Shown here: positions 1-64,000 of the stretch, one piece after another
How positions within the stretch are numbered: the stretch's first letter is position 1
Layout: the number at the start of each line of letters is the position of its first letter
Assembly (NCBI RefSeq): GCF_022414575.1
Contig: NZ_JADWYQ010000023.1
Location: forward strand, 42,732 to 106,731
Length of the DNA: 64,000 bases
Direction of reading: 5' to 3'
From: Streptomyces sp. MUM 178J
GTDB taxonomy: Bacteria > Actinomycetota > Actinomycetes > Streptomycetales > Streptomycetaceae
The notes under the pieces: model-generated
What the model was told of the DNA's origin: nothing
Seen by the model: only the letters and a program-made list of their open reading frames with translations
The model's database searches: none
Translations under genes and position numbers: made by a program

Positions 1-1443
1 CGGTGAACCGGGCACGCGGCCGGTGGCCGCAGCCTCCAGCGCGAGGCCGAGCTCGGCGCGGGCCGAGGTGTACTGGGTCTCCACCGGCATCTTGCTCTCG
101 ACGTCGCCGCCCGGCCAGTCCCGGTCGTCCAGGAAGTACTTGAGGTTGTCGGTGGTGTTCGGGTCGAAGTAGTGGGTGGCGGCGGAGGGGTTGCGGCTCA
201 TGGCGTTCAGCAGGCCCTTCATCGGGTCCGCCTGCGTGCCCTGCCAGTGCTTCATGTGGCCGTCGTAGGCGTCTTCGTTGTTCGTCTCCCACTCGCGGAT
301 GGTGTTGCCGACCTCGTGCAGGAACGCCTCGCTGTAGAGCGGGTCGCCCTCGTCCTTCTTCCAGGGCGAGGACTTCTCCTTGGGGTCCTTGTTCGGGTCG
401 TACACCTCGTCGCTGTCGAAGTCCGCGGCCATGAGCTTCGTCAACGCGCTCAGGCCGGCCGCCCCGCCCTCGAGTTGCCCCGGGTGCTGGCGGGGCAGAC
501 CGTTGCCGTCGCGGGCCGTGGTGATGAGCTTGTCGGTCCAGGCCGAGGTGACGCCGCCGGGAGAGCCGATCGACGAGTCGGGTCCGGTGGCAGTGGCGAG
601 GGAGCCGGACAAGGCCTTGTACAGGCGGGCGTCGGTGGCGGAGAGCTGGCCGTCGCGGCCGCCCGCCTCCAGGCTGCCGGCGAGCAGCAGCACGGCCTCC
701 TGCTGGTCGCGACCCCGGTAACTGAGGTTCGTCATCAACTGCTCGGCGAAGGCAGGCGAGTCCTTGCCGCCCTCGGCGAGCTGCAGCAGCCGCTCGCGCT
801 CCTTGCCATCGAGGTGTTCCCAGCGGGCGTACAGCTTGGCGGCCTCCCGGCCGTTCTCCGCCTGCTGCATCTCCTCCTCGCGCAGCTTCTTCGCCTCGGC
901 CACGCCGCCGATGTCGGTACTGCCGAAGTCGTTCGGGTGATTCTTGATCAGCGCGCGAAGGCCCCAGGCGCACAGCTCGTCGGCCTCGGCCGCCCGCTTG
1001 AGGATGCCTTCGATCTTGCCTCGCAGAGCCTCGAACTGCGCTTCCGTGGCGATCGGTTCGGTGCTGTCCTTTGATCGGCGATCCGGATGGACGCTGTGGC
1101 TGAGGACGCCGTTCGGGTAGATGGTGATGCCCGGTGGCGGGTTCTCGTACGTGGTCTTCAGGTCATCCTGCGCGGACTTCAGCAGGGTGCTCGCGTCTTG
1201 GATGAGATCGCGTACAGATTCAGCTTCGGTGACGGCGTCGCTGAACTCCTTGGCCGTCTTGGTGACGAACTCCTTCGTCACGGAGGCGTTCTCACCGCGC
1301 CAGGTGGACTTGCCGGCCTTGGACATCATGGCCGACGCGTCCGTCTTGAGCTGCGTCAGCTTGGCGATCATCTCGGTCCACTGTGTTGCAGCGGTGTTCA
1401 GCGGGCCGAGCTTGGCGTTCAGAAGCTGCTCGAACGTGGGCAT
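1..1443 (-). CDS. T7SS-associated WXG100-like large protein, C terminus beyond window
   Basis: An uninterrupted reading frame of 481 codons runs from the ATG at 1443-1441 to the left edge, so the C terminus is missing. AAGGAG (1460-1455) is a good ribosome binding site. The N-terminal 100 or so residues (MPTFEQLLNAKLGPLNTAA...) are helical and include a Trp-rich turn near KSTWRGENA, as in WXG100-fold proteins. A long hydrophilic middle follows, with runs such as EEEMQQAENGREAAKLYARW. In Streptomyces such proteins sit beside a small partner and are thought to be type VII secretion (Esx-like) substrates or structural partners; this is family-level knowledge. The upstream neighbour (1459-3354), which would be co-transcribed, is broken by an IS701 insertion, so expression may be polar-affected. 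No enzymatic motif is visible in the part present. Confidence 0.72.
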   Translation of the reverse strand, partial: MPTFEQLLNAKLGPLNTAATQWTEMIAKLTQLKTDASAMMSKAGKSTWRGENASVTKEFVTKTAKEFSDAVTEAESVRDLIQDASTLLKSAQDDLKTTYENPPPGITIYPNGVLSHSVHPDRRSKDSTEPIATEAQFEALRGKIEGILKRAAEADELCAWGLRALIKNHPNDFGSTDIGGVAEAKKLREEEMQQAENGREAAKLYARWEHLDGKERERLLQLAEGGKDSPAFAEQLMTNLSYRGRDQQEAVLLLAGSLEAGGRDGQLSATDARLYKALSGSLATATGPDSSIGSPGGVTSAWTDKLITTARDGNGLPRQHPGQLEGGAAGLSALTKLMAADFDSDEVYDPNKDPKEKSSPWKKDEGDPLYSEAFLHEVGNTIREWETNNEDAYDGHMKHWQGTQADPMKGLLNAMSRNPSAATHYFDPNTTDNLKYFLDDRDWPGGDVESKMPVETQYTSARAELGLALEAAATGRVPGSP

Positions 1444-1458
1444 GTCCGGCTCGGCTCC

Positions 1459-1794
1459 TTATCGGAAGTACTTGTCGATCCGAGACGCGGAAACGGCGCC
1501 GTCGACGCCCGGTGCGACTGGGCCGACGATGCGCAGCTGCGCCGCGATCCAGTCGTCTTCGGCCTTGTTGGACTTCTTCGTGTAGTTGAGGTGGTTGGAG
1601 ATATGGGCACACGCCTGGAGGAGGGTCTTGACCTGTGTCTCCCAGGTCTTGTTCACCTCACTCAGGGCCGCACCTGAGTCGAAGCCGTCACCCTTCAGAC
1701 TCGTGCCCGCGGTCTCGCTAACCGCGTTCGCGTGCTTGCCGGCCGATTCAAGGCCGATGAACAGCCCGTGTGCGGCATGGCCGATCTCTCCTAG
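1459..1794 (-). pseudogene. C-terminal part of small T7SS-associated protein, split by IS701
   Basis: The frame ends at the TAA at 1461-1459 and reads GEIGHAAHGLFIGLESAGKH, then a helical segment WETQVKTLLQACAHISNHL and SRIDKYFR at the end. This is the pattern of the short proteins encoded directly upstream of WXG100-like genes in Streptomyces. The frame enters the IS701 end at the CTAG at 1791-1794. The missing N-terminal part lies on the far side of the element (3231-3354). It ends 16 bp before the start of the next gene, so the two formed an operon. The gene cannot make its full product unless the element excises precisely. Confidence 0.72.
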
Positions 1795-3231
1795 TAGTGC
1801 TTCGTTAGGTTGGTTTGATCGGGCCGTGTGTGGTGGTGCATGCTGCGGTGGTGGATCTTGGGGCGATCGAGGAACTGCGGGAGAGCCTTGGCGAGTTCGT
1901 TGCCGAGGTGTTCGCATCGTTGAAGCGCAAGGACCAGCGCGGGTGGGGGGACTGCTACCTGCGTGGGCTGATGCTGGACGGGCGGCGCAAATCGATCCAG
2001 CCGATGGCCGAGCGGCTGCCGGACGGCAACATGCAGGCATTGCAGCAGTTCGTCAGCCAGTCGACGTGGGACCACGTTCCGGTCCTGCGGTCCGTTGCTG
2101 CGAAGGTGGCCTCGGAGATCTCTCCGGAGGCGTGGGTGATCGACGACACTTCCTTCCCCAAGGCGGGAGACCAGTCGGCGGGGGCGGCCCGGCAGTGGTG
2201 CGGGGCACTGGGCAAGAAGTCGTTGTGCCAGGTGGGAGTGAGCCTGCATGCGGTCACCGACGCTGCTTCGGTGCCGCTGAACTGGCGGTTGTTCCTGCCT
2301 GCCGAGTGGGCAGATCCGGCCGATGGGCGCCGTGCGAAGGCCGGGGTGCCCGAGGAAGTGGGGCACCGGGAGAAGTGGCGTCTGGCCCTGGACGCGATCG
2401 ACGAGGCACTCGGGTGGGGACTGACTGGCCGGGTCGTGGTGGCCGACGCCGGATATGGCCAGATGCACGCCTTCCGGGCCGCTGTGGCCGAGCGTGGCCT
2501 GGACTACGTGGTCGCCGTCCGCGGTGACACCAGTGCCCACCCCGGCGAGGCGGTGCCGAGTGCGCCGGAACGGGAAGGGCGGATGGGCGCCCCTCGGCTG
2601 CCCCGTTACCGCGAGCCGGCCCGCTCCCTGAAAGACCTGGTCACGACGGCCGGGCGGCGCCGGCTGCGGCGTTGTACCTGGCGCCAGGGCAGCAAGGGGG
2701 CGATGACCAGCCGGTTCATCGTGATGGAGGTCCGCCCGGCCGGCGTTGCGCCGACGAAGGCCGCACGGGAAGGAGCTGGTGGCCGTGCCGGGTGGGACGG
2801 CGTCCTGCCTGCCGAGACCCTGATCGCCGAATGGCCACCGCACCAGGACGAGCCCACCGACTACTGGCTGACCAGCCTGCCGGCCGACACTGCGCTGCGG
2901 CACCTGGTCCGCATGGCGAAGATCCGCTGGCGGATCGAACACGACTACCGCGAACTCAAGCACGGGCTGGGCCTGGACCACTTCGAAGGCCGCACCTGGC
3001 GCGGCTGGCACCACCACGTCACCCTGGTCACCGCCGCCCACGCCTTCCTCACCCTCCGCCGCCTGGACCCAAAAGCCCAAGCGCCGGCCTGACCTTCTAC
3101 CAAGTCCTCCAGACCCTGCAGGACCTGCTGCTGTGCTGGACCGGCGCATGCCCCACCTGCCACCGAGAGTTACCGGCCCCGGCCCGGACAGACGACCACC
3201 CACCCGGCGCAACCTAACGAAGCACTACTAG
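1791..3231. mobile_element. IS701-family insertion sequence with CTAG ends
   Basis: The ends are matching inverted repeats. The left end reads CTAGTAGTGCTTCGTTAGGT from 1791, and the right end reads the same on the minus strand from 3231. The four-base palindrome CTAG lies at both outer edges (1791-1794 and 3228-3231), which fits the YTAR-type 4-bp target duplication of IS701 elements. One transposase gene fills it. The element interrupts a T7SS-associated gene in codon phase GAT-CTA-GGA, so removing the element plus one CTAG restores the frame across the junction. Confidence 0.88.
1815..3092 (+). CDS. IS701-family transposase; C-terminal domain lies in the -1 frame
   Basis: A DDE transposase of 425 codons starting at TTG 1815 (in-frame GTG codons at 1830-1836 are alternatives). 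Visible catalytic motifs are WVIDDTSFPKAG (first Asp), VVADAGYGQM (second Asp) and RIEHDYRELKHGLG (Glu). The zero frame stops at 3090-3092, soon after LTLRRLDPK. The family-typical C terminus (GLTFYQVLQTLQDLLLCW, then CPTC) continues without a gap in the -1 frame to 3217. At the switch point the DNA is C-CCA-AAA (3068-3074) in exact X-XXY-YYZ phase, so a -1 ribosomal frameshift would give a protein of about 467 residues. A simple loss of one A in the A-run is the alternative explanation. Confidence 0.88.
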   Translation: MIGPCVVVHAAVVDLGAIEELRESLGEFVAEVFASLKRKDQRGWGDCYLRGLMLDGRRKSIQPMAERLPDGNMQALQQFVSQSTWDHVPVLRSVAAKVASEISPEAWVIDDTSFPKAGDQSAGAARQWCGALGKKSLCQVGVSLHAVTDAASVPLNWRLFLPAEWADPADGRRAKAGVPEEVGHREKWRLALDAIDEALGWGLTGRVVVADAGYGQMHAFRAAVAERGLDYVVAVRGDTSAHPGEAVPSAPEREGRMGAPRLPRYREPARSLKDLVTTAGRRRLRRCTWRQGSKGAMTSRFIVMEVRPAGVAPTKAAREGAGGRAGWDGVLPAETLIAEWPPHQDEPTDYWLTSLPADTALRHLVRMAKIRWRIEHDYRELKHGLGLDHFEGRTWRGWHHHVTLVTAAHAFLTLRRLDPKAQAPA

Positions 3232-3354
3232 ATCGTCGTCCTCCACGACGTAATCCCCGGACCCCTTCAGGGGTGGACCCTCCCGTGCTGTCCGCCTTGT
3301 TCAGCCGCATGGCGACAGCCGCTTCTCCGCAGCCCACTCGTCCTCGAACGACAT
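3231..3354 (-). pseudogene. N-terminal remnant of the IS701-split T7SS-associated gene
   Basis: On the minus strand an ATG at 3354-3352 opens MSFEDEWAAE, the usual N terminus of the small Streptomyces proteins upstream of WXG100-like genes. The frame next to the IS reads DYVVEDDDL and joins the fragment at 1794. In between, the family-like segment AVAMRLNKADSTGGSTPEGV lies in another frame, with an in-frame TGA in the first frame. Two compensating indels are therefore needed besides the IS insertion, so the gene seems to have decayed independently of the transposon. Confidence 0.5.
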
Positions 3355-3611
3355 CGTCGACACCCCCGTATCCGATTCCACAGGCTTCCCTGCCGGCCGC
3401 GCTACCCACGCGGTTCCCGGGCTCAACCCAGACAGTTGATCATAAGTGCGAGTTCTTCACGTGCGATCGATATCACGGAGCATCTCATCGCAAAGGGCCA
3501 CGTCAGAGGTAGGCCTGATGTCGAAGGATGGGTGTCAGCAGGTATAGATTCGTCGACGAAGATCGACAAGAGTTCGGCCCGCGGCGACTCTCCGGCCAGG
3601 GAGAGACAGAC

Positions 3612-3756
3612 GCCATGGCAAAGCCACCACAGACCAGAGGCAGGAGGGAGGCCGGATAAGTTGCTGTTCTGGCGGATGTTCCTGTCGAACGCCCTCATGC
3701 TCCTGGTCGCGACCGCGCTGCTCATAGGCCGCAAGCTCCGCAACAAGATCCCGACG
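3612..3756 (+). pseudogene. Possible N-terminal remnant of a sensor histidine kinase
   Basis: Within the stretch 3355-3824, which has no convincing intact gene, one plus-strand frame reads LLFWRMFLSNALMLLVATAL. This resembles the first transmembrane helix of Streptomyces sensor histidine kinases (consensus like LFWRVFLLNAALLVAATAL). An ATG at 3615 and a purine-rich stretch precede it, but in a different frame with a TAA in between. Nothing kinase-like follows: the frame runs into the 3' end of the convergent membrane-protein gene. I read it as a truncated relic. The rest of 3355-3611 holds nothing I recognise. Confidence 0.35.
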
Positions 3757-3824
3757 GCGTGCAACGAACTCCTCGCAGCCCTGGGCTGGCCCCGCGGAGG
3801 CAGGGCCCCGCACCGCAGCCATGG

Positions 3825-4349
3825 TCAGAGCGACGCACGCTCCATGCGGCGGCGCCGCAGGCCGTAGCGGGTGACCCCACGCGGCTTGAACACCGACAGA
3901 CCGGCGGCCGTCAGCAGGGCTGCGATCGCCGCCCCGGCGTCGGCCACCAGCTGTACCCGCAAGCCCTGAAGCTCCCCGCCCTCGAGCGCGGCCCGAGCGG
4001 CCGCGTCGGCCAGGTGACCGACCGGCTGCATGTGCACCAGCAGCAGCACCAAGGCGAGAGTGGTGATCAGCAGTTTCGCGATCACCCAGTAGTGGCGGAA
4101 CAACCCCCACACCGTCCCGAAAGACTGCACCACCCCGCTGATCAGCGTCGCCGCGCCCAGCGGCACGATCACCGCCCAGCCCACGACGTCCATCGCCACG
4201 TAGGCAGCCCGCGCCGTCTCCGCATCGGCAGTGGACAGGCCGGTCACGGCCAGCGCCAGGAAGGCGCCGACCGCGCCGAGCCAGCCCAGCGAGAACGTCA
4301 CATGCGCGGTGAGCAGCGACTTGCGTACGGCGGAGGGGAACGGCTTCAC
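3825..4349 (-). CDS. Small integral membrane protein, DUF2269-like
   Basis: A 174-residue protein from GTG 4349-4347. This start overlaps the stop of the upstream small gene (GTGA), indicating translational coupling. Four hydrophobic helices are visible: around SLLTAHVTFSLGWLGAVGAF, YVAMDVVGWAVIVPLGAATL, YWVIAKLLITTLALVLLLV and AAIAALLTAAGLSVF. The tail is basic (RYGLRRRRMERASL), so cytoplasmic by the positive-inside rule. The pattern resembles uncharacterised Streptomyces membrane proteins related to the DUF2269/copper-resistance fold, but no metal ligand motif is clear. It lies divergent from a TetR regulator, the likely controller. The longer reading frame extending to 4493 overlaps the small gene and is not preferred. 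Confidence 0.75.
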   Translation of the reverse strand: MKPFPSAVRKSLLTAHVTFSLGWLGAVGAFLALAVTGLSTADAETARAAYVAMDVVGWAVIVPLGAATLISGVVQSFGTVWGLFRHYWVIAKLLITTLALVLLLVHMQPVGHLADAAARAALEGGELQGLRVQLVADAGAAIAALLTAAGLSVFKPRGVTRYGLRRRRMERASL

Positions 4350-4519
4350 GAGCCGTGCCCCACCATGCCGCCACCGGCCAGGTGCACCGCCAGGAACGCC
4401 ACCACCAGGACGACGGCTATCGCGGCGGACACCCTCACCCAGCGCGGCGTGTGATGCTCCTCCTCCGGCAGCCGGCCCGAAGACCTCGGCCAATCAGACA
4501 CAGCGCCTCCCAGACCCAT
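4346..4519 (-). CDS. Single-pass small membrane protein
   Basis: A 57-residue reading frame from ATG 4519-4517 to TGA 4348-4346. It has a soluble N-terminal stretch (GRLPEEEHHTPRWVRV), one hydrophobic helix (AAIAVVLVVAFLAVHLAGG) and a short His/Gly tail. Its stop overlaps the start of the 174-residue membrane protein by four bases, so they form a two-gene unit. Similar small proteins precede the same membrane protein in other Streptomyces; I know no function. The GTG one step inside (V-S-D-W) is an alternative start. Confidence 0.65.
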   Translation of the reverse strand: MGLGGAVSDWPRSSGRLPEEEHHTPRWVRVSAAIAVVLVVAFLAVHLAGGGMVGHGS

Positions 4520-4532
4520 GCAAGATTTTTCA

Positions 4533-4545
4533 AGACAACCTGTCT
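4533..4545. promoter_or_regulatory. Candidate TetR operator in divergent intergenic region
   Basis: The 74-bp gap between the divergent membrane-protein operon and the TetR gene contains an inverted repeat, AGACA-ACC-TGTCT. It is short, but it is the only clear dyad there and is placed where an autoregulating TetR would bind. This is inference only. Confidence 0.35.
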
Positions 4546-4593
4546 CGCTCTCAGGCGAAGTGTATCGGGTGTGAGCATCCGTATCCTGGATGG

Positions 4594-5163
4594 GTGCCGA
4601 AACTGTGGAACCAGACCATCGACGCGCACCGCCACGCCGTACGCGACGCCGTCCTGGACGCGGCCGCCGAGCTCGTCGAAGGCGGCGGGCTGCGGGCGGT
4701 CACCATGTCCCAGCTCGCCGAACGCGCCGGAATCGGCCGCGCCACCCTCTACAAGTACTTTCCCGATGCCGAGGCCGTCCTCGCCGCCTGGCACGAGCGG
4801 CAGATCACCGCCCACCTCGCGCAGCTCCGTGAAGCGGCGAACCGACCCGGCCCCGCCGTCCAGCGGCTCACCGGCGTCTTGACCGCATACGCCGACCTTG
4901 CCGGGCAGCGCCACGGCGGGGAACTGGCCGCCCACCTCCACCAGAGCGCGCACGTCGGCCACGCCGAACAGCACCTCACACACCTGATCGCGGCCCTGAT
5001 CACCGAAGGCGCAGACGCCGGCAACTTCCGCCGGGACGTGCCGCCCGCCGAACTCGCCGCCTACTGCCTGCACGCCCTGACCGCGGCCACCGCCCTCACC
5101 ATGCCCGACGCACGCGACCGGCTTGTAAACGTCACCCTCCACGGCCTGCGCCCCGTGCCCTGA
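4594..5163 (+). CDS. TetR-family transcriptional regulator
   Basis: A 189-residue protein starting at GTG 4594. The DNA-binding helix-turn-helix is near residues 20-65 with the classic TetR pattern: AVLDAAAELVEGG, then TMSQLAERAGIGRATLYKYF. The C-terminal two thirds are all-helical and would form the ligand-binding/dimer domain (QRLTGVLTAYADLAGQRHGG...). It is divergent from the two small membrane-protein genes across 74 bp containing a small dyad, so it probably represses them and itself. The inducing ligand cannot be inferred. Longer upstream extensions of the frame overlap the divergent genes and lack TetR similarity, which supports this start. Confidence 0.88.
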   Translation: MPKLWNQTIDAHRHAVRDAVLDAAAELVEGGGLRAVTMSQLAERAGIGRATLYKYFPDAEAVLAAWHERQITAHLAQLREAANRPGPAVQRLTGVLTAYADLAGQRHGGELAAHLHQSAHVGHAEQHLTHLIAALITEGADAGNFRRDVPPAELAAYCLHALTAATALTMPDARDRLVNVTLHGLRPVP

Positions 5164-5213
5164 ACAGCCGGCACCCTCATTCCGGACGCCATGAGCCCGC
5201 CCCGGTCAGGCCT

Positions 5214-5602
5214 TCAAGGCCTGCGCTTCGCCATGGTCACGGCCCGCCGCGCACCAGGCACACCGCGAACCCGGGTCAGCGCGGGCCGGCTGCGCCTGCT
5301 GTGGGCGGCCGTGAAGAAGGTCGGGGCACCCTGGACGCCGAGGCCCATGCCGTCGCGCTGGTCGAGCGCGACGCGTTCGGCGGTGCGGTCGGCGGTGCGG
5401 TCGGCGGTGCGGTCGGTTGCCACGTCGGCGTCGTAGCGGGCCATGTCGAGGCCGAGTCCGCCGGCATAGCCGCGGAAGACCGCGCCCTTCGGCTCCTGGG
5501 CCCCGAAGCCCGCGGGCGGCTGCTGCGACGGGTGCGGCGCCGATTGACCGACGCGCGCCGCCTGCTGAAGCGCCGCCGAGACTCCGCGGCCCCGGCTCCC
5601 CG
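5214..5602 (-). pseudogene. Truncated DsbA/thioredoxin-fold protein
   Basis: The minus-strand frame reads YAGGLGLDMARYDADVA, then VQGAPTFFTAA. This is the C-terminal half of a DsbA-type (Thioredoxin_4) oxidoreductase, where a cis-Pro loop such as VxGxPTFF is diagnostic. The N-terminal half, with the CxxC active site, is absent: the frame runs into the left end of the IS1182 element, and no matching piece is found on the other side at 7404-7422. The end after PTFF is also frameshifted compared with the family. A triplicated 12-bp unit expands the middle (DRTADRTADRTA). It is a relic, probably left by IS insertion plus adjacent deletion. Confidence 0.65.
5379..5414. repeat. Three exact tandem copies of a 12-bp unit
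   Basis: GGCGGTGCGGTC is repeated three times head to tail (5379-5390, 5391-5402, 5403-5414). It is in frame with the truncated DsbA-like gene, where it encodes an Asp-Arg-Thr-Ala repeat. It looks like slipped-strand expansion. Confidence 0.85.
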
Positions 5603-7403
5603 CATGGGATGCTGTTGGTCAATTCGGGCCCTGTTGCTTCGCCCCGCTGATCGTGTGATCGGCGGGGCGAAGTGCTGCGAAGTGGCTGGTGCGGGTTCGG
5701 GCTCGGCGGGCGCCGGTGAGGTGGGCATCGATGCGGGCGAGGTTGATCGCCGCTCCGGTGAGCTGGTGCTGGAGGCTGGTCTTGGCGAGGCCGCGGTAGC
5801 GGGATCTGCGCAGGCCGCAGCGGTTCACGGCCTGGGAGATGGTGCCTTCGACACCGGCACGCATCTTGTAGCGTTCCTTCCACGCGTCGGTCTCCTGCTC
5901 GGCCCGGCGTTGGTGCAGGACCTCGTGGATGTCACGGTCCTGGAGGGTCAGCTTGCGGCGTGGTCCGCGGGTGCAGGAGTCCTTGACCTGGCAGGCACCG
6001 CAGTCGGTTTTCGAGAACTGCACTCGGATCTCGACCTTGTCCCGGACGGGTTCCCTCGCCCAGCGTGTGCTGTTCTTCCCGCCGGGGCAGGTCACGGTCC
6101 GGCGGTCCCAGTCGATGGTGAACGCGCCGACGGGAAAGGTCTCTGAGGATCCAGCCCGGTTCTGCCAGCCGGTGCCGGGCATCATCGGCCCTGTCAGCTC
6201 CACGTCGTGTTCGCGCCGGGCGGCGACGATGTGGCGGGCGGTGACGTAGCCGGTGTCGACCAGGTGCTCGTCGGGAAGCAGACGGCGCTCGGCGAGTGCG
6301 GCGTGGACGGCCGGGACCAGGTCGAAGTCGCTGACTGTGGCATCGGTGGTGGCGACGTTCGTGATCAGGTCCGGCGTGTCATCACCGCAGGTCTCGGTGA
6401 GATGGACTTTGTATCCGTCCCACATCGTGTCGCGTTTGACGCTGCCGCGCGCCTCGGTGTCATAAGGAGTGACCAGGCGCTTCGCGCCCGGCGGCCGGTC
6501 TTTTGGGTCCCGCCGCAGCACCTCGCCCTCGATCAGGTGGAAGTGCTGCACCCACATCTGCCGCAGGGTCTCCACCTCCGGCACTGCCCGCAGCGCGGTC
6601 GGCGCAGCAGGCGAGGTGACGGCCTTGAGCAGTCGCATCCCGTCGGTTCCGATCCGCCGGCCGACCTCCTCGCGCTTGGCCGGGGCCTTGGGGAACCGTG
6701 AGTCCTCGGCGCGGGTGGCATAGTGCCGGAACCAGTCCGGCTCGGCGACCTCGGACAGCCAGTCGGGAGCGGCGACGGCGAGCGCGTTCAGGGCCGAGCG
6801 CAGGGTTTCGGCGACCATCTCCAGCCAGCACAACTCCCGCGCTGCCGACAGCACGTGCGTGGAGTCGGCGCGGGCCTTGCCCCTGCCGCTGAGCAGCCCC
6901 TTGTCCCGGGCCGCGGAGAGAATGCCGTCCAGCATCCGCTGTCCGGCGTCCGCCTGGACCAGCCGGTCCCTGAACTCCGAGAGGACGGAGAAGTCGAAGC
7001 CCGGATCGTCCAGCCGGAGCCCGAGGGCGTACTTGAAGTCGATCCGCGCGCGGACCGCTTCCGCGGCCTGCCGGTCGGTCAGCCCCTCGACGAACTGCAG
7101 CACCAGTACCAGCGCAAGACGCCCTGGTGACCAGGCCGGACGCCCTCGTGACGGGAACAGGTCCGCGAACTCTTCGTCCGTGAACAAAGGCCCCAGTTCG
7201 TCACGGACCCGGATCGCCAGGCTCCCCTTCGGGAACGCGGCCTGCGCCACCCGCACCGTCTCCGCCGGGATCTCCCCAGATCCCTCCGGCTGCATCGACA
7301 TCCGCACCCACCCCATACGACAACGTCGGCCTTCAAGACCACAACCCGGTCTTGAAGGCCGACGTCACGCGAGGCCCCGAAAAAACCAACAGCATCCCCA
7401 TGG
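5603..7403. mobile_element. IS1182-family insertion sequence
   Basis: The terminal inverted repeats are GGATGCTGTTGGT from 5607 and its reverse complement ending near 7399, and both ends also share TTCGGG.CC just inside. CATG lies directly outside each end (5603-5606 and 7400-7403) and may be the duplicated target. One full-length transposase gene on the minus strand fills the element. The sequence left of it is a DsbA-like gene fragment, while the sequence right of it is the 3' side of a methyltransferase gene, so the flanks do not rejoin into one gene. Confidence 0.85.
5619..7316 (-). CDS. IS1182-family transposase
   Basis: A 565-residue transposase, full length for the IS1182 family. The N-terminal region has the family pattern LFPSRGRPAWSPGRLALVLVL and DRQAAEAVRARIDFKYALGL. 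The DDE residues are visible as RADSTHVLSA (Asp), HLVDTGYVTA (Asp) and MRAGVEGTISQAV (Glu). A cysteine pair segment, CGACQVKDSC, occurs in the C-terminal half, as usual for the family. The frame is intact with no internal stop, so the element may be active. The preferred start may be the second Met (MSMQPEGSGEIPAETV); the first adds five residues. Confidence 0.93.
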   Translation of the reverse strand: MGWVRMSMQPEGSGEIPAETVRVAQAAFPKGSLAIRVRDELGPLFTDEEFADLFPSRGRPAWSPGRLALVLVLQFVEGLTDRQAAEAVRARIDFKYALGLRLDDPGFDFSVLSEFRDRLVQADAGQRMLDGILSAARDKGLLSGRGKARADSTHVLSAARELCWLEMVAETLRSALNALAVAAPDWLSEVAEPDWFRHYATRAEDSRFPKAPAKREEVGRRIGTDGMRLLKAVTSPAAPTALRAVPEVETLRQMWVQHFHLIEGEVLRRDPKDRPPGAKRLVTPYDTEARGSVKRDTMWDGYKVHLTETCGDDTPDLITNVATTDATVSDFDLVPAVHAALAERRLLPDEHLVDTGYVTARHIVAARREHDVELTGPMMPGTGWQNRAGSSETFPVGAFTIDWDRRTVTCPGGKNSTRWAREPVRDKVEIRVQFSKTDCGACQVKDSCTRGPRRKLTLQDRDIHEVLHQRRAEQETDAWKERYKMRAGVEGTISQAVNRCGLRRSRYRGLAKTSLQHQLTGAAINLARIDAHLTGARRARTRTSHFAALRPADHTISGAKQQGPN

Positions 7404-7422
7404 AGGGGCGGGGCCGCGGCCA

Positions 7423-8088
7423 TTAGGTGCGGGCGATCAGTGCGTACCGCTCGTCGGTGACGGCTCCTCCCCACAGGTCGGTGTCTCCGCTGAGTGACTC
7501 GATGCACAGATCGGTGACGAGAGGACGCACGGCGGCGGCCAGGTCCGTGGCGGTGATGCCGTTGTGCCAGGGCAGCGATTCGGCTCCGGCGACGTAGGGC
7601 ACTCCGCTCTGTCCGGCTTCCCGCCACCGTCCTTCCACCAGGATCAGCCGGCCGCCGGGGCGCAGTCGGGCGATCCATTGGCGCAGCGCGGCTCCGGGGT
7701 CGGGGAGGGTCCAGAGCAGGTGCCTGGACAGTACGACGTCGTACTTCTCGGCTTCGGTCGGCGGTGCCGCGGCGTCGCCGACCAGGAATCGGCCGGTGAG
7801 TTCGGCGGTCGTGAACTTGGCTTCGGCCTGTTCGACCATCTGCGGTGCGAGGTCGACGCCGGTAACGCGGTGCCCGGCTTCGGCCAGCAGCAGGGACAGG
7901 GATCCAGTGCCGCAGCCGACGTCCAGGACGTCGGCGGGCGCGATGGGCAGCCAGGTTCGCAGATGCCGGGCCCAGGCGGCGCGGGTCTGTTCGTGGCGCA
8001 GGCCGTGGTCCGGTTCGTTGTCGAACGAAGCTGCGGCGGCGTCCCAGTACTCGGTGATAGCGGCGGTGACATCTGACATGGCGGCCAT
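7423..8088 (-). CDS. Class I SAM-dependent methyltransferase
   Basis: A 221-residue protein with a canonical Rossmann methyltransferase core. Motif I is VLDVGCGTGSLSLLLAEAG and motif II is VTGVDLAPQMVEQA. The acidic/aromatic post-II motif is FLVGDAAAPP, and LRPGGRLILVEGRW is motif III. It belongs to the broad Methyltransf_11/25 group; the substrate is not predictable. Either ATG 8088 (MAAMSDV) or ATG 8079 could be the start. There is no clear Shine-Dalgarno at the first, and a perfect 8-2-8 palindrome lies immediately upstream. The gene ends only about 20 bp from the IS1182 element, so any original downstream partner has been lost. Confidence 0.9.
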   Translation of the reverse strand: MAAMSDVTAAITEYWDAAAASFDNEPDHGLRHEQTRAAWARHLRTWLPIAPADVLDVGCGTGSLSLLLAEAGHRVTGVDLAPQMVEQAEAKFTTAELTGRFLVGDAAAPPTEAEKYDVVLSRHLLWTLPDPGAALRQWIARLRPGGRLILVEGRWREAGQSGVPYVAGAESLPWHNGITATDLAAAVRPLVTDLCIESLSGDTDLWGGAVTDERYALIART

Positions 8089-8090
8089 GG

Positions 8091-8108
8091 TGTCAGCGAC
8101 CGCTGACA
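8091..8108. promoter_or_regulatory. Perfect palindrome at the start of the methyltransferase gene
   Basis: TGTCAGCG-AC-CGCTGACA is a perfect inverted repeat with 8-bp arms, two bases upstream of the ATG at 8088. In this position it would block promoter or ribosome access, so it is a good operator candidate. It could also replace a leader if the gene is transcribed leaderless. No regulator gene is adjacent. Confidence 0.5.
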
Positions 8109-8212
8109 GCGCACCGCGCTCTGGACGGCGGGCGGTTGGGCGCTGTGGCGGAGCGAGAACGCGAGGGTCCCGGCCCCGCGTGCTTGCGGGGCCGGGACCG
8201 TGGCTTGGCCGG

Positions 8213-9010
8213 TCAGCCGACCGCTGGAACCGCCTGCTCGGCCGACGTGCCGGCGGTGGCCGGACGCGGCGCCACCAGGCGCTGGGCGAGGACTCCGAAG
8301 ACGATGCCGAAGACCGCCCACAGAACTGCCTGGATCGCCACGGAGGCGAGCCTGAACTCCCACAGCAGTGCGGCGGGGAAGCCGGCCTTGACCGCGTCGT
8401 CGTTCGCCGGCAGGAACACGAACGCCACAGCCGTCACCGCGATGAATCCCGCGGAGGCGGCGAGCGTCGCGTTCCAGTTGCCCAGGCGCGGTGCCAGGCG
8501 CCGCCCGATGATGACCGCGGCGATGCCCAGCAGCACGCTGAGCAGGATCATCAGGAAGAACAGCGTGGTGCGCCTGCCGATGGTGTCCGGGTTCCCGACC
8601 GCCGGCGGCGTGGCCGGGTACTTGAGGAACGGGACCAGGTAGACGAGGGTGAACGCGGCGCCCGCGGTGAGCGCCGCGGTCGCCCGCGGGCTGAACCGGC
8701 CGACCCGTCCCAGGGCGAAGGAGAACGCGAGGGCGGCGATGCCGCCCAGCGCGACCCCGTACACCAGCACGCCGGTGGCCAGACCGACGGTCGACTGGAC
8801 CGGCCGGCTGACCGCTTCCTCCTCCTCTTCGGCGGCGGCCGCGCCATGACCGGCGTGGGCCTCCGGGGCAGCCTGGGCTTCCTCCACCGCGATCGAGCCG
8901 TCCACGGGCGGCTCCCCGACCACATAGGCCACGGCGAAGGCGAACAGTCCTGCGATCAGGCCCGCGAGCATCCCACGGACCAGCAGACCTCTGACAGTTG
9001 AGCCGTGCAT
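8213..9010 (-). CDS. cbtA: CbtA family cobalt transporter subunit
   Basis: A 265-residue membrane protein from ATG 9010-9008. Several hydrophobic helices are visible (VRGMLAGLIAGLFAFAVAYV near the N terminus, VGLATGVLVYGVALGGIAAL, LFFLMILLSVLLGIAAVII, and a C-terminal pair). A periplasmic-type acidic/His loop, AHAGHGAAAAEEEEE, follows helix 1. This is the CbtA pattern, the larger subunit of a B12-regulated cobalt uptake system. It lies 17 bp downstream of cbtB in the same orientation, and both follow a cobalamin riboswitch, which is the known regulatory context. Together they should import Co2+ for cobalamin synthesis when B12 is scarce. Confidence 0.9.
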   Translation of the reverse strand: MHGSTVRGLLVRGMLAGLIAGLFAFAVAYVVGEPPVDGSIAVEEAQAAPEAHAGHGAAAAEEEEEAVSRPVQSTVGLATGVLVYGVALGGIAALAFSFALGRVGRFSPRATAALTAGAAFTLVYLVPFLKYPATPPAVGNPDTIGRRTTLFFLMILLSVLLGIAAVIIGRRLAPRLGNWNATLAASAGFIAVTAVAFVFLPANDDAVKAGFPAALLWEFRLASVAIQAVLWAVFGIVFGVLAQRLVAPRPATAGTSAEQAVPAVG

Positions 9011-9027
9011 GTGCTGTTCCGGCCCCT

Positions 9028-9255
9028 TCAGTGGCAGGGGAAGCCGAGCAGGTGGCGTCCGTCGTGCACCCACTCGTGCACGGTCGCGCCCGCGAACACG
9101 GACGTGGCGCCCTGCTCGGCGCCGACGAAGTACAGCGCGATCAGCGCCAGGAGGCCGACGAACAGCGCCCAGGGCAGAACCGCGCGTACCGGCAGGGGAG
9201 CCGGAGCGGAAAGGGAAGGGGTGGATGCGGCAGCGGAGACGACAGCCTCGGCCAT
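9028..9255 (-). CDS. cbtB: CbtB family cobalt transporter subunit
   Basis: A 75-residue protein from ATG 9255-9253, which has GAGGAGG eight bases upstream; the longer frame to 9285 has no such site. It has one transmembrane helix (VLPWALFVGLLALIALYFVG) followed by an extracytoplasmic tail rich in His: VHEWVHDGRHLLGFPCH. That His/Cys-bearing tail is the hallmark of CbtB and presumably binds the metal. It precedes cbtA and is preceded by a cobalamin riboswitch. Confidence 0.92.
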   Translation of the reverse strand: MAEAVVSAAASTPSLSAPAPLPVRAVLPWALFVGLLALIALYFVGAEQGATSVFAGATVHEWVHDGRHLLGFPCH

Positions 9256-9304
9256 GATGGAACCTCCTCGGGAACACGCGCCCATACGGTGGTGCAGGAC
9301 GACG

Positions 9305-9420
9305 GCCCACGGGTCTGACTCGCCCCCGCCTCATCCCTTGCGGAATGCGCGGCAGCTCACAGTGGCGCGACCGTGCCGGTTTCCCACCGGACTTCCGTCT
9401 CGCCGTCGTCACGTTGTTCA
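9305..9420 (-). promoter_or_regulatory. Cobalamin (AdoCbl) riboswitch
   Basis: Read on the minus strand, the leader of cbtB contains GGAAGTCCGGTGGGAAACCG, followed by GCACGGTCGCGCCACTGTGA. After a variable arm come GGGATGAGGCGGGGGCGAG and GAGTCAGACCC. These blocks, in this order, are the conserved core of actinobacterial cobalamin riboswitches, including the B12-box equivalent and the terminal GAGTCAGACC. It ends about 50 bases before the cbtB start, placing it to control translation or transcription of cbtBA. Confidence 0.9.
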
Positions 9421-9549
9421 GATGTCGGCCGAGAACGTACCGCGTACGTGCCATTCAGCCAAGGGCGTGAGTCCTGAATCACTCCCGTGCGCCCCCTGTG
9501 GGTAGGGTGCGCCGGACGACTGTCGCACGCTGGCGCACCGAGAGGGCTG

Positions 9550-10137
9550 ATGACGACACGGCTGACGCTGATCTCCCCGGCGACAAGCAGGGCACTGCGC
9601 AGTGTTCGGTTCGACGACGACAGTCCGCTTGATCCGGCGGGGATCGCGCGTGCCGAAGCCGCCGCGGGTGCGCCGCCCCCTGCCTCCCTCGCCTTCACTT
9701 CGCCGTCCCGCCGCTGCCGCGACACCGCGCGCGCCCTCGGGATGACGGACGCCGAACCGCAACAAGCCCTGGCGCCCTGCGACATGGGCCGCTGGCGAGG
9801 ACGGTCCCTGGATGAGGTCGCGGCCGCCGAAGCGGAGGCCGTGGCCCTCTGGCTGAACGAACCCACCGCCGCGCCGCACGGCGGCGAAGCCCTGCGGGCG
9901 GTACGCCTCCGGGTCGGCAGCTGGCTCGACAACCTGCGCGCCGGCCCGTCGGCGCGTGTCGTCGCCGTCGTCGAACCCGACGTGGTCCGCGCCGCCGTCG
10001 TCCACGCCCTCGACTCACCCGACCACGCCCTCTGGCGCGTCGACGTCCGCCCTCTCACCGCCACCGAACTCAGCGGCCGAGCCGAGCGCTGGAATGTCCT
10101 GGCCGGCCGCTCCCTGGAGCCGCACTCCCGTTCGTGA
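9550..10137 (+). CDS. Histidine-phosphatase-fold protein with degenerate active site
   Basis: A 195-residue protein from ATG 9550, preceded by GAGAGGG. The fold pattern is that of the phosphoglycerate mutase/CobC superfamily: an N-terminal strand (MTTRLTLISP), SPSRRCRDTARALG, CDMGRWRGRSLDEV and AAPHGGEALRAVRLRVGSWL. The catalytic RHG motif is replaced by SPA in TLISPATSR, and the second catalytic His (normally in VxHG) is Glu in VAVVEPDVVRAAV. It cannot use the standard phosphohistidine mechanism. It is divergent from the riboswitch-controlled cbtBA pair, a neighbourhood shared in other actinomycetes, so a cobalt/B12-linked non-enzymatic role is plausible. Confidence 0.8.
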   Translation: MTTRLTLISPATSRALRSVRFDDDSPLDPAGIARAEAAAGAPPPASLAFTSPSRRCRDTARALGMTDAEPQQALAPCDMGRWRGRSLDEVAAAEAEAVALWLNEPTAAPHGGEALRAVRLRVGSWLDNLRAGPSARVVAVVEPDVVRAAVVHALDSPDHALWRVDVRPLTATELSGRAERWNVLAGRSLEPHSRS

Positions 10138-10163
10138 GCATCTCGCTGCCGGCCTGTGCGTCG

Positions 10164-10610
10164 TCAGGAGGTGCGAGCGTCGTAGTTGTCGCGGTTTGCA
10201 AGGACCTCGGCCATGTGTGTCTGCGCCCAGTTCCTGAGCCCGCGCGTCATGTGGTGGAGCGAGCGGCCGAGGTCGGTCAGCTCGTAGGAGACGGTGACGG
10301 GGACGGTTGGCGTCGCGGTGCGGGTGAGGAGACCATCGCGTTCCAGTGACCGTAGCGTCTGGGTCAGCATCTTCTGGCTGACCCCGGCCAGAAGACGAGA
10401 AATCTCGGAGTAACGCATCGCCTTCGGAGCGTCTGCCTGTGCTGCACCGGGCCGGCCAGGGCTGTCGTCGTCGCCCAACGCACACAGGATCAGGACGACC
10501 CACTTGTCCGAGATTCGGTCGAGCAGCTGCCGGCTGGGGCACCCTGCCAGGAAGGCGTTGTACTCCACCTTGGCCTGAGCCCTCTTCTGGGCCGCCTTCA
10601 TCGTCGTCAC
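10164..10610 (-). CDS. HxlR-type MarR-like transcriptional regulator
   Basis: A 148-residue winged-helix protein. The HxlR signature CPSRQLLDRISDKW is at about residues 24-37, with a single Cys (C24) at the usual redox/electrophile-sensing place. It is followed by RYSEISRLLAGVSQKMLTQT (recognition helix) and the wing VTVSYELTDLGRSL. A 20-residue insertion rich in Asp/Pro/Gly (DDDSPGRPGAAQADAPKAM) is unusual for the family. The GTG at 10610 is chosen because GAGAGG lies eight bases upstream; the GTG at 10619 has no spacing. It is divergent from an aldo/keto reductase gene, so it probably regulates it. Confidence 0.88.
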   Translation of the reverse strand: MTTMKAAQKRAQAKVEYNAFLAGCPSRQLLDRISDKWVVLILCALGDDDSPGRPGAAQADAPKAMRYSEISRLLAGVSQKMLTQTLRSLERDGLLTRTATPTVPVTVSYELTDLGRSLHHMTRGLRNWAQTHMAEVLANRDNYDARTS

Positions 10611-10657
10611 TGATCGCACCTCTCACCGATGGGTGGGTTACGCACTCCAAAGTGCCT

Positions 10658-10674
10658 ACTTCCCGAAAGGAAGT
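10658..10674. promoter_or_regulatory. Candidate HxlR operator
   Basis: ACTTCC-CGAAA-GGAAGT is a perfect 6-5-6 inverted repeat in the 131-bp divergent gap between the HxlR gene and the aldo/keto reductase. A weaker dyad, CACTCCAAAGTG, lies just to its left. This placement fits a shared operator over divergent promoters. Confidence 0.5.
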
Positions 10675-10741
10675 TTCTCTCCAATGCTGATGCAGGGAGG
10701 CAGCAGGCGCCACCCCCAAGTGCACGACGAAAGGCAACACG

Positions 10742-11614
10742 ATGAGCACACCCTCCCCCTCCCTTCCCGGCGGCACCTGGACTCTGGGCGACCTGACCGT
10801 CACCCGGTTCGGCTACGGCGCCATGCAACTGGCCGGCCCGTGGGTCATGGGGCCGCCCGCCGACCGCGATGGCGCCCTGGCCGTTCTGCATGAAGCGGTC
10901 GACTACGGCATCACCCACATCGACACCAGCGACGCCTACGGGCCGCGCGTCACCAACGAGTTGATCCGCCAGGCACTGCACCCCTATCCCGAGTCGCTGC
11001 ACATCGCGACCAAGGTGGGCGCGACCCGCGACGCACAGGGCGGCTGGCCCACAGCCCGGCGACCCGAAGATCTGCGCCGCCAGGTCCACGACAACCTCAC
11101 ATCCCTCCGGCTCGACACACTCGACCTGGTCAACCTCCGACTCGGCAACGCCGAAGGCCCCCAGCCCGGCCCGCTCGCCGAGGCGTTCGAGACGCTCGCA
11201 GAACTCCAGCAGCAAGGCCTGATCCGCCACCTCGGGGTCAGCAACGCCACCGAGGAGCAGGTCACCGAGGCACAGAGCATCGCGCCGATCGTGTGCGTGC
11301 AGAACATGTACAACCTCGCCCACCGCCACGACGACAAGCTCATCGACCGGCTCGCCACCGAAGGCGTCGCCTACGTACCCTTCTTCCCCCTCGGGGGCTT
11401 CACCCCGCTTCAGTCCTCGGCGCTCTCGGCGGTCGCCGCACGACTGCAGGCGACACCGATGTCCGTCGCACTGGCCTGGCTGCTGCAGCGATCACCGAAC
11501 ATCCTGCTCATCCCCGGCACCTCATCGACCGCGCACCTGCGCGAGAACATAGCCGGCGCAGGGCTCTCCCTCTCTCATCAGGACGTGACCGAACTGGACG
11601 GCATCAGCCGCTGA
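10742..11614 (+). CDS. Aldo/keto reductase
   Basis: A 290-residue NADPH-dependent oxidoreductase of the (beta/alpha)8 aldo/keto reductase fold. It starts LTVTRFGYGAMQLAGPWV. The catalytic Asp and Tyr are in HIDTSDAYGP and the catalytic Lys is in HIATKVG. The position of the usual catalytic His reads LDLVNLRLGN, with Arg in place of His, as in a common Streptomyces subgroup. The cofactor-phosphate end LIPGTSSTAHLRENI is present. It is divergently transcribed from an HxlR regulator, suggesting induction by an aldehyde or electrophile. A strong hairpin 55 bp after the stop ends the unit. Confidence 0.92.
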   Translation: MSTPSPSLPGGTWTLGDLTVTRFGYGAMQLAGPWVMGPPADRDGALAVLHEAVDYGITHIDTSDAYGPRVTNELIRQALHPYPESLHIATKVGATRDAQGGWPTARRPEDLRRQVHDNLTSLRLDTLDLVNLRLGNAEGPQPGPLAEAFETLAELQQQGLIRHLGVSNATEEQVTEAQSIAPIVCVQNMYNLAHRHDDKLIDRLATEGVAYVPFFPLGGFTPLQSSALSAVAARLQATPMSVALAWLLQRSPNILLIPGTSSTAHLRENIAGAGLSLSHQDVTELDGISR

Positions 11615-11668
11615 ACGCCCCAGAGCTGAACGACCCACAAGCCGCGACGGAAGCCACCGTTCAACTTC

Positions 11669-11700
11669 CGGCCCCGGTCACCTTCCCGTGACCGGGGCCG
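11669..11700 (+). terminator. Strong intrinsic hairpin after the aldo/keto reductase
   Basis: CGGCCCCGGTCAC (11669-11681), loop CTTCCC, then GTGACCGGGGCCG (11688-11700): a perfect 13-bp GC-rich stem. There is no U-tract, which is usual for Streptomyces terminators. Confidence 0.75.
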
Positions 11701-12020
11701 AAGGGACGATCCGCCCTCACCTGGATGACTTCAGATCATCAACCGTCAGGAACTTGTGCCCACCGGCGATGGCAGCTCACCGGCGGTGGCACGGGGGTAG
11801 GCGTCGAGGTCTCCCCCGGCGCTTGGCGCACGAACCGCGAAAGGCCCGCGTCAGCGGCCTGGGCGTCGACGAAGGGATGATGCCGGCTGGGCCGGGCGCG
11901 CCATGCAGGACGGCAACCGGGCCGCCCTCCCGATATCCCGCACGGTCATGTGTCCCGCATGGTAATGATCGCGATGGGGTGATGGGTGGTCATGGGGGCC
12001 TCGCCGTCGGCAGGACCGGC
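11701..12020. other. Gene-free stretch
   Basis: I see no convincing gene here. The DNA lies between the terminator hairpin and a decayed transposase and is probably the eroded 3' side of that element. Reading frames through it have no recognisable domains or start signals. Confidence 0.5.
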
Positions 12021-12440
12021 TCACCGGTCGAGTATGAAGGCGCCTCCGGCGGTCGCCAGGTCGGGGCCGAAGTCGACGGCCTTCCCGTCGTCCGGAGCCC
12101 CGGTGCAGGGCGAGCCGGGAGTGGTCGTCGACCGCCGTGTGCAGGTACGTGCAGCCGGCCTTCCCGGTGCCGGGACCGGCGTGCTTGGAGGCCTGTGCGG
12201 CTTCGGCGCCGCGGTCGTGCATCCGCCAGCCACCACCGGCGGGGATCCGGCCGAGCATCTTGACGTCGACGTGGACCAGGTCGCCGACGCGGTCGTGCTC
12301 ATGGCGGATGACTTCGCGCAGTTGCTCGCCGGTCCGCGGACCGATGCCGCGCAGTTGGCCGAGCCCCCGCCGGACGAGGGCTCGGTGCAGGTGGCCGGCA
12401 CCGCGGTGATGCCGTGCAGCCTCTCCAGTTCGGCGGGAGC
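12021..12440 (-). pseudogene. IS481-like transposase fragment
   Basis: On the minus strand one frame reads VRRGLGQLRGIGPRTGEQL, HDRVGDLVHVDVKMLGRIP, and after a short gap TYLHTAVDDHSRLA. HVDVKxLGRIP and HTAVDDHSRLA are diagnostic for the IS481-family catalytic core (first Asp region). The N-terminal helix-turn-helix and the rest of the DDE domain are missing, the upstream family-like segment lies in another frame, and no inverted repeats are seen. It is a relic. Confidence 0.65.
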
Positions 12441-12472
12441 CGGGCGCCCGGCGTGAGCGGCTGTGCGTGGCG

Positions 12473-12869
12473 TCAGCGTGCGAACTTTTCGATGGCCTCC
12501 GGGGTGACGGGGGTGAAGAAGTTGACGAGATTGCCGTCGGGGTCGCGGAACAGCAGCGACCGGTTGCCCCAGGGCATCGTGGTGGGCTCGTTGACGAAGT
12601 CGGTGACAAGGCCGGTCAGGTTCTGGTGAACGCGGTCCACGTCGTCGACGAGGAACTCGGTGATCACGCTGTGGTTGTCCGCCGGGCGGGCGGAGCCCGG
12701 GGCGAACAGCGGGACGGTGCGGGTGCTGGCGATCGCGAGGGTTGCGCCCGCGGTCTTGAGTTCGGCGAAGTCCTCGGTGGCCCGTATCGCCTGCATCCCT
12801 GTGGCTCGCTCGTAGAACTCGACGAGGCGCGCGACGTCGCTGGTGATGAGGGGCTGCTGCGTGATCAGG
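12473..12869 (-). pseudogene. VOC (glyoxalase/bleomycin-resistance-fold) protein, 5' end lost to IS3
   Basis: The minus-strand frame reads LITQQPLITSDVARLVEFYE, then GATLAIASTRTVPLF, VITEFLVDDVDRVHQNL and SLLFRDPDGNLVNFF: two beta-alpha-beta-beta-beta units of the vicinal-oxygen-chelate fold. The normal first strand and start codon should lie a few residues before LITQQP, exactly where the IS3 element begins (12870). Translation could restart at the internal ATG near 12796, giving 107 residues that lack the first metal-ligand strand. I consider it inactivated, though a cryptic start inside the IS cannot be excluded. Confidence 0.65.
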
Positions 12870-12880
12870 TGACAGCGGGT

Positions 12881-13771
12881 TTATGCAGCCAGTGCTGCGG
12901 GTGGGGTCATGATGGTCTCGAACTCGATGGGGGTCAATCGGGCCAGGCGTCTTTGGCGTCGGCGGCGGTGGTAGGTGCGTTCGATCCAGGTCACGATCGC
13001 GGTCCGCAACTCCTGGCGGGTGGCCCAGGTCCGGCGGTCGAGGACGTTCTTCTGCAGCAGCGCGAAGAAGCTCTCCATGGCCGCGTTGTCACCGGCCGCG
13101 CCGACCCGGCCCATCGAGCCGACCAGACCGTTTCGGGTCAAGACGGACACGAATTTCCTGGCGCGAAATTGCGATCCGCGATCGGAATGCACCACGCATC
13201 CGGCCACGCGGCCGCGGCGGTCTATCGCGGACTGCAGGGCGTTCACCGCGAGGCGGGACTTCATCCGGGCGTCGATGGAATAGCCCACGATCCGGCCCGA
13301 GAACACGTCCTTGACCGCGCACAAATACAACTTGCCCTCGCCGGTGGGGTGTTCGGTGATATCGGTCAGCCACAGCCGGTTGGGTGCCGGGGCGGTGAAG
13401 TCCCGTTGCACCTTGTCGTCGTGCACGGGCGGGCCGGCCTTGGCGTTCTTGCCGCGGCCCTTTCGCTTGCCGAACACGCTCCACCAACCGTTGTCGCGGC
13501 AGATCCGCCACGCGGTCCGCTCGGCCATCACCTCACCGACCGCGCGGGCTTCGTCCACCAGGAAGCGATGGCCGAACTCCGGATCGTCGCGATGCGCGTC
13601 GAACAGCGCGTTGGCCCGGTATGCCTCGGCCAGGTCGGCGTCGGTGACCGGCCTCTTCAGCCACCGGTAATACGGCTGGCGGGCCAGATTCAGCACCCGG
13701 CACGTCACCGCCACCGGCACCCGACGAGGGGCATCCGGGGCGGCCAGCTCGCGGACGAGCGGGTACATCAT
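12881..13771 (-). CDS. IS3-family transposase OrfB (DDE integrase domain)
   Basis: A 296-residue retroviral-integrase-type transposase. An HTH_21 region (YRANALFDAHRDDPEFGHRF) precedes the rve domain. Catalytic residues are visible in RLWLTDITEHPTGEGK (Asp), VVHSDRGSQFRAR (Asp) and GDNAAMESFFALLQKNVL (Glu). Its ATG overlaps the orfA stop (ATGA), and the junction carries a slippery A-run, so a transframe OrfAB product is expected as in other IS3 elements. No internal stops are present, so the element is apparently intact. Confidence 0.93.
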   Translation of the reverse strand: MMYPLVRELAAPDAPRRVPVAVTCRVLNLARQPYYRWLKRPVTDADLAEAYRANALFDAHRDDPEFGHRFLVDEARAVGEVMAERTAWRICRDNGWWSVFGKRKGRGKNAKAGPPVHDDKVQRDFTAPAPNRLWLTDITEHPTGEGKLYLCAVKDVFSGRIVGYSIDARMKSRLAVNALQSAIDRRGRVAGCVVHSDRGSQFRARKFVSVLTRNGLVGSMGRVGAAGDNAAMESFFALLQKNVLDRRTWATRQELRTAIVTWIERTYHRRRRQRRLARLTPIEFETIMTPPAALAA

Positions 13772-14079
13772 TTTCCCGGCAGGTTCGCCTGCGACAGATA
13801 GGCCGCGGCCCTGCGCAGGACCTCGTTCTCCTGTTCCAGCAGCCGGATCCGCTTGCGGGCCTCAGCCAGCTCCGCAGCCTCGCTCGTCGCCGAGGCGGAC
13901 CCAGCGGCCGGGGTCGCCTCGCCGCGCTCCTCGGCCTCGGCACGGCGGATCCACTTCGTCAACGAGGCGGGATGCACGCCGAAATCGGCGGCGATCTGTT
14001 CCAGTGTGACGCCGGGCTCGCGGCTTCGCGCGACCCGCACAACGTCCTCGCGGAACTCCTTCGGATACGGCTTGGGCAT
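13768..14079 (-). CDS. IS3-family OrfA (helix-turn-helix and leucine zipper)
   Basis: A 103-residue protein with an N-terminal HTH (REDVVRVARSREPGVTLEQI, then DFGVHPASLTKWIRRAE), an Ala/Glu-rich linker and a C-terminal coiled coil (EARKRIRLLEQENEVLRRA). This is the OrfA architecture of the IS3 family. It ends GGA-AAA-TGA overlapping ATG of orfB; a -1 slip on the A-run would fuse OrfA to OrfB. Confidence 0.93.
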   Translation of the reverse strand: MPKPYPKEFREDVVRVARSREPGVTLEQIAADFGVHPASLTKWIRRAEAEERGEATPAAGSASATSEAAELAEARKRIRLLEQENEVLRRAAAYLSQANLPGK

Positions 14080-14116
14080 TGCGACATCCTTCCAGCCCGC
14101 CGTTCAGCGAGCCAGA

Positions 14117-14884
14117 TCAGGTGTCACCCAACCCTGCAGCAGTCCCGACTGCACCCTCCCCGACCAGCAATTCGTTGACACAGCGCCTCATCCGCCCCAA
14201 AAGGTCGAGCCGAGCTGTGTGATCCTGAAAGAGGTGATCCCCCCTCTCCACGACTTCGACACCGATCCCTTCCTCCTGAAGATGCGAAGCGCGCGATGCA
14301 CCACGGTCGTTACTCCCGACGATGACTCGGACAGGGATACCGCGGGCTAGTAGCGCTCCCCGTGGGCGGCACCTACTCAGATCTTCAGCGAAGCCGGGCG
14401 GCAGATCATGCTCTGCTTCCCTGGCCCAACGAGGCGGCCAGGGACGGGCGTCACCGTCCGCCAGATCGCTCGAAATGGCGATGACTCCGCAGGTCCGAGG
14501 CCCAGTGAGCGCACCCTGCGCCGCCGCAATGGCCCCTAGGCTTATCCCACAGTAGATCAGGGGCAGATCGGCATACTTCTTCAGGTGGACCCCTTCCGCA
14601 ACCGCACGAACATCCTGCGCCATTGTCGAGACAGTCGGCTGTCCGGGCGCAATGGACGAGTCGCCGCAGCCTCTGGCGTCGAACCGGGCCACGGCGATCC
14701 CCGACTCGGCGAGCGTCTCGGCGAGCTGGCGTTGCAAGCCGCCAGGACCCAGCATGTCACCCGTTAGGCCGTGGCAGATGATAACGAGGGCGCGCGGGTT
14801 CGCTGGTGCATTCAGTGTGCAGGCGATCCACTCGGTTTCGCCCAACTGAGTCAGGAACTCCGACGACGTCGCTTCGAGCCTCAT
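14117..14884 (-). CDS. Alpha/beta hydrolase, last gene of the peptide operon
   Basis: A 255-residue serine hydrolase. Oxyanion-hole strand: ALVIICHGLTGD. Nucleophile elbow: YCGISLGAIAA (G-x-S-x-G). Acid: VIVGSNDRGAS. Catalytic His: ERGDHLFQD. The triad is complete, so it should be active. It resembles serine aminopeptidase/hydrolase_4 proteins. Its start overlaps the preceding pyrophosphatase-like gene (ATGA), placing it at the 3' end of the long operon. In a pathway without a recognisable leader peptidase, it is one candidate for peptide cleavage or ester hydrolysis; that is inference. An IS3 element begins about ten bases after the stop, so further downstream genes may have been lost. Confidence 0.85.
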   Translation of the reverse strand: MRLEATSSEFLTQLGETEWIACTLNAPANPRALVIICHGLTGDMLGPGGLQRQLAETLAESGIAVARFDARGCGDSSIAPGQPTVSTMAQDVRAVAEGVHLKKYADLPLIYCGISLGAIAAAQGALTGPRTCGVIAISSDLADGDARPWPPRWAREAEHDLPPGFAEDLSRCRPRGALLARGIPVRVIVGSNDRGASRASHLQEEGIGVEVVERGDHLFQDHTARLDLLGRMRRCVNELLVGEGAVGTAAGLGDT

Positions 14885-15270
14885 GGCGCGGGTACCGGTT
14901 CCGGGCGCCGGACCACCAGTACCGCCTGGGGCTGCGGGGAATAGAAGCGGTCAATGAGGTCGATCTCGGCTTCGTTGCAGTTCCAGACGATCTTCACTTC
15001 CGAATTCATCTTGACTGGATCAAACGTACAGAGCAGCGCGGTGGTGCCCAGGCCGAGCGTCTGGCCGACCCAGATGTCGATCCCCGAGTCATCTCCGCCG
15101 TCGGTCCCTTCTACATAGCCGTAATCGAGTGGATACACATACTCCGGCACTTTCGGGTGCCCTGTACCACCTGCACGGTCAATGGCGATCGATCCGCCCT
15201 CGACGAGACGGTCGAAGTGCTCCCAGATCGACATACGCGCGTACTCGACGATCTTTTCCTTGGATAGCAC
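14881..15270 (-). CDS. Inorganic-pyrophosphatase-like small protein
   Basis: A 129-residue protein. The central segment PEYVYPLDYGYVEGTDGGDD followed by SGIDIWVG matches the core of family I soluble pyrophosphatases, where YPxDYGxxxGT and DxxxxDxxV supply metal-binding acids. It is shorter than the usual 165-175 residues and some canonical acids are not obvious, so it is a divergent member or uses another phosphoanhydride. Pyrophosphate is released by adenylating and nucleotidyl-transfer enzymes encoded in the same operon, so a role in pulling those reactions forward is plausible. It overlaps the following hydrolase gene by four bases. Confidence 0.7.
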   Translation of the reverse strand: MLSKEKIVEYARMSIWEHFDRLVEGGSIAIDRAGGTGHPKVPEYVYPLDYGYVEGTDGGDDSGIDIWVGQTLGLGTTALLCTFDPVKMNSEVKIVWNCNEAEIDLIDRFYSPQPQAVLVVRRPEPVPAP

Positions 15271-15303
15271 CTTGCCTGCGCCTTTCTTTGGTGATCTCGC
15301 TGT

Positions 15304-16056
15304 TCACATCAGGTCTTGCCGAGTGGCCGTCTTCGGGCCGGCCACGGAGTGCGCGAGGACTCTGCTGCGCGGCAGCCGACCGCCTTCGACGTAGTAGCGG
15401 CAGGTGGCCGTCGCCCGCTCCCCCGGGGTGTCAGCGGCGAGTGGCGTGGTCCAGTGGACGAGCTCGGCGTGCTTCATGACGAGGAGGTCCCCTTGCTGCA
15501 GATCAGCCTCCGTGCCGTCTTCGAAGACTAGGGCGCCACCGTACTCTGCGGGAGGCGCGGCAACACAGATCATGATCTGGTAGTCGCCCGTGGTGTCATC
15601 GTGAGGTGCGATCGAATCGCCGGCGCCATACCGGTTCACCCAGCGCCGTGTTGTGATGGTGTTCTCAGCGAAGCTGGCGATCTCCGCGATCCCGGCGATG
15701 AATCCAGGGGCTAGACACAGCGCTGAGAACGGGTCCTTGGCCGCTGTCTCGGCCAGCGGGAGGTACTCGTTGTCGATGAGATCGATTTGCCACTTGCCCT
15801 CTGCCGCTTCGACCCGCTCGGTCACGATGGTGGTGCGTTCACGTAGGAACAGGTCGAGGTCGGCACAGATCCCCTTGGGGAGGAATCCCTTGAGGTGCCC
15901 GATGGAGGTCTCAGCCACCTGGGTGGCGAGCCCTTCCCGCGCGTCGCGTATCCGGTCTCCGGCAGCGAGGACCTCTGTCGCTATGCGCCAGCGTGCGGCT
16001 GAGTCCTCCTTGCAGAGGTAGTCGGCGAAGGTCTGCGCCTCGTCACTGGTCCACAT
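15304..16056 (-). CDS. 2-oxoglutarate/Fe(II)-dependent oxygenase
   Basis: A 250-residue protein with a jelly-roll oxygenase C-terminal half. The iron triad reads H152-x-D154 in SIAPHDDTTGDYQ and H201 in ELVHWTTPL. R220 in TATCRYY is at the place of the 2OG-binding Arg, and GGALVFEDGTE and LQQGDLLVMKH are the typical strands of the prolyl-4-hydroxylase-like group. It would hydroxylate or desaturate a peptide residue or sugar in the pathway. It sits mid-operon between an alpha/beta-hydrolase-like gene and the pyrophosphatase-like gene, with short gaps and GAGCGAAC-type ribosome sites. Confidence 0.82.
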   Translation of the reverse strand: MWTSDEAQTFADYLCKEDSAARWRIATEVLAAGDRIRDAREGLATQVAETSIGHLKGFLPKGICADLDLFLRERTTIVTERVEAAEGKWQIDLIDNEYLPLAETAAKDPFSALCLAPGFIAGIAEIASFAENTITTRRWVNRYGAGDSIAPHDDTTGDYQIMICVAAPPAEYGGALVFEDGTEADLQQGDLLVMKHAELVHWTTPLAADTPGERATATCRYYVEGGRLPRSRVLAHSVAGPKTATRQDLM

Positions 16057-16083
16057 GGTTCGCTCCTTGCTGTGAGAAGACGG

Positions 16084-16734
16084 TCACACACAGAGATTCA
16101 GCATGCGTGTGCAGAGTTCCGCGCGTTGCGTGCGCGTCAGGTGCGTCGGCTCGTCGAGGAACCACGCATGGGCTGGGGCCGGCGCTTGATGGGCGCACAG
16201 TTCGAGCTCACACAGGACCTCAGGGACGTACTCGATCCCGCCCGCGCAGCGGGATTCGATACCAAGATCCTCGATGACCACCTCGAAGCCGCCCTGCACA
16301 TGGTCCGCTGGCCTGAACGGTTGGCCGATGCCGACAGCGCTCAGCAGCCGGCGTACGGTCTCTGGGCCCACCGGCCGCACTGCGACCAACTCGTAGTCCG
16401 ATGTCGCCGGTACGGTCAGTGCGGATGCACCACGAGCGACCACTATGACGCGGTTGGCTATGGTGCGCAGATAGGCGATCGCTGCTGCCGCCTGTCGTCG
16501 CCACTCTAGGGGCGATTGAACCCCTGAATCGTTGCCGCATCCGGACATCTCGGGTCGTAGGCAGGCGATGCCTTGCCCAGTCAGCGCACGGGCCAACTCC
16601 GCCCAAAGGTAGTTAATGCCCGAGCGGGGCTCCCCCATTCCGGGAAGGACCAGCACAGCTGTATCCCGCGTGCCCGCATGCCACAGGACCGGTCGCTGGA
16701 GACCTGGGACTCGGAGGAACAAGGGGGCGGTCAC
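16084..16734 (-). CDS. Alpha/beta-hydrolase-fold protein with degenerate nucleophile elbow
   Basis: A 216-residue protein with the hydrolase-fold start TAVLVLPGMGEPRSGINYLW and ACLRPEMSGCGNDSG. At the nucleophile elbow it reads VIVVARGASALTV, where the expected G-x-S-x-G Ser is Gly. No clear catalytic His motif follows, only QAPAPAHAWFLDEP. It may therefore be a non-catalytic scaffold, or use a different residue. Its start overlaps the stop of the thymidylate-kinase-like gene by four bases. The operon contains a second, fully equipped alpha/beta hydrolase, so a duplicated and then specialised pair is possible. Confidence 0.65.
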   Translation of the reverse strand: MTAPLFLRVPGLQRPVLWHAGTRDTAVLVLPGMGEPRSGINYLWAELARALTGQGIACLRPEMSGCGNDSGVQSPLEWRRQAAAAIAYLRTIANRVIVVARGASALTVPATSDYELVAVRPVGPETVRRLLSAVGIGQPFRPADHVQGGFEVVIEDLGIESRCAGGIEYVPEVLCELELCAHQAPAPAHAWFLDEPTHLTRTQRAELCTRMLNLCV

Positions 16735-17351
16735 AGGACACCGGCCAGGGAAGCGATCGAGGCTGCCACCACGTCCTCGACGGGTGCGGTGCCGTCGATC
16801 TGTGACACCTGGCTCGTCCGGGCCAGCACGTGATCGAACTCTCGGGCTGCCCTGTGAAGCAACGGGAGTTGGTCGAAGACGCCCTGTGACTCCCCGCGCG
16901 AGGCGATCCGCGACATCGCCGTGTCCGGGTCCACCCGGATGTGGAGAGTGCGGTCAGGGGTGGGCAGCGCGTCGAGGAGTGGCGCAACCGCCGACAGGTC
17001 GATACCGAAGACCGCCTGGTTGGCGAGGTGGGAGGCAAGGTACCGGTCGCAGACGACCGTACGGCCCTCGGCCAAAGCAGGAATCACCTCGTCGGCCACC
17101 ATCCCGACGAAGGAGTACGTCAGGTGCACCGCATAGATGTCCAGGTGGGGCTGCATGCCTGCGGTGGCCGTGCCGGACAGTCGGGCCGCGCTCTTCAGGC
17201 GGGCCAGACCGGGCTGTCCGGCCGCAAGCGGGCGGAGTACGACTGCGGTCCGGCCTGTCTCGCACAGGTGGTCGGCCAGGCGGGCGGCGACGGTGGACTT
17301 GCCAGAACCGTCGATCCCTTCGACCACAATGAGTCTGCCAGGGTTGCTCAC
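16731..17351 (-). CDS. Thymidylate-kinase-like P-loop kinase
   Basis: A 206-residue protein with a Walker A LIVVEGIDGSGKST at residues 7-20, the DR(Y) motif VVCDRYLASHLANQ, and a lid-like region RIASRGESQGVFDQ. This is the dTMP kinase fold and length. A housekeeping tmk is expected elsewhere in the chromosome, so this copy likely serves the pathway. It could phosphorylate a nucleoside monophosphate or a peptide-bound phosphate. It is the first of two nucleotide-kinase-like genes in the operon (the other is at 20935-21621), overlapping the next gene by four bases. Confidence 0.85.
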   Translation of the reverse strand: MSNPGRLIVVEGIDGSGKSTVAARLADHLCETGRTAVVLRPLAAGQPGLARLKSAARLSGTATAGMQPHLDIYAVHLTYSFVGMVADEVIPALAEGRTVVCDRYLASHLANQAVFGIDLSAVAPLLDALPTPDRTLHIRVDPDTAMSRIASRGESQGVFDQLPLLHRAAREFDHVLARTSQVSQIDGTAPVEDVVAASIASLAGVL

Positions 17352-17381
17352 GTCGACTCCCGGTTCGGATGGTTGCGCTGT

Positions 17382-18410
17382 TCAGAGCCCATGCCGCAGG
17401 AACTCCTCGTCGACCTCTGGGATGTCCCGGGCGCCGACGGCCGCGAAGTGACGGACGGTTTGTCGTGACGTGTCGACGGCGAACTGCGTCACCACTCCCG
17501 GTGTGAACGTTTCCTCGGTCACCTGGACCGCAGCGTCACGCGTGAGGCCGTAGGTCATCAGTTCGGACTGTACGGCTGAGCAGTCCGGGTTCAGGAAGGC
17601 ATGGATCAGCTGCGGCACCAGCAGGCCGGCGGCGCGTCGCTGGGTCTGCGACAGCTGGCTGTACAGGTGACGCAGGAACAGTGCGAAGTAGGTGTGGTGG
17701 CGTCCTTCGTCCATTGCGTGGTCTTGGACCACTTGCCTGACGGCCGGCACCAGGGACTCTTCATCAGGCAGTTGGCTGAGGGTCGCCGAGATGAGGGTCT
17801 CAGAAACGATGACGAACAGCATCTCCGCCAACGGGCGGAGTCCTGGTTCGAGTTGGCTCTGAATCTCGTGGAGTCGTCGCAGGAAGTACGGCTGGTTGGG
17901 CAGCAGAGGCTGGACGCCAGTGCGGCGGACCGCCTGCTCCATAAGGTCTGCCGAGAAGAGCCCGTGATACGCCTCATCGCAGTAGATCTTGTGCGCGTCC
18001 AGTCGCATCTGGGCAGGAACGTCGACCCCGGTCGTGTTGTAGGCGATGGCCAGCACGGTGCGGTTGACGACCAGGTGCTCCAGCTTCATGGTGAAGTCGA
18101 GATACCGGTATAGGTGCTGGATGAGGATGTGGTCCTGCACCTGTGCGGGCAGCGCCTTCACCAGAGGGTGGCCGGCCACCGGAACTAGCTCTGGTGAGAA
18201 GTACTGCTTTCCCTCGTCCTCGTCGGCGATGAGCCGCCTGGGCGTGGAGCGCACACTCGATCGCTCGTACCAGCTGCGGAACGGGCTCGAGTAGGACTCG
18301 TCCGCCAGCTCAGGCCGCGTGTCTTCCGTGCTCACCGCGTTCAGGATCTGCTGCTTGGGGCAAGCGAGCGCCAGCTCACAACCCACGAACAGCCCGATGA
18401 TTCCACACAT
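17382..18410 (-). CDS. AurF-type diiron oxygenase
   Basis: A 342-residue protein of the p-aminobenzoate N-oxygenase (AurF) superfamily. All seven expected iron ligands are visible with AurF-like spacing: E111 (MKLEHL), E146 and H149 (CDEAYHG), E204 (IVSETL), H231, E235 and H238 (QDHAMDEGRHH). Relatives oxidise amines to hydroxylamines or nitro groups, or hydroxylate carbon. The start ATG 18410 has AGGAGG ten bases upstream. The N-terminal 70 residues are an extra, poorly conserved segment beginning MCGIIGLF. In this operon it would tailor the peptide or an amino sugar/nucleoside building block. Confidence 0.9.
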   Translation of the reverse strand: MCGIIGLFVGCELALACPKQQILNAVSTEDTRPELADESYSSPFRSWYERSSVRSTPRRLIADEDEGKQYFSPELVPVAGHPLVKALPAQVQDHILIQHLYRYLDFTMKLEHLVVNRTVLAIAYNTTGVDVPAQMRLDAHKIYCDEAYHGLFSADLMEQAVRRTGVQPLLPNQPYFLRRLHEIQSQLEPGLRPLAEMLFVIVSETLISATLSQLPDEESLVPAVRQVVQDHAMDEGRHHTYFALFLRHLYSQLSQTQRRAAGLLVPQLIHAFLNPDCSAVQSELMTYGLTRDAAVQVTEETFTPGVVTQFAVDTSRQTVRHFAAVGARDIPEVDEEFLRHGL

Positions 18411-18443
18411 GGTAGATCGACCTCCTTTCTCCCCGGTTCGATA

Positions 18444-19703
18444 TCAACTGACAGCGGCGCTCGCGTTGTGGACGGGGCTCCGCTCTTTGCGGCCCTCCGC
18501 GTGGAGCAGGACCGCCGCTCCGAGTCCCAGGACCGAGCCGACCGCCATGATGATCAGGGCCGGGGTGGTGTCGGTGCCGGCCAGACCGAAGGTGAGCGGC
18601 GGCCCGCAGAGCAGGCCGAGACTGTAGGCGAAGGAGATCGCAGCGCCGTAGCGTCCCTTGAGGCGCGCTGGGCTGAGCTTGGCTGCCAGTGGTTTCAAGC
18701 TGGGGGCGACCAGCACTTCAGGGAGGGCAAAGTAGGCTCCGTAGCAGGCGACCAAGACCCAGCGCAGTGGGGAGCCGTGGTCCTGCAGGCACACAGCCAA
18801 CAGTGGGATGCCTGCTCCCCACAGGACGAAGGCGAGGGCCAGGGCCTTCGGTTCCTTGATTCGCTGCGCGAAGGCTCGTGCCCGCCCGCCGATGATGAAG
18901 ACGGCCACCCCGTTGCTGGCGATGAGCACTGATGCCATGGCAGCCGCGTCGGCAACGGATGCCTGTAGGAGTGCAGGGACGACCGTGTCTAGTTGGGCCA
19001 TGGCAAAGGCGACCACGCAGAACTGTACGAGCAGCAGCGGAACGAACCGCCGGTCGCGGTACGGCGTGAGTACCGACCCTGGGCGCGTGCCGCTGTCTGG
19101 TGCGGCCTCGGAGGCGCGGAGGGTGGTTCCCCTGGAGATGTAGGCCAGAACTCCGGCGAACAGGAGGAAGGTGAGCCCGTTGGCCATGATGAACCAGCGC
19201 AGCATGTTGTCGCCCATGCCGCTCACGAGGATTCCGGAGAATAGCGCCGGGACAGCGACGACAAGGTTCGCCACCCGATGCTGGGCGGCGAAGATCCGCG
19301 GGAGCGCCTCTGGCCCCAGCACCCGTTCCAGGAAGGCAAGTTGGCTGCTGAAGAACAGTTCATTGGACAGGCCGATGAGGACTGCGCTGACCAGCGGCCA
19401 GGGCCAGTGCGTAAACGCCGAGAGCGCCATCCAGCCGGTTGCCTGACCTGTCATCGCCAGGAGTAGCATGGAGCGCGAGCCGAACCGGTCCACCAGGTGT
19501 CCCGCGACAGGGTTGAACAGCAGGCCCGTCACGGCGAGCGTACCGAAGTAGACTCCGAGCTGACTGGCAGTCAAGTGGCGGGCGCTGGTGAGGTAGATGA
19601 CGGTGAGGGGCAGCACGAGGCCGTTGCCGATGGCCGAGAGCATGTAGCCGCCGAGGTACGCCCGCATCCGGCCGTCCCACCGAGTTGCTGCTGCTGTCGT
19701 CAT
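18444..19703 (-). CDS. MFS transporter, likely product exporter
   Basis: A 419-residue major-facilitator protein with about 12 hydrophobic helices. The loop 2-3 motif is GHLVDRFGSRSMLLLAM, the MFS signature (G-x-x-x-D-R-x-G-R type). The first helix (GGYMLSAIGNGLVLPLTVIYL) and the drug-exporter-like repeated half are evident. The start ATG overlaps the preceding gene's stop by four bases. It is the only transporter in the operon, so export of the mature product and self-resistance is the likely role. Substrate specificity cannot be read from sequence. Confidence 0.92.
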   Translation of the reverse strand: MTTAAATRWDGRMRAYLGGYMLSAIGNGLVLPLTVIYLTSARHLTASQLGVYFGTLAVTGLLFNPVAGHLVDRFGSRSMLLLAMTGQATGWMALSAFTHWPWPLVSAVLIGLSNELFFSSQLAFLERVLGPEALPRIFAAQHRVANLVVAVPALFSGILVSGMGDNMLRWFIMANGLTFLLFAGVLAYISRGTTLRASEAAPDSGTRPGSVLTPYRDRRFVPLLLVQFCVVAFAMAQLDTVVPALLQASVADAAAMASVLIASNGVAVFIIGGRARAFAQRIKEPKALALAFVLWGAGIPLLAVCLQDHGSPLRWVLVACYGAYFALPEVLVAPSLKPLAAKLSPARLKGRYGAAISFAYSLGLLCGPPLTFGLAGTDTTPALIIMAVGSVLGLGAAVLLHAEGRKERSPVHNASAAVS

Positions 19704-20845
19704 GCGCGGACCTCGAAGGGGGCGGGCGCAGCCGGATAGCGGTGGCTGAAGCAGGGCTTGGCGATCCGGACGTCCTCGTAGCGGTGGCGTTTCTCCGCGG
19801 GGTCTTGGGCACGCAGCTTGGTCTTGCGGAACTGGTCGAGGTCGATGCGCCGGCCGGCACCTACCACGATCTCGGGCAGGCGTGTGGGGTGGACGCCGAT
19901 CTGGACGCGCATCTTCTTCAGGTACTCGATCTGCTTGATGATGCAGTAGCTGCAGTCGAGGCAGACCTCGATGTTCTCCGACCAGGCGAACCAGGACGAT
20001 GTCGCTTCGAGCTTCCGCTCTCCGGTGGGGATGGTGAGCAGGTTGTAGTTGCTCTTGAGGTTCTCGATGAATATCTCAGCGCGGGTCAGCATGCGCAGGA
20101 AGTTGATGTCGCCAGTCGTTCCCTCGGCCAGGACGATCTGGTTGTCGGACACGGCGAACTCGTAGCCGAGTTCGGCGACGACTTCCAGGTTCCTGGGGGC
20201 GCCCAGGTCGTGCACCCAGCACTCGGTGCCGTGCAGGTGAGCGGCTGCACAGCTGGTCTTATGGAAACTGCGCACACGGGCCTCGTCGCAGTAGGCGACC
20301 AGTTGGTCCTCGACGGGGATCTGGATGCGCTTCTTCTTGTACGGGTCGTGGAGTCCTCCGAGGACGAGGTATCCGGTGTGCTCGGCGGCTACCTCGACGA
20401 AGCGGCGCAGCGTGGCCGGGTCGTCGTTCTGCCCCCGGATGATGGGGCGTGTGAAGACCAGGGTGTTCGGGAACAGCGCCCTGAGCTCCTTGATCATCCG
20501 GACTCTGTCGTCGAAGGAGATGCCGCCTTCGTCGAGAGCGGTCAGCGAGTAGTACACGACGATCTGCTGGAGGTGGGAGACGGTCTCGAGCTTCCGGAGC
20601 ACCTCAGGGTCCGGCCCTGCCTTGGTGAAGATCGCCAGGGGGGCTCGGTGGAACCGCAGTTCCTGCAGTTTCGCGATGGTGTTGTCGACCTGTTCGGGGA
20701 TGAACGGGTCGCCGTAGGTGTCGTTGATGGAGGTGGGGATGGACTGTGCCCACTCGGGCGCTCCCGGCTCAAGCGTCATGACGGGATCACGGGTGATTTC
20801 CGGGGCGTTGATGACGGTGAGCGGAAGCTTGTTTGTCGTGGTCAT
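19700..20845 (-). CDS. Radical-SAM-like TIM-barrel protein lacking the N-terminal Cys cluster
   Basis: A 381-residue protein from ATG 20845 with TAGGAGG just upstream. The order of segments looks like a radical SAM barrel: DTYGDPFIPEQVDNTIAKLQ, APLAIFTKAGPD, IVVYYSLTALDE, TLVFTRPIIRGQND and TGYLVLGGLHDPY. The canonical CxxxCxxC loop that should follow strand 1 is absent, and residues there read PTSINDTYGDP. A cysteine triplet, CLDCSYC (C-x2-C-x2-C), occurs instead near residue 295, with further Cys at YCDEA, SCAAAH and TECWVH in the middle. It may be a degenerate barrel, or one that binds a cluster elsewhere. I could not assign a reaction. Confidence 0.6.
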   Translation of the reverse strand: MTTTNKLPLTVINAPEITRDPVMTLEPGAPEWAQSIPTSINDTYGDPFIPEQVDNTIAKLQELRFHRAPLAIFTKAGPDPEVLRKLETVSHLQQIVVYYSLTALDEGGISFDDRVRMIKELRALFPNTLVFTRPIIRGQNDDPATLRRFVEVAAEHTGYLVLGGLHDPYKKKRIQIPVEDQLVAYCDEARVRSFHKTSCAAAHLHGTECWVHDLGAPRNLEVVAELGYEFAVSDNQIVLAEGTTGDINFLRMLTRAEIFIENLKSNYNLLTIPTGERKLEATSSWFAWSENIEVCLDCSYCIIKQIEYLKKMRVQIGVHPTRLPEIVVGAGRRIDLDQFRKTKLRAQDPAEKRHRYEDVRIAKPCFSHRYPAAPAPFEVRA

Positions 20846-20934
20846 GCGGCCTCCTAGGCCAGGGCGTTCATGAGGGCAGAGCAGGACGTGTGCGGGACCG
20901 CTCGATGCGCCCAGTCGAGGCGCTCGGCGAGGAT

Positions 20935-21621
20935 CTACCGGGAAGAAATCACGCGCGCCTGGTCGAGCACATGGCGGGCGGCGTCTTCGAGATCACCGCT
21001 GTTGTCCACGGTGATGTCGTGCGGCAGGGCAGGGGTGATGGAGGTTTCGGTGCTGTGTTTGTCTGACGCAACGTCGCGGCCGCCGTCACGCTCCAGCAGT
21101 CGTCGTCGCCGGATGCCGTCGTCCACAACCACGTGGACGGTGTGGAAGCCGTGTTCCCGAAGCAGAGACAGCTCGTCGGGATAGCGGCAGTCCGTCACAT
21201 AGACCGGGACGCTCTCGGGGATCTCTTCGAGCTGCGCGACCATGCACCGGATCCAGTGGAGGGGTTCCTCGCGGCGTCGGACATCGGCACCCCACCACTG
21301 GAGGAGTTGTCGCGGCAGGCCGTAGCGGGGAATGCTGCCCGCCAGAGACTTCTGTGCAGCGATCACTCGCTCGACGGCGGCGGCGGCAGTATCTGCGTCC
21401 ACCTTGAGGCGCTGCCGCACCGCCTCAGCTGCCGCGCCGGGGTCGGCCGCATGCGCACTGACCTCCTCAGCCAGCGCCCGTGCCTCCGCGACGACGTGCT
21501 CGCCGAAGGTGAGTCTCCGTGGGGTGACGCCGAGCATGGAGTAGACCGCGCATGCCACGCTGTCCTTTCCGCTGCCGCTGCGCCCGGAAAAGGCCAGGCG
21601 CAGTTGTTCAGACCGCGGCAC
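20935..21621 (-). CDS. Deoxynucleoside-monophosphate-kinase-like P-loop protein
   Basis: A 228-residue protein with a Walker A LAFSGRSGSGKDSVACAVY near the N terminus, a YGLPRQLLQWWGADVRR segment, VPVYVTDCRYPDELSLL (Walker B-like, acidic) and a C-terminal VDNSGDLEDAARHVLDQA tail. This is the pattern of phage-type deoxynucleotide monophosphate kinases. Its 5' end overlaps the glycosyltransferase gene by 14 bases. After the TAG stop (20937-20935) the same frame continues for 26 sense codons, including ERLDWAHRAV, to a second TAG just before the next gene's ribosome site, so the original protein may have been longer. Confidence 0.78.
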   Translation of the reverse strand: MPRSEQLRLAFSGRSGSGKDSVACAVYSMLGVTPRRLTFGEHVVAEARALAEEVSAHAADPGAAAEAVRQRLKVDADTAAAAVERVIAAQKSLAGSIPRYGLPRQLLQWWGADVRRREEPLHWIRCMVAQLEEIPESVPVYVTDCRYPDELSLLREHGFHTVHVVVDDGIRRRRLLERDGGRDVASDKHSTETSITPALPHDITVDNSGDLEDAARHVLDQARVISSR

Positions 21622-22795
21622 GGCAGTCGATCCGTTCCGGTATCAGCCAGCCCTCCCGGCAACCGCGGGCGAAGGCGAGATGATGGGCTAGGCCGGCGTA
21701 ACCCGTGACGGTCTCGAAGTACAGCGGGTGCAGCGGGTCTACCTCCAGTCGTCCGACCGCATCCTCGGTCAGGAACGGCGGGAAGCGCCGGGCCGCGTCG
21801 AGGAAGAAGGCTTCCGCCTGGGCGTAGTCACCTCGGGCCTGGGCAACTACGCCCCGGTTAATGACCGCGTGCAGGAGCGTCGGCTCTGTCTCGATCACCT
21901 CGGCGAACGTCCGGTCAGCCGCGTCGAGATCCCCGTCCGCGGTCTGGCAGACGCCCACCATGTTCTTCAGTGAGGCATCTCCGGGCCGCAGCGACAGGCC
22001 CTTCTCGTACGCTTGCCGCGCTTCCTCGGCCTTCCCAGCAGCCCTCAGGACGTGCCCGTGAAAGGCCCAGACGGTGGGGTTGGTGCCGTCGATTCCCAGC
22101 GCCTTCTCGCTCCACTGCACGGCTTCATCGAACCTGCCGAAGAGCCGCAGATTGAGACCGATGTATCCCGTGAGTACGGCGTCATCCGGCTGGTCAGCAA
22201 GCTGCTCATGCATGAGGGACATGTATCGGATGGCCTTCGCATCACGCTCGGACCGCGGCCGGGCGTGGCCGATGTGCGTCAACAGGGCAGAGCTGTGGAC
22301 GATGCCCCAGTTGTCGCGAGCGAGCGCGGGCTTCACCGACTCATTGATCTTGCGCTCGTACCTGATCTGCGGCCTGGAACGGAAGACCTTGAGTTCACGC
22401 CCGGTGTAGAAGCCACCGGTCGGGAAGAAGTTGTAGCGCAACAGTGTGATCCCCCCGACCTGCGGGCCGGCAGTCTCGATGGCCTCGCGCAATGGCTCCA
22501 CCTGCCCGGTGTGCAGCCGTTCGTCCGCGTCCAGGAAGAACACCCAGTCCGCGTCACCCACCAGGGACAACGCGTGGTTGCGGGCCTCGGAGAAATCCCC
22601 GCTGAAGGGGAAGTCCGCGACTTGGTCCGCCAACTGTTCCCCAATGGCCCGCGTGCTGTCATGGGAGCCGGTGTCGACCAGGATCAGCTCGTCGCAGATC
22701 TGCCGCATAGAACGCAGAGAGTCGGCAAGGAAGCGCTCCTCATCCTTGGCGATGACGCAGCCGACGATCCGGGGCGGGGTTCGGGTGTCGCTCAC
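21608..22795 (-). CDS. Family 2 glycosyltransferase with C-terminal TPR domain
   Basis: A 395-residue protein. The N-terminal 230 residues are a GT-A glycosyltransferase: VGCVIAKDEERFLADSLRSM, ELILVDTGSHDSTRAI, NHALSLVGDADWVFFLDADE (the DxD metal/nucleotide site). The remainder is tetratricopeptide-like (DEAVQWSEKALGIDGTNPTV, KAEEARQAYEKGLSLRPGDA, AADRTFAEVIETEPTLL). The SPBC2-type GT2-TPR architecture is known for peptide-modifying S-/O-glycosyltransferases and for polysaccharide enzymes. It is flanked by overlapping genes on both sides. In this operon it is a good candidate for direct glycosylation of the peptide. Confidence 0.88.
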   Translation of the reverse strand: MSDTRTPPRIVGCVIAKDEERFLADSLRSMRQICDELILVDTGSHDSTRAIGEQLADQVADFPFSGDFSEARNHALSLVGDADWVFFLDADERLHTGQVEPLREAIETAGPQVGGITLLRYNFFPTGGFYTGRELKVFRSRPQIRYERKINESVKPALARDNWGIVHSSALLTHIGHARPRSERDAKAIRYMSLMHEQLADQPDDAVLTGYIGLNLRLFGRFDEAVQWSEKALGIDGTNPTVWAFHGHVLRAAGKAEEARQAYEKGLSLRPGDASLKNMVGVCQTADGDLDAADRTFAEVIETEPTLLHAVINRGVVAQARGDYAQAEAFFLDAARRFPPFLTEDAVGRLEVDPLHPLYFETVTGYAGLAHHLAFARGCREGWLIPERIDCRAAV

Positions 22796-23850
22796 TGCAC
22801 TGGCTCCTGGTTCGTGATGCGCTGGTGCTTCTCCACCATCGACTGGCCGACTCTTTGCCAGGCAGCCTCGGGGAACAGAGCGATGCGCTGTGTCTCGGGC
22901 AGCGCCGCACAGGCTGCGGCAAGGGTCGGCGAGGGGCGTGAAGAGATGGCGTAGACAGTGACGTCGGGATCAGACAGAGCAGGCAGGCCCCGCAGTTCGT
23001 CGAGACCGGCCGTGTCTTCAAGCCGGGTGACGACGGCGTGCGGCGAGTGGGCGGGCGGTCCCGCGAACTCCTGGAACGCTGCGAGGAAGTCACCGCCCTT
23101 GGACGGGTCAAACACCTCCGAGAGAAATCCGTACGTGGCGGCTCTCGGGTGCCGTTCCACCAGACGGTTCAGGTTGCTCCGCCAGCCCTCAAACCGCTCG
23201 GGGGTCATCGTGCGATCGTGGTACTGGTGATCGCTGTCGACTCCGAGGGCAAAGGACCAGATGGCACCGGCGTCATCCAGCCGTAGACCGAGTTCGATGT
23301 CCTCAAGTCCCCAATGGCGAAAGGCCGAGTCGAAGAAGTCGCCGTTGGCCAGCTGTACCTGACCGAGGAGCCCTCGGGGGACGGAGAGGACACAGGAGAA
23401 GCACAAGGCCCAGGGTGCGGGATGCCGGGCAAGGTTGTACGAGTAGAGTTCGCCGAGGAGTTCCCTGCTGTCTCGCCGGGGCTGCTTCGCGGCGTCCTGT
23501 GGCGGCTGCATCTGTCGTCGCAGCCCCACAAGGACCAGATTCTTCTGCACCTGCTGATGCGCGGCTGCCAGCGCATCAGGGAAGCTGTTGTCGACGACGA
23601 TGTCCGCGTCGAGGAAGATGATCCGCTCACCGGAGGCCGCACGGATCCCCTCATTGCGTGCGGCCGCGGGCCCCTGGTTGTTCGTCAACCGGATCACGCT
23701 GCAGCCGTGGGCCGCGGCAACCGCCGCGGAGTTGTCCGTTGACGCGTCGTCCACGACGATGACCTGGCAGTCGGACCGACCGGCCCATGGGCGCAGGGTG
23801 GCTGGCAGCATGGGGGCGCGATTGTGCACCGGGATGATCACTGAGTACAC
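22792..23850 (-). CDS. Family 2 glycosyltransferase
   Basis: A 352-residue GT-A fold protein: YSVIIPVHNRAPMLPATLRP, QVIVVDDASTDNSAAVAAAH, NNQGPAAARNEGIRAASGE, RIIFLDADIVVD (DxD), and a galactosyltransferase-like second motif HWGLEDIELGLRLDDAG (ED acid). It resembles GT27/GT2 glycosyltransferases that add a hexose or hexosamine to a protein or lipid acceptor. The C-terminal 100 residues (after FDPSKGGDFLAAF) are not conserved in the core fold. Four-base overlap with the next glycosyltransferase suggests the two act in sequence. Confidence 0.88.
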   Translation of the reverse strand: MYSVIIPVHNRAPMLPATLRPWAGRSDCQVIVVDDASTDNSAAVAAAHGCSVIRLTNNQGPAAARNEGIRAASGERIIFLDADIVVDNSFPDALAAAHQQVQKNLVLVGLRRQMQPPQDAAKQPRRDSRELLGELYSYNLARHPAPWALCFSCVLSVPRGLLGQVQLANGDFFDSAFRHWGLEDIELGLRLDDAGAIWSFALGVDSDHQYHDRTMTPERFEGWRSNLNRLVERHPRAATYGFLSEVFDPSKGGDFLAAFQEFAGPPAHSPHAVVTRLEDTAGLDELRGLPALSDPDVTVYAISSRPSPTLAAACAALPETQRIALFPEAAWQRVGQSMVEKHQRITNQEPVQ

Positions 23851-23883
23851 GGGCCACCTCTGCTCGTGCGGCGCGCTAGGGCG

Positions 23884-24174
23884 TTACTCATCGTCGCTCC
23901 GCAGCGTCAGCAGTCCGTGTTCGACCAGTTCCATGAGGGCTTCGGCCGTGTCGTCGACGGCTTCGCCGACCGGCACGTCGTACTCCTCAGAGATCAGTGC
24001 GCCGATATCGCGAATGGTCCGACTCCCGTCGATCATCTTCCAGATGTCGAGGATGACGCCTTCCAGTTCGAAGACGTGTTCCGGACCGGCCACGGTGAGC
24101 TTCCCGCGAGACTTCCTGATGCGGACGTCAAGCCTGGGCACAGGCACCGAGTTCGCAAGAGCCTGGTGGCTCAT
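23884..24174 (-). CDS. PqqD-like RiPP recognition element (RRE) protein
   Basis: A 96-residue stand-alone PqqD-fold protein: three N-terminal strands (RLDVRIRKSRGKLTVAG, HVFELEGVILDIWKMIDG) and helices TIRDIGALISEEYDVP, VDDTAEALMELVEHGLL. Such proteins, called B1 in lasso peptide clusters, bind the leader of a ribosomal precursor, contacting the YxxP motif. The precursor in this operon carries Y4-I-K-P7. Its start overlaps the preceding NTase-like gene by four bases. This gene is the strongest sign that the operon makes a ribosomally synthesised, modified peptide. Confidence 0.9.
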   Translation of the reverse strand: MSHQALANSVPVPRLDVRIRKSRGKLTVAGPEHVFELEGVILDIWKMIDGSRTIRDIGALISEEYDVPVGEAVDDTAEALMELVEHGLLTLRSDDE

Positions 24175-24965
24175 GGGCGTTCCTCGATCTCGACCTCGGA
24201 GGCAACCTTGCGGCAGAACATGACGACTTCCTCAACCCACTTGCCCGGAGCTGCGGGGTCGAGGGATTGCATCGACTCCAGGGCCCAGTACTCATCAAAA
24301 GAGACCTCGGGCGGCGCCGCGATGCGGTAGCGGCGGGCCCGCCACTTCGGGCTTCCGCCGAACTCGTCGTGACTCGCAAGGAGGGCATCGACGGAGAAGC
24401 CGAAGGCGATCCGGGCGGACAGCACCGCGCTTTCGATGTCGCCGCTCTCCATCTGGCCGACGGCATCTTCGACGGCGACATCGGCGAAATTGAGCCCGCG
24501 CGCCACCAGGGAGGCACGGTAGGCGGAGGTGCGCAGGTCGGCGACCCGTCCGGTGAGCCACTCCTCGCCCGTGATTGCGCGCGCGTAGGTCAAGCGCTCG
24601 AGGAAGTCGATTTCGTAGGAGGTCAGCCGGCCGCCAGCGATCTGTCCGGTCTCGTACTCGTCCCATGTGACCTTAGACAGGACCTGGTCAACCTGGGCGT
24701 CCATCCAGTACTCGACGTCCCAGCGGCACCCGTCGACGGTCAGGATCTCAACAGAGAGGGTGTCGGGACGCAGCGCGATGGGGTGCGGGTTCGTGGTGGG
24801 CCGCTGCCACTGCTCGTCGCCGGTGATGACATAGATGTTCAGGTTGCTCGCGGCGTTTCCCCACCCCCGGACACGCGACCCGGAGAGGTACACCGCCTTG
24901 TACGTATCCGGCAGCAATCCATGGGTTCGGAGGTCTTCGAGGGTAATCAGTGGAGTATCATTCAT
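24171..24965 (-). CDS. Nucleotidyltransferase-fold protein with altered catalytic acids
   Basis: A 264-residue protein. The start YKAVYLSGSRVRGWGNAASN continues LNIYV, which aligns with the MNT/polymerase-beta motif GS-x-x-x-G-x-x-x-S-D-x-D. Here both acids of the D-x-D pair are Asn (N-L-N), confirmed in the DNA (AAC CTG AAC). A helical C-terminal region follows (LTSYEIDFLERLTYARAITG and a HEPN-like run). Nucleotidyltransferases of this family occur in lasso peptide clusters such as those of paeninodin and pseudomycoidin, where they act after a kinase. With the acids lost, this copy may be non-catalytic or use another metal site. Confidence 0.78.
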   Translation of the reverse strand: MNDTPLITLEDLRTHGLLPDTYKAVYLSGSRVRGWGNAASNLNIYVITGDEQWQRPTTNPHPIALRPDTLSVEILTVDGCRWDVEYWMDAQVDQVLSKVTWDEYETGQIAGGRLTSYEIDFLERLTYARAITGEEWLTGRVADLRTSAYRASLVARGLNFADVAVEDAVGQMESGDIESAVLSARIAFGFSVDALLASHDEFGGSPKWRARRYRIAAPPEVSFDEYWALESMQSLDPAAPGKWVEEVVMFCRKVASEVEIEERP

Positions 24966-25009
24966 GGTTGTTTCTTCCGATACGTCGAAGGCTCATGGAC
25001 AGGGGCCGG

Positions 25010-27196
25010 TCAGCTCACCAGTAGTCCCGTTTCGGCACTCTCGTTGATCAGTGGCCAAATGTCGTCGAGAGTGCAGCCGGCTTCGGCTGCCGCCTCCTTC
25101 AGAGGCCGGACACCGTCGAGTGCCTGCAGGAACCTCAGCCAGCCCCCGTCCTCGCGCTCGTTGATCTCAAACTCGAGTTGTCCGTCCACCGAGACGAGCC
25201 AGTTGTCCGGCGCGGCATGCTGACGTAGGAGCAGGACACCTTCGCCGAGGGACAGCACGCTTGCTTCCGTCAGTCCTGAGCTCCGGATCACGACCGCTTC
25301 GATCCTTGAGGACTCCGATGCCCAGTCAGTCACCTTGAGCGACACAGGTGTGTCACCGGCAGGCGCGGTAGCGGGGTGGGCAGGTAGCTCACGGACCATG
25401 TTGTCCAACAGGCCCATGTTGATAAGCCGGAGCAGCTGCTCGGGATGACCAGCGTCGGGATTGCGCTGGAGTCGTGACAGGTAGGCCCGGATACCGTCTG
25501 CGTCCAGAAATTGTCTGCCGCCGGTACCAGCGAGCGCCTCTTCCACGAGGGCGGACTTGTCCTGCGTCAGCATCTGGGTGAAGACGAGATACGTCTGCCG
25601 CACTCCCTCACCGTGATAGAAGGGAACCTTCGGGCGGTCCACGTACCGGTCAGGGACGACCCCGCGCATCGCCTCTCGGACAATCCGCTTGTCCCACAGG
25701 AGCCGTTCCCTGCTCCGCTTCGGAATGGCCGCGACCAGTTCCACCAGCCGACGGTCGAGGAACGGAACCCTTGCCTCGATTCCGTTTCCTGCCGCTGTGC
25801 GATCCTCTTGCCAGCAGTTGTACTGCTGGATGTCCAGGAACTTTCGGTGGACGAATGCAGCATAGGGATCTGCGAAGATGACGTCCGTCGAAGAGCGGAG
25901 CACTTCGGGCGACACAAGGCCAGCCGCCTCCGGCATCCACCAGGTGGCCAGGTCCCCCCGGGACGTCAGCGCATGCTGGACCGCCATCTCCCGCAGGGTC
26001 GCAGTGGCACCGTCCCAGGTGCCGTCCTCAGAGAGGAGCGTGGTGTAGCCGCCGAGGAACTCGTCGGCTGCCGCTCCGAGCAGCATGCCCTTGATCTCCG
26101 GGTGGTTTTCCCGCACATAGCGGTGAAGCTTGTACTTGTAGAACTGCTCGGGGCCACACATCGGCATTTCGGTAAGCCAGAGGAGTCGTCGCCAGTCTTC
26201 GACACCGGGAACTTCATCGCCCGGGAACACGACCTGATGGTTGGCGATTCCCAGGTGCCGAGCCAGCGTATGAGCGTTCTCCGCATCACCGTTGATGAAC
26301 GTGCTCCCGCTGAGCACGCTAAAGGTCTGCAGGTTCCCGGACGTCGCCGCGAACGCGGCCACGGCCGCCGAATCGATTCCGCCGCTGAGGAAGAGGCCAA
26401 TCTCCGTGTCGGCCGTTGCGCATTCCCGGACTGATTCCTCGAGGAGGCGTCGGAGCTCTTCGATGAAGTAGGCATCAGTAGGCCCATCGGACTCATCGAA
26501 CTGGGGCATTTCCCAGTATCTGTGTTTCCTGGTCTCACCGGAACAAAGATCAATATCAAGGATAGTCGCTGATGGGACTGCCTCGACGCCGTTGAACCAC
26601 GTCACGAAATCTCCGCTGCCGAGGGCAGCGGCGCCGGCGAACGAGCGGTTGGCCAGAGTTCCGACCCAGTCGAGCGAGCGAGGACAGTCCGGGTCCTGGA
26701 ACAGGGCCTTGATCTCGGAAGAAAACACGATGCGCGATGCATTACGCGCAAAAAAGAGAGGTTTGACCCCGAACTGGTCTCGCGCGAGGATCAGCCGGTT
26801 CTCTTTACGGTCCCAGAGAGCCAGGCCGAACATCCCCCGGACATCGTCCAAGAACCGCAGGCCGTGCCGCTGGTAGAGATGGACAAGCACTTCACAGTCC
26901 GACCCTGTGCGCATGCGCACGTCGGGCATCTTGGCTTCCAACTCCCGGTGGTTGTAGACCTCTCCGTTGGCAATGAGGACAACATTGCCATCCGGGCTCA
27001 CCAATGGCTGCCCGCCGCCCGTAGGGTCCACAAGCGACAGTCGGGTGAAGGCAAGCCCGACGGGCCCCTCACGCAGGATCCGCTCGTCGTCCGGTCCGCG
27101 GTGAGCTAGGGCTTGCGTCATCGCCTGAAGTACGCGATCAGCATCGGGCTGCAACTCGCCACCGCCGAGCCGGGCTATTCCAGCCAGACCGCACAT
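25010..27196 (-). CDS. Asparagine-synthetase homologue with C-terminal winged-helix extension
   Basis: A 728-residue protein. Residues 1-210 are an Ntn glutaminase domain with the nucleophile C2 (MCGLAGIARL), RGPDD, ANGEVYNHRELEAKM and GSDCEVLVHLY. Residues about 240-620 are the ATP-dependent synthetase domain with the PPi-loop LFLSGGIDSAAVAAFA and NGIEARVPFLDRRLVELV. The last 100 residues (WLRFLQALDGVRPLKEAAAE, IWPLINESAETGLL) form an extra small domain resembling a PqqD/RRE winged helix. Lasso cyclases (C proteins) are homologues that adenylate an Asp/Glu side chain, but here the glutaminase Cys is kept and the precursor has no acid residue. Amidation of a peptide carboxylate is one alternative. 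It lies 112 bp after the precursor, behind a strong hairpin. Confidence 0.9.
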   Translation of the reverse strand: MCGLAGIARLGGGELQPDADRVLQAMTQALAHRGPDDERILREGPVGLAFTRLSLVDPTGGGQPLVSPDGNVVLIANGEVYNHRELEAKMPDVRMRTGSDCEVLVHLYQRHGLRFLDDVRGMFGLALWDRKENRLILARDQFGVKPLFFARNASRIVFSSEIKALFQDPDCPRSLDWVGTLANRSFAGAAALGSGDFVTWFNGVEAVPSATILDIDLCSGETRKHRYWEMPQFDESDGPTDAYFIEELRRLLEESVRECATADTEIGLFLSGGIDSAAVAAFAATSGNLQTFSVLSGSTFINGDAENAHTLARHLGIANHQVVFPGDEVPGVEDWRRLLWLTEMPMCGPEQFYKYKLHRYVRENHPEIKGMLLGAAADEFLGGYTTLLSEDGTWDGATATLREMAVQHALTSRGDLATWWMPEAAGLVSPEVLRSSTDVIFADPYAAFVHRKFLDIQQYNCWQEDRTAAGNGIEARVPFLDRRLVELVAAIPKRSRERLLWDKRIVREAMRGVVPDRYVDRPKVPFYHGEGVRQTYLVFTQMLTQDKSALVEEALAGTGGRQFLDADGIRAYLSRLQRNPDAGHPEQLLRLINMGLLDNMVRELPAHPATAPAGDTPVSLKVTDWASESSRIEAVVIRSSGLTEASVLSLGEGVLLLRQHAAPDNWLVSVDGQLEFEINEREDGGWLRFLQALDGVRPLKEAAAEAGCTLDDIWPLINESAETGLLVS

Positions 27197-27267
27197 ACTT
27201 ACCGCCCCACACTTTCTCTTTAGTCCAATACCGCCGACTGTCGGAACTGGCGCAATGCATCTGAATG

Positions 27268-27300
27268 CTGTTGGCGCCCTGATCTCCAGGGCGCCAACAG
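27268..27300 (-). terminator. Strong hairpin between the peptide gene and the asparagine-synthetase gene
   Basis: CTGTTGGCGCCCTG and its complement form a perfect 14-bp stem with a 5-base loop (27282-27286), eight bases after the precursor stop. There is no U-tract on the minus strand. In RiPP operons such a structure usually attenuates transcription or stabilises the short upstream mRNA, so that more precursor than enzyme is made. Confidence 0.8.
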
Positions 27301-27307
27301 CAGACCA

Positions 27308-27376
27308 TCAGTGGTTGTTGGCGATGATGGAGCTGAAGCCCGTCTTCTTAGCCTGCGGCTTGATGTACTTCTTCAT
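27308..27376 (-). CDS. 22-residue RiPP precursor peptide candidate
   Basis: The minus-strand ATG at 27376-27374 opens a 22-codon frame with AAGGGGGG nine bases upstream. Residues 1-12 read MKKYIKPQAKKT, and the rest is GFSSIIANNH before TGA. Y4-I-K-P7 is the YxxP motif used by lasso-type leaders to dock on the RRE protein, and a Thr just before the hydrophobic end also recalls lasso leaders. Unlike a lasso precursor there is no Asp or Glu anywhere, and the presumed core is only nine or ten residues and ends Asn-Asn-His. It is the first gene after a promoter and is followed by a strong hairpin. An in-frame GTG three codons upstream lacks spacing from the ribosome site. Confidence 0.75.
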   Translation of the reverse strand: MKKYIKPQAKKTGFSSIIANNH

Positions 27377-27444
27377 TCGACACACCCCCCTTCACAAAAT
27401 GAATTCTGTGGGGATGCATCGAGAAGTTTACCCGCGAGTAGGTC

Positions 27445-27477
27445 TCAAGCGTGGGTAATTAGCGGCACCACGCTTGA
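27445..27477 (-). promoter_or_regulatory. Inverted repeat in the 5' leader of the peptide operon
   Basis: TCAAGCGTGG (27445-27454) and CCACGCTTGA (27468-27477) are perfect 10-bp arms around a 13-base loop. A second small hairpin, CCCCC-GTCGCC-GGGGG, lies at about 27514-27529. Both are between the promoter and the precursor ribosome site and could be a regulator site or an mRNA structure controlling translation. Confidence 0.6.
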
Positions 27478-27556
27478 AACTAAAGCCCCCGCAAAGAGAT
27501 AGTCATCTCGAAACCCCCGTCGCCGGGGGATCTAAATCCACCCCGACTGGTGATCG

Positions 27557-27585
27557 ATCTTGGGGTGCAATCCAAAGCCTGTCAA
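27557..27585 (-). promoter_or_regulatory. Sigma70-like promoter of the peptide operon
   Basis: On the minus strand TTGACA (27585-27580) is followed after exactly 17 bases by CAAGAT (27562-27557). The -35 box is a perfect consensus match and the -10 has four of six. It gives a leader of about 170 bases before the 22-residue peptide gene, containing two hairpins. Confidence 0.6.
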
Positions 27586-27589
27586 GCCC

Positions 27590-28510
27590 TTATCCCCACG
27601 GCGCCATGACCATGAAATAGGCCAGATGTCCACTTCGCCCCACCTCAAGGGCACGGAACGTAGTCACTTCCTAGTTCAACTAAGCGCCGATCGGGTCACC
27701 TCTAGTTGCGGGCACCAGCAGGCAGGCGAGGTGGCGCTATCCGGAGGGGCGCAGATAGGAGTCGAACCCGCTAGAAGGAGCACCCGCATCGAAGGTGTCC
27801 TGGTGCGGCCGTCAAGCCGCACCGGCCTCCAGCCGCATCCCCATCATCAGCTCCCTACCCCCCTCCCCTTCCCTTAACTTCACAGCCCCATATGCGGATC
27901 ATCTGTCCGATATCCGATCGCTCACATGGGTGGAGTGGGCCCCCCTCTGGGCGCCCCGGCGCCTTGCGGGGTGTCGTCACAACGGGCGAGAGCTGCTAAT
28001 CACGGCGCCGCACCGAGCGGCTCATCTGCCTCTGCCACTTGTGGTCGTCGAGGCGCGAAAGGGGCCGGCGCTACCACCGCCGCGGCCCGCAGTCACCTGT
28101 CAACTGACGCACCCCGCCTGGCGGCATCCACAGGAGAACTCTCGCGCGAGGCCCTGGCCTCTGGAGGAACTCCCGCAGGTTCATCCGGTCGCTGGCGGCG
28201 AGCTACCCGACAGCGGAGCGTCACCATGAGATCGCTGCTATCTTGCCAATCTTTGGCCGACAACAGCCGTGGTGGCGATGCACAGCAGAGATGTGGTCAC
28301 AACGCGGCACCTTGGCCGCGATTGGGGCTGCTGCACTCCTCGGCCTTGGCCTGGCCCATGCACTTGGCGCCAAGGCGGCGACCAGAAGGCCATTTGATCA
28401 AGCGTCTGACGCGGCTGAAGGCCGTCCGCTGGATCAACGACCCGGCCTACACAAAGCCGTCCGCCGACACCTCACCGACGTCCTCCTGAACCGCCCCGGG
28501 TCCGGGATGT
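27590..28510. other. Stretch without a convincing gene
   Basis: Between the peptide operon promoter and the IS630 remnant I find no reading frame with recognisable domains or good start signals. The plus-strand frames here are Pro/Arg-rich and look like chance frames in GC-rich DNA. A short GGAGTCGAACCC word near 27758 resembles a tRNA T-arm on the minus strand but has no complementary stem. The frame around 28310-28500 (GTLAAIGAAALLGLGLAHAL) has a hydrophobic patch but no start context. Confidence 0.5.
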
Positions 28511-28526
28511 GATCCCCAGCTTCAAC

Positions 28527-28824
28527 ACGACGGTTGCGACTCCCTGTATCCGAAGTACAAGGGCGGCCGGCCCAAGACCTTCACCCCGCCCGAGCGGCGC
28601 GAGATCAAAAAGATCGCGAAGTCCAAGCCGATCGAGCACGACTTCCTGGTCGCCGAGGGGGTGGTCGACGACATCAGCCACGAGGGCTTGCGCATCCTGC
28701 TCCGCGAGGACGAGGCACTGGGCCGCGTCGCCGCGAGCGGCGTGGACGGGCTGGACACGTTACTGGTCGCTGCCTGCCCGGTGCTGGAAGGCAGGCGATC
28801 GTTCACGACCAGAGCGGCGGCGTG
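28527..28824 (+). pseudogene. IS630-like transposase remnant with internal deletion
   Basis: The plus-strand frame reads SLYPKYKGGRPKTFTPPERR and EIKKIAKSKPIEH, then jumps to DFLVAEGVVDDISHEGLRIL. In intact IS630-family N termini these two parts are separated by a segment like GLPFSTWSLTKLA, which is missing here in frame. After ILLRE the similarity stops and the frame ends at 28824. Only the helix-turn-helix part is present, with no DDE domain. It is a relic and gives no evidence for a functional element. Confidence 0.65.
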
Positions 28825-29010
28825 ATGGCGATCTGAACTCACACACAGCGAGAACGCCCTGGTCAGCTCCACTCTCATTTCCCATGCCCCAGGATGCCCT
28901 CGATTAGATATTCATCAAATTAACAGTGGCCAGGTCAGAGGGTATGTCAAGTCTCATCTTCAGCGGAGGCTCTCACTTCCGATTACCGATCCGCGAGGAG
29001 CGTTGCCGCC

Positions 29011-30135
29011 GTGAGAGTGACAGTCGTCGGAGCAGGCGTGGTGGGCACCATGCACGCCTGGCATGCAGTGGAACGCGGCCATGAGGTCGTGCAGATCGAG
29101 CGTGAGGCAGAGGCGCGCGGCGCCTCGCTGCGCAACTTCGGGCAGATCTGGGTCAGTGGGCGCGCCCGTGGAGAAGAGCTGGAGACCGCGCTGCGGGCGC
29201 GGGAGTTGTGGGAAGAGATCGGCGGACGCGTGCCCGGGCTCGGCTTCCGGGCCAACGGGTCGCTCACCCCGGTGCGCGGCCCCCTCGCACTTGCCGTCGC
29301 CGAGGCAGCGGTGGCCCGCGAGGACGCCGCCGCCCGAGGCCGCAAGCTGCTCACCGCCGACGAAGCACGGGCCCTCAACCCCGCCCTGCGCGGCGCTTTC
29401 GACGCAGCCCTGTACTGCGAGCGCGACGCTGCCGTCGAGCCGCGCACCGCCCAACTGGCACTGCGTGAGAAGCTGCTGAAGTCCCCGAACTACACCTTCC
29501 TGCCGGGCCGCGAGGTGCGCGAGGTGGTCGGCGCCGGGGCCGTCCGCGACGACCACGGCGAGGTGCACCGCGGCGACGTGGTCGTGCTGTGCACGGGCGC
29601 CTGGCTGAGCGGGCTGGTGCGGGAGCTGGCCGGGCCCGAGCTGCCCGTGCGCCGGGTGCGGTTGCAGATGATGCAGACCGACCCGCTGGGCGAGAAGCTC
29701 ACCACCTCGGTCGCGGACGCCGACAGCTTCCGGTACTACCCGGCCTACGCCTCCCCGGCACTGGATGCGTTCAACGCCGGCCGACCGCAGTCGGCGACCG
29801 CCGCCGAGCACAGGATGCAGCTGCTCATGGTGCAGCGCGCCGACGGCGGCCTGACCATCGGGGACACCCACGAGTACGAGCACCCGTTCGCCTTCGACAC
29901 CCTCGAAGACCCCTACGAGCACCTGACCGGCGTGGTCGAGTCCCTCCTGGGTCGGCCGTTGCCGAGGATCCGGCGCCGCTGGGCGGGGGTGTACGCGCAG
30001 TGCACCGACACGAGCCGGGTCGTGCACCGGCAGCAGGTGAGCGACGGAGTGTGGCTGGTCACCGGGCCCGGCGGGCGCGGCATGACCTGCGCACCTGCGA
30101 TAGCCGAGACGACCGCCGACGAACTGGGCTGGTGA
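29011..30135 (+). CDS. FAD-dependent oxidoreductase of phosphonate catabolism (TIGR03364 type)
   Basis: A 374-residue flavoprotein from GTG 29011, with GCGAGGAG ten bases upstream. The N-terminal dinucleotide motif is VTVVGAGVVGTMHAWHAV, followed by GASLRNFGQIW. The C-terminal FAD segment is WLVTGPGGRGMTCAPAIAE. It belongs to the D-amino-acid/glycine-oxidase group (DAO) found next to phosphonatase genes; characterised relatives (PbfD-type) oxidatively deaminate 2-aminoethylphosphonate or its N-methyl form to phosphonoacetaldehyde. It is coupled by GTGA overlap to the phosphonatase-like gene. No PhnW transaminase is seen, so this enzyme would start the pathway. Confidence 0.85.
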   Translation: MRVTVVGAGVVGTMHAWHAVERGHEVVQIEREAEARGASLRNFGQIWVSGRARGEELETALRARELWEEIGGRVPGLGFRANGSLTPVRGPLALAVAEAAVAREDAAARGRKLLTADEARALNPALRGAFDAALYCERDAAVEPRTAQLALREKLLKSPNYTFLPGREVREVVGAGAVRDDHGEVHRGDVVVLCTGAWLSGLVRELAGPELPVRRVRLQMMQTDPLGEKLTTSVADADSFRYYPAYASPALDAFNAGRPQSATAAEHRMQLLMVQRADGGLTIGDTHEYEHPFAFDTLEDPYEHLTGVVESLLGRPLPRIRRRWAGVYAQCTDTSRVVHRQQVSDGVWLVTGPGGRGMTCAPAIAETTADELGW

Positions 30136-30839
30136 GAGAGTTGACCACGCAAGACACCGATATCCGACTGGTCGTGCTCGACATGGCCGGCACCACCGTC
30201 GCCGACGGCGGTCTGGTCGAGCGCGCCTTCGAGGCCGCGGCCGCCGAGCTGGGCGTCGAGCCGGGCTCGGCCGACCACGCCGAGAAGCTGGACTACGTCC
30301 GGGCCACCATGGGCGAGTCCAAGATCTCCGTCTTCCGGCACCTGTTCGGGGACGAGGGCCTCGCCCAGCGCGCCAACACCGCCTTCGAGAAGGCGTACGG
30401 CGACCTCGTCGACGCGGGCCTGATCGCCCCGCTCCCCGGCGCACGCGAGGCGATCGAGGAGCTCGCCGGCAGCGGCCGTGCCGTCGTGCTGACCACCGGC
30501 TTCTCCCGCGTCACCCAGGACGCCATCCTGGCCGCGCTCGGCTGGCGGGACCTTATACCGCTCACCCTCTGCCCGGCCGACGCGGGCGGGCGCGGGCGGC
30601 CCTTCCCGGACATGGTCCTGGAGGCGTTCGTGCGGACCAAGGCCGCGCAGGACGTCCGGCAGGTCGCCGTGGTCGGGGACACCTCCTACGACGTGCTGAG
30701 CGGTCTGCGGGCCGGGGCGGGAGTGGTGGCCGGCGTGCGTACCGGGGCGCACGGGGACGCCGAGTTCCGGGCCGCCGGCGCCACCCACATCCTCGACTCC
30801 GTCGCCGACCTGCCCGCCCTGCTCACGGGAGCCCGGTGA
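30132..30839 (+). CDS. Phosphonatase-like HAD hydrolase (TIGR03351 type)
   Basis: A 235-residue HAD-superfamily protein from GTG 30132 (TTG 30141 is an alternative start). Motif I is LVVLDMAGTTVADGG (nucleophile Asp, with the MAGT of phosphonatases), motif II VVLTTGFSR, and motif IV VAVVGDTSYDVLSGLRAGA. It would cleave the C-P bond of phosphonoacetaldehyde, giving acetaldehyde and phosphate. The Schiff-base Lys of PhnX is not evident at its usual place, as in other members of the 'phosphonatase-like' subgroup. It lies between the flavoenzyme and an ABC importer with overlaps or a one-base gap. Confidence 0.87.
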   Translation: MRELTTQDTDIRLVVLDMAGTTVADGGLVERAFEAAAAELGVEPGSADHAEKLDYVRATMGESKISVFRHLFGDEGLAQRANTAFEKAYGDLVDAGLIAPLPGAREAIEELAGSGRAVVLTTGFSRVTQDAILAALGWRDLIPLTLCPADAGGRGRPFPDMVLEAFVRTKAAQDVRQVAVVGDTSYDVLSGLRAGAGVVAGVRTGAHGDAEFRAAGATHILDSVADLPALLTGAR

Positions 30840-30840
30840 G

Positions 30841-31887
30841 ATGGGCATCCGCTTCGACTCCGTTACGGTCGCCTACGACGGCAACGTCGTCCTCGACTCC
30901 CTCGACCTGACCGTCGAGCCCGGCGAGGTGATGGCGCTGCTCGGGCCCTCCGGCTCCGGCAAGACCACCGCGCTGCGGGCGGTCGCCGGGTTCGTACGGC
31001 CCGCCTCCGGACGGGTGCTCCTCGGCGACCGGGACGTGACGGACCTCCCGCCCCACCGGCGGGGCATCGGCATGGTCGTGCAGCAGTACGCCCTCTTTCC
31101 GCACATGCGGGTGCACGAGAACGTGGCCTTTGGCCTCAAGGCCCGCAAGACCCCCAAGGGCGAGATACGGGGGCGGGTCGCCGAGGCGCTGGAGATGACC
31201 GGCATGGCCGGCTATGCCCGCCGCTTCCCCAGGGAGTTGTCCGGCGGGCAGCAGCAGCGCGTCGCCATCGCCCGCGCGCTCGCCATCCGCCCGTCCGTAC
31301 TGCTCCTGGACGAGCCGCTGTCCGCTCTGGACGCCCAGCTGCGTTCCGGGATGCTGGCCGAACTCTCCCGGCTGCACCGGGAGTTGCCCGGCGTGTCGAT
31401 GCTGTACGTCACCCACGACCAGGTCGAGGCGCTGACCCTGGCCGACCGGATCGCCGTGATGGACGCCGCGCGGCTTCAGCAGTGCGGGACCCCTCGCGAG
31501 CTGTATCGGGAGCCGAAGAGCGAGTTCACGGCTTCCTTCGTGGGCGGTGCGAATCTGCTGCCGGTGACCGTGGTCTCCGGCGGAGTCGACTTCGCCGGCA
31601 CGGAACTGAAGGCCGACACGAGGGGTGCGGTCGCGGGGGCTCGGGCCACGTTGTGCGTACGGCCGCATCTGGTCGGGCTCGGGGAGGGACCCAACCGGAT
31701 CGTCGGCACGGTCACCGAGATCCAGTGGCGCGGGGCCACGCACCGGCTGTACGCAGAGGCCGGTGGGCACACGCTCATGGCCGACCTCCGCGAGCTGAAG
31801 AACCCGCCTGCCCTCGGGGACCGTGTGATGCTGCACTTCGCCCCCGACGACGCCGTGTTGCTGCCCGCCGGAGTCACCCATGCCTAG
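30841..31887 (+). CDS. ABC importer ATPase, probable 2-aminoethylphosphonate uptake
   Basis: A 348-residue importer ATPase of the CysA/PotA/FbpC type. Walker A is LLGPSGSGKTTALRAVAGF, the Q-loop MVVQQYALFPHM, signature ELSGGQQQRVAIARAL, Walker B LLLDEPLSALDAQ and H-loop VTHDQVEALTLADRI. A C-terminal TOBE-like regulatory domain follows (TVSGGVDFAGTELKAD, RPHLVGLGEGPNRI). It starts one base after the phosphonatase-like gene and overlaps the permease gene, so the transporter is co-expressed with the catabolic enzymes and likely imports the phosphonate. Confidence 0.93.
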   Translation: MGIRFDSVTVAYDGNVVLDSLDLTVEPGEVMALLGPSGSGKTTALRAVAGFVRPASGRVLLGDRDVTDLPPHRRGIGMVVQQYALFPHMRVHENVAFGLKARKTPKGEIRGRVAEALEMTGMAGYARRFPRELSGGQQQRVAIARALAIRPSVLLLDEPLSALDAQLRSGMLAELSRLHRELPGVSMLYVTHDQVEALTLADRIAVMDAARLQQCGTPRELYREPKSEFTASFVGGANLLPVTVVSGGVDFAGTELKADTRGAVAGARATLCVRPHLVGLGEGPNRIVGTVTEIQWRGATHRLYAEAGGHTLMADLRELKNPPALGDRVMLHFAPDDAVLLPAGVTHA

Positions 31888-32698
31888 GCGCCTGCTCTGG
31901 GCTATGCCTCCGGTGGCTCTTCTCGCCCTCTTCTTCCTCTACCCCCTCGCTCTGGTCGTCCAGCAGTCCCTCCAACCCGACAGCGGTGGCACGTCCGTCC
32001 AGCCGTATGCCGACGTCTTCGCCTCGGAGGCGTTCCGGCACGCGCTGTGGACCACGGTGTGGCTGGCGCTGGCCTCCACGGCCGGCTGCATGGTCCTCGG
32101 GCTCCTGCTGGCGCTGGTCATCGCCTTCGTGCCGTTTCCCGGGGCGAAGGCGGTCGCCAGGTTCGTGGACGTCTTCCTGTCCTTCCCGTCCTTCCTCATC
32201 ACGCTGGCGCTGCTGTTCATCTACGGCAGCGTCGGCATGGCCAACGGCCTGTGGACGGATATCACGGGCGCGGCGGACGGGCCCTTCCAGTTCCTGACCA
32301 CACCCTGGGGCGTGCTGCTGGCGGAGGTCACCTACTTCACGCCGTTCGTGATGCGGCCGCTGCTCGCCGCCTTCTCCCAACTCGACACCGCGCAACTGGA
32401 GGCGGCCGGTTCGCTCGGCGCCCGCGCGCCCCGCATCGTACGGCAGGTGATCCTGCCGGAGGCGCTGCCCGCGCTCGCCGCCGGTGGGAGCCTCGTCCTG
32501 GTGCTGTGCCTCAACGAGTTCGGGATCGTGCTGTTCACCGGTGCGAAGGGGGTCACGACCCTCCCGATGCTCGTCTACAGCAAGGCGATCCTGGAGTCCG
32601 ACTATTCGGGCGCGTGTGTGGTCGCCGTCGTCAACGTCCTGATCTCCGTGGGTCTCTACGGGCTCTACCGGGTGGTGAGTCGCCGTGCTGGTGCATAG
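31880..32698 (+). CDS. ABC transporter permease (phosphonate uptake)
   Basis: A 272-residue inner-membrane protein with six hydrophobic helices (WAMPPVALLALFFLYPLALV first). The EAA-type coupling loop is LEAAGSLGARAPRIVRQVIL, the site where the ATPase docks. It is the first of two permease subunits typical of Fe3+/thiosulfate/2-AEP-type importers. Its ATG overlaps the ATPase gene by eight bases and its 3' end overlaps the second permease. Confidence 0.92.
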   Translation: MPRRLLWAMPPVALLALFFLYPLALVVQQSLQPDSGGTSVQPYADVFASEAFRHALWTTVWLALASTAGCMVLGLLLALVIAFVPFPGAKAVARFVDVFLSFPSFLITLALLFIYGSVGMANGLWTDITGAADGPFQFLTTPWGVLLAEVTYFTPFVMRPLLAAFSQLDTAQLEAAGSLGARAPRIVRQVILPEALPALAAGGSLVLVLCLNEFGIVLFTGAKGVTTLPMLVYSKAILESDYSGACVVAVVNVLISVGLYGLYRVVSRRAGA

Positions 32699-33482
32699 CC
32701 GCAAGGGCAGGTGGGCCGTGTGGGCGGTGTTCCTCGTCCTCTTCGTGCCCCTGTTCGCCCTGCCCCTCCTCGTCGTCCTCGGCGCCTCCTTCGCCACCCA
32801 CTGGTCCGGCGTCCTGCCGTCGGGCCTGACGACAGCCCACTACCGCTCCGCCACCCGCGGCGAGGCCCTCCAGGCGCTGACCACCAGCCTGGTCACCGCC
32901 CTCACCGCGAGCCTGCTCGCCCTGGCCGCCGGCGCCTGGGCCGCGCTGGCCGGAGCGGCCCTGAACAAGCGCCACCGCCGCATCCTCGACGCGCTGTTCG
33001 TCCTGCCGGTCGCCGTACCGTCCGTGGTGGTCGGACTCTCGGTCCTGGTGGCCTTCTCCAAGCCGCCGATGCTGCTCAACGGCACCCGGTGGATCGTGAT
33101 CCTCGCCCACACGGTGCTGGTGACCGCCTTCGCCCACCAGTCCGTGTCGGCGGCGATCACCCGCCTCGACCCGGCCTACGAGCAGGTCGCCGCCTCCCTC
33201 GGCGCCCGGCCCGGGTATGTCCTGTGGCGGGTGAGGCTGCCGCTCCTGCTGCCCTCGCTCACCGCCGCCGCCGGCCTCTGCATCGCCCTGTCCATGGGCG
33301 AGCTGAGCGCCACGATGATGCTCTATCCGCCCGACTGGACCCCGCTTCCCGTCCTGATCTACGCGGCCACCGACCGCGGCGCCCTGTTCACGGGCTCCGC
33401 CGTGGCAGTGGTCCTCATGGCGGCGACCCTGTTCACCCTGTTCGCCGTCTCCCGCATCGGCGCCAAAGCCTCGTACCGCTGA
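32685..33482 (+). CDS. ABC transporter permease (phosphonate uptake), second subunit
   Basis: A 265-residue membrane protein from GTG 32685, overlapping the first permease by 14 bases. Helices include WAVWAVFLVLFVPLFALPLL and VGLSVLVAFS. The EAA loop is YEQVAASLGARPGYVLWRVR. Together with the first permease and the ATPase it forms the membrane part of the importer. Confidence 0.92.
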   Translation: MLVHSRKGRWAVWAVFLVLFVPLFALPLLVVLGASFATHWSGVLPSGLTTAHYRSATRGEALQALTTSLVTALTASLLALAAGAWAALAGAALNKRHRRILDALFVLPVAVPSVVVGLSVLVAFSKPPMLLNGTRWIVILAHTVLVTAFAHQSVSAAITRLDPAYEQVAASLGARPGYVLWRVRLPLLLPSLTAAAGLCIALSMGELSATMMLYPPDWTPLPVLIYAATDRGALFTGSAVAVVLMAATLFTLFAVSRIGAKASYR

Positions 33483-33563
33483 TCCCGTACCGGCTGCCTC
33501 ACCTGCTCACTCCCCAACCCCCGCATCGCACAACGCCTTTTCCTGCAAGGAGTTCACCCCGCC

Positions 33564-34619
33564 ATGCCCAGAAACACCCTCAAGCTCGCCGTCGCCGTCT
33601 CCCTCGTGGCCACCCCGCTGCTGTCCGCCTGCGACGGCTCCACGGCCGCCTCCGACGAGAAGGTCGTCACCGTCTACAGCGCCGACGGACTCAAGGGCGA
33701 GAACGACAACGGCTGGTACGACCAGGTCTTCAAGGACTTCGAGAAGGAGATCGGCATCAAGGTCAAGTACGTCGAGGGCGGCTCCGGCGAGGTGGTGCAG
33801 CGCGCCGTCCGCGAGAAGAGCAACCCGCAGGCCGACGTGCTGGTCACCCTGCCGCCGTTCATCCAGCAGGCCGACGGCAAGGGCCTGCTGCAGAAGTACG
33901 AGCCCAAGGGCTCCGCGCAGGTCAGCGGAGGCGACAAGGCCGCCGACGGCACCTGGACCTCCGTCGTCAACAACTACTTCGGCTTCATCTACAACAAGAA
34001 GGAGCTGAAGCAGGCCCCCACCACCTGGGAGCAGCTGCTGGACAGCACGTACAAGAACAAGCTCCAGTACTCCACCCCGGGCGTCGCCGGTGACGGCACG
34101 GCCGTCCTGATCAAGGCGATCAACGACTTCGGCGGCAAGGACGCTGCCCTCGCCTACCTGAAGAAGCTCCAGGCCAACAACGTCGGCCCGTCCGCCTCCA
34201 CCGGCAAGCTCGCCCCGAAGGTCGACAAGGGCGAACTGCTGGTCGCCAACGGCGACGTGCAGATGAACTTCGCCCAGTCCAAGTCCATGCCCAACCTGGG
34301 CATCTGGTTCCCGGCAAGGCAGGGCGGCAAGCCCACCACGTTCGCGCTGCCCTACGCGGCCGGCCTGGTCACCAAGGCCCCGCACAGCGAGAACGGCAAG
34401 AAGCTCCTCGACTACATGCTCAGCGAGAAGGCCCAGAAGCAGGTCAGCGAGATCGGCGGCGGCTTCAGCGCCCGCACGGACGTCAAGGCCGCCGACGCCA
34501 ACGCCGTCGCGCTCGCCAAGCTGATGAACGATGTGGACGTCTTCGTGCCCGACTGGAACGACATCGACAAGAACCTCGCGTCGTACGTCGAGGACTGGAA
34601 GTCCGCCACCGGCAGCTGA
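33564..34619 (+). CDS. Phosphonate-type ABC substrate-binding lipoprotein
   Basis: A 351-residue protein with a lipoprotein signal (KLAVAVSLVATPLLSAC, lipobox Cys at about residue 23) and a family 1-type periplasmic-binding fold: VVTVYSADGLKGENDNGWYD, then NYFGFIYNKKELKQAPTTWE and GDGTAVLIKAINDFGGKDA. This resembles the 2-aminoethylphosphonate and iron-type binding proteins that accompany such importers. The RBS is TGCAAGGAG. A terminator hairpin follows, closing the catabolic operon. Confidence 0.92.
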   Translation: MPRNTLKLAVAVSLVATPLLSACDGSTAASDEKVVTVYSADGLKGENDNGWYDQVFKDFEKEIGIKVKYVEGGSGEVVQRAVREKSNPQADVLVTLPPFIQQADGKGLLQKYEPKGSAQVSGGDKAADGTWTSVVNNYFGFIYNKKELKQAPTTWEQLLDSTYKNKLQYSTPGVAGDGTAVLIKAINDFGGKDAALAYLKKLQANNVGPSASTGKLAPKVDKGELLVANGDVQMNFAQSKSMPNLGIWFPARQGGKPTTFALPYAAGLVTKAPHSENGKKLLDYMLSEKAQKQVSEIGGGFSARTDVKAADANAVALAKLMNDVDVFVPDWNDIDKNLASYVEDWKSATGS

Positions 34620-34645
34620 CCGCCACCGCACTTTCCCCGTCACAC

Positions 34646-34675
34646 GCGACGCCCCCGGCACACCGGGGGCGTCGC
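34646..34675 (+). terminator. Terminator of the phosphonate operon
   Basis: GCGACGCCCCCGG, loop CACA, CCGGGGGCGTCGC: a perfect 13-bp stem 27 bp after the stop of the binding-protein gene. Confidence 0.85.
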
Positions 34676-34714
34676 CATACTCGCGCTCGTTCGCCCGCGC
34701 CTGCGGAGGTCTCC

Positions 34715-34850
34715 GTGTCGTCCCGCACGCCCCGCCGCACGCTCCTCGTCTCCGCCGCCGCCGTGGCCGCCGTCGCCGCATCCACCGGCCCGCTCGCCAG
34801 AGCCGCCCCGCTGACAAGCATCGGAGCTGAGCGCGTTCCTGATCACATAC
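34715..34850 (+). pseudogene. Orphan Tat-type signal peptide, gene truncated
   Basis: GTG 34715, with GGAGGT shortly upstream, opens SSRTPRRTLLVSAAAVAAVA and a short stretch to APLTSIGAE. That is a twin-arginine-like signal (RRTLL, hydrophobic Ala/Val helix, A-x-A cleavage site). Beyond about 34850 the frame becomes the antisense of the convergent HD gene and has no further similarity. It is probably the start of a secreted phosphoesterase of the phosphonate locus whose body has been deleted. Confidence 0.45.
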
Positions 34851-34853
34851 GGT

Positions 34854-35417
34854 TCAGGGCCGTGCCGCGGCGGCCACGGCGCTCACCACCGGGCGCCAGC
34901 GGTCCAGTCCCGGTACGCGTAGGCCGACGACCTTGCCCGCATCGTCGGCGCGGCGGAGCGCCACCGCCGCGGCGAAGTCGGGATCGGTTTCGAAGGCGGC
35001 CGCTTCCTGCGGTGTCATGACCCCGCCCTGGCAGCCCAGGGTCCGGACACTCTCCGGCGAGAGCGCGAGGTCCGGGTCGGTTGCCGCGAGATAGCGCTTG
35101 GCTGGGATGTGGAGGGCGACGAGGCGGGCGACCCGCTGCCCGAGCAGAGTGGCGACGGCCGCGGCGGAGTGTTCGCCGTGGCCGGCCTCGTCACCCGGCT
35201 GCAGACGGTGCCCTATGTCGTGGACGAGCCCGGCGACCTGAAGTTCCTCATCGCCCGGGTGGCGCGCGGCCAGGACGGCCGCGACCTGAAGGCCATGGTC
35301 GAGGATGTCCACCGGATCGCCGCTACGGTCCGGGGTGTCCCAGGCATCCTCGCAGTCGGCCAACAGGGACATGAGCCCGTCGACGGAATCGATGGGCACA
35401 GGGTGATTCAGGTTCAT
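34854..35417 (-). CDS. PhnZ-like HD-domain phosphonate oxygenase
   Basis: A 187-residue HD-domain protein from ATG 35417; the next upstream frame Met is an unsupported extension. The ligands expected of the mixed-valence diiron PhnZ are in place: DILDHGLQVAA (His), AGLVHDIGHRL (HD), GHGEHSAAAVATL (His), ARLVALHIPAKRYL (His, with the Tyr/Lys motif) and ALRRADDAG (Asp). It belongs to the HDIG-type family associated with phosphonate operons (TIGR03276). PhnZ cleaves 2-amino-1-hydroxyethylphosphonate to glycine and phosphate, but needs a PhnY hydroxylase, which is not seen here. It is convergent with the phosphonate operon. Confidence 0.85.
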   Translation of the reverse strand: MNLNHPVPIDSVDGLMSLLADCEDAWDTPDRSGDPVDILDHGLQVAAVLAARHPGDEELQVAGLVHDIGHRLQPGDEAGHGEHSAAAVATLLGQRVARLVALHIPAKRYLAATDPDLALSPESVRTLGCQGGVMTPQEAAAFETDPDFAAAVALRRADDAGKVVGLRVPGLDRWRPVVSAVAAAARP

Positions 35418-35557
35418 GCCGCCAGGCTGCCGCATCCAGCCGAACGGCGGGTGTACGGAGGCCGGCTTAGCAGGTGTCGGAACGCCTGACCCGCCGGCCG
35501 CGCGCTCACCTTCCGCCAGGCGTGCGGGGCGGCCGCCGCGTTCGAGGAGGTCCTCGG

Positions 35558-35743
35558 ATGAAGCTCGCCCACCGCGAGATCGTCATCGCCCTGCGCGACC
35601 TCGACCTGGACGGCTCCGTCGGCCTGCGCGACGACCCGTTCACCGGGGTACGGATCGACGACGGCGCCCTCGCCCTGCCCACCGGCCCCGGCATCGGCGC
35701 CACTAACCTCCAGGAGACCCCGATCACCTGGGACAAGGACTGA
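35558..35743 (+). CDS. Small hypothetical protein, possibly the C-terminal end of an enolase-superfamily gene
   Basis: A 61-residue frame from ATG 35558 to TGA 35743, with GAGGAGG upstream. It reads RIDDGALALPTGPGIGATNL, which resembles the last strand of mandelate-racemase/muconate-lactonising enzymes (dG-x-x-x-PxGPGLG). The rest of such an enzyme is absent, so this may be a truncated tail that still has a start codon. Its stop is one base before the start of the frameshifted dehydrogenase gene. I do not know its function. Confidence 0.45.
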   Translation: MKLAHREIVIALRDLDLDGSVGLRDDPFTGVRIDDGALALPTGPGIGATNLQETPITWDKD

Positions 35744-35744
35744 C

Positions 35745-36705
35745 ATGAGCCTTCGCTGCGCCGTACTCGACGACTTCCAGCAGGTGGCCACCACCGCCGC
35801 CGACTGGAGCCCCCTCAAGGACCAGGTGGAGATCGTCAGCTTCCCCGAACACTTCGCCACCGAGGACGAACTCGCCGCTTTCCTGGCCGACTTCGACATC
35901 GTCGTGACGCTACGCGAACGCGTCGTCTTCCCCGCCTCCCCTACTCGACCGACTGCCCCGCCTGCGCCTGCTCATCGCCTCCGGCATGCGCAACAGCGTC
36001 ATCGACTACGCGGCGGCCGAGCGCAACGGCGTCACCGTCTGCGGCACCGCCAGCACCTCCACCCCGCCCGTCGAGCTGACCTGGGCCCTGCTGCTGGGCC
36101 TGGCCCGGGGAATCGTCACCGAGAACGCGGCGCTGCGCACCGGCGGCCCCTGGCAGTCCACCGTCGGCGCCGACCTCCACGGCCGGACCCTGGGCCTCCT
36201 CGGCCTGGGCAAGATCGGCAGCCGGGTCGCCCAGGTCGGGCTCGCCTTCGGCATGGACGTCCAGGCATGGAGCCAGAACCTCACCGACGAGCGCGCCGCC
36301 GAGGTCGGCGTCCGGCGGGCCTCCAGCAAGGAGGAACTCCTCGCCACCAGCGACTTCGTCTCCCTGCACCTCGTCCTCGGCGACCGCACCCGCGGCCTCC
36401 TCGGCCCCGCCGAACTAGCGCTCCTGAAGCCGACCGCCTACCTGGTCAACACCTCCCGGGCCGGCCTGATCGACCAGGACGCCCTCCTGGACGCCCTGCG
36501 GGAGGGGCGCATCGCCGGCGCCGGCCTGGACGTGTACGACGTCGAGCCGCTGCCCGCCGACCACCCCGTGCGCACCGCGCCCCGCCTCCTGGCCACCCCC
36601 CACCTGGGCTACGTCTCCCAGAACAACTACAGCACCTACTACACCCACGCCGTCGAGGACATCCAGGCGTACCTCGCCGGCACGCCCGTCCGCCTCCTCG
36701 GCTGA
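35745..36705 (+). pseudogene. D-2-hydroxyacid dehydrogenase with a single-base frameshift
   Basis: Two frames together give a complete NAD-dependent D-isomer 2-hydroxyacid dehydrogenase. The first part (SLRCAVLDDFQQVATTAADW to LRERVVFPAS) is in the frame of ATG 35745. The rest (LLDRLPRLRLLIASGMRNSV, then GRTLGLLGLGKIGSRVAQVG, and YDVEPLPADHP) is in the next frame and ends at 36705. The switch lies at a CCCC run (35938-35941); one C fewer restores the frame. A recent mutation or a base-calling error at a homopolymer would both explain it. If repaired, it would be about 319 residues with the nucleotide-binding GLGKIG and the catalytic His region ATPHLGYVS. Confidence 0.8.
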
Positions 36706-36730
36706 CCCCATCACGGGGCCTCCCCCTGAG

Positions 36731-36897
36731 TGGGCGTTAAGTCCGATCTTCCTCGGTTCGTGATCGCTCGATCGTGGGACTGATCGCCGTGCAGGTCCGT
36801 TACTTGGCATATGCATGCCGAGATGCGGGTCATGAGTAGAGAGCCCTACCTCAGCGACTTATCGGATGCTCAGTGGGCGTTGATCGAGCCCAGGAAG
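36731..36897 (+). repeat. 5' end of an IS5-type element, copy A
   Basis: GCGTTAAGTC and the following 165 bases closely match 37427-37590, including GTTCGTGATCGCTCGATCGT and the start of a transposase, SREPYLSDLSDAQWALIEP. Only this 5' end is present; the frame ends just after the IEP motif. It is a direct repeat with copy B and brackets the VOC gene at 36957-37394. Confidence 0.7.
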
Positions 36898-36956
36898 CCC
36901 TCGAATCACGGCACCTTGCTCTTGAACCTCTGACCGCAAGAACGGTGGACTCGGGA

Positions 36957-37394
36957 TCAGCGGAGTTCTTGAGCGAGCCCGATGAGGATTCCTTCGGGCC
37001 CGCGGACGTAGCAGAGCCGGTACGCGTCTTCGTACTGGACCACGTCACTGCTGACGAGCTGCGCGCCGTGCTTGCGGAGCCGGACGAGCGTCTCGTCGAT
37101 GTCGTCCACGGCGAACATGACGCGGAGGTAGCCCAGAGCGTTCACCGGGGCGCTCCGGTGATCGGCGACCACGTGCGGCGCGATGAAGCGCGAGAGTTCG
37201 AGCCGTCCGTGGCCGTCCGGCGTGCGCATCATGGCGATCTCGACGCGTTGGTCGCCAAGGCCGGTGACACGCCCCGCCCACTCACCTTCCACCGTGGTTC
37301 GCCCCTCGAGTTCGAGGCCGAGTTCGCGGAAGAAATCGATCGCCGTTGTGAGGTCCTCGACGACGATGCCGACGTTGTCCAGTCTGAGAGACAT
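36957..37394 (-). CDS. VOC-superfamily (glyoxalase/dioxygenase-fold) protein
   Basis: A 145-residue protein with two beta-alpha-beta3 modules: LRLDNVGIVVEDLTTAIDFF, GELE-type strand TGLGDQRVEIAMMRTPDGHG, then VMFAVDDIDETLVRLRKHG and AYRLCYVRGPEGILIGLAQE. Potential metal ligands (His early, Glu in PEGI) sit where the family has them. It belongs to the uncharacterised Glo_EDI_BRP_like group. It is an intact gene enclosed between two copies of an IS5 5' end, so it may have been moved with them. Confidence 0.88.
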   Translation of the reverse strand: MSLRLDNVGIVVEDLTTAIDFFRELGLELEGRTTVEGEWAGRVTGLGDQRVEIAMMRTPDGHGRLELSRFIAPHVVADHRSAPVNALGYLRVMFAVDDIDETLVRLRKHGAQLVSSDVVQYEDAYRLCYVRGPEGILIGLAQELR

Positions 37395-37426
37395 CTGGCC
37401 AGTCTAGAGAAGCCAGCATCTGCGGG

Positions 37427-37885
37427 ACGTTAAGTCTGATCTTCCCTGGTTCGTGATCGCTCGATCGTGGTGCTGATCGCCGTGCGGGCCGTCTGGTGGG
37501 CATGTGCATGGTGAGATGCGGGCATGGAGCGAGAGCCGCACCCGAGCGACTTATCGGACGAACAGTGGGCGTTGATCGAGCCGATGATCACGGCCTGGAA
37601 GCAGGACCGGGTGGCGCGGTCGGCGACCGGGGATCCCGGGTCCTGCGATCTGCGAGAGGTCGTGAACGTTCACTCTTCTATCAGAACCGGACGGGGTGCC
37701 AGTGGCGCTACCTGCCCCATGACCTGCCGACCTGGTCGACGGTGTTCTACCACTTCACGCTCTGGCGCGAGGACGGGCTGGACCAGCGGATCTCCGAACT
37801 CCTGCGCTGCCAGGTACGGGAGAGGGCCCGCCGATTAGAGGACCCGTCTCTCGTGGTCATCGATAAGGCCCTTGTGCATGCTGTG
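37427..37885 (+). pseudogene. IS5-family transposase remnant, copy B
   Basis: From ATG 37524 the frame reads MEREPHPSDLSDEQWALIEP, then WKQDRVARSATGD. After a frame shift near 37650 it continues as NRTGCQWRYLPHDLPTWSTV, FYHFTLWREDGLDQ and DPSLVVIDKALVHA, the IS5-type N-terminal half up to the first catalytic Asp. The DDE core and the 3' end are missing. The 5' flank (37427-37590) is a direct repeat of 36731-36897. It overlaps the 3' end of the gene on the minus strand at 37857. Confidence 0.75.
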
Positions 37886-38252
37886 CCTGGATCACCTCTT
37901 CGGTCGTCTTGACCCACGGGTGATCGAAGTCATAGGGACCAGGGTCCAAATCATGAGCGACCTCGTGACAGATGATCGCTGCTCGGTGGTCGTCGGCCGG
38001 CGCCACTGAACAGTCGACTCGGAGGTGGGCCAAACGTCGCGAGAACATCCCAGCCGACGCACCTTGCGGGCTGCGGATCTCGCCCTCGCTCAGGATGTAG
38101 CCCAGAGACTGGACGATCCGCTCGGCCGTGCCGTCGTGGGGTGCTGTTGTCTCCCCAGCCGCTACAGAGAAAAGGCCGTCGCCGATTTCTCCCCACCGGT
38201 CGATGACTTCGGCAACCTCGGCGCTGATGTCGAGCCGCGCGATGTCGTTCAT
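37857..38252 (-). CDS. HExxH-containing hypothetical protein, C terminus cut by IS5 remnant
   Basis: A 131-residue protein, ATG 38252 overlapping the stop of the methyltransferase gene (ATGA). It contains IICHEVAHDLDPG, a HExxH zinc-metallopeptidase-type motif, and an N-terminal helix SAEVAEVIDRWGEIGDG. The last few residues come from the IS5 remnant, so the natural C terminus, where a third zinc ligand might lie, is lost. I do not recognise the family. It may be related to ImmA/IrrE-like peptidases, but that is a guess. Confidence 0.5.
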   Translation of the reverse strand: MNDIARLDISAEVAEVIDRWGEIGDGLFSVAAGETTAPHDGTAERIVQSLGYILSEGEIRSPQGASAGMFSRRLAHLRVDCSVAPADDHRAAIICHEVAHDLDPGPYDFDHPWVKTTEEVIQAQHAQGPYR

Positions 38253-38851
38253 GGCCGCCTCGTGCCGATGATCGTGGCCAGATCCTCCGCCAGCTGCACC
38301 TCAGTGGAGAGCAGGGCTGGGTGCTCCAGCCAAGCCAGGCGAGCGGTGTCTGGCTGCCCGCCTATCAGCGGTGGCCATTGGGCCATGGGGGTGAAGTCGT
38401 CGATGACGATCCTGCCCGCTGTATGAAGCAGACGCTGCGGATCGGCCGACGATGTCTTCGCCTTCTTGCCGTTGCCGCCGCCGTCGACCACGAGCAGATC
38501 GTACGGGCCGCGCTCGTAGATCCGGGTCCAGTCGCCATAAAGGATCTCGACGTCGGGAATGCCGGCGAACAGCTTCGCAGCCTCGGTGGCCCGCTGTTCG
38601 TCCCGCTCGACACTGACAATCCGGACTCCAGGGCGGCGTGAGGCGATCATCCACGCCAGTCCGACACCGCAGCCGGTTCCGGTCTCCCCGATGCTCTCGA
38701 GAGCACCAGCGGCCAGTGCGTGGAGCAGGCGACCCTGCTCGGGACGGCACGAAGACGGAAAGCCCAGCCGCCGCGCGAGGTCGACGGCCTCCACCACCAG
38801 GTCAGGCAGGCCGGTCAGGCCCGCATAGGCGTCAGTTCCAGATATGGACAT
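38249..38851 (-). CDS. SAM-dependent O-methyltransferase-like protein
   Basis: A 200-residue protein with a Rossmann core: ALAAGALESIGETGTGCGVG (motif I like the E-IG-GxG of O-methyltransferases), VRIVSVERDEQRATEAAKLF (motif II acid Glu), YDLLVVDGGGNGKKA and AGRIVIDDFTPMAQWPP. It resembles class I methyltransferases of the caffeoyl-CoA/catechol group but lacks some of their metal ligands. It overlaps the HExxH gene downstream and lies between two decayed transposases, so its original partners are unknown. Confidence 0.75.
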   Translation of the reverse strand: MSISGTDAYAGLTGLPDLVVEAVDLARRLGFPSSCRPEQGRLLHALAAGALESIGETGTGCGVGLAWMIASRRPGVRIVSVERDEQRATEAAKLFAGIPDVEILYGDWTRIYERGPYDLLVVDGGGNGKKAKTSSADPQRLLHTAGRIVIDDFTPMAQWPPLIGGQPDTARLAWLEHPALLSTEVQLAEDLATIIGTRRP

Positions 38852-38959
38852 GCATCCCCCGTCGCCGTCTGTCGATGAATACGATCTTCAACAGGCAGAG
38901 CATCGTCAACCCGCCCAGTTGGCTGAGTCGGTCAGCTCATCGAAGAGCCCTGCCAGCAC

Positions 38960-39784
38960 ATGTGGGACTGGACCCTGAGCAAGATCGTGTGGGTCACAGA
39001 CCGGGGATTCTCCAGCGAACGCAACTGCCGCTACCTCCGCCAGGGCGACAACGTCTACATCGTCGGCGAGAAACTCCGCTCCGGCAGCCCGGAAGTGAAG
39101 GCCGCCCTGTCCCGCCAGGGCCGCTACGGCGAGATCGCCCAGAACATGCGGGTCAAGGAGGTCCGGATCTCCGACACCGAACGGTTCGTGATCTGCCACA
39201 ACCCCGAAGCCGCCACCCGTGACCAGCACATACGCGAACAGCTCGTCTCCCAGCTCACGACTCTGATCGAAGACACCGACAAGCTCAGCGAGTTCAAGCG
39301 AGGCGAGCTCCGAGGGAAGATCGCCGGCAAGCCTGGCCTCAACCGCTACCTCCGCCCTACCCCGGCAGGCAAGCTCCGCATCGACACCGCGAAGATCAAG
39401 GCCGAGGAGAACCTCGACGGCAAGTATCTGCTGCGATGCTCCGACCCGGACCTGTCCGCGGAGGACATCGCGCTCGGTTACAAGCAGCTCCTCGAAGTCG
39501 AGCGGGGCTGGCGGGACATGAGGCAGATCATCGACCTGCGGCCCGTCTATCACCGTCTTGAGGAACGCATACGCGCACACGTCGTCCTCTGCTGGCTCGC
39601 TCTGTTGTTGGTCCGCATCACCGAGACCACCACCGGCGCGACCTGGACGACCGTCCGCCGCGAACTCGACCGGCTCCACCTCGGCACGTTCACCGGCCCC
39701 ACCGGCCTGTTCCGGCAGGTCACCGCCCTCACCAAGACCCAGACCGATCCCCTGGCCAAGCTCGGCATCCCCACACCGAAGTAG
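38960..39784 (+). pseudogene. IS1634-like transposase, N terminus missing
   Basis: A 274-codon frame carrying the second half of an IS1634-family DDE transposase: IVWVTDRGFSSERNCRYLRQ (catalytic Asp), GKYLLRCSDPDLSAEDIALGYKQ, and the catalytic Glu in LLEVERGWRDMRQIIDLRPV. The C-terminal end (TALTKTQTDPLAKLGI) is complete. About 200 N-terminal residues with the first Asp are absent, and the frame opens only at 38960 near a sequence break, so it cannot be functional. Confidence 0.75.
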
Positions 39785-39872
39785 ATCATCGCCCTCGAAC
39801 CCGCACCCCGCTGACCAGCACGAACATCAGCGCCTAGAGAAACGCCTCTCAGGCGCCCTCACTCATGTCCGT

Positions 39873-40115
39873 GCAGGTCAGGCCCCAGATTCGTGACTCT
39901 AGGCCGCTGAATTACGCGGAACGCAGGGACAAAGAGTCCAGAAAACGGCAGGTCAGGAACTCCTTACGGCAGGTTCCAGGATCACAACACACTCCACATG
40001 CGAGGTCATCGGAAACTTGTCACGGCGCACGGAGCTGTTGAAAGTGCAGGTCAGGCAGGTTCTTCCGTCCCTCCAGCGGGCTGCCGGGTGACCAGAGCGT
40101 CAAATGAGCGTCACG
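39873..40115. repeat. Attachment-site-like repeat block, copy 1
   Basis: GCAGGTCAGG occurs at 39873, 39948 and 40046. Between the last two, the minus strand reads KFPMTSHVECVVILEPAV, the C-terminal tail of an RlmD/TrmA-type rRNA methyltransferase without the rest of the gene. The stretch 40046-40115 ends in GCGTCAAATGAGCGTCACG. The same arrangement occurs at 44095-44253. It looks like the scar of integration into the 3' end of a housekeeping methyltransferase gene. Confidence 0.6.
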
Positions 40116-40430
40116 GAGGATTAGCGGTACCGCCGCACGGCGGGCGGCTACGGAGCAATGCACCACCTGCCGCGCTCGCGGGCCCAGGGGCAGTCTGAGG
40201 CACCCATAAGGGGGACGAGCACGCGTCGTACGCAGTACGCCCGATCTTGGCCGGCCGATCCCGTCGGGTAGGGCCCGGAGTCGTGAGATGCGTTGACGGA
40301 GCCGCAGGTCGTCTTGCTCCGAGAGATCGCGGCCGCCTCCAGTGCCGCGCCTGCCCCATCCGCCGGTTAGCAGACGGCCTGGGCGCTGGAGAACCGCGGA
40401 CTGATCACGAGCACCTGATGTGGCAGTGAG
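40116..40430. other. Stretch without a convincing gene
   Basis: No intact gene. ATG 40104 opens SVTED but hits TAG within seven codons; after it the frame reads RYRRTAGGYGAMHHL, vaguely like the start of an actinobacterial tyrosine integrase. This is too weak to name. Confidence 0.4.
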
Positions 40431-40479
40431 CACGTCCGCAGTGGTCGCTGCGGACGGCCGCTACTACCTCAAGCGCGGC

Positions 40480-40941
40480 AAGCACCCTCGGGAGGTGGAG
40501 GCCGAGGGCGAGCGGCTGGCAGGCGATGCCGGGCGTGCCCCTGCCGATCGAGCCGCGTCGTGTTCCCGGCTGCGATCGGCCTCGGGGGAGATCACTGCCA
40601 CTGATTCCGCGCCAAGACCTGGAGACGGTGAGGGGCGGCCTACTGCGACGCGCTCCACCACGTGCACGTGCCGGGGGACAAGCTTCGCTGGAACGGACGG
40701 CAGCGCGGCGGTGCGTCTCCAACACGCTGCTCGGCAGCTACGCGGGTGCCATCGGCGTCAAGACCGGTTCGGCCCGGAGGTGGAGTACTGCCTGGTCTTC
40801 GCCTCCGCCCGCAACGGCAAGACGCCCATCGGGACGGCTCTGGTCTCCTCGTCCGTGGCCGACTGTACGGCAGACGCAAGGAACGTGATGGATCGCGCAC
40901 TTGAGAAGTGGGCGTACGGCAGCGCGAAATGCGCTGGTTGA
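40480..40941 (+). pseudogene. D-alanyl-D-alanine carboxypeptidase fragment
   Basis: Two frames hold pieces of a penicillin-binding carboxypeptidase: SNTLLGSYAGAIGVKTGSA (with the KTG box) in one, and EYCLVFASARNGKTPIGTAL with ADARNVMDRALEKWAYGS in the next. A frame change near 40770 separates them. The SxxK and SxN motifs are not found in the 40480-40680 part, which is scrambled. It is a 3' remnant. Confidence 0.65.
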
Positions 40942-40956
40942 AACCATGATCAGACC

Positions 40957-42003
40957 ATGCGAATTCTGATAGTGGGCGGCTCTGTGTTTCTCGGCCGTGC
41001 CTTTGTGGCCGAGGCGCTGCGGCGGGGCCATGAGGTCACGGTATTCAACCGGGGGAAGTCGGGAGCGGACTCGGCCGGCGTCGAGGTCGTGCGCGGGAAC
41101 CGCCAGAGCGCCGAAGACCTGGATCGGCTGGCCGAGAACCGTACTTGGGACGTGGTCGTCGACACCTGCGGCTTCGAGCCGCAGGTGGTCGCACAGTCGG
41201 CCAAGGCCCTGTCCGGCCACGCTGGCACGTATCTGTTCGTGTCGTCTTTCCATGCCTATGCGGGATGGCCGGGCGAGCCGGTGGACGAGAAGTCACCCCG
41301 GCACCCGTGCGCGCCCGACGCCGCGTCCGACGACGTCGTGTACAACGCTCTCAAAGCGGGCTGCGAGCGTGCCGTCGAGCAGTCATTCGAGGGGCGGACG
41401 CTGATCCTCGGCCCCGGCCTGATCGTGGGTCCCCACGAGAACACCGGGCGTCTGCTGTGGTGGTTGGAGCGCTTCGCCCGGGGCGGGCGGGTGTTGGTGC
41501 CGGGCTCGCCGGACCGGCCCGTACGGCTGGTGGACGCGCGGGACATCGCCGTGTTCGGGCTCGACCGGGCTGAGGCGGGCGACAGCAACCGCTATCTGGT
41601 AACCGGCCGCGGCGGTGAAGGCCGTGACGGCGACGTCGACACCCTTGGCGACCTGTTCGCGCACTGCGCGGAGGTGACCGGATCTGATGCCGAACCGGTG
41701 TGGGTGGACGACTACTTCCTGCTGGAGCACGAGGTCGCGGTGTGGACCGGGCTGCCCTTTTGGGCCGCCGACGTCCCTGCCCTCGCGGGCACGTGGCGAG
41801 CCTCCTCCGCGAAGGCCGAAGCGGCCGGTCTGCGCCTGCGCCCCCTCCCCGACACGGTGCGGGACACATGGGAGTGGCTGCGGGCACGGGGGCCGTCGGA
41901 CGGCCCCTGCCGGCAGGGCGACACGCTCCTGGGCATCACCCCGGACCGCGAACGTGAGCTCCTCGCCGCGTGGGACGCACGTCAGCAGGGTGGTGCGGCG
42001 TGA
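40957..42003 (+). CDS. NAD-dependent epimerase/dehydratase-family protein
   Basis: A 348-residue protein of the extended SDR fold: MRILIVGGSVFLGRAFVAEA (nucleotide-binding G-x-x-x-x-x-G), VTVFNRGKSG, and DVVVDTCGFEPQVVAQSAKA. The usual YxxxK may be in DVVYNALKAGCERAV. It resembles a large Streptomyces group annotated as NAD-dependent epimerases of unknown substrate. Its stop overlaps the GTG start of the decayed adenylation-domain gene. The frame has no lesions, unlike its neighbours. Confidence 0.82.
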   Translation: MRILIVGGSVFLGRAFVAEALRRGHEVTVFNRGKSGADSAGVEVVRGNRQSAEDLDRLAENRTWDVVVDTCGFEPQVVAQSAKALSGHAGTYLFVSSFHAYAGWPGEPVDEKSPRHPCAPDAASDDVVYNALKAGCERAVEQSFEGRTLILGPGLIVGPHENTGRLLWWLERFARGGRVLVPGSPDRPVRLVDARDIAVFGLDRAEAGDSNRYLVTGRGGEGRDGDVDTLGDLFAHCAEVTGSDAEPVWVDDYFLLEHEVAVWTGLPFWAADVPALAGTWRASSAKAEAAGLRLRPLPDTVRDTWEWLRARGPSDGPCRQGDTLLGITPDRERELLAAWDARQQGGAA

Positions 42004-42843
42004 GACGGGAACGGCGTACGAGCAGCGGACCCTCTACGACTGGTTCGCCGCGTCCGTCGCGGAGTACGGCGAGCTGACCGCTCTCGAAGTGGCCGGGGAG
42101 CGGCTCTCGTACACCGAACTCCACGACCTCGTGGAGCGCGTGGCCGGCGAGATCCTCGTCGCCTCGGGCGGGGAGGCTCCCGAGCACATCGGCCTCCTCG
42201 CCTCCCGCAGTCTCGCCGCGTATGCCGGCTGTCTGGCGATCCAGCGGCTCGGCTCCACGGCGGTCCCGCTCAACCCGGCCTGGCCCGCGGCGCGCACGGC
42301 GAGGGTCGTCTCCGCGGGTGAGGCCGGCCTCGTGTTGGCCGACGGTGATCTGGCGCCGACGCGCGGCGGAGCGGCCCTGGACGAGCTCGAGGGCCCCATC
42401 CTGCGCCTGGACGCGGCGGGGTTGCGGGAACTGCGCGAGCGGCGGACGCCCGGGAACGCGGCAGCGACGGACCCTCTGATCGACGGCGCGCTGGTCCACC
42501 TCGGCCGTATCGACCAGCAGGTCAAGATCCACGGCAACCGCATCGAACTCAGCGAGGTCGAGGCGGCATTGCGCGAGATCGACTGGGTCCGGGAGGCCGT
42601 CGTGATGGCGACGCCGGGCGAGGACGGCCGGATGAGGCTCGAAGCCGCCTACACGGCGACGGGCGCGCGGGGGGCGGCAGCGGATCTGCGAACGTCGCTG
42701 AACGCCTCGCTTCCCGCCTACATGGTGCCGCACCGCCTCACGGAGTTCGCCACGATGCCGCTGGCATCGAGCGGCAGCTGGACCGGGGGGCGGTCGCGCG
42801 GCTGCTCGGCGAGGCGCGCAGGGACGAGGCGCCGAGGAGCTGA
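41993..42843 (+). pseudogene. NRPS-like adenylation domain with large internal deletion
   Basis: From GTG 41993 the frame begins like an adenylation enzyme: TALEVAGERLSYTELHDLVE and QRLGSTAVPLNPAWPAARTA. Around 42475 it jumps directly to GALVHLGRIDQQVKIHGNRI, the A8 region, so the cores A3 to A7 (ATP-binding and specificity part, about 250 residues) are missing. Near 42770 the frame shifts again, and the A10-like end RQLDRGAVARLL lies in another frame. It cannot be functional. Confidence 0.8.
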
Positions 42844-42924
42844 GGGCAGACAGTGGAAGGGGGCGGGGAACACCCCGAAGGTGCTCTCCGCCACTCCTTC
42901 TGTCGGCTCTGGGGGCCGGGCGCG

Positions 42925-43677
42925 TCATGCGCCTGCCGGTGCCGCTTCCCACTCCTGGGGCTCGTGCTCCCCAGCGAGTATCCCGTCGATCCGGTCCCAC
43001 AGGGCCGGCCAGGCGTCGGTGAGGTACATGTGGTTGCCCGGCACGTCGTCGAACTCGGCGTCCGCGGACGTGACAGCGGACCACTGGTTGGCGTCGGCCC
43101 GGCTGACCAGCGCGTCGCTCTCACCGCGCAGGACACTGAGAGGAAGGGCCGAAGCCGTTGCGGAATCCGGCACCTCGGCCGCGTAGGTGTCATGGATCAG
43201 CATGTCGGCCCGGAGCGCGGGCAACAGCAGCTCGCGCAGGTCCGGGTCGTGCAACGACGCGTGGTCGTAGCCGACCAGGCTCTGCAGCCGGGCGGCGAAT
43301 TCGTCGTCGGGCAGGGTTGCCGCACCCGACTTCTCCCGGTGCAGGAACGGCGCGGCCGCTCCGCTCACGATGAGTCGCCGCGGCGGCCGGAACCCGTCGG
43401 CCAGCAGCCGCCGGGACGTCTCGTACGCGAGGAGCGCGCCGAAGCTGTGGCCGAACAGGGCGTACGGCCGGTCGTCTCCCGCGGCCGCGCGTACCTGGGC
43501 GGCGCACAGATCGGCGGCCGCGTCCATCGATGTGAGGGGCTCTTCGATGAACTGCTCTTCACGGCCCGGAAGCTGTACTGGAACCACCTCGAACGTGCGG
43601 GCCGGATGCGCACGCCACGGGCGGAACAGGCCGGCTCCGACCCCGGCGAAGGGGATGCACATCAGTGCGATGGTCAT
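42925..43677 (-). CDS. Type II thioesterase
   Basis: A 250-residue alpha/beta hydrolase of the NRPS/PKS editing type (TEII/GrsT-like). It starts LMCIPFAGVGAGLFRPWRAH, has the nucleophile elbow YALFGHSFGALLAYETSRRL (GHSFG), the acid near SVLRGESDALVSRAD and the catalytic His in DVPGNHMYLTDAW. Such enzymes remove mis-primed acyl or aminoacyl groups from carrier proteins. It stands among decayed NRPS fragments, but an intact NRPS is encoded from 55.9 kb onward, which it might serve. Confidence 0.9.
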   Translation of the reverse strand: MTIALMCIPFAGVGAGLFRPWRAHPARTFEVVPVQLPGREEQFIEEPLTSMDAAADLCAAQVRAAAGDDRPYALFGHSFGALLAYETSRRLLADGFRPPRRLIVSGAAAPFLHREKSGAATLPDDEFAARLQSLVGYDHASLHDPDLRELLLPALRADMLIHDTYAAEVPDSATASALPLSVLRGESDALVSRADANQWSAVTSADAEFDDVPGNHMYLTDAWPALWDRIDGILAGEHEPQEWEAAPAGA

Positions 43678-43737
43678 GAGGGGCTTTCCTTCTCGTTCGG
43701 CGATCGGGCCGTCGGTTCTCGGGCCCGGCGGCAGTGC

Positions 43738-44085
43738 TCAGTCGCGGCGGCGTGAGCGCGGTGCCCAGGCCGACAGGGCGCGGGCACGGGCCGCGCCCCG
43801 GCCGGGCTCCGTGTCCCCCGCGCCGGCCGCAGCGGCGTCCGGGGCCGGTGCACGCAGCGTGTCCAGGTGCGCGACCAGTGCCCGTACCGTCGTATGGCGG
43901 AAGAGGGCGGCGGTACTCAGTGCGGGGTATCCCTCACGCAGCAGGGACAGGACGCGCAGCACCCCTGCGGAGGTGCCGCCCAGAGCGACGCGCTGCCCGC
44001 GGATATCTCACGGTCAGGCCCATGCCGCCCGCGCTGTCGTACGTCAGCGTCACGCTCAGGTCGTACTCGGCAGCACCCGCGCACA
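43738..44085 (-). pseudogene. NRPS fragment: condensation-domain scrap and carrier protein
   Basis: On the minus strand AAEYDLSVTLTYDSAGGMGL resembles the 3' part of a condensation domain (FDLxxTL...). A frame change near 44005 follows, then GQRVALGGTSAGVLRVLSLL is the end of a carrier protein with the phosphopantetheine Ser in GGTSA. It ends LVAHLDTLRAPAPDAAA. Nothing else of the synthetase remains. One edge abuts the second copy of the attachment-like block. Confidence 0.6.
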
Positions 44086-44094
44086 CGCAAAACC

Positions 44095-44253
44095 GCAGGT
44101 CAGGAGCCCTTCGCAGCCGGTTCGAGGATCGCGACGCACTCCACGTGGTGCGTCATCGGGAAGAGATCGACACCTGGGCTAGTGAACAAAGTCGCAGGTC
44201 AGGGCATATATCCCCTTCCTTTCTGGCGGGCCGTGCGTCAAACGAGCGTCACG
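44095..44253. repeat. Attachment-site-like repeat block, copy 2
   Basis: GCAGGTCAGG occurs at 44095 and 44194. In between, the minus strand reads DLFPMTHHVECVAILEPAAK before the stop, the authentic-looking tail of an RlmD/TrmA-type methyltransferase without its body. The block ends in GCGTCAAACGAGCGTCACG (44235-44253), one base different from the copy at 40097-40115. The interval between the two blocks contains the decayed carboxypeptidase and NRPS pieces. Confidence 0.6.
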
Positions 44254-44389
44254 CCCCTCGCCAGCTATCTCGCAGGCCTCCAACCTTCGGGCCTCGATCA
44301 TCTGGATCAAGGACCTGTCACGGACCAACCAGTGATCACGACTCGATACGCATCCTGGCGAGGAAGGTTGGGGCGAGGGAGGGGATCGG

Positions 44390-45448
44390 TCAGCTCGGGA
44401 CCGGTGCCGGGGTGCGGTGCTCGCGCATCCAGCCGTGGGAGTCGGGGACTCGGCCCTGGTGGAGGGCGGTGAGGGAGGCGCGGAGGGCCAGGGTGACCGG
44501 GCCGGCCGCGCCGCTGCCGATCTGCCAGGCATCGGCACCATCGCGCACCAGGCCCACCGGGGTCACCAAGGCTGCCGTACCGCAGGCGAAGGTCTCCGTG
44601 ATGGCCCCCGACAGGCTCTGCGCGCGCCACTCGTCGACCGCGATCCGTTCCTCGCGGACGGGGTGGCCCAGTTCGGCGGCCAGGGTGAGCAGTGAGTCGC
44701 GGGTGACGCCCGGGAGGAGGCTGCCCGTGAGCGGGGAGGTCACGACCTCGGCGGCCGGGCCCGAGCCGCGGACGAAGAAGAGGTTCATCCCGCCCATCTC
44801 CTCGATCCAGCGGCGTTCCACCGGATCCAGCCACACCACCTGTCGGCACCCCGCCTCGGCCGCCGCCTGCTGCGCCAGGAACGCCCCCGCGTAGTTCCCG
44901 GCACACTTGGCCTGCCCCGTGCCGTCCGGGGCGGCCCGGGTGAACTCTCGGCTGACCAGCACCGATACCGGGTCGGGCCGGTCCGAGAAGAAGCCGCCCG
45001 TCACGAACCCCATCAGCAGGAACGTGTATTTTCGTGCGGGCCGCAGCGCGAGCGAGGGCTCGCTGGCGAAGAGGACCGGCCGCAGGTAAAGGCTCAGGTC
45101 CGGATCGTCGACCGGCAGCAGGTGCCCGTCCCGGCCCACGAACAGGTCCATGGCCTCCAGGAAGAGTTCCTCCGGCAGTTCCGGCATGGCGAGACGGCGG
45201 GCCGACTGCCGCAGGCGGCCGGCGTGGGCGGCCGGGCGGAACGCGGCGAGCGTCCCGTCCGCGCGCCGGTGGATCTTCAGCCCTTCGAAGACGACCTGCC
45301 CGTAGTGCAGGCCGGCCATGGCTGGGCTGAACGGCAGGTCACCGAAGGCCATGACCTGCGGAGCTCCGGACCAGCCTTCCTGTGCGGTCCACGTCATCCT
45401 CACCATGTGGTCCGTGAACCGCTCCCCGAAACCGTGTTGCGTCGTCAC
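44390..45448 (-). CDS. ilvE: Branched-chain amino acid aminotransferase
   Basis: A 352-residue class IV PLP aminotransferase. Motifs: MAGLHYGQVVFEGLKIHR, LYLRPVLFASEPSLALRPAR, KCAGNYAGAFLAQQAAAEAG (the Lys of KCxGNY binds PLP) and WIEEMGGMNLFFV. Length and pattern are those of IlvE, which interconverts Leu, Ile and Val with their keto acids. A housekeeping copy is expected elsewhere; this one ends the minus-strand NRPS/MEP operon, so it may supply a branched-chain residue or keto-acid starter. It is 15 bp from the SnoaL-like gene. Confidence 0.88.
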   Translation of the reverse strand: MTTQHGFGERFTDHMVRMTWTAQEGWSGAPQVMAFGDLPFSPAMAGLHYGQVVFEGLKIHRRADGTLAAFRPAAHAGRLRQSARRLAMPELPEELFLEAMDLFVGRDGHLLPVDDPDLSLYLRPVLFASEPSLALRPARKYTFLLMGFVTGGFFSDRPDPVSVLVSREFTRAAPDGTGQAKCAGNYAGAFLAQQAAAEAGCRQVVWLDPVERRWIEEMGGMNLFFVRGSGPAAEVVTSPLTGSLLPGVTRDSLLTLAAELGHPVREERIAVDEWRAQSLSGAITETFACGTAALVTPVGLVRDGADAWQIGSGAAGPVTLALRASLTALHQGRVPDSHGWMREHRTPAPVPS

Positions 45449-45463
45449 AGCCGTTGCCTCTCG

Positions 45464-45835
45464 TCAGACCATCGGGGCGAAGAAGAAGGTGTCGCGGCTG
45501 CGGAAGGTGCCGCTCTCGGAGAAGGTGAAGAAGTCCGCGAAGCGCAGGGACACCGACCGCTCATCGTGCAGGGTCCCCTCGAAGGTGCCGTGCACCGCGG
45601 CGCCGTCCTCGTGCACCAGGATGGTCGACACCGTGTGCACGCCCTCCTTGATGACCCGGTGCTCCCGGTAGAAGGACTCCAGCTGTGCCCTGCCGACCAA
45701 CGGGTCGTAGCCCGGGCGACGGTAGACCGCGTCGTGGTCGAAGAGCCCGACGAGTCCGGTCACATCGCCCGCGTCCACCAGCTCGTAGTAGCGCCGTACG
45801 CGCTGTTCGCCATTCATGTTCCCGTGGGTGATCAT
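45464..45835 (-). CDS. SnoaL/NTF2-like protein
   Basis: A 123-residue protein of the cone-shaped NTF2 fold: VRRYYELVDAGDVTGLVGLF, DHDAVYRRPGYDPLVGRAQL, HEDGAAVHGTFEGTLHDE and RFADFFTFSESGTFRSRDTF. Members are SnoaL-like cyclases, ketosteroid-isomerase-like enzymes or dehydratases of secondary metabolism. The specific reaction cannot be predicted. It sits 11 bp downstream of ispG in the MEP/NRPS operon. The start may be the second Met (MNGEQRV). Confidence 0.82.
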   Translation of the reverse strand: MITHGNMNGEQRVRRYYELVDAGDVTGLVGLFDHDAVYRRPGYDPLVGRAQLESFYREHRVIKEGVHTVSTILVHEDGAAVHGTFEGTLHDERSVSLRFADFFTFSESGTFRSRDTFFFAPMV

Positions 45836-45846
45836 CTCCGTCCCCC

Positions 45847-47004
45847 TCAGACGACCGCGACCTGCGGGGCCCCCAGGCCCGCCCCGATCGGGTCCTCGTA
45901 CGTCTCGGCAATACGCAGCGCCTCCTCGATCAGCGTTTCCACGATCTTGGACTCCGGTACGGTGCGCACCACTTCGCCTTTCACGAAGATCTGCCCCTTG
46001 CCGTTGCCGGAGGCCACGCCCAGATCGGCCTCGCGGGCCTCACCGGGCCCGTTGACGACGCAGCCCATCACGGCCACGCGCAGCGGGACCTCCATCCCGT
46101 CGAGGCCGGCGCTGACCTCGGCGGCCAGCTTGTACACATCCACCTGGGCCCGGCCGCAGGAGGGGCAGGAAACGATGTCCAGTTTGCGGGGGCGCAGGTT
46201 GAGCGATTGCAGGATCTGTGTGGCAACCTTGACCTCCTCCACGGGCGGCGCGGACAACGAGACGCGGACCGTGTCGCCGATGCCCTGGCGCAGCAGCGCT
46301 CCGAAGGCGACGGCGGACTTGATGGTGCCCTGGAAGGCGGGGCCGGCCTCGGTGACACCGAGGTGGAGGGGGTAGTCGCAGGATTCGGCCAGCAGTTCGT
46401 AGGCGCGGATCATGACGAGCGGGTCGTTGTGCTTGACGGAGATCTTGATGTCGTGGAAGCCGTGTTCGGCGAAGAGCCCCGCCTCCCACAGCGCCGACTC
46501 CACAAGGGCCTCCGGGGTGGCCTTGCCGTACTTGGCGAGCAGCCGGGCGTCGAGCGAGCCGGCGTTGACGCCGATCCGGATGGGGGTGCCGTGGTCCTTG
46601 GCCGCGAGTGCGATGTCCTTGACCCGGTCGTCGAACTTCTTGATGTTGCCCGGGTTGACCCGGACCGCGGCGCAGCCCGCCTCGATCGCCGCGAAGACGT
46701 AGCGGGGCTGGAAGTGGATGTCCGCGATCACCGGGATCGGCGACTTGGCGGCGATCAGCGGGAGAGCGTCCGCGTCGTCCTGGGAGGGGCACGCCACCCG
46801 CACGATGTCGCATCCCGCGCTCGCGAGTTCGGCGATCTGCTGGAGCGTGGCGTTGACGTCTGAGGTGAGGGTGGTGGTCATGGACTGGACGGAGACAGGG
46901 GAGTCGCTGCCCACTCCCGTGCTACCGACGCGGAGCTGGCGGGTCGGGCGACGGGGAGCCAGAACCGGTGCGGGCACCGATGGCATTCCGAGTGAGACCG
47001 GCAT
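45847..47004 (-). CDS. ispG: 4-hydroxy-3-methylbut-2-enyl-diphosphate synthase IspG
   Basis: A 385-residue protein from ATG 47004 (GAGGGA upstream). Its reading frame could be extended to 47724, but that part is antisense of dxs and is rejected. The TIM barrel begins [20 protein letters not shown], with [13 protein letters not shown] in the middle. The [4Fe-4S] ligands are in [12 protein letters not shown] and GCVVNGPGE (three Cys and the Glu). The enzyme reduces MEcPP to HMBPP in the MEP pathway. Being beside dxs and ispH in a biosynthetic operon marks it as a pathway-specific copy that raises isoprenoid precursor flux. Confidence 0.95.
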
Positions 47005-47084
47005 GGTGTGTCCCTCAAGCAGTGAGCGGTCCGGGAAGACCGGGTGGGTGGGAATGGGGGTGGCGCGGGCCGGTGGGGGCGGAG

Positions 47085-48944
47085 TCAGCGGTCCGCACCG
47101 ACCGGCTCGCGAGCCGCCAGTTCTTCGATCCGTACTGTGTCCTCTCGGCCCGCGAGCGCCTCGACCACAACGCGGGCGATGTTGCGCCCCGTCAGTCCGC
47201 TCGCTACGAGGATGTCCTCGCGCCGGCCGTGGTCCAGGAACCGCTGGGGCACCCCGAAGGTGCGGGTGGGCGTCCGCGCGCCGGCGTCGGCGAGCGCCCG
47301 GGCGATCGCGGCGCCCGATCCGCCCGCCAGACCGTTGTCCTCGACGGTGGCGACCAGGTCGTGCTGCATACCGAGTTCCACCAGGGCGGTGGGGACCGGG
47401 GTGATCCAGCGCGGGTCGACGACGGTGACGCCGAAGCCGTGTTCGGCGAGCCGGTCGGCCGCCTCCAGGCAGATCCCGGCCATCGGGCCGACGGAGACGA
47501 GGAGCACATCGCGGCTGCGGGAGCCCGCGCGGCGCAGTACATCCATGCCGGCGAGGGTGTCGACCGCGGGGATGTCGGGCCCGGTCGTGCCCTTGGGAAA
47601 GCGCAGGGCGGTGGGGCCGTCCTGGACGGCGACGGCTTCGCCGAGGGCCCGGCGCAGGGTCGCGGCGTCGCGTGGTGCGGCCACGCGCAAGCCGGGGACG
47701 AGCTGGAACAGCGACAGGTCCCACATGCCGTTGTGGGACGCGCCGTCGTCCCCCGTTACGCCGGCCCGGTCCAGTACGAACGTGACCGGCGCGCGGTGCA
47801 GGGCGACGTCGAGCAGCATCTGGTCGAAGGCGCGGTTGAGGAAGGTGGCGTAGAGCGCCACGACGGGGTGCCAGCCCCCCAGGGCCAGGCCCGCCGCGGA
47901 GGTCACGGCGTGCTGTTCGGCGATGCCCACGTCGAAGGTGCGGTCCGGGAAGCGCTCGGCGAATTCCGTCAGGCCGGTCGGGGCGAGCATGGCGGCCGTG
48001 ATCGCGACCAGGTCCTGGCGCCGCGTGCCGAGTTCGGCCAGTTCGGTGGAGAAGACGTCCGTCCAGACGGGCCCTGCGGGTACGACTGGTGAGGCGGGCG
48101 CGGCGGGTAGAGCGCCGGCTTGCGGGAGCTCCGGGGCGGCGGGTCGCGGGCGGACGGCGTGGAAGCGGTCGGCCTCGTCCTGTTCCGCGGGCTCGTGGCC
48201 GCGGCCCTTCTCCGTCAGGCAGTGGACGACGACGGGCCCGCCGAGGCCGGACGCATGGCGCAGGGTCTCCTCCAGGGCCGCGAGGTCGTGTCCGTCGACG
48301 GGGCCGACGTAGCTCAGGCCCATGTTCTCGAACATGCTGGGCCCGCGGTGCTCGCCGCTGCGCAGCGCGGCCAGGTGTGCGGCGATACCTCCGACAGTGG
48401 GGGCGTAGGAGCGGGTGTTGTCGTTGAGGACGACAACGACCGGGCGGTCGGGGGCCGCCGCGAGGTTGTTCAGGCCCTCCCAGGCCATGCCGCCGGTCAG
48501 CGCGCCGTCGCCGATGACCGCGACCACGGCCCGGTCGTCCACGCCCTGGAGGGCGTACGCCTTGGCGAGGCCGTCGGCGTAGGACACCACGGTCGAGGCG
48601 TGGGAGTTCTCGATGACGTCATGTTCGGATTCCGCCCGGCTGGGGTAGCCCGAGAGGCCGCCGGGCTGGCGCAGGGATTTGAAGTCCCCGGCGCGCCCCG
48701 TGAGCATCTTGTGGACGTACGTCTGATGTCCGGTGTCCCACATGATGCGGTCTTTGGGGGACTCGAAGACCCGGTGCAGGGCGATGGTCAGCTCGACCAC
48801 GCCGAGGCAGGGTCCGAGGTGGCCGCCCGTGCGGGTGACCTCGTCCACGAGCAGCCGCCGTATGTCGCGGGTGAGTGCTCGCAGCTGGGATGGGGTGAGC
48901 CCACGCAGGTTTTCCGGCCCCTGGACCGTTTCGATCGTTGTCAT
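47085..48944 (-). CDS. dxs: 1-deoxy-D-xylulose-5-phosphate synthase
   Basis: A 619-residue thiamine-diphosphate enzyme from ATG 48944. Landmarks are the N-terminal [20 protein letters not shown] and [16 protein letters not shown], the ThDP motif [20 protein letters not shown], then [20 protein letters not shown] and [15 protein letters not shown], with a transketolase C-terminal domain. It makes DXP from pyruvate and GAP, the first and flux-controlling MEP step. It is adjacent to ispH and ispG on the same strand. A linker of about 40 Ala/Pro-rich residues ([19 protein letters not shown]) separates the first two domains. Confidence 0.95.
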
Positions 48945-48961
48945 GGCGGATCCCGTTCTTG

Positions 48962-49996
48962 TCACAGGGCTTCGTCGGCGAGTGGAGTACGCGGCACGCG
49001 GCCGGTGAGGGGGTCGGCCAGGCGGGCCGGCATGGAGAAGACGACGTCCTCTGGAATGCCCTCGTCCAGCTCGACATCGGTGTAGCCGAGGGTGGCCAGC
49101 CGCTCGACGAGGCCGCGGACCAGGATCTCCGGCGCGCTGGCACCGGAGCTGATGCCGATGCTCGACGCGGAGGCCAGCCAGCGCTCGTCCAACTGGCCCG
49201 CGTCCGGCACCAGGTAAGCGGCGCTTCCGTGTTCCCGGGCGACCTCGACCATGCGGATGGAGTTGCTGGAGTTGCACGATCCCACGACCAGGACGAGGTC
49301 GTTACGGCGGGCCAGTGCCTTGACAGCGTTCTGGCGGTTCTCGCTGGCGTAGCAGATGTCGCTGCCGGCAGGGCCGACGATGTCGGTGAACTTGTGGTGC
49401 AGGGCGTCGATGACGCGGCTGGTCTCGTCGAACGACAGGGTCGTCTGGGTCAGATAGGCCACCGGCGCGTCGGCGGGAAGGCCAAGCCGTTCGACGTCCT
49501 CCTCCGTCTCGACGACGATCGTGCGGTCGGGGGCCTCGCCGCGGACACCCTCGACCTCCTCGTGGTCGGCGTGACCGACGAGCAGGATCGTGCGCTCGTC
49601 CCGGGCGTACCGCACGGCCGCCTGGTGGACCTTGGCGACCAGCGGGCAGGTCGCGTCGATCACTTCGAGCCGGCGCGAGGCCGCGCCCGTCCGCACCGCG
49701 GGTGAGACGCCGTGCGCGGAGAAGACGCACACCGCCCCCTCGGGCACCTCGTCCTCGCTGTCGACGAAGCGCGCTCCGCGCATTTCGAGCTCGGCCACGA
49801 TGTGGTGGTTGTGCACGATTTCCTTGCGCACGTACACCGGTGCTCCGTGGAGGTCGAGGGCGCGCTCCACGATGCCGATGGCCCGGCGTACCCCGGCACA
49901 GAATCCGCGGGGCTGGGCCAGCACGATGCGCTTGGCCGAGTCGGGCGCCCGGCCGCCCGCGTCTGGCCTGGAGGTCGGCAGGCTGGTGGCGCTCAT
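48962..49996 (-). CDS. ispH: 4-hydroxy-3-methylbut-2-enyl diphosphate reductase IspH
   Basis: A 344-residue protein. The three cluster Cys are in [34 protein letters not shown] and [18 protein letters not shown]. Conserved substrate-binding His residues are in EIVHNHHIV and [10 protein letters not shown]. It turns HMBPP into IPP and DMAPP, the last MEP step. It lies 27 bp after the ABC exporter gene and just before dxs and ispG, so the order ispH-dxs-ispG gives three of the MEP enzymes as an extra dose. Confidence 0.95.
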
Positions 49997-50023
49997 GGCG
50001 CGCTCCGTTCGTTGGAGGGAGTT

Positions 50024-53000
50024 TCAGGGAGTAGGGCAGGGGGCGGCGGCCGGGGAGGGCTGCCCTTGGGAGGCGCGCCAGAGTCCGGCGTACTTTCCGT
50101 CCAGGGCGAGCAGTTCCTCGTGGGTTCCGTCCTCGTGGACCCGACCCCGGTCGATGACGACGATGCGGTCGGCGCGGGAGGCGACGCTCAGCCGGTGGGC
50201 GACGACCAGGGTCGTACGACCGGTGGTGAGCCGCTCGGTGGCCCGGTTGACCAGTGCCTCGGTGGCGAGGTCGAGGGCTGCGGTGGCCTCGTCGAACAGG
50301 AGGAGGTCGGGGTCCACGAGTTCGGCGCGGGCCAGCGAGATCAGCTGGCGCTGGCCGGCCGACAGGTTCCGACCGCCTTCGGCGACCGAGTGGCGGTAGC
50401 CGCCGTCCAGGGCGCTGATGGCGTCGTGGGCGCCGACCCGCCGCGCCGCCTCGACGACTTCGGCCTCGGTCGCGTCCGGTCTTCCGTAGGCGATCGCCGA
50501 TCGGACGGTGCCCGCGAAGAGGTACGGATCCTGTGGGACGAAGCCGAGCCGGTGCCGGTAGGACGTCAGGTCCAGGTCTCGCAGGTCGGTGCCACCGACG
50601 CGGATGGCGCCGCGTGTGGGGTCGTAGAACCGCGCGACCAGTTTGACCAGGGTGGACTTGCCGGCCCCGGTCTCGCCGACGAACGCGACGGTCTGCCCGG
50701 GCGGGATGCGCAGCCGGATCCCGGTCAGGGCCGGGCCGCTGCGGTAGGCGAAGTCCACGTCGTCGAAGACGAGGTCCGCGCGCAGGGACTCGACGGGAAC
50801 CGGTCGTGCGGCGGCGGGCGTGGTGCTGGGGACCAGCAGCAGGTCGCGGACGCGCAGCAGGGACACGCGTGCCTGCTGGTAGCCGTCGAAGAGGAGGGAG
50901 AGCTGCTGGACGGGCGCGAAGAAGAGGTCGAGGTACAGGAGGGAGGCGACGAGCGTGCCCACCGTCATCGTGTCCTCGGCGATTCTGGTCACTCCGGTCC
51001 ACAGGACCGCGGTGGTGGTACAGGCGGCGAGGAACTGGATGAAGGGGAAGTACACGCCCATCAGGAACTGGCCGCGGACACGGGTGCGCCGGTATTCGTC
51101 GCTGAGGCCGGCGAAGTGGCGTACGGCCGACTCCTCACGGCGGAAGGCCTGGATGGTCCGCATTCCCGCGGCGCCCTCCTGGAGCGCGCCGTTGACCGCG
51201 GCCATCCGTTCCCGGCTCTCCGTGTAGACCTCGGAGGACCTCCTGCGGAACGCCACGGTGGCGAGGGCGAGCACCGGCAGGACGGCGAGAACCACGAGCA
51301 TGGCCGAAGCGTCGGCGACGCAGAGCATGACCAGGACGCCCAGCAGGGTCAGGGCGCTGACCAGGAGGCTTATCAGACCGGTCTGGAGGAACGAGGACAG
51401 GGAGTCCACGTCGGTCGTCATCCGCGTCATGGTCCCGCCGGCGGTCTCGTTCTCGAAGTGGTCGAGGCCCAGCCGGTGCAGGTGTGCGAAGACCCTTACC
51501 CGCAGCGCGTACAGCAGCCGCTCCCCCGCCCGGCCGGTCACCCGGATGGCTCCCCACTGGACGGCGTACTGCGTCAGGACCAGGGTGAGGGCGGCGAGCG
51601 AGGCCGTCCACACGGTGGTGAGGGCGAGCTTGTGGGTGTCGCCGGTGATCCCGTGGCGTATCGCGTAGGGCAGGGACAGTCCCGCGAGTGCGTCCGCCAC
51701 GACCAGGGCCAGGCCGAGGACGAGGGGCAGCCGGAACCCGCGCAGCAGGTGGCGCAGCCCGAAGGGGCGCGTGCCCGGGCGGGTGTGGTCGGCCGCGGCC
51801 TCGGCTTCGTCGACGTCGGGCGTGTCCTCGGCCTCGGGCAGGGCCGCCACCAGGGCCCGCATGCGGGCGGCAGCGCTCTCCCTGGCGGGGCGGCCCTGGG
51901 CCCGGGCGCCGGGGGTGGCGGCAGTCGGCACCGAGGGCGGGACCTGCCCGGCGCCTTCGGCGGGGCCGTCCTGGATGATGGCGCGGTAGTGGGCGCAGCG
52001 TGCCTTCAGTTCTTCGTGGGTGCCGGTGTCGACGATCCGGCCTCGGTCGAGCACGGCGATCCGGTCGGCCAGGTCCAGTGTCGACTTGCGGCGGGCGACG
52101 ATCAGTGTCGTGCAGCCCTCGGTCCGCTCGCGCAGCGCGTCGTGGATGTCCCGCTCCACGTGCGCGTCCACGGCGGAGGTCGCGTCGTCCAGGACGAGGA
52201 TCCGGGGCTCGGTGAGTACGGCCCGGGCGAGCGCGAGGCGCTGCCGCTGCCCGCCGGAGAGGGTGCCGCCGCCTTCGCCGACCTCGGTGGCGTAGCCGTG
52301 GGCGAGCATGGAGACGAACTCGTGGGCGCGGGCGGTGCGCGCGGCGGCGCGGACCTCCGCGTCCGTGGCGTCCGGCCGGCCGAAGGCGATGTTGTCGCGT
52401 ACGGTGCCGGCGAACAGCACCGTGTCCTCGGGGACGGTGGCGGCGGCTCCCCGCAGCGCGTCGTACGTGAGGTCACGTACGTCGGCACCGCCGATCCGGA
52501 CCGCGCCGTGGCTGACGTCGTGGAACCGGGACAGCAGCAGGGCCAGGGAGGACTTGCCCGCTCCCGGCATGCCGACGACGGCGACCGTCTCTCCCGGCGC
52601 CAGGGCCAGGGAGACGCCGGTCAGCACCGGCCGGTCCTCGTCGTAGCCGAAGGTGACGTTCTCGAATTCCACGCCGAGGGGCCCCTGGTGGGGAAGCGGG
52701 CCGGTGCCCTCCGTCAGGACCGGGCGGGTGTCGGTCATCTCCAGCACCCGCTCGATGCCCGCGCCGGCCTGCTGGCCCATGGTGAGCATCGCGGCCAGGG
52801 TCTTCACGGGGGCGGCGAGCTGGGCGAGGTAGGCGGAGAAGGCGAGGAAGGTGCCGAGCGTCATCTGGCCGCGGACGGCCATCCAGCCGCCTAGGGCCAG
52901 GACGCCGACCTGTCCGAGGGAGGGCACGGCCTGGAGCGCGGGACCGTAGCGCGCGTTGAGCCGGACCGCCCGCATCCGGCCCGCGAACAGCTCGCGGGCC

Positions 53001-53695
53001 GCGGCGGACAGCTTGTCCCGCTCCTGTTGTTCCTGGCCGAAGCCCTTGACGACCCGGATGCCGGCGGTGGACGCCGCGACGACTCCGGCGACGGCGGCCG
53101 CCCGGTTCTGGGCGTACCAGGTCGCCGGGTAGAGCCAGGTACGGCTGCGCCGGCCGATGAACCACAGGGCCGGGACCAGGGCGAGTGCGACCAGGGCGAG
53201 CAGTGGGGACAGCAGGGTCATCAGGATCAGGAAAACCAGGAGCATGCCCGCGCCGGCCACTGCTTGCGGCACGGTGGAGACCAGTCCGAAGACCATGTTG
53301 AGGTCGCCGGAGGCCCGGCCGAGCAACTGCCCGGTGTCCAGTTGCTCTCGGCGGGTGCCGTCCAGCCTCGACAGGGAGCGGAACAGCTCGACGCGCAGGT
53401 CGTGCTGGACGGCGGCGGCGAGCCGGCCGGCGTACAGCCGCCGCAGGAACGCGGCGAGGTATCCGGCCGCGGCGAGGGCGAGGAGCAGTCCCGTCCACAG
53501 TGTGGCCGAGCGGCTGGGGTCGACGATGACGTCGTCGACGATCACCATCGTCACGAGGGGGACCAGGGCGCTCGTCGCGGTTCCGGCGACGGCGGCGAGG
53601 AGCGCCGCCAGTACGCTGCAGCGGTGGCGCAGGCAGCTGCCGGTCAGCCGCCGGACCCAGGAAACCTGGGGTGTGCGGCTCCGCTTCGTCGTCAT
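50024..53695 (-). CDS. Fused tandem ABC exporter (TMD-NBD-TMD-NBD) with one degenerate ATPase half
   Basis: A 1223-residue protein starting at ATG 53695, with AGGAGG seven bases upstream (the frame extends further upstream, but that overlaps the PPTase gene). It contains two complete type IV exporter halves. NBD1 has Walker A GMPGAGKSS and LSGGQRQ, but a changed Q-loop (VPEDTVLF), Asp for the catalytic Glu (LVLDDATSAVD) and Arg for the H-loop His (VARRKSTL). NBD2 is canonical: GETGAGKST, VPQDPYLF, LSAGQRQ, LFDEATAALD and VVAHRLS. One ATP site is thus degenerate, as in asymmetric exporters. Between halves is a linker of about 60 residues. It probably exports the NRPS product. Confidence 0.92.
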   Translation of the reverse strand: MTTKRSRTPQVSWVRRLTGSCLRHRCSVLAALLAAVAGTATSALVPLVTMVIVDDVIVDPSRSATLWTGLLLALAAAGYLAAFLRRLYAGRLAAAVQHDLRVELFRSLSRLDGTRREQLDTGQLLGRASGDLNMVFGLVSTVPQAVAGAGMLLVFLILMTLLSPLLALVALALVPALWFIGRRSRTWLYPATWYAQNRAAAVAGVVAASTAGIRVVKGFGQEQQERDKLSAAARELFAGRMRAVRLNARYGPALQAVPSLGQVGVLALGGWMAVRGQMTLGTFLAFSAYLAQLAAPVKTLAAMLTMGQQAGAGIERVLEMTDTRPVLTEGTGPLPHQGPLGVEFENVTFGYDEDRPVLTGVSLALAPGETVAVVGMPGAGKSSLALLLSRFHDVSHGAVRIGGADVRDLTYDALRGAAATVPEDTVLFAGTVRDNIAFGRPDATDAEVRAAARTARAHEFVSMLAHGYATEVGEGGGTLSGGQRQRLALARAVLTEPRILVLDDATSAVDAHVERDIHDALRERTEGCTTLIVARRKSTLDLADRIAVLDRGRIVDTGTHEELKARCAHYRAIIQDGPAEGAGQVPPSVPTAATPGARAQGRPARESAAARMRALVAALPEAEDTPDVDEAEAAADHTRPGTRPFGLRHLLRGFRLPLVLGLALVVADALAGLSLPYAIRHGITGDTHKLALTTVWTASLAALTLVLTQYAVQWGAIRVTGRAGERLLYALRVRVFAHLHRLGLDHFENETAGGTMTRMTTDVDSLSSFLQTGLISLLVSALTLLGVLVMLCVADASAMLVVLAVLPVLALATVAFRRRSSEVYTESRERMAAVNGALQEGAAGMRTIQAFRREESAVRHFAGLSDEYRRTRVRGQFLMGVYFPFIQFLAACTTTAVLWTGVTRIAEDTMTVGTLVASLLYLDLFFAPVQQLSLLFDGYQQARVSLLRVRDLLLVPSTTPAAARPVPVESLRADLVFDDVDFAYRSGPALTGIRLRIPPGQTVAFVGETGAGKSTLVKLVARFYDPTRGAIRVGGTDLRDLDLTSYRHRLGFVPQDPYLFAGTVRSAIAYGRPDATEAEVVEAARRVGAHDAISALDGGYRHSVAEGGRNLSAGQRQLISLARAELVDPDLLLFDEATAALDLATEALVNRATERLTTGRTTLVVAHRLSVASRADRIVVIDRGRVHEDGTHEELLALDGKYAGLWRASQGQPSPAAAPCPTP

Positions 53696-53736
53696 CCCGG
53701 GCCTCCTGTTCGGTGTGTGGTGGGTGGGGTGGGGGG

Positions 53737-54369
53737 TCAGCGGTCGCACCGCCGTACTTCGATCCGGGTGTCCTCGCCGCCGAGGGTGGCGACGGCCAGG
53801 ACGTGGGGCCCGGGGCCGGTCGGCAGTACGGCGCAGGCGGCGCCCGATCCGTCGGGCAGCACCCGCAGGACCGAGGGAGAGCCGGCGCCGGGCGGGCTCT
53901 CCGTCGGCCGGGGGGCGGGCGGCGGCAGGAGCCGTGTGAGTCCGCCGTGCGCGAGGCCGCGGCCGTTGGCCTTGCCGACCGCTTCCTTCTGCGTCCAGAG
54001 CCAGAAGAAGGCGGGCACCCGGTCCGCTTGCGGCAGACCGGCCAGCCATTCGGCGTCCGCCTCGCCCAGCCAGCGCCGCGCCATCCGCAGTGCGGGGAGC
54101 GGCCTCAGCGTCTCGATGTCGACGCCCACGGGGCCTTCGGTGCTGAGCGCCACCGCTCGCGCTCCGGGGCTGTGGCTGATGCTCACGTGCAGTGCGGCGC
54201 CGGGGCCGCTGAGCCGGGGGCGGCCGCCGGTCTCGTACGTGAGCCGTATCCGGTCGGCCGGGCCGCCGGACAGGTCCGCGGCGGCGCGCAGCAGGGTGGT
54301 GTGTGCCGCGCGCCGCTCACCGCGGGATACGGGGCCCCAGATCACCGTGACGGCGCCGGGACCGGTCAT
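53737..54369 (-). CDS. Sfp-type 4'-phosphopantetheinyl transferase
   Basis: A 210-residue PPTase of the Sfp/Gsp class. Motifs: RLSGPGAALHVSISHSPGAR (P1 region), GPVGVDIETLRPL (GxDxE, Mg/CoA-binding) and FFWLWTQKEAVGKANGRGL (WxxKEAxxK). It activates carrier proteins by adding the phosphopantetheine arm. It sits between the ABC exporter and the MbtH gene in the NRPS operon, so it should act on PCP domains of the NRPS encoded at the right edge. Only four bases separate it from mbtH. Confidence 0.94.
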   Translation of the reverse strand: MTGPGAVTVIWGPVSRGERRAAHTTLLRAAADLSGGPADRIRLTYETGGRPRLSGPGAALHVSISHSPGARAVALSTEGPVGVDIETLRPLPALRMARRWLGEADAEWLAGLPQADRVPAFFWLWTQKEAVGKANGRGLAHGGLTRLLPPPAPRPTESPPGAGSPSVLRVLPDGSGAACAVLPTGPGPHVLAVATLGGEDTRIEVRRCDR

Positions 54370-54373
54370 GGCT

Positions 54374-54583
54374 TCAGGCTGCCATCTGCCGGATCAGGCT
54401 CTTGGGCCGCATGTCGGTCCAGTTGGTCTCGATGTAGTCGAGGCATGCCTGGCGGTCGTTCTCGGGGTAGACGACCTCCCAGCCGGCCGGCACCTCGGCG
54501 AAGTCGGGCCACAGGGAGTGCTGTCCCTCGTCGTTGGCCAGGACGATGTAGCGGCCCTCGGTGTTCTCGAACGGGTTCGTCAT
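54374..54583 (-). CDS. MbtH-like protein
   Basis: A 69-residue protein from ATG 54583 (GGAAAGG upstream; an in-frame start at 54628 is unlikely). It reads [39 protein letters not shown] and [14 protein letters not shown], the MbtH signature with the conserved Trp residues. Such proteins bind the adenylation domain and are needed for its activity, especially for Tyr-like A domains. Its presence in the NRPS operon is fitting. Confidence 0.95.
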
Positions 54584-54670
54584 TTCTCTTACCTTTCCTT
54601 TCCACTGCCTGGACGCCGATATCCTCACCCACCCGGAGAAGAATCGGCAACCTTCCCCGGATTCATTTCA

Positions 54671-55911
54671 TCAAATGTCAGTGAGCCCCGGCTCGGGCGA
54701 ATTCACAAGGACCGCCACATTGCCCGGAGGCTGCTTTCCCTCATACACCATCTGGTGCGCCCTGTCGATTTCCGAGAAGGGTAGCGTCTCACCCAGGCAG
54801 GGCTGGACGTGCCCCTGGGCGACAAGGTCGATGATGGCCGCGGTCTGCCGGACGTTCGCGGCGTGGGACCCCTGGAGGCGCTTCTGGAACATCCACAGGA
54901 ACCGCAGGTCGATGTCGGCGTCGTAGCCACTGGTGCCGGCGCAGGTAACCACCATGCCGGCACGGTCGCAGACGTAGACGGAGGTCGGCAGGGTGGCCCG
55001 GCCGGGATGCTCCAGAACAATGCTCGGCGGCCTCTTCTCGCCCAGCTGTTCCCAGAAAGTGCGGCCGAATTCCCGGGCCCCCGACATCCACTCCCGGTAG
55101 GCGGCACCATCATCCGGATTCGGGAGTTTCCCCCAGTGGTCGAATCGACTGCGGTTGATGACCCCGTGGGCTCCCAAGCGTTTACAGTAGTCGAATCTAT
55201 CGTCATCCGACACCACCGCGACAGGAATTCCGCCGAAATGTTTCGCGATCTGGATCGCCATGGATCCGAGCCCGCCGGAGCCGCCCCAGACGAGGACCGG
55301 GTCGCCGGGGCGCACGGTGTTGGGATGCCAGCCGAGCAGCATGCGGTACGAGGTGGAACCGCCGCCCAGGAAGCAGCCGGCCTCCTCCCAGCTCAGGTGC
55401 CGGGGCTTGGCGTGGCACTGGTATTCGTCGGCCACCGTGAACTGCGCGAAGGAACCGAAGTTCAGCTCGTACCCCCAGGCGCGCTGGGAACGGGAGGCGG
55501 TGGGGTCGACGCCGAGCCGGATGTCCGGGGCCGACTCGTCCCAGGCCACACCGCCGACGATGACCTGGTCACCCACGCGGAGTTGGCGGACCCCCTCGCC
55601 CACGGCCCAGACCACGCCCGCGCCCTCGGAGCCGGCGATGTGGAAGTCGTGCGGATCTCCCGCGCGTTGACGGTCCGCGATGACGTCGGCGGGGGTACCG
55701 AGCCCGGCCCAGATGCCGTTGTAGTTGATCCCGGCGGCCATCACCATGATCAGCACCTGGCCGCGCCCGACCTTCGGCGTCTGGACCACCTCGACCTGGA
55801 ACGACTGCTCCGGCGGGCCGTAGCGCTCCTGCCGGATCACCCCGGCGTACATGTAGGGGGGCACCTCGCCCAGCGGCGGGATCTCGCCCAGCTCGTACAA
55901 CTCTTTCGTCA

Positions 55912-55912
<1 letters not shown>
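54671..55912 (-). CDS. ccr: Crotonyl-CoA carboxylase/reductase
   Basis: A 413-residue medium-chain reductase of the CCR type from ATG 55912, overlapping the NRPS stop by one base (TGATG). Motifs: VMAAGINYNGIWAGLGTP, AGSEGAGVVWAVGEGV, VLVWGGSGGLGSMAIQIAKH (NADPH binding) and SIVLEHPGRATLPTSVYVCD, where EHPGR is characteristic of carboxylating CCRs. It would make an alkylmalonyl-CoA from an enoyl-CoA and CO2. In an NRPS operon without a visible PKS, it may serve an acyl starter or a PKS module outside the window. It is slightly shorter than the usual 440-450 residues. Confidence 0.88.

Positions 55913-64000
<8,088 letters not shown>

Follow-up and report, generated by a model that had tools for sequence, protein, structure and literature searches.

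The window, a stretch of 64,000 nucleotides from Streptomyces, contains an operon whose assignment to an undescribed class of RiPPs is well supported. By analogy with known hydroxamate pathways, the C-terminal amide of the peptide may be N-oxygenated to a hydroxamate and then decorated by the products of a swappable gene module; we give this reading a probability of roughly 0.45. The operon consists of 14 protein-coding genes and a gene for a 22-aa peptide, all on the minus strand at 14117-27376, and neighbouring genes overlap or are spaced by at most 111 nt. All genes named in the earlier note were found on this strand at the positions it had given. The RiPP-type organization it proposed is seen at all 12 loci considered here (the window and 11 others), where a small conserved precursor gene lies beside genes for an RRE and modifying enzymes. 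A sigma-70/terminator scan gave matches at chance level only. The host of the cluster is a soil bacterium.

The precursor MKKYIKPQAKKTGFSSIIANNH is encoded at 27308..27376, with the ATG at 27376, the stop codon ending at 27308 and AAGGGGGG directly upstream. Peptides of exactly 22 aa with the leader motif Y-x-K-P and four variable C-terminal residues were observed at 12 of 12 loci. This is not a chance ORF, since homologues of the same length occur at 11 related loci; the YxxP peptide of the earlier note is thus real, being neither absent nor out of frame in these relatives. Positions M1, Y4, K6 and P7 are invariant in the 12 precursors, and K3, K10, G15 and V17 nearly so. RREs are known to recognise a YxxP motif (PMC12710340). 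Residues 19-22, ANNH in the window, have no majority residue at any position. A wide range of C-terminal residues occurs (H, V, A, C, R), so that an amidating enzyme would need to tolerate them. Four of the 12 precursors (window, L023, L026, L076) lack Asp and Glu, and the only carboxylate of the window precursor is its C-terminus.

A profile built on the first eight peptides scored its own members at 50-55 bits and the best other small ORF at 6.2 bits, against a background of 6839 scanned small ORFs in which some loci were entered twice. No Pfam or NCBIfam model matched the precursor. The DNA pattern for the precursor is insensitive, and its yield of 5 in 394 is a lower bound because the genomes of L062 and L076 had been scanned without either locus being picked up. 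The precursor stop codon is followed by a hairpin at 27248..27307, also on the minus strand, with a folding energy of -34.9 kcal/mol that was reached by none of 200 mononucleotide shuffles; it has no long U tract. Strong hairpins lie within 60 nt downstream of the precursor stop at all 12 loci.

The AsnB homologue (25010..27196, 728 aa) has a glutaminase domain with Cys1, a synthetase domain and a C-terminal domain resembling an RRE (Pfam matches PF00733, 1.4e-57, and GATase_7, 1.4e-39). Its homologues at the 12 loci are 45-87% identical, and all start with MCG. The active-site residues Cys1, the SGGxDS motif and the WDK lysine are retained in all eight aligned sequences. Residues 1-527 align with the hydroxyamidotransferase 7YLZ, presumably TsnB9. 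The protein is thus an AsnB of the (hydroxy)amidotransferase type with the glutaminase Cys1. The tail is probably RRE-like, judging by an hhalign comparison with the RRE profile (probability 81, E 1.2e-5).

A discrete PqqD-type RRE of 96 aa is encoded at 23884..24174 (PF05402, 1.2e-11), and an RRE is present at 12 of 12 core loci. The adjacent gene at 24171..24965 encodes a nucleotidyltransferase-fold protein of 264 aa, which itself has no Pfam match; PF01909 was found in some of its homologues. In the alignment the metal-binding aspartates SDxD are replaced by NLN in the window protein, which is probably inactive.

The AurF-type diiron oxygenase P0006 (17382..18410, 342 aa; PF11583, 1.2e-33) has intact ligand residues, as seen in the alignment to AurF 3chh and in the homologue columns, at positions that we take to be the diiron ligands of AurF. 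The ligand pattern was found in 116 of the 120 proteins listed out of 301 found. From a search of 200 genomes, 16 non-self AurF loci were taken with about 10 kb on each side. In two of these the AsnB, RRE and nucleotidyltransferase-fold genes are present, each time with the 22-aa gene, whereas the full set and the peptide are both lacking in the remaining 14. At L063 and L064 the AurF proteins are more than 50% identical to an AurF of the core, yet no such core is found nearby. The AurF family is therefore broad, and this core is absent from the vicinity of 14 of the 16 loci.

The earlier note had suggested searching genomes for co-occurrence of the precursor, RRE, AsnB and AurF genes. Together with the nucleotidyltransferase-fold gene, they were found at all 12 examined loci with a full-length AsnB (about 720 aa); six of the 11 relatives of the window were found independently of the peptide. 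At L028, about 6 kb separate the peptide gene from asnB. Among seven searched genomes (those of L002-L007 and L012, the search not extending to L008-L010), only Actinoplanes has a full-length AsnB match (52%), and its precursor gene lies just beyond L007, in L043. All other AsnB matches in these genomes end near residue 530 or earlier. Both gene sets occur together on an Actinoplanes contig, which argues against a collection of unrelated transcription units and agrees with the single operon described before.

The tailoring genes, listed together in the earlier note, do not form one fixed set: the operon consists of two separable modules, and the same core stands beside different gene sets. By labels read from annotations, these are an aminocyclitol-like set at L014, a phosphonate-like set at L015, a set with rSAM and aminotransferase genes at L016, and a GT2/kinase set in the window and at L007+L043. 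The relationships among the peptides and among the AsnB proteins are independent of which module adjoins. It is probable that the tailoring genes of this peptide class have been swapped between strains.

The second module (radical-SAM-like protein, two GT2 glycosyltransferases, kinases and hydrolases) recurs elsewhere. In the window its glycosyltransferases are encoded at 22792..23850 (Pfam 1.6e-26; homologues at L002 and L005-L007) and, with TPR repeats, at 21608..22795 (Pfam 6.9e-13; L002-L007). The kinases are a deoxynucleotide monophosphate kinase-like protein at 20935..21621 (PF21448, 1.7e-9; L002) and a thymidylate-kinase-like protein at 16731..17351 (PF02223, 1e-25; L002-L007). The hydrolases are an alpha/beta-hydrolase-like protein at 16084..16734 (weak match to PF12697, 0.012; L002, L005, L006) and an S33-type alpha/beta hydrolase at 14117..14884 (PF12146, 2.5e-16; L002-L007), the latter a candidate leader peptidase or esterase. 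The remaining genes encode a candidate MFS exporter (18444..19703; PF07690, 5.6e-27), a 2OG-Fe(II) oxygenase-like protein (15304..16056; PF13640, 2.6e-4, 22.3 bits against a cut-off of 27; L002) and an inorganic-pyrophosphatase-like protein (14881..15270; weak match to PF18823, 0.073; L002, L007, L008).

P0008, encoded at 19700..20845, has a barrel of the radical SAM type; its PF04055 match is weak (26.0 bits against a cut-off of 29.5) and starts at profile position 49. The cluster motif CX3CX2C was not seen after beta-strand 1 when an alignment of 25 rows was inspected by eye, and C295xxCxxC301 near the C-terminus is invariant. Because this CxxCxxC follows a predicted strand, a circularly permuted barrel was considered. 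This is unsupported, since two rearranged sequences scored 26.2 and 26.5 bits with PF04055, close to the native score. Nor does P0008 mark the RiPP core, as none of nine GTDB stretches containing it passed the precursor profile. It had no match in plasmids, and a PDB sequence search with P0008 and P0012 gave no matches up to E 1.

PMC5719088 and PMC13418202 describe the hydroxamate of trichostatin as the product of AurF-like and AsnB-like enzymes and propose the same for matlystatin and actinonin; the helper TsnB6 is reported to be missing from the matlystatin and actinonin clusters. The operon shares with TsnB6/7/9 (trichostatin A, benzohydroxamic acid), MatA/MatC and ActI/ActJ an AurF-type oxygenase and an AsnB-type enzyme acting on a carboxylate. 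The acceptors there are polyketide, aromatic or acyl units, whereas this operon has a precursor of ribosomal origin together with an RRE, and its AsnB carries an RRE-like tail. As the two enzyme types build metal-binding hydroxamate groups in other pathways, the class is predicted to make peptide hydroxamates.

We infer the following scheme, in which all of the chemistry, the boundary between leader and core, the choice of peptidase and the export are predictions; the nucleotidyltransferase-fold protein has no evident place in it, which speaks against the scheme. The RRE, and probably also the RRE-like tail of AsnB, would hold the YxKP leader. AsnB would adenylate the C-terminal carboxylate of the precursor and convert it to the amide, or else, like TsnB9, might take hydroxylamine from a glutamine that has been hydroxylated. 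N-oxygenation by the AurF-type enzyme would then yield a C-terminal peptidyl hydroxamate. A peptidase, possibly one of the S33-type hydrolases, would free a short C-terminal piece around the last four variable residues, which the second module (radical-SAM-like protein, two GT2 proteins, kinases, 2OG-like enzyme) may decorate or cap before export by the MFS protein. More tentative is the wider proposal of a RiPP class with a C-terminal hydroxamate warhead, made by RRE-guided AsnB and AurF on the 22-residue precursor, in which interchangeable modules (glycosyl/kinase, aminocyclitol-like, phosphonate-like) were joined by gene exchange.

The core and its changing neighbours could also mean that AsnB joins the activated peptide C-terminus to an amine-bearing small molecule from the swappable module, in the manner of a carrier or Trojan horse, with AurF and the nucleotidyltransferase-fold protein modifying the small molecule. 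The differing sets at L014, L015, L016, L007+L043 and in the window fit this, as does the independence of module identity from peptide and AsnB relationships. However, the MCG start in all 12 AsnB proteins and the glutaminase-domain match in the window point to ammonia rather than an external amine, and AurF is retained whichever module adjoins; we consider this possible but unlikely. Plain C-terminal amidation or nitrilation by AsnB, as by TsrC, ScdTA and PesC, with AurF hydroxylating another site or molecule, appears unlikely as well. It is proven chemistry for AS-like enzymes on RiPP C-termini (PMC13060819), and here too the AS-like enzyme is expected to use the carboxylate at the C-terminus of a ribosomally made peptide. 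However, AurF is present at all 12 loci, the AurF-like/AsnB-like pair has its precedent in hydroxamates, and no MNIO family match was found among 15 scanned products. The pes clusters of the nitrilobacillins contain MNIO and alphaKG-HExxH enzymes, whereas this operon combines AurF, the nucleotidyltransferase-fold protein, a discrete RRE and a 22-aa precursor lacking Asp and Glu.

The hairpins would suit a 22-aa ORF that serves as a leader peptide in regulation by transcription attenuation, the operon product being non-peptide. This is improbable in view of the amino acid-level conservation in the YxKP motif, the RRE at 12 of 12 loci and the distant peptide gene of L028; moreover, RiPP operons commonly have hairpins 3' of precursor genes. 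The lasso-like start seen in the earlier note applies only to the leader and the RRE; the telling pair is AsnB and AurF, which points to C-terminal amide or hydroxamate chemistry. The YxxP leader, the discrete PqqD-type RRE (B1) and the AsnB homologue (C) are indeed shared with lasso peptides. However, as noted before, no Pfam or NCBIfam match to the B2 transglutaminase-type protease occurs among the 14 proteins, and the lack of Asp and Glu in the precursors of the window, L023, L026 and L076 excludes an isopeptide there. The lasso cyclase models were missed (NF033535, 188.1 bits against 525; NF033561, 59.8 against 300), whereas the asparagine synthase model TIGR01536 was reached (337 against 267). 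In contrast to lasso systems, about four C-terminal residues vary and AurF is present at 12 of 12 loci. A lasso pathway was therefore rejected, and even a degenerate one is extremely improbable.

Hydroxamates such as actinonin, matlystatin and trichostatin are strong inhibitors of metalloenzymes. If the hydroxamate reading is correct, such a warhead would be carried by a genetically encoded, re-programmable 22-residue scaffold, and further members could be mined by signatures of the short peptide and of neighbouring genes. With its varied gene neighbourhoods, the core would allow one to test how RiPP cores recruit small-molecule pathways. It would also offer a hypothesis for part of the approximately 300 uncharacterised AS-like RiPP enzymes counted in PMC13060819. 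Among the literature matches listed, we found no described class with this gene set, as the earlier note had claimed, and no ribosomal peptide hydroxamate; the matches listed, mostly from non-subscription literature, likewise gave no RiPP with AurF.

A similar peptide is encoded on enterobacterial plasmids of Rahnella (L017) and Cronobacter dublinensis (L044). Neither AurF nor the nucleotidyltransferase is annotated there, and tblastn of L017 found neither. Both loci encode a YAKP peptide of 22 aa and an AsnB homologue (about 31% identical); PqqD and MFS proteins are annotated at each, as are a methyltransferase and, in L044, a cupin. The plasmid peptides end with SAGGH or SVGGH.

The operon occupies positions 27376 to 14117 of the minus strand and begins with the gene for a 22-aa peptide, followed by 14 protein genes. 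The latter encode, in order, an AsnB homologue, an NTase-fold protein, a PqqD/RRE protein, a GT2 glycosyltransferase, a GT2 with TPR, a DNMK-like kinase, a radical-SAM-like barrel (P0008), an MFS protein, an AurF-type diiron oxygenase, a TMPK-like kinase, an alpha/beta-hydrolase-like, a 2OG-like and a pyrophosphatase-like protein, and an S33 hydrolase. Neighbouring genes overlap or are at most 111 nt apart. The contig (C23) belongs to a 6.6-Mb genome. The GC content is 0.61-0.66 over 14-28 kb, versus 0.65-0.75 in the remaining 2-kb steps of the window. An IS3-type transposase pair (12881-14079, minus strand; PF01527 match, second ORF identified by eye) flanks the downstream end. Both features agree with, and are consistent with, an acquired island.

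The peptide, AsnB, RRE, NTase and AurF genes form a core that recurs in other genomes. The AsnB protein, used as a tblastn query against 72,556 plasmid records, matched eight: three Streptomyces plasmids over the full length (48-52%) and five enterobacterial ones (about 31%). In each Streptomyces plasmid locus (L014-L016) a 22-aa ORF, preceded by a good ribosome site, lies 88-105 nt ahead of AsnB. A DNA pattern of the first seven precursor codons matched 5 of 394 family genomes, including the window's own; the reversed pattern, used as a control, matched none of the 394. In all four non-self matches (L023-L026) the 22-aa peptide adjoins AsnB, NTase, RRE and AurF. Among 394 genomes of the class the pattern matched two, again including the own one; the second, L028, contains the core with the peptide gene approximately 6 kb away from AsnB. 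An Actinoplanes contig (L007/L043), reached via P0008 and not via the peptide, has the core and a 22-aa peptide. A search of 200 genomes for AurF, likewise made without the peptide, provided 16 non-self loci, and two of these (L062, L076) have both. The DNA pattern failed to find the latter two, though their genomes were scanned, and thus its genome counts are lower bounds. Overall, the precursor is present in 12/12 core loci, and six of the window's 11 relatives were located without it.

Four residues (M1, Y4, K6, P7) do not vary among the 12 precursors, and four more (K3, K10, G15, V17) are nearly invariant; the window has S15 and I17. Positions 19-22 are variable: ANNH, KNNV, RDTA, RDNA, TNVC, GSVV, VTTR, STVV, GLKV, RETA, AAEV, RGTA. 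The 60 nt following the stop codon fold into a strong hairpin in ten loci (-30.7 to -43.2 kcal/mol), with none of 200 mononucleotide shuffles as low at any locus. The corresponding values are -37.1 kcal/mol (0/200) in L062 and -26.6 kcal/mol (1/200) in L076. The stem sequences differ between loci.

AsnB proteins of the 12 core loci are 45-87% identical. All have an N-terminal MCG, and SGGxDS and the WDK lysine are retained in 8/8 aligned sequences. The window AsnB passes the asparagine synthase model TIGR01536 (337.5 bits, cut-off 267.1) and falls below the threshold of two lasso/macrolactam-cyclase models. Hydroxyamidotransferase 7YLZ, which we take to be the trichostatin enzyme TsnB9, aligns with residues 1-527 as a single stretch (149.7 bits), and the alignment to E. 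coli asparagine synthetase B is broken into three segments (151.1 bits in total); being nearly equal, the scores alone do not point to TsnB9. The C-terminal ~115 aa of AsnB resemble an RRE profile (hhalign probability 81, E 1.2e-5, 63 columns).

The NTase-fold SDxD motif is kept in 8/9 aligned loci and in 118 of the best 120 of 195 proteins found. Of these 120, one fragment and the window deviate, the latter with NLN (24837-24845, minus strand). This replacement suggests that the window copy is probably catalytically dead, likely a pseudoenzyme kept in the operon; it may have a structural role.

The AurF ligand columns are intact in 10 aligned sequences from nine loci, and the ligand pattern fits 116 of the best 120 of 301 proteins found. 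The proteins of this AurF subfamily start with a conserved motif of about 18 aa, CGxxG[LMI]FxGCx3-6CP, followed by a variable linker (window 18357-18410, minus strand). It is present in 102 of these best 120 of 301 and at L063-L065, AurF loci without the RiPP core, and was not seen in AurF of L015, L016, L025, L028, L007 or L076.

Precursors of the window, L023, L026 and L076 contain no Asp or Glu. Therefore the window AsnB, if it acts on the peptide, must use the C-terminus. PMC13060819 reports C-terminal amidation and nitrilation by asparagine-synthetase-like enzymes as proven in RiPPs, with about 300 such candidates still uncharacterised. The trichostatin hydroxamate machinery is described as an AurF-like oxygenase plus an AsnB-like enzyme, and the same machinery is proposed for matlystatin and actinonin (passages in PMC5719088, PMC13418202). 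Given the sole site and these precedents, the most economical reading is a C-terminal hydroxamate: AsnB and AurF would form it on the precursor, and module 2 (P0008, two GT2, kinases, hydrolases) would decorate the product.

One main rival is plain C-terminal amidation with AurF acting elsewhere; the other is a peptide-warhead ligase. Counting against the hydroxamate, AurF is common without the core (14 of the 16 non-self loci of the 200-genome search, within about 10 kb), the window NTase is degenerate, the functions given to module 2 are guesses, and plain asparagine-synthetase-like amidation accounts for AsnB equally well as hydroxylamine transfer. Among the papers listed by searches of the open literature for this combination, none described a RiPP that has an AurF enzyme or a hydroxamate on a ribosomal peptide. 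The parts are known individually; what appears undescribed in that literature is how they are combined, the family of precursors and the modular layout.

The core occurs beside different gene sets. In Actinoplanes sandaracinus core and module 2 occur together, in the order AurF, RRE, NTase, P0008-like, hydrolase-like, TMPK, GT2a, S33, GT2b, PEP-utilising enzyme (by eye), MFS, PPase-like, then precursor-AsnB. Elsewhere, with cluster borders not set so that some genes may not belong, the neighbours are amidinotransferase, phosphotransferases and GMC oxidoreductase (L014); PEP mutase, aconitase and LanM (L015); radical SAM, aminotransferase and formyltransferase (L016); and aminotransferase, OTC, NDK-like and formyltransferase (L024). 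An unrooted tree of 12 AsnB sequences groups Actinoplanes with L015/L016/L076 (support 0.999) and the window with L014 (0.98). The precursor ends (LR[DEG][TN]A) track this tree and not the module. This pattern speaks for a peptide core that stays stable while the tailoring modules around it are exchanged.

LanM genes lie divergently beside AsnB at L015:12554-15427 (annotated) and L007:18633-21020 (by eye); both precursors contain Thr and no Cys. A different 22-aa peptide, MKKTYAKPR...GGH, is encoded on enterobacterial plasmids (L017:4257-4325, L044:4210-4278), ahead of PqqD, methyltransferase, MFS and AsnB homologue genes. This set is a possible sister class.

P0008 (19700-20845, minus strand) belongs to a radical-SAM-like family without the canonical Cys motif. 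The search yielded 71 proteins at E<=1e-3, self included; the gene occurs in 1/396 phylum and 2/394 family genomes, the own one included. Cysteines C186, C199, C209 and C295xxCxxC301 are invariant in a 25-row alignment, and P0008 is possibly an Fe-S protein of unusual layout. Its neighbours TMPK, GT2a, GT2b, S33 and the second hydrolase are found again in loci of Streptomyces, Actinacidiphila and Paenibacillus whose fetched stretches lack the AsnB core. In some loci GT2a is joined to a cytidylate-kinase-like domain, and in S. monashensis (L002) an NTase-RRE fusion replaces the AsnB core (both identified by eye). Among loci with the P0008 module and no AsnB core, a DUF402-like protein is encoded at L005:3924-4427, L006:3855-4358 and L003:6758-7276, and M16-type peptidase genes are found in Paenibacillus (all by eye). 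These genes might form another carrier system for module 2.
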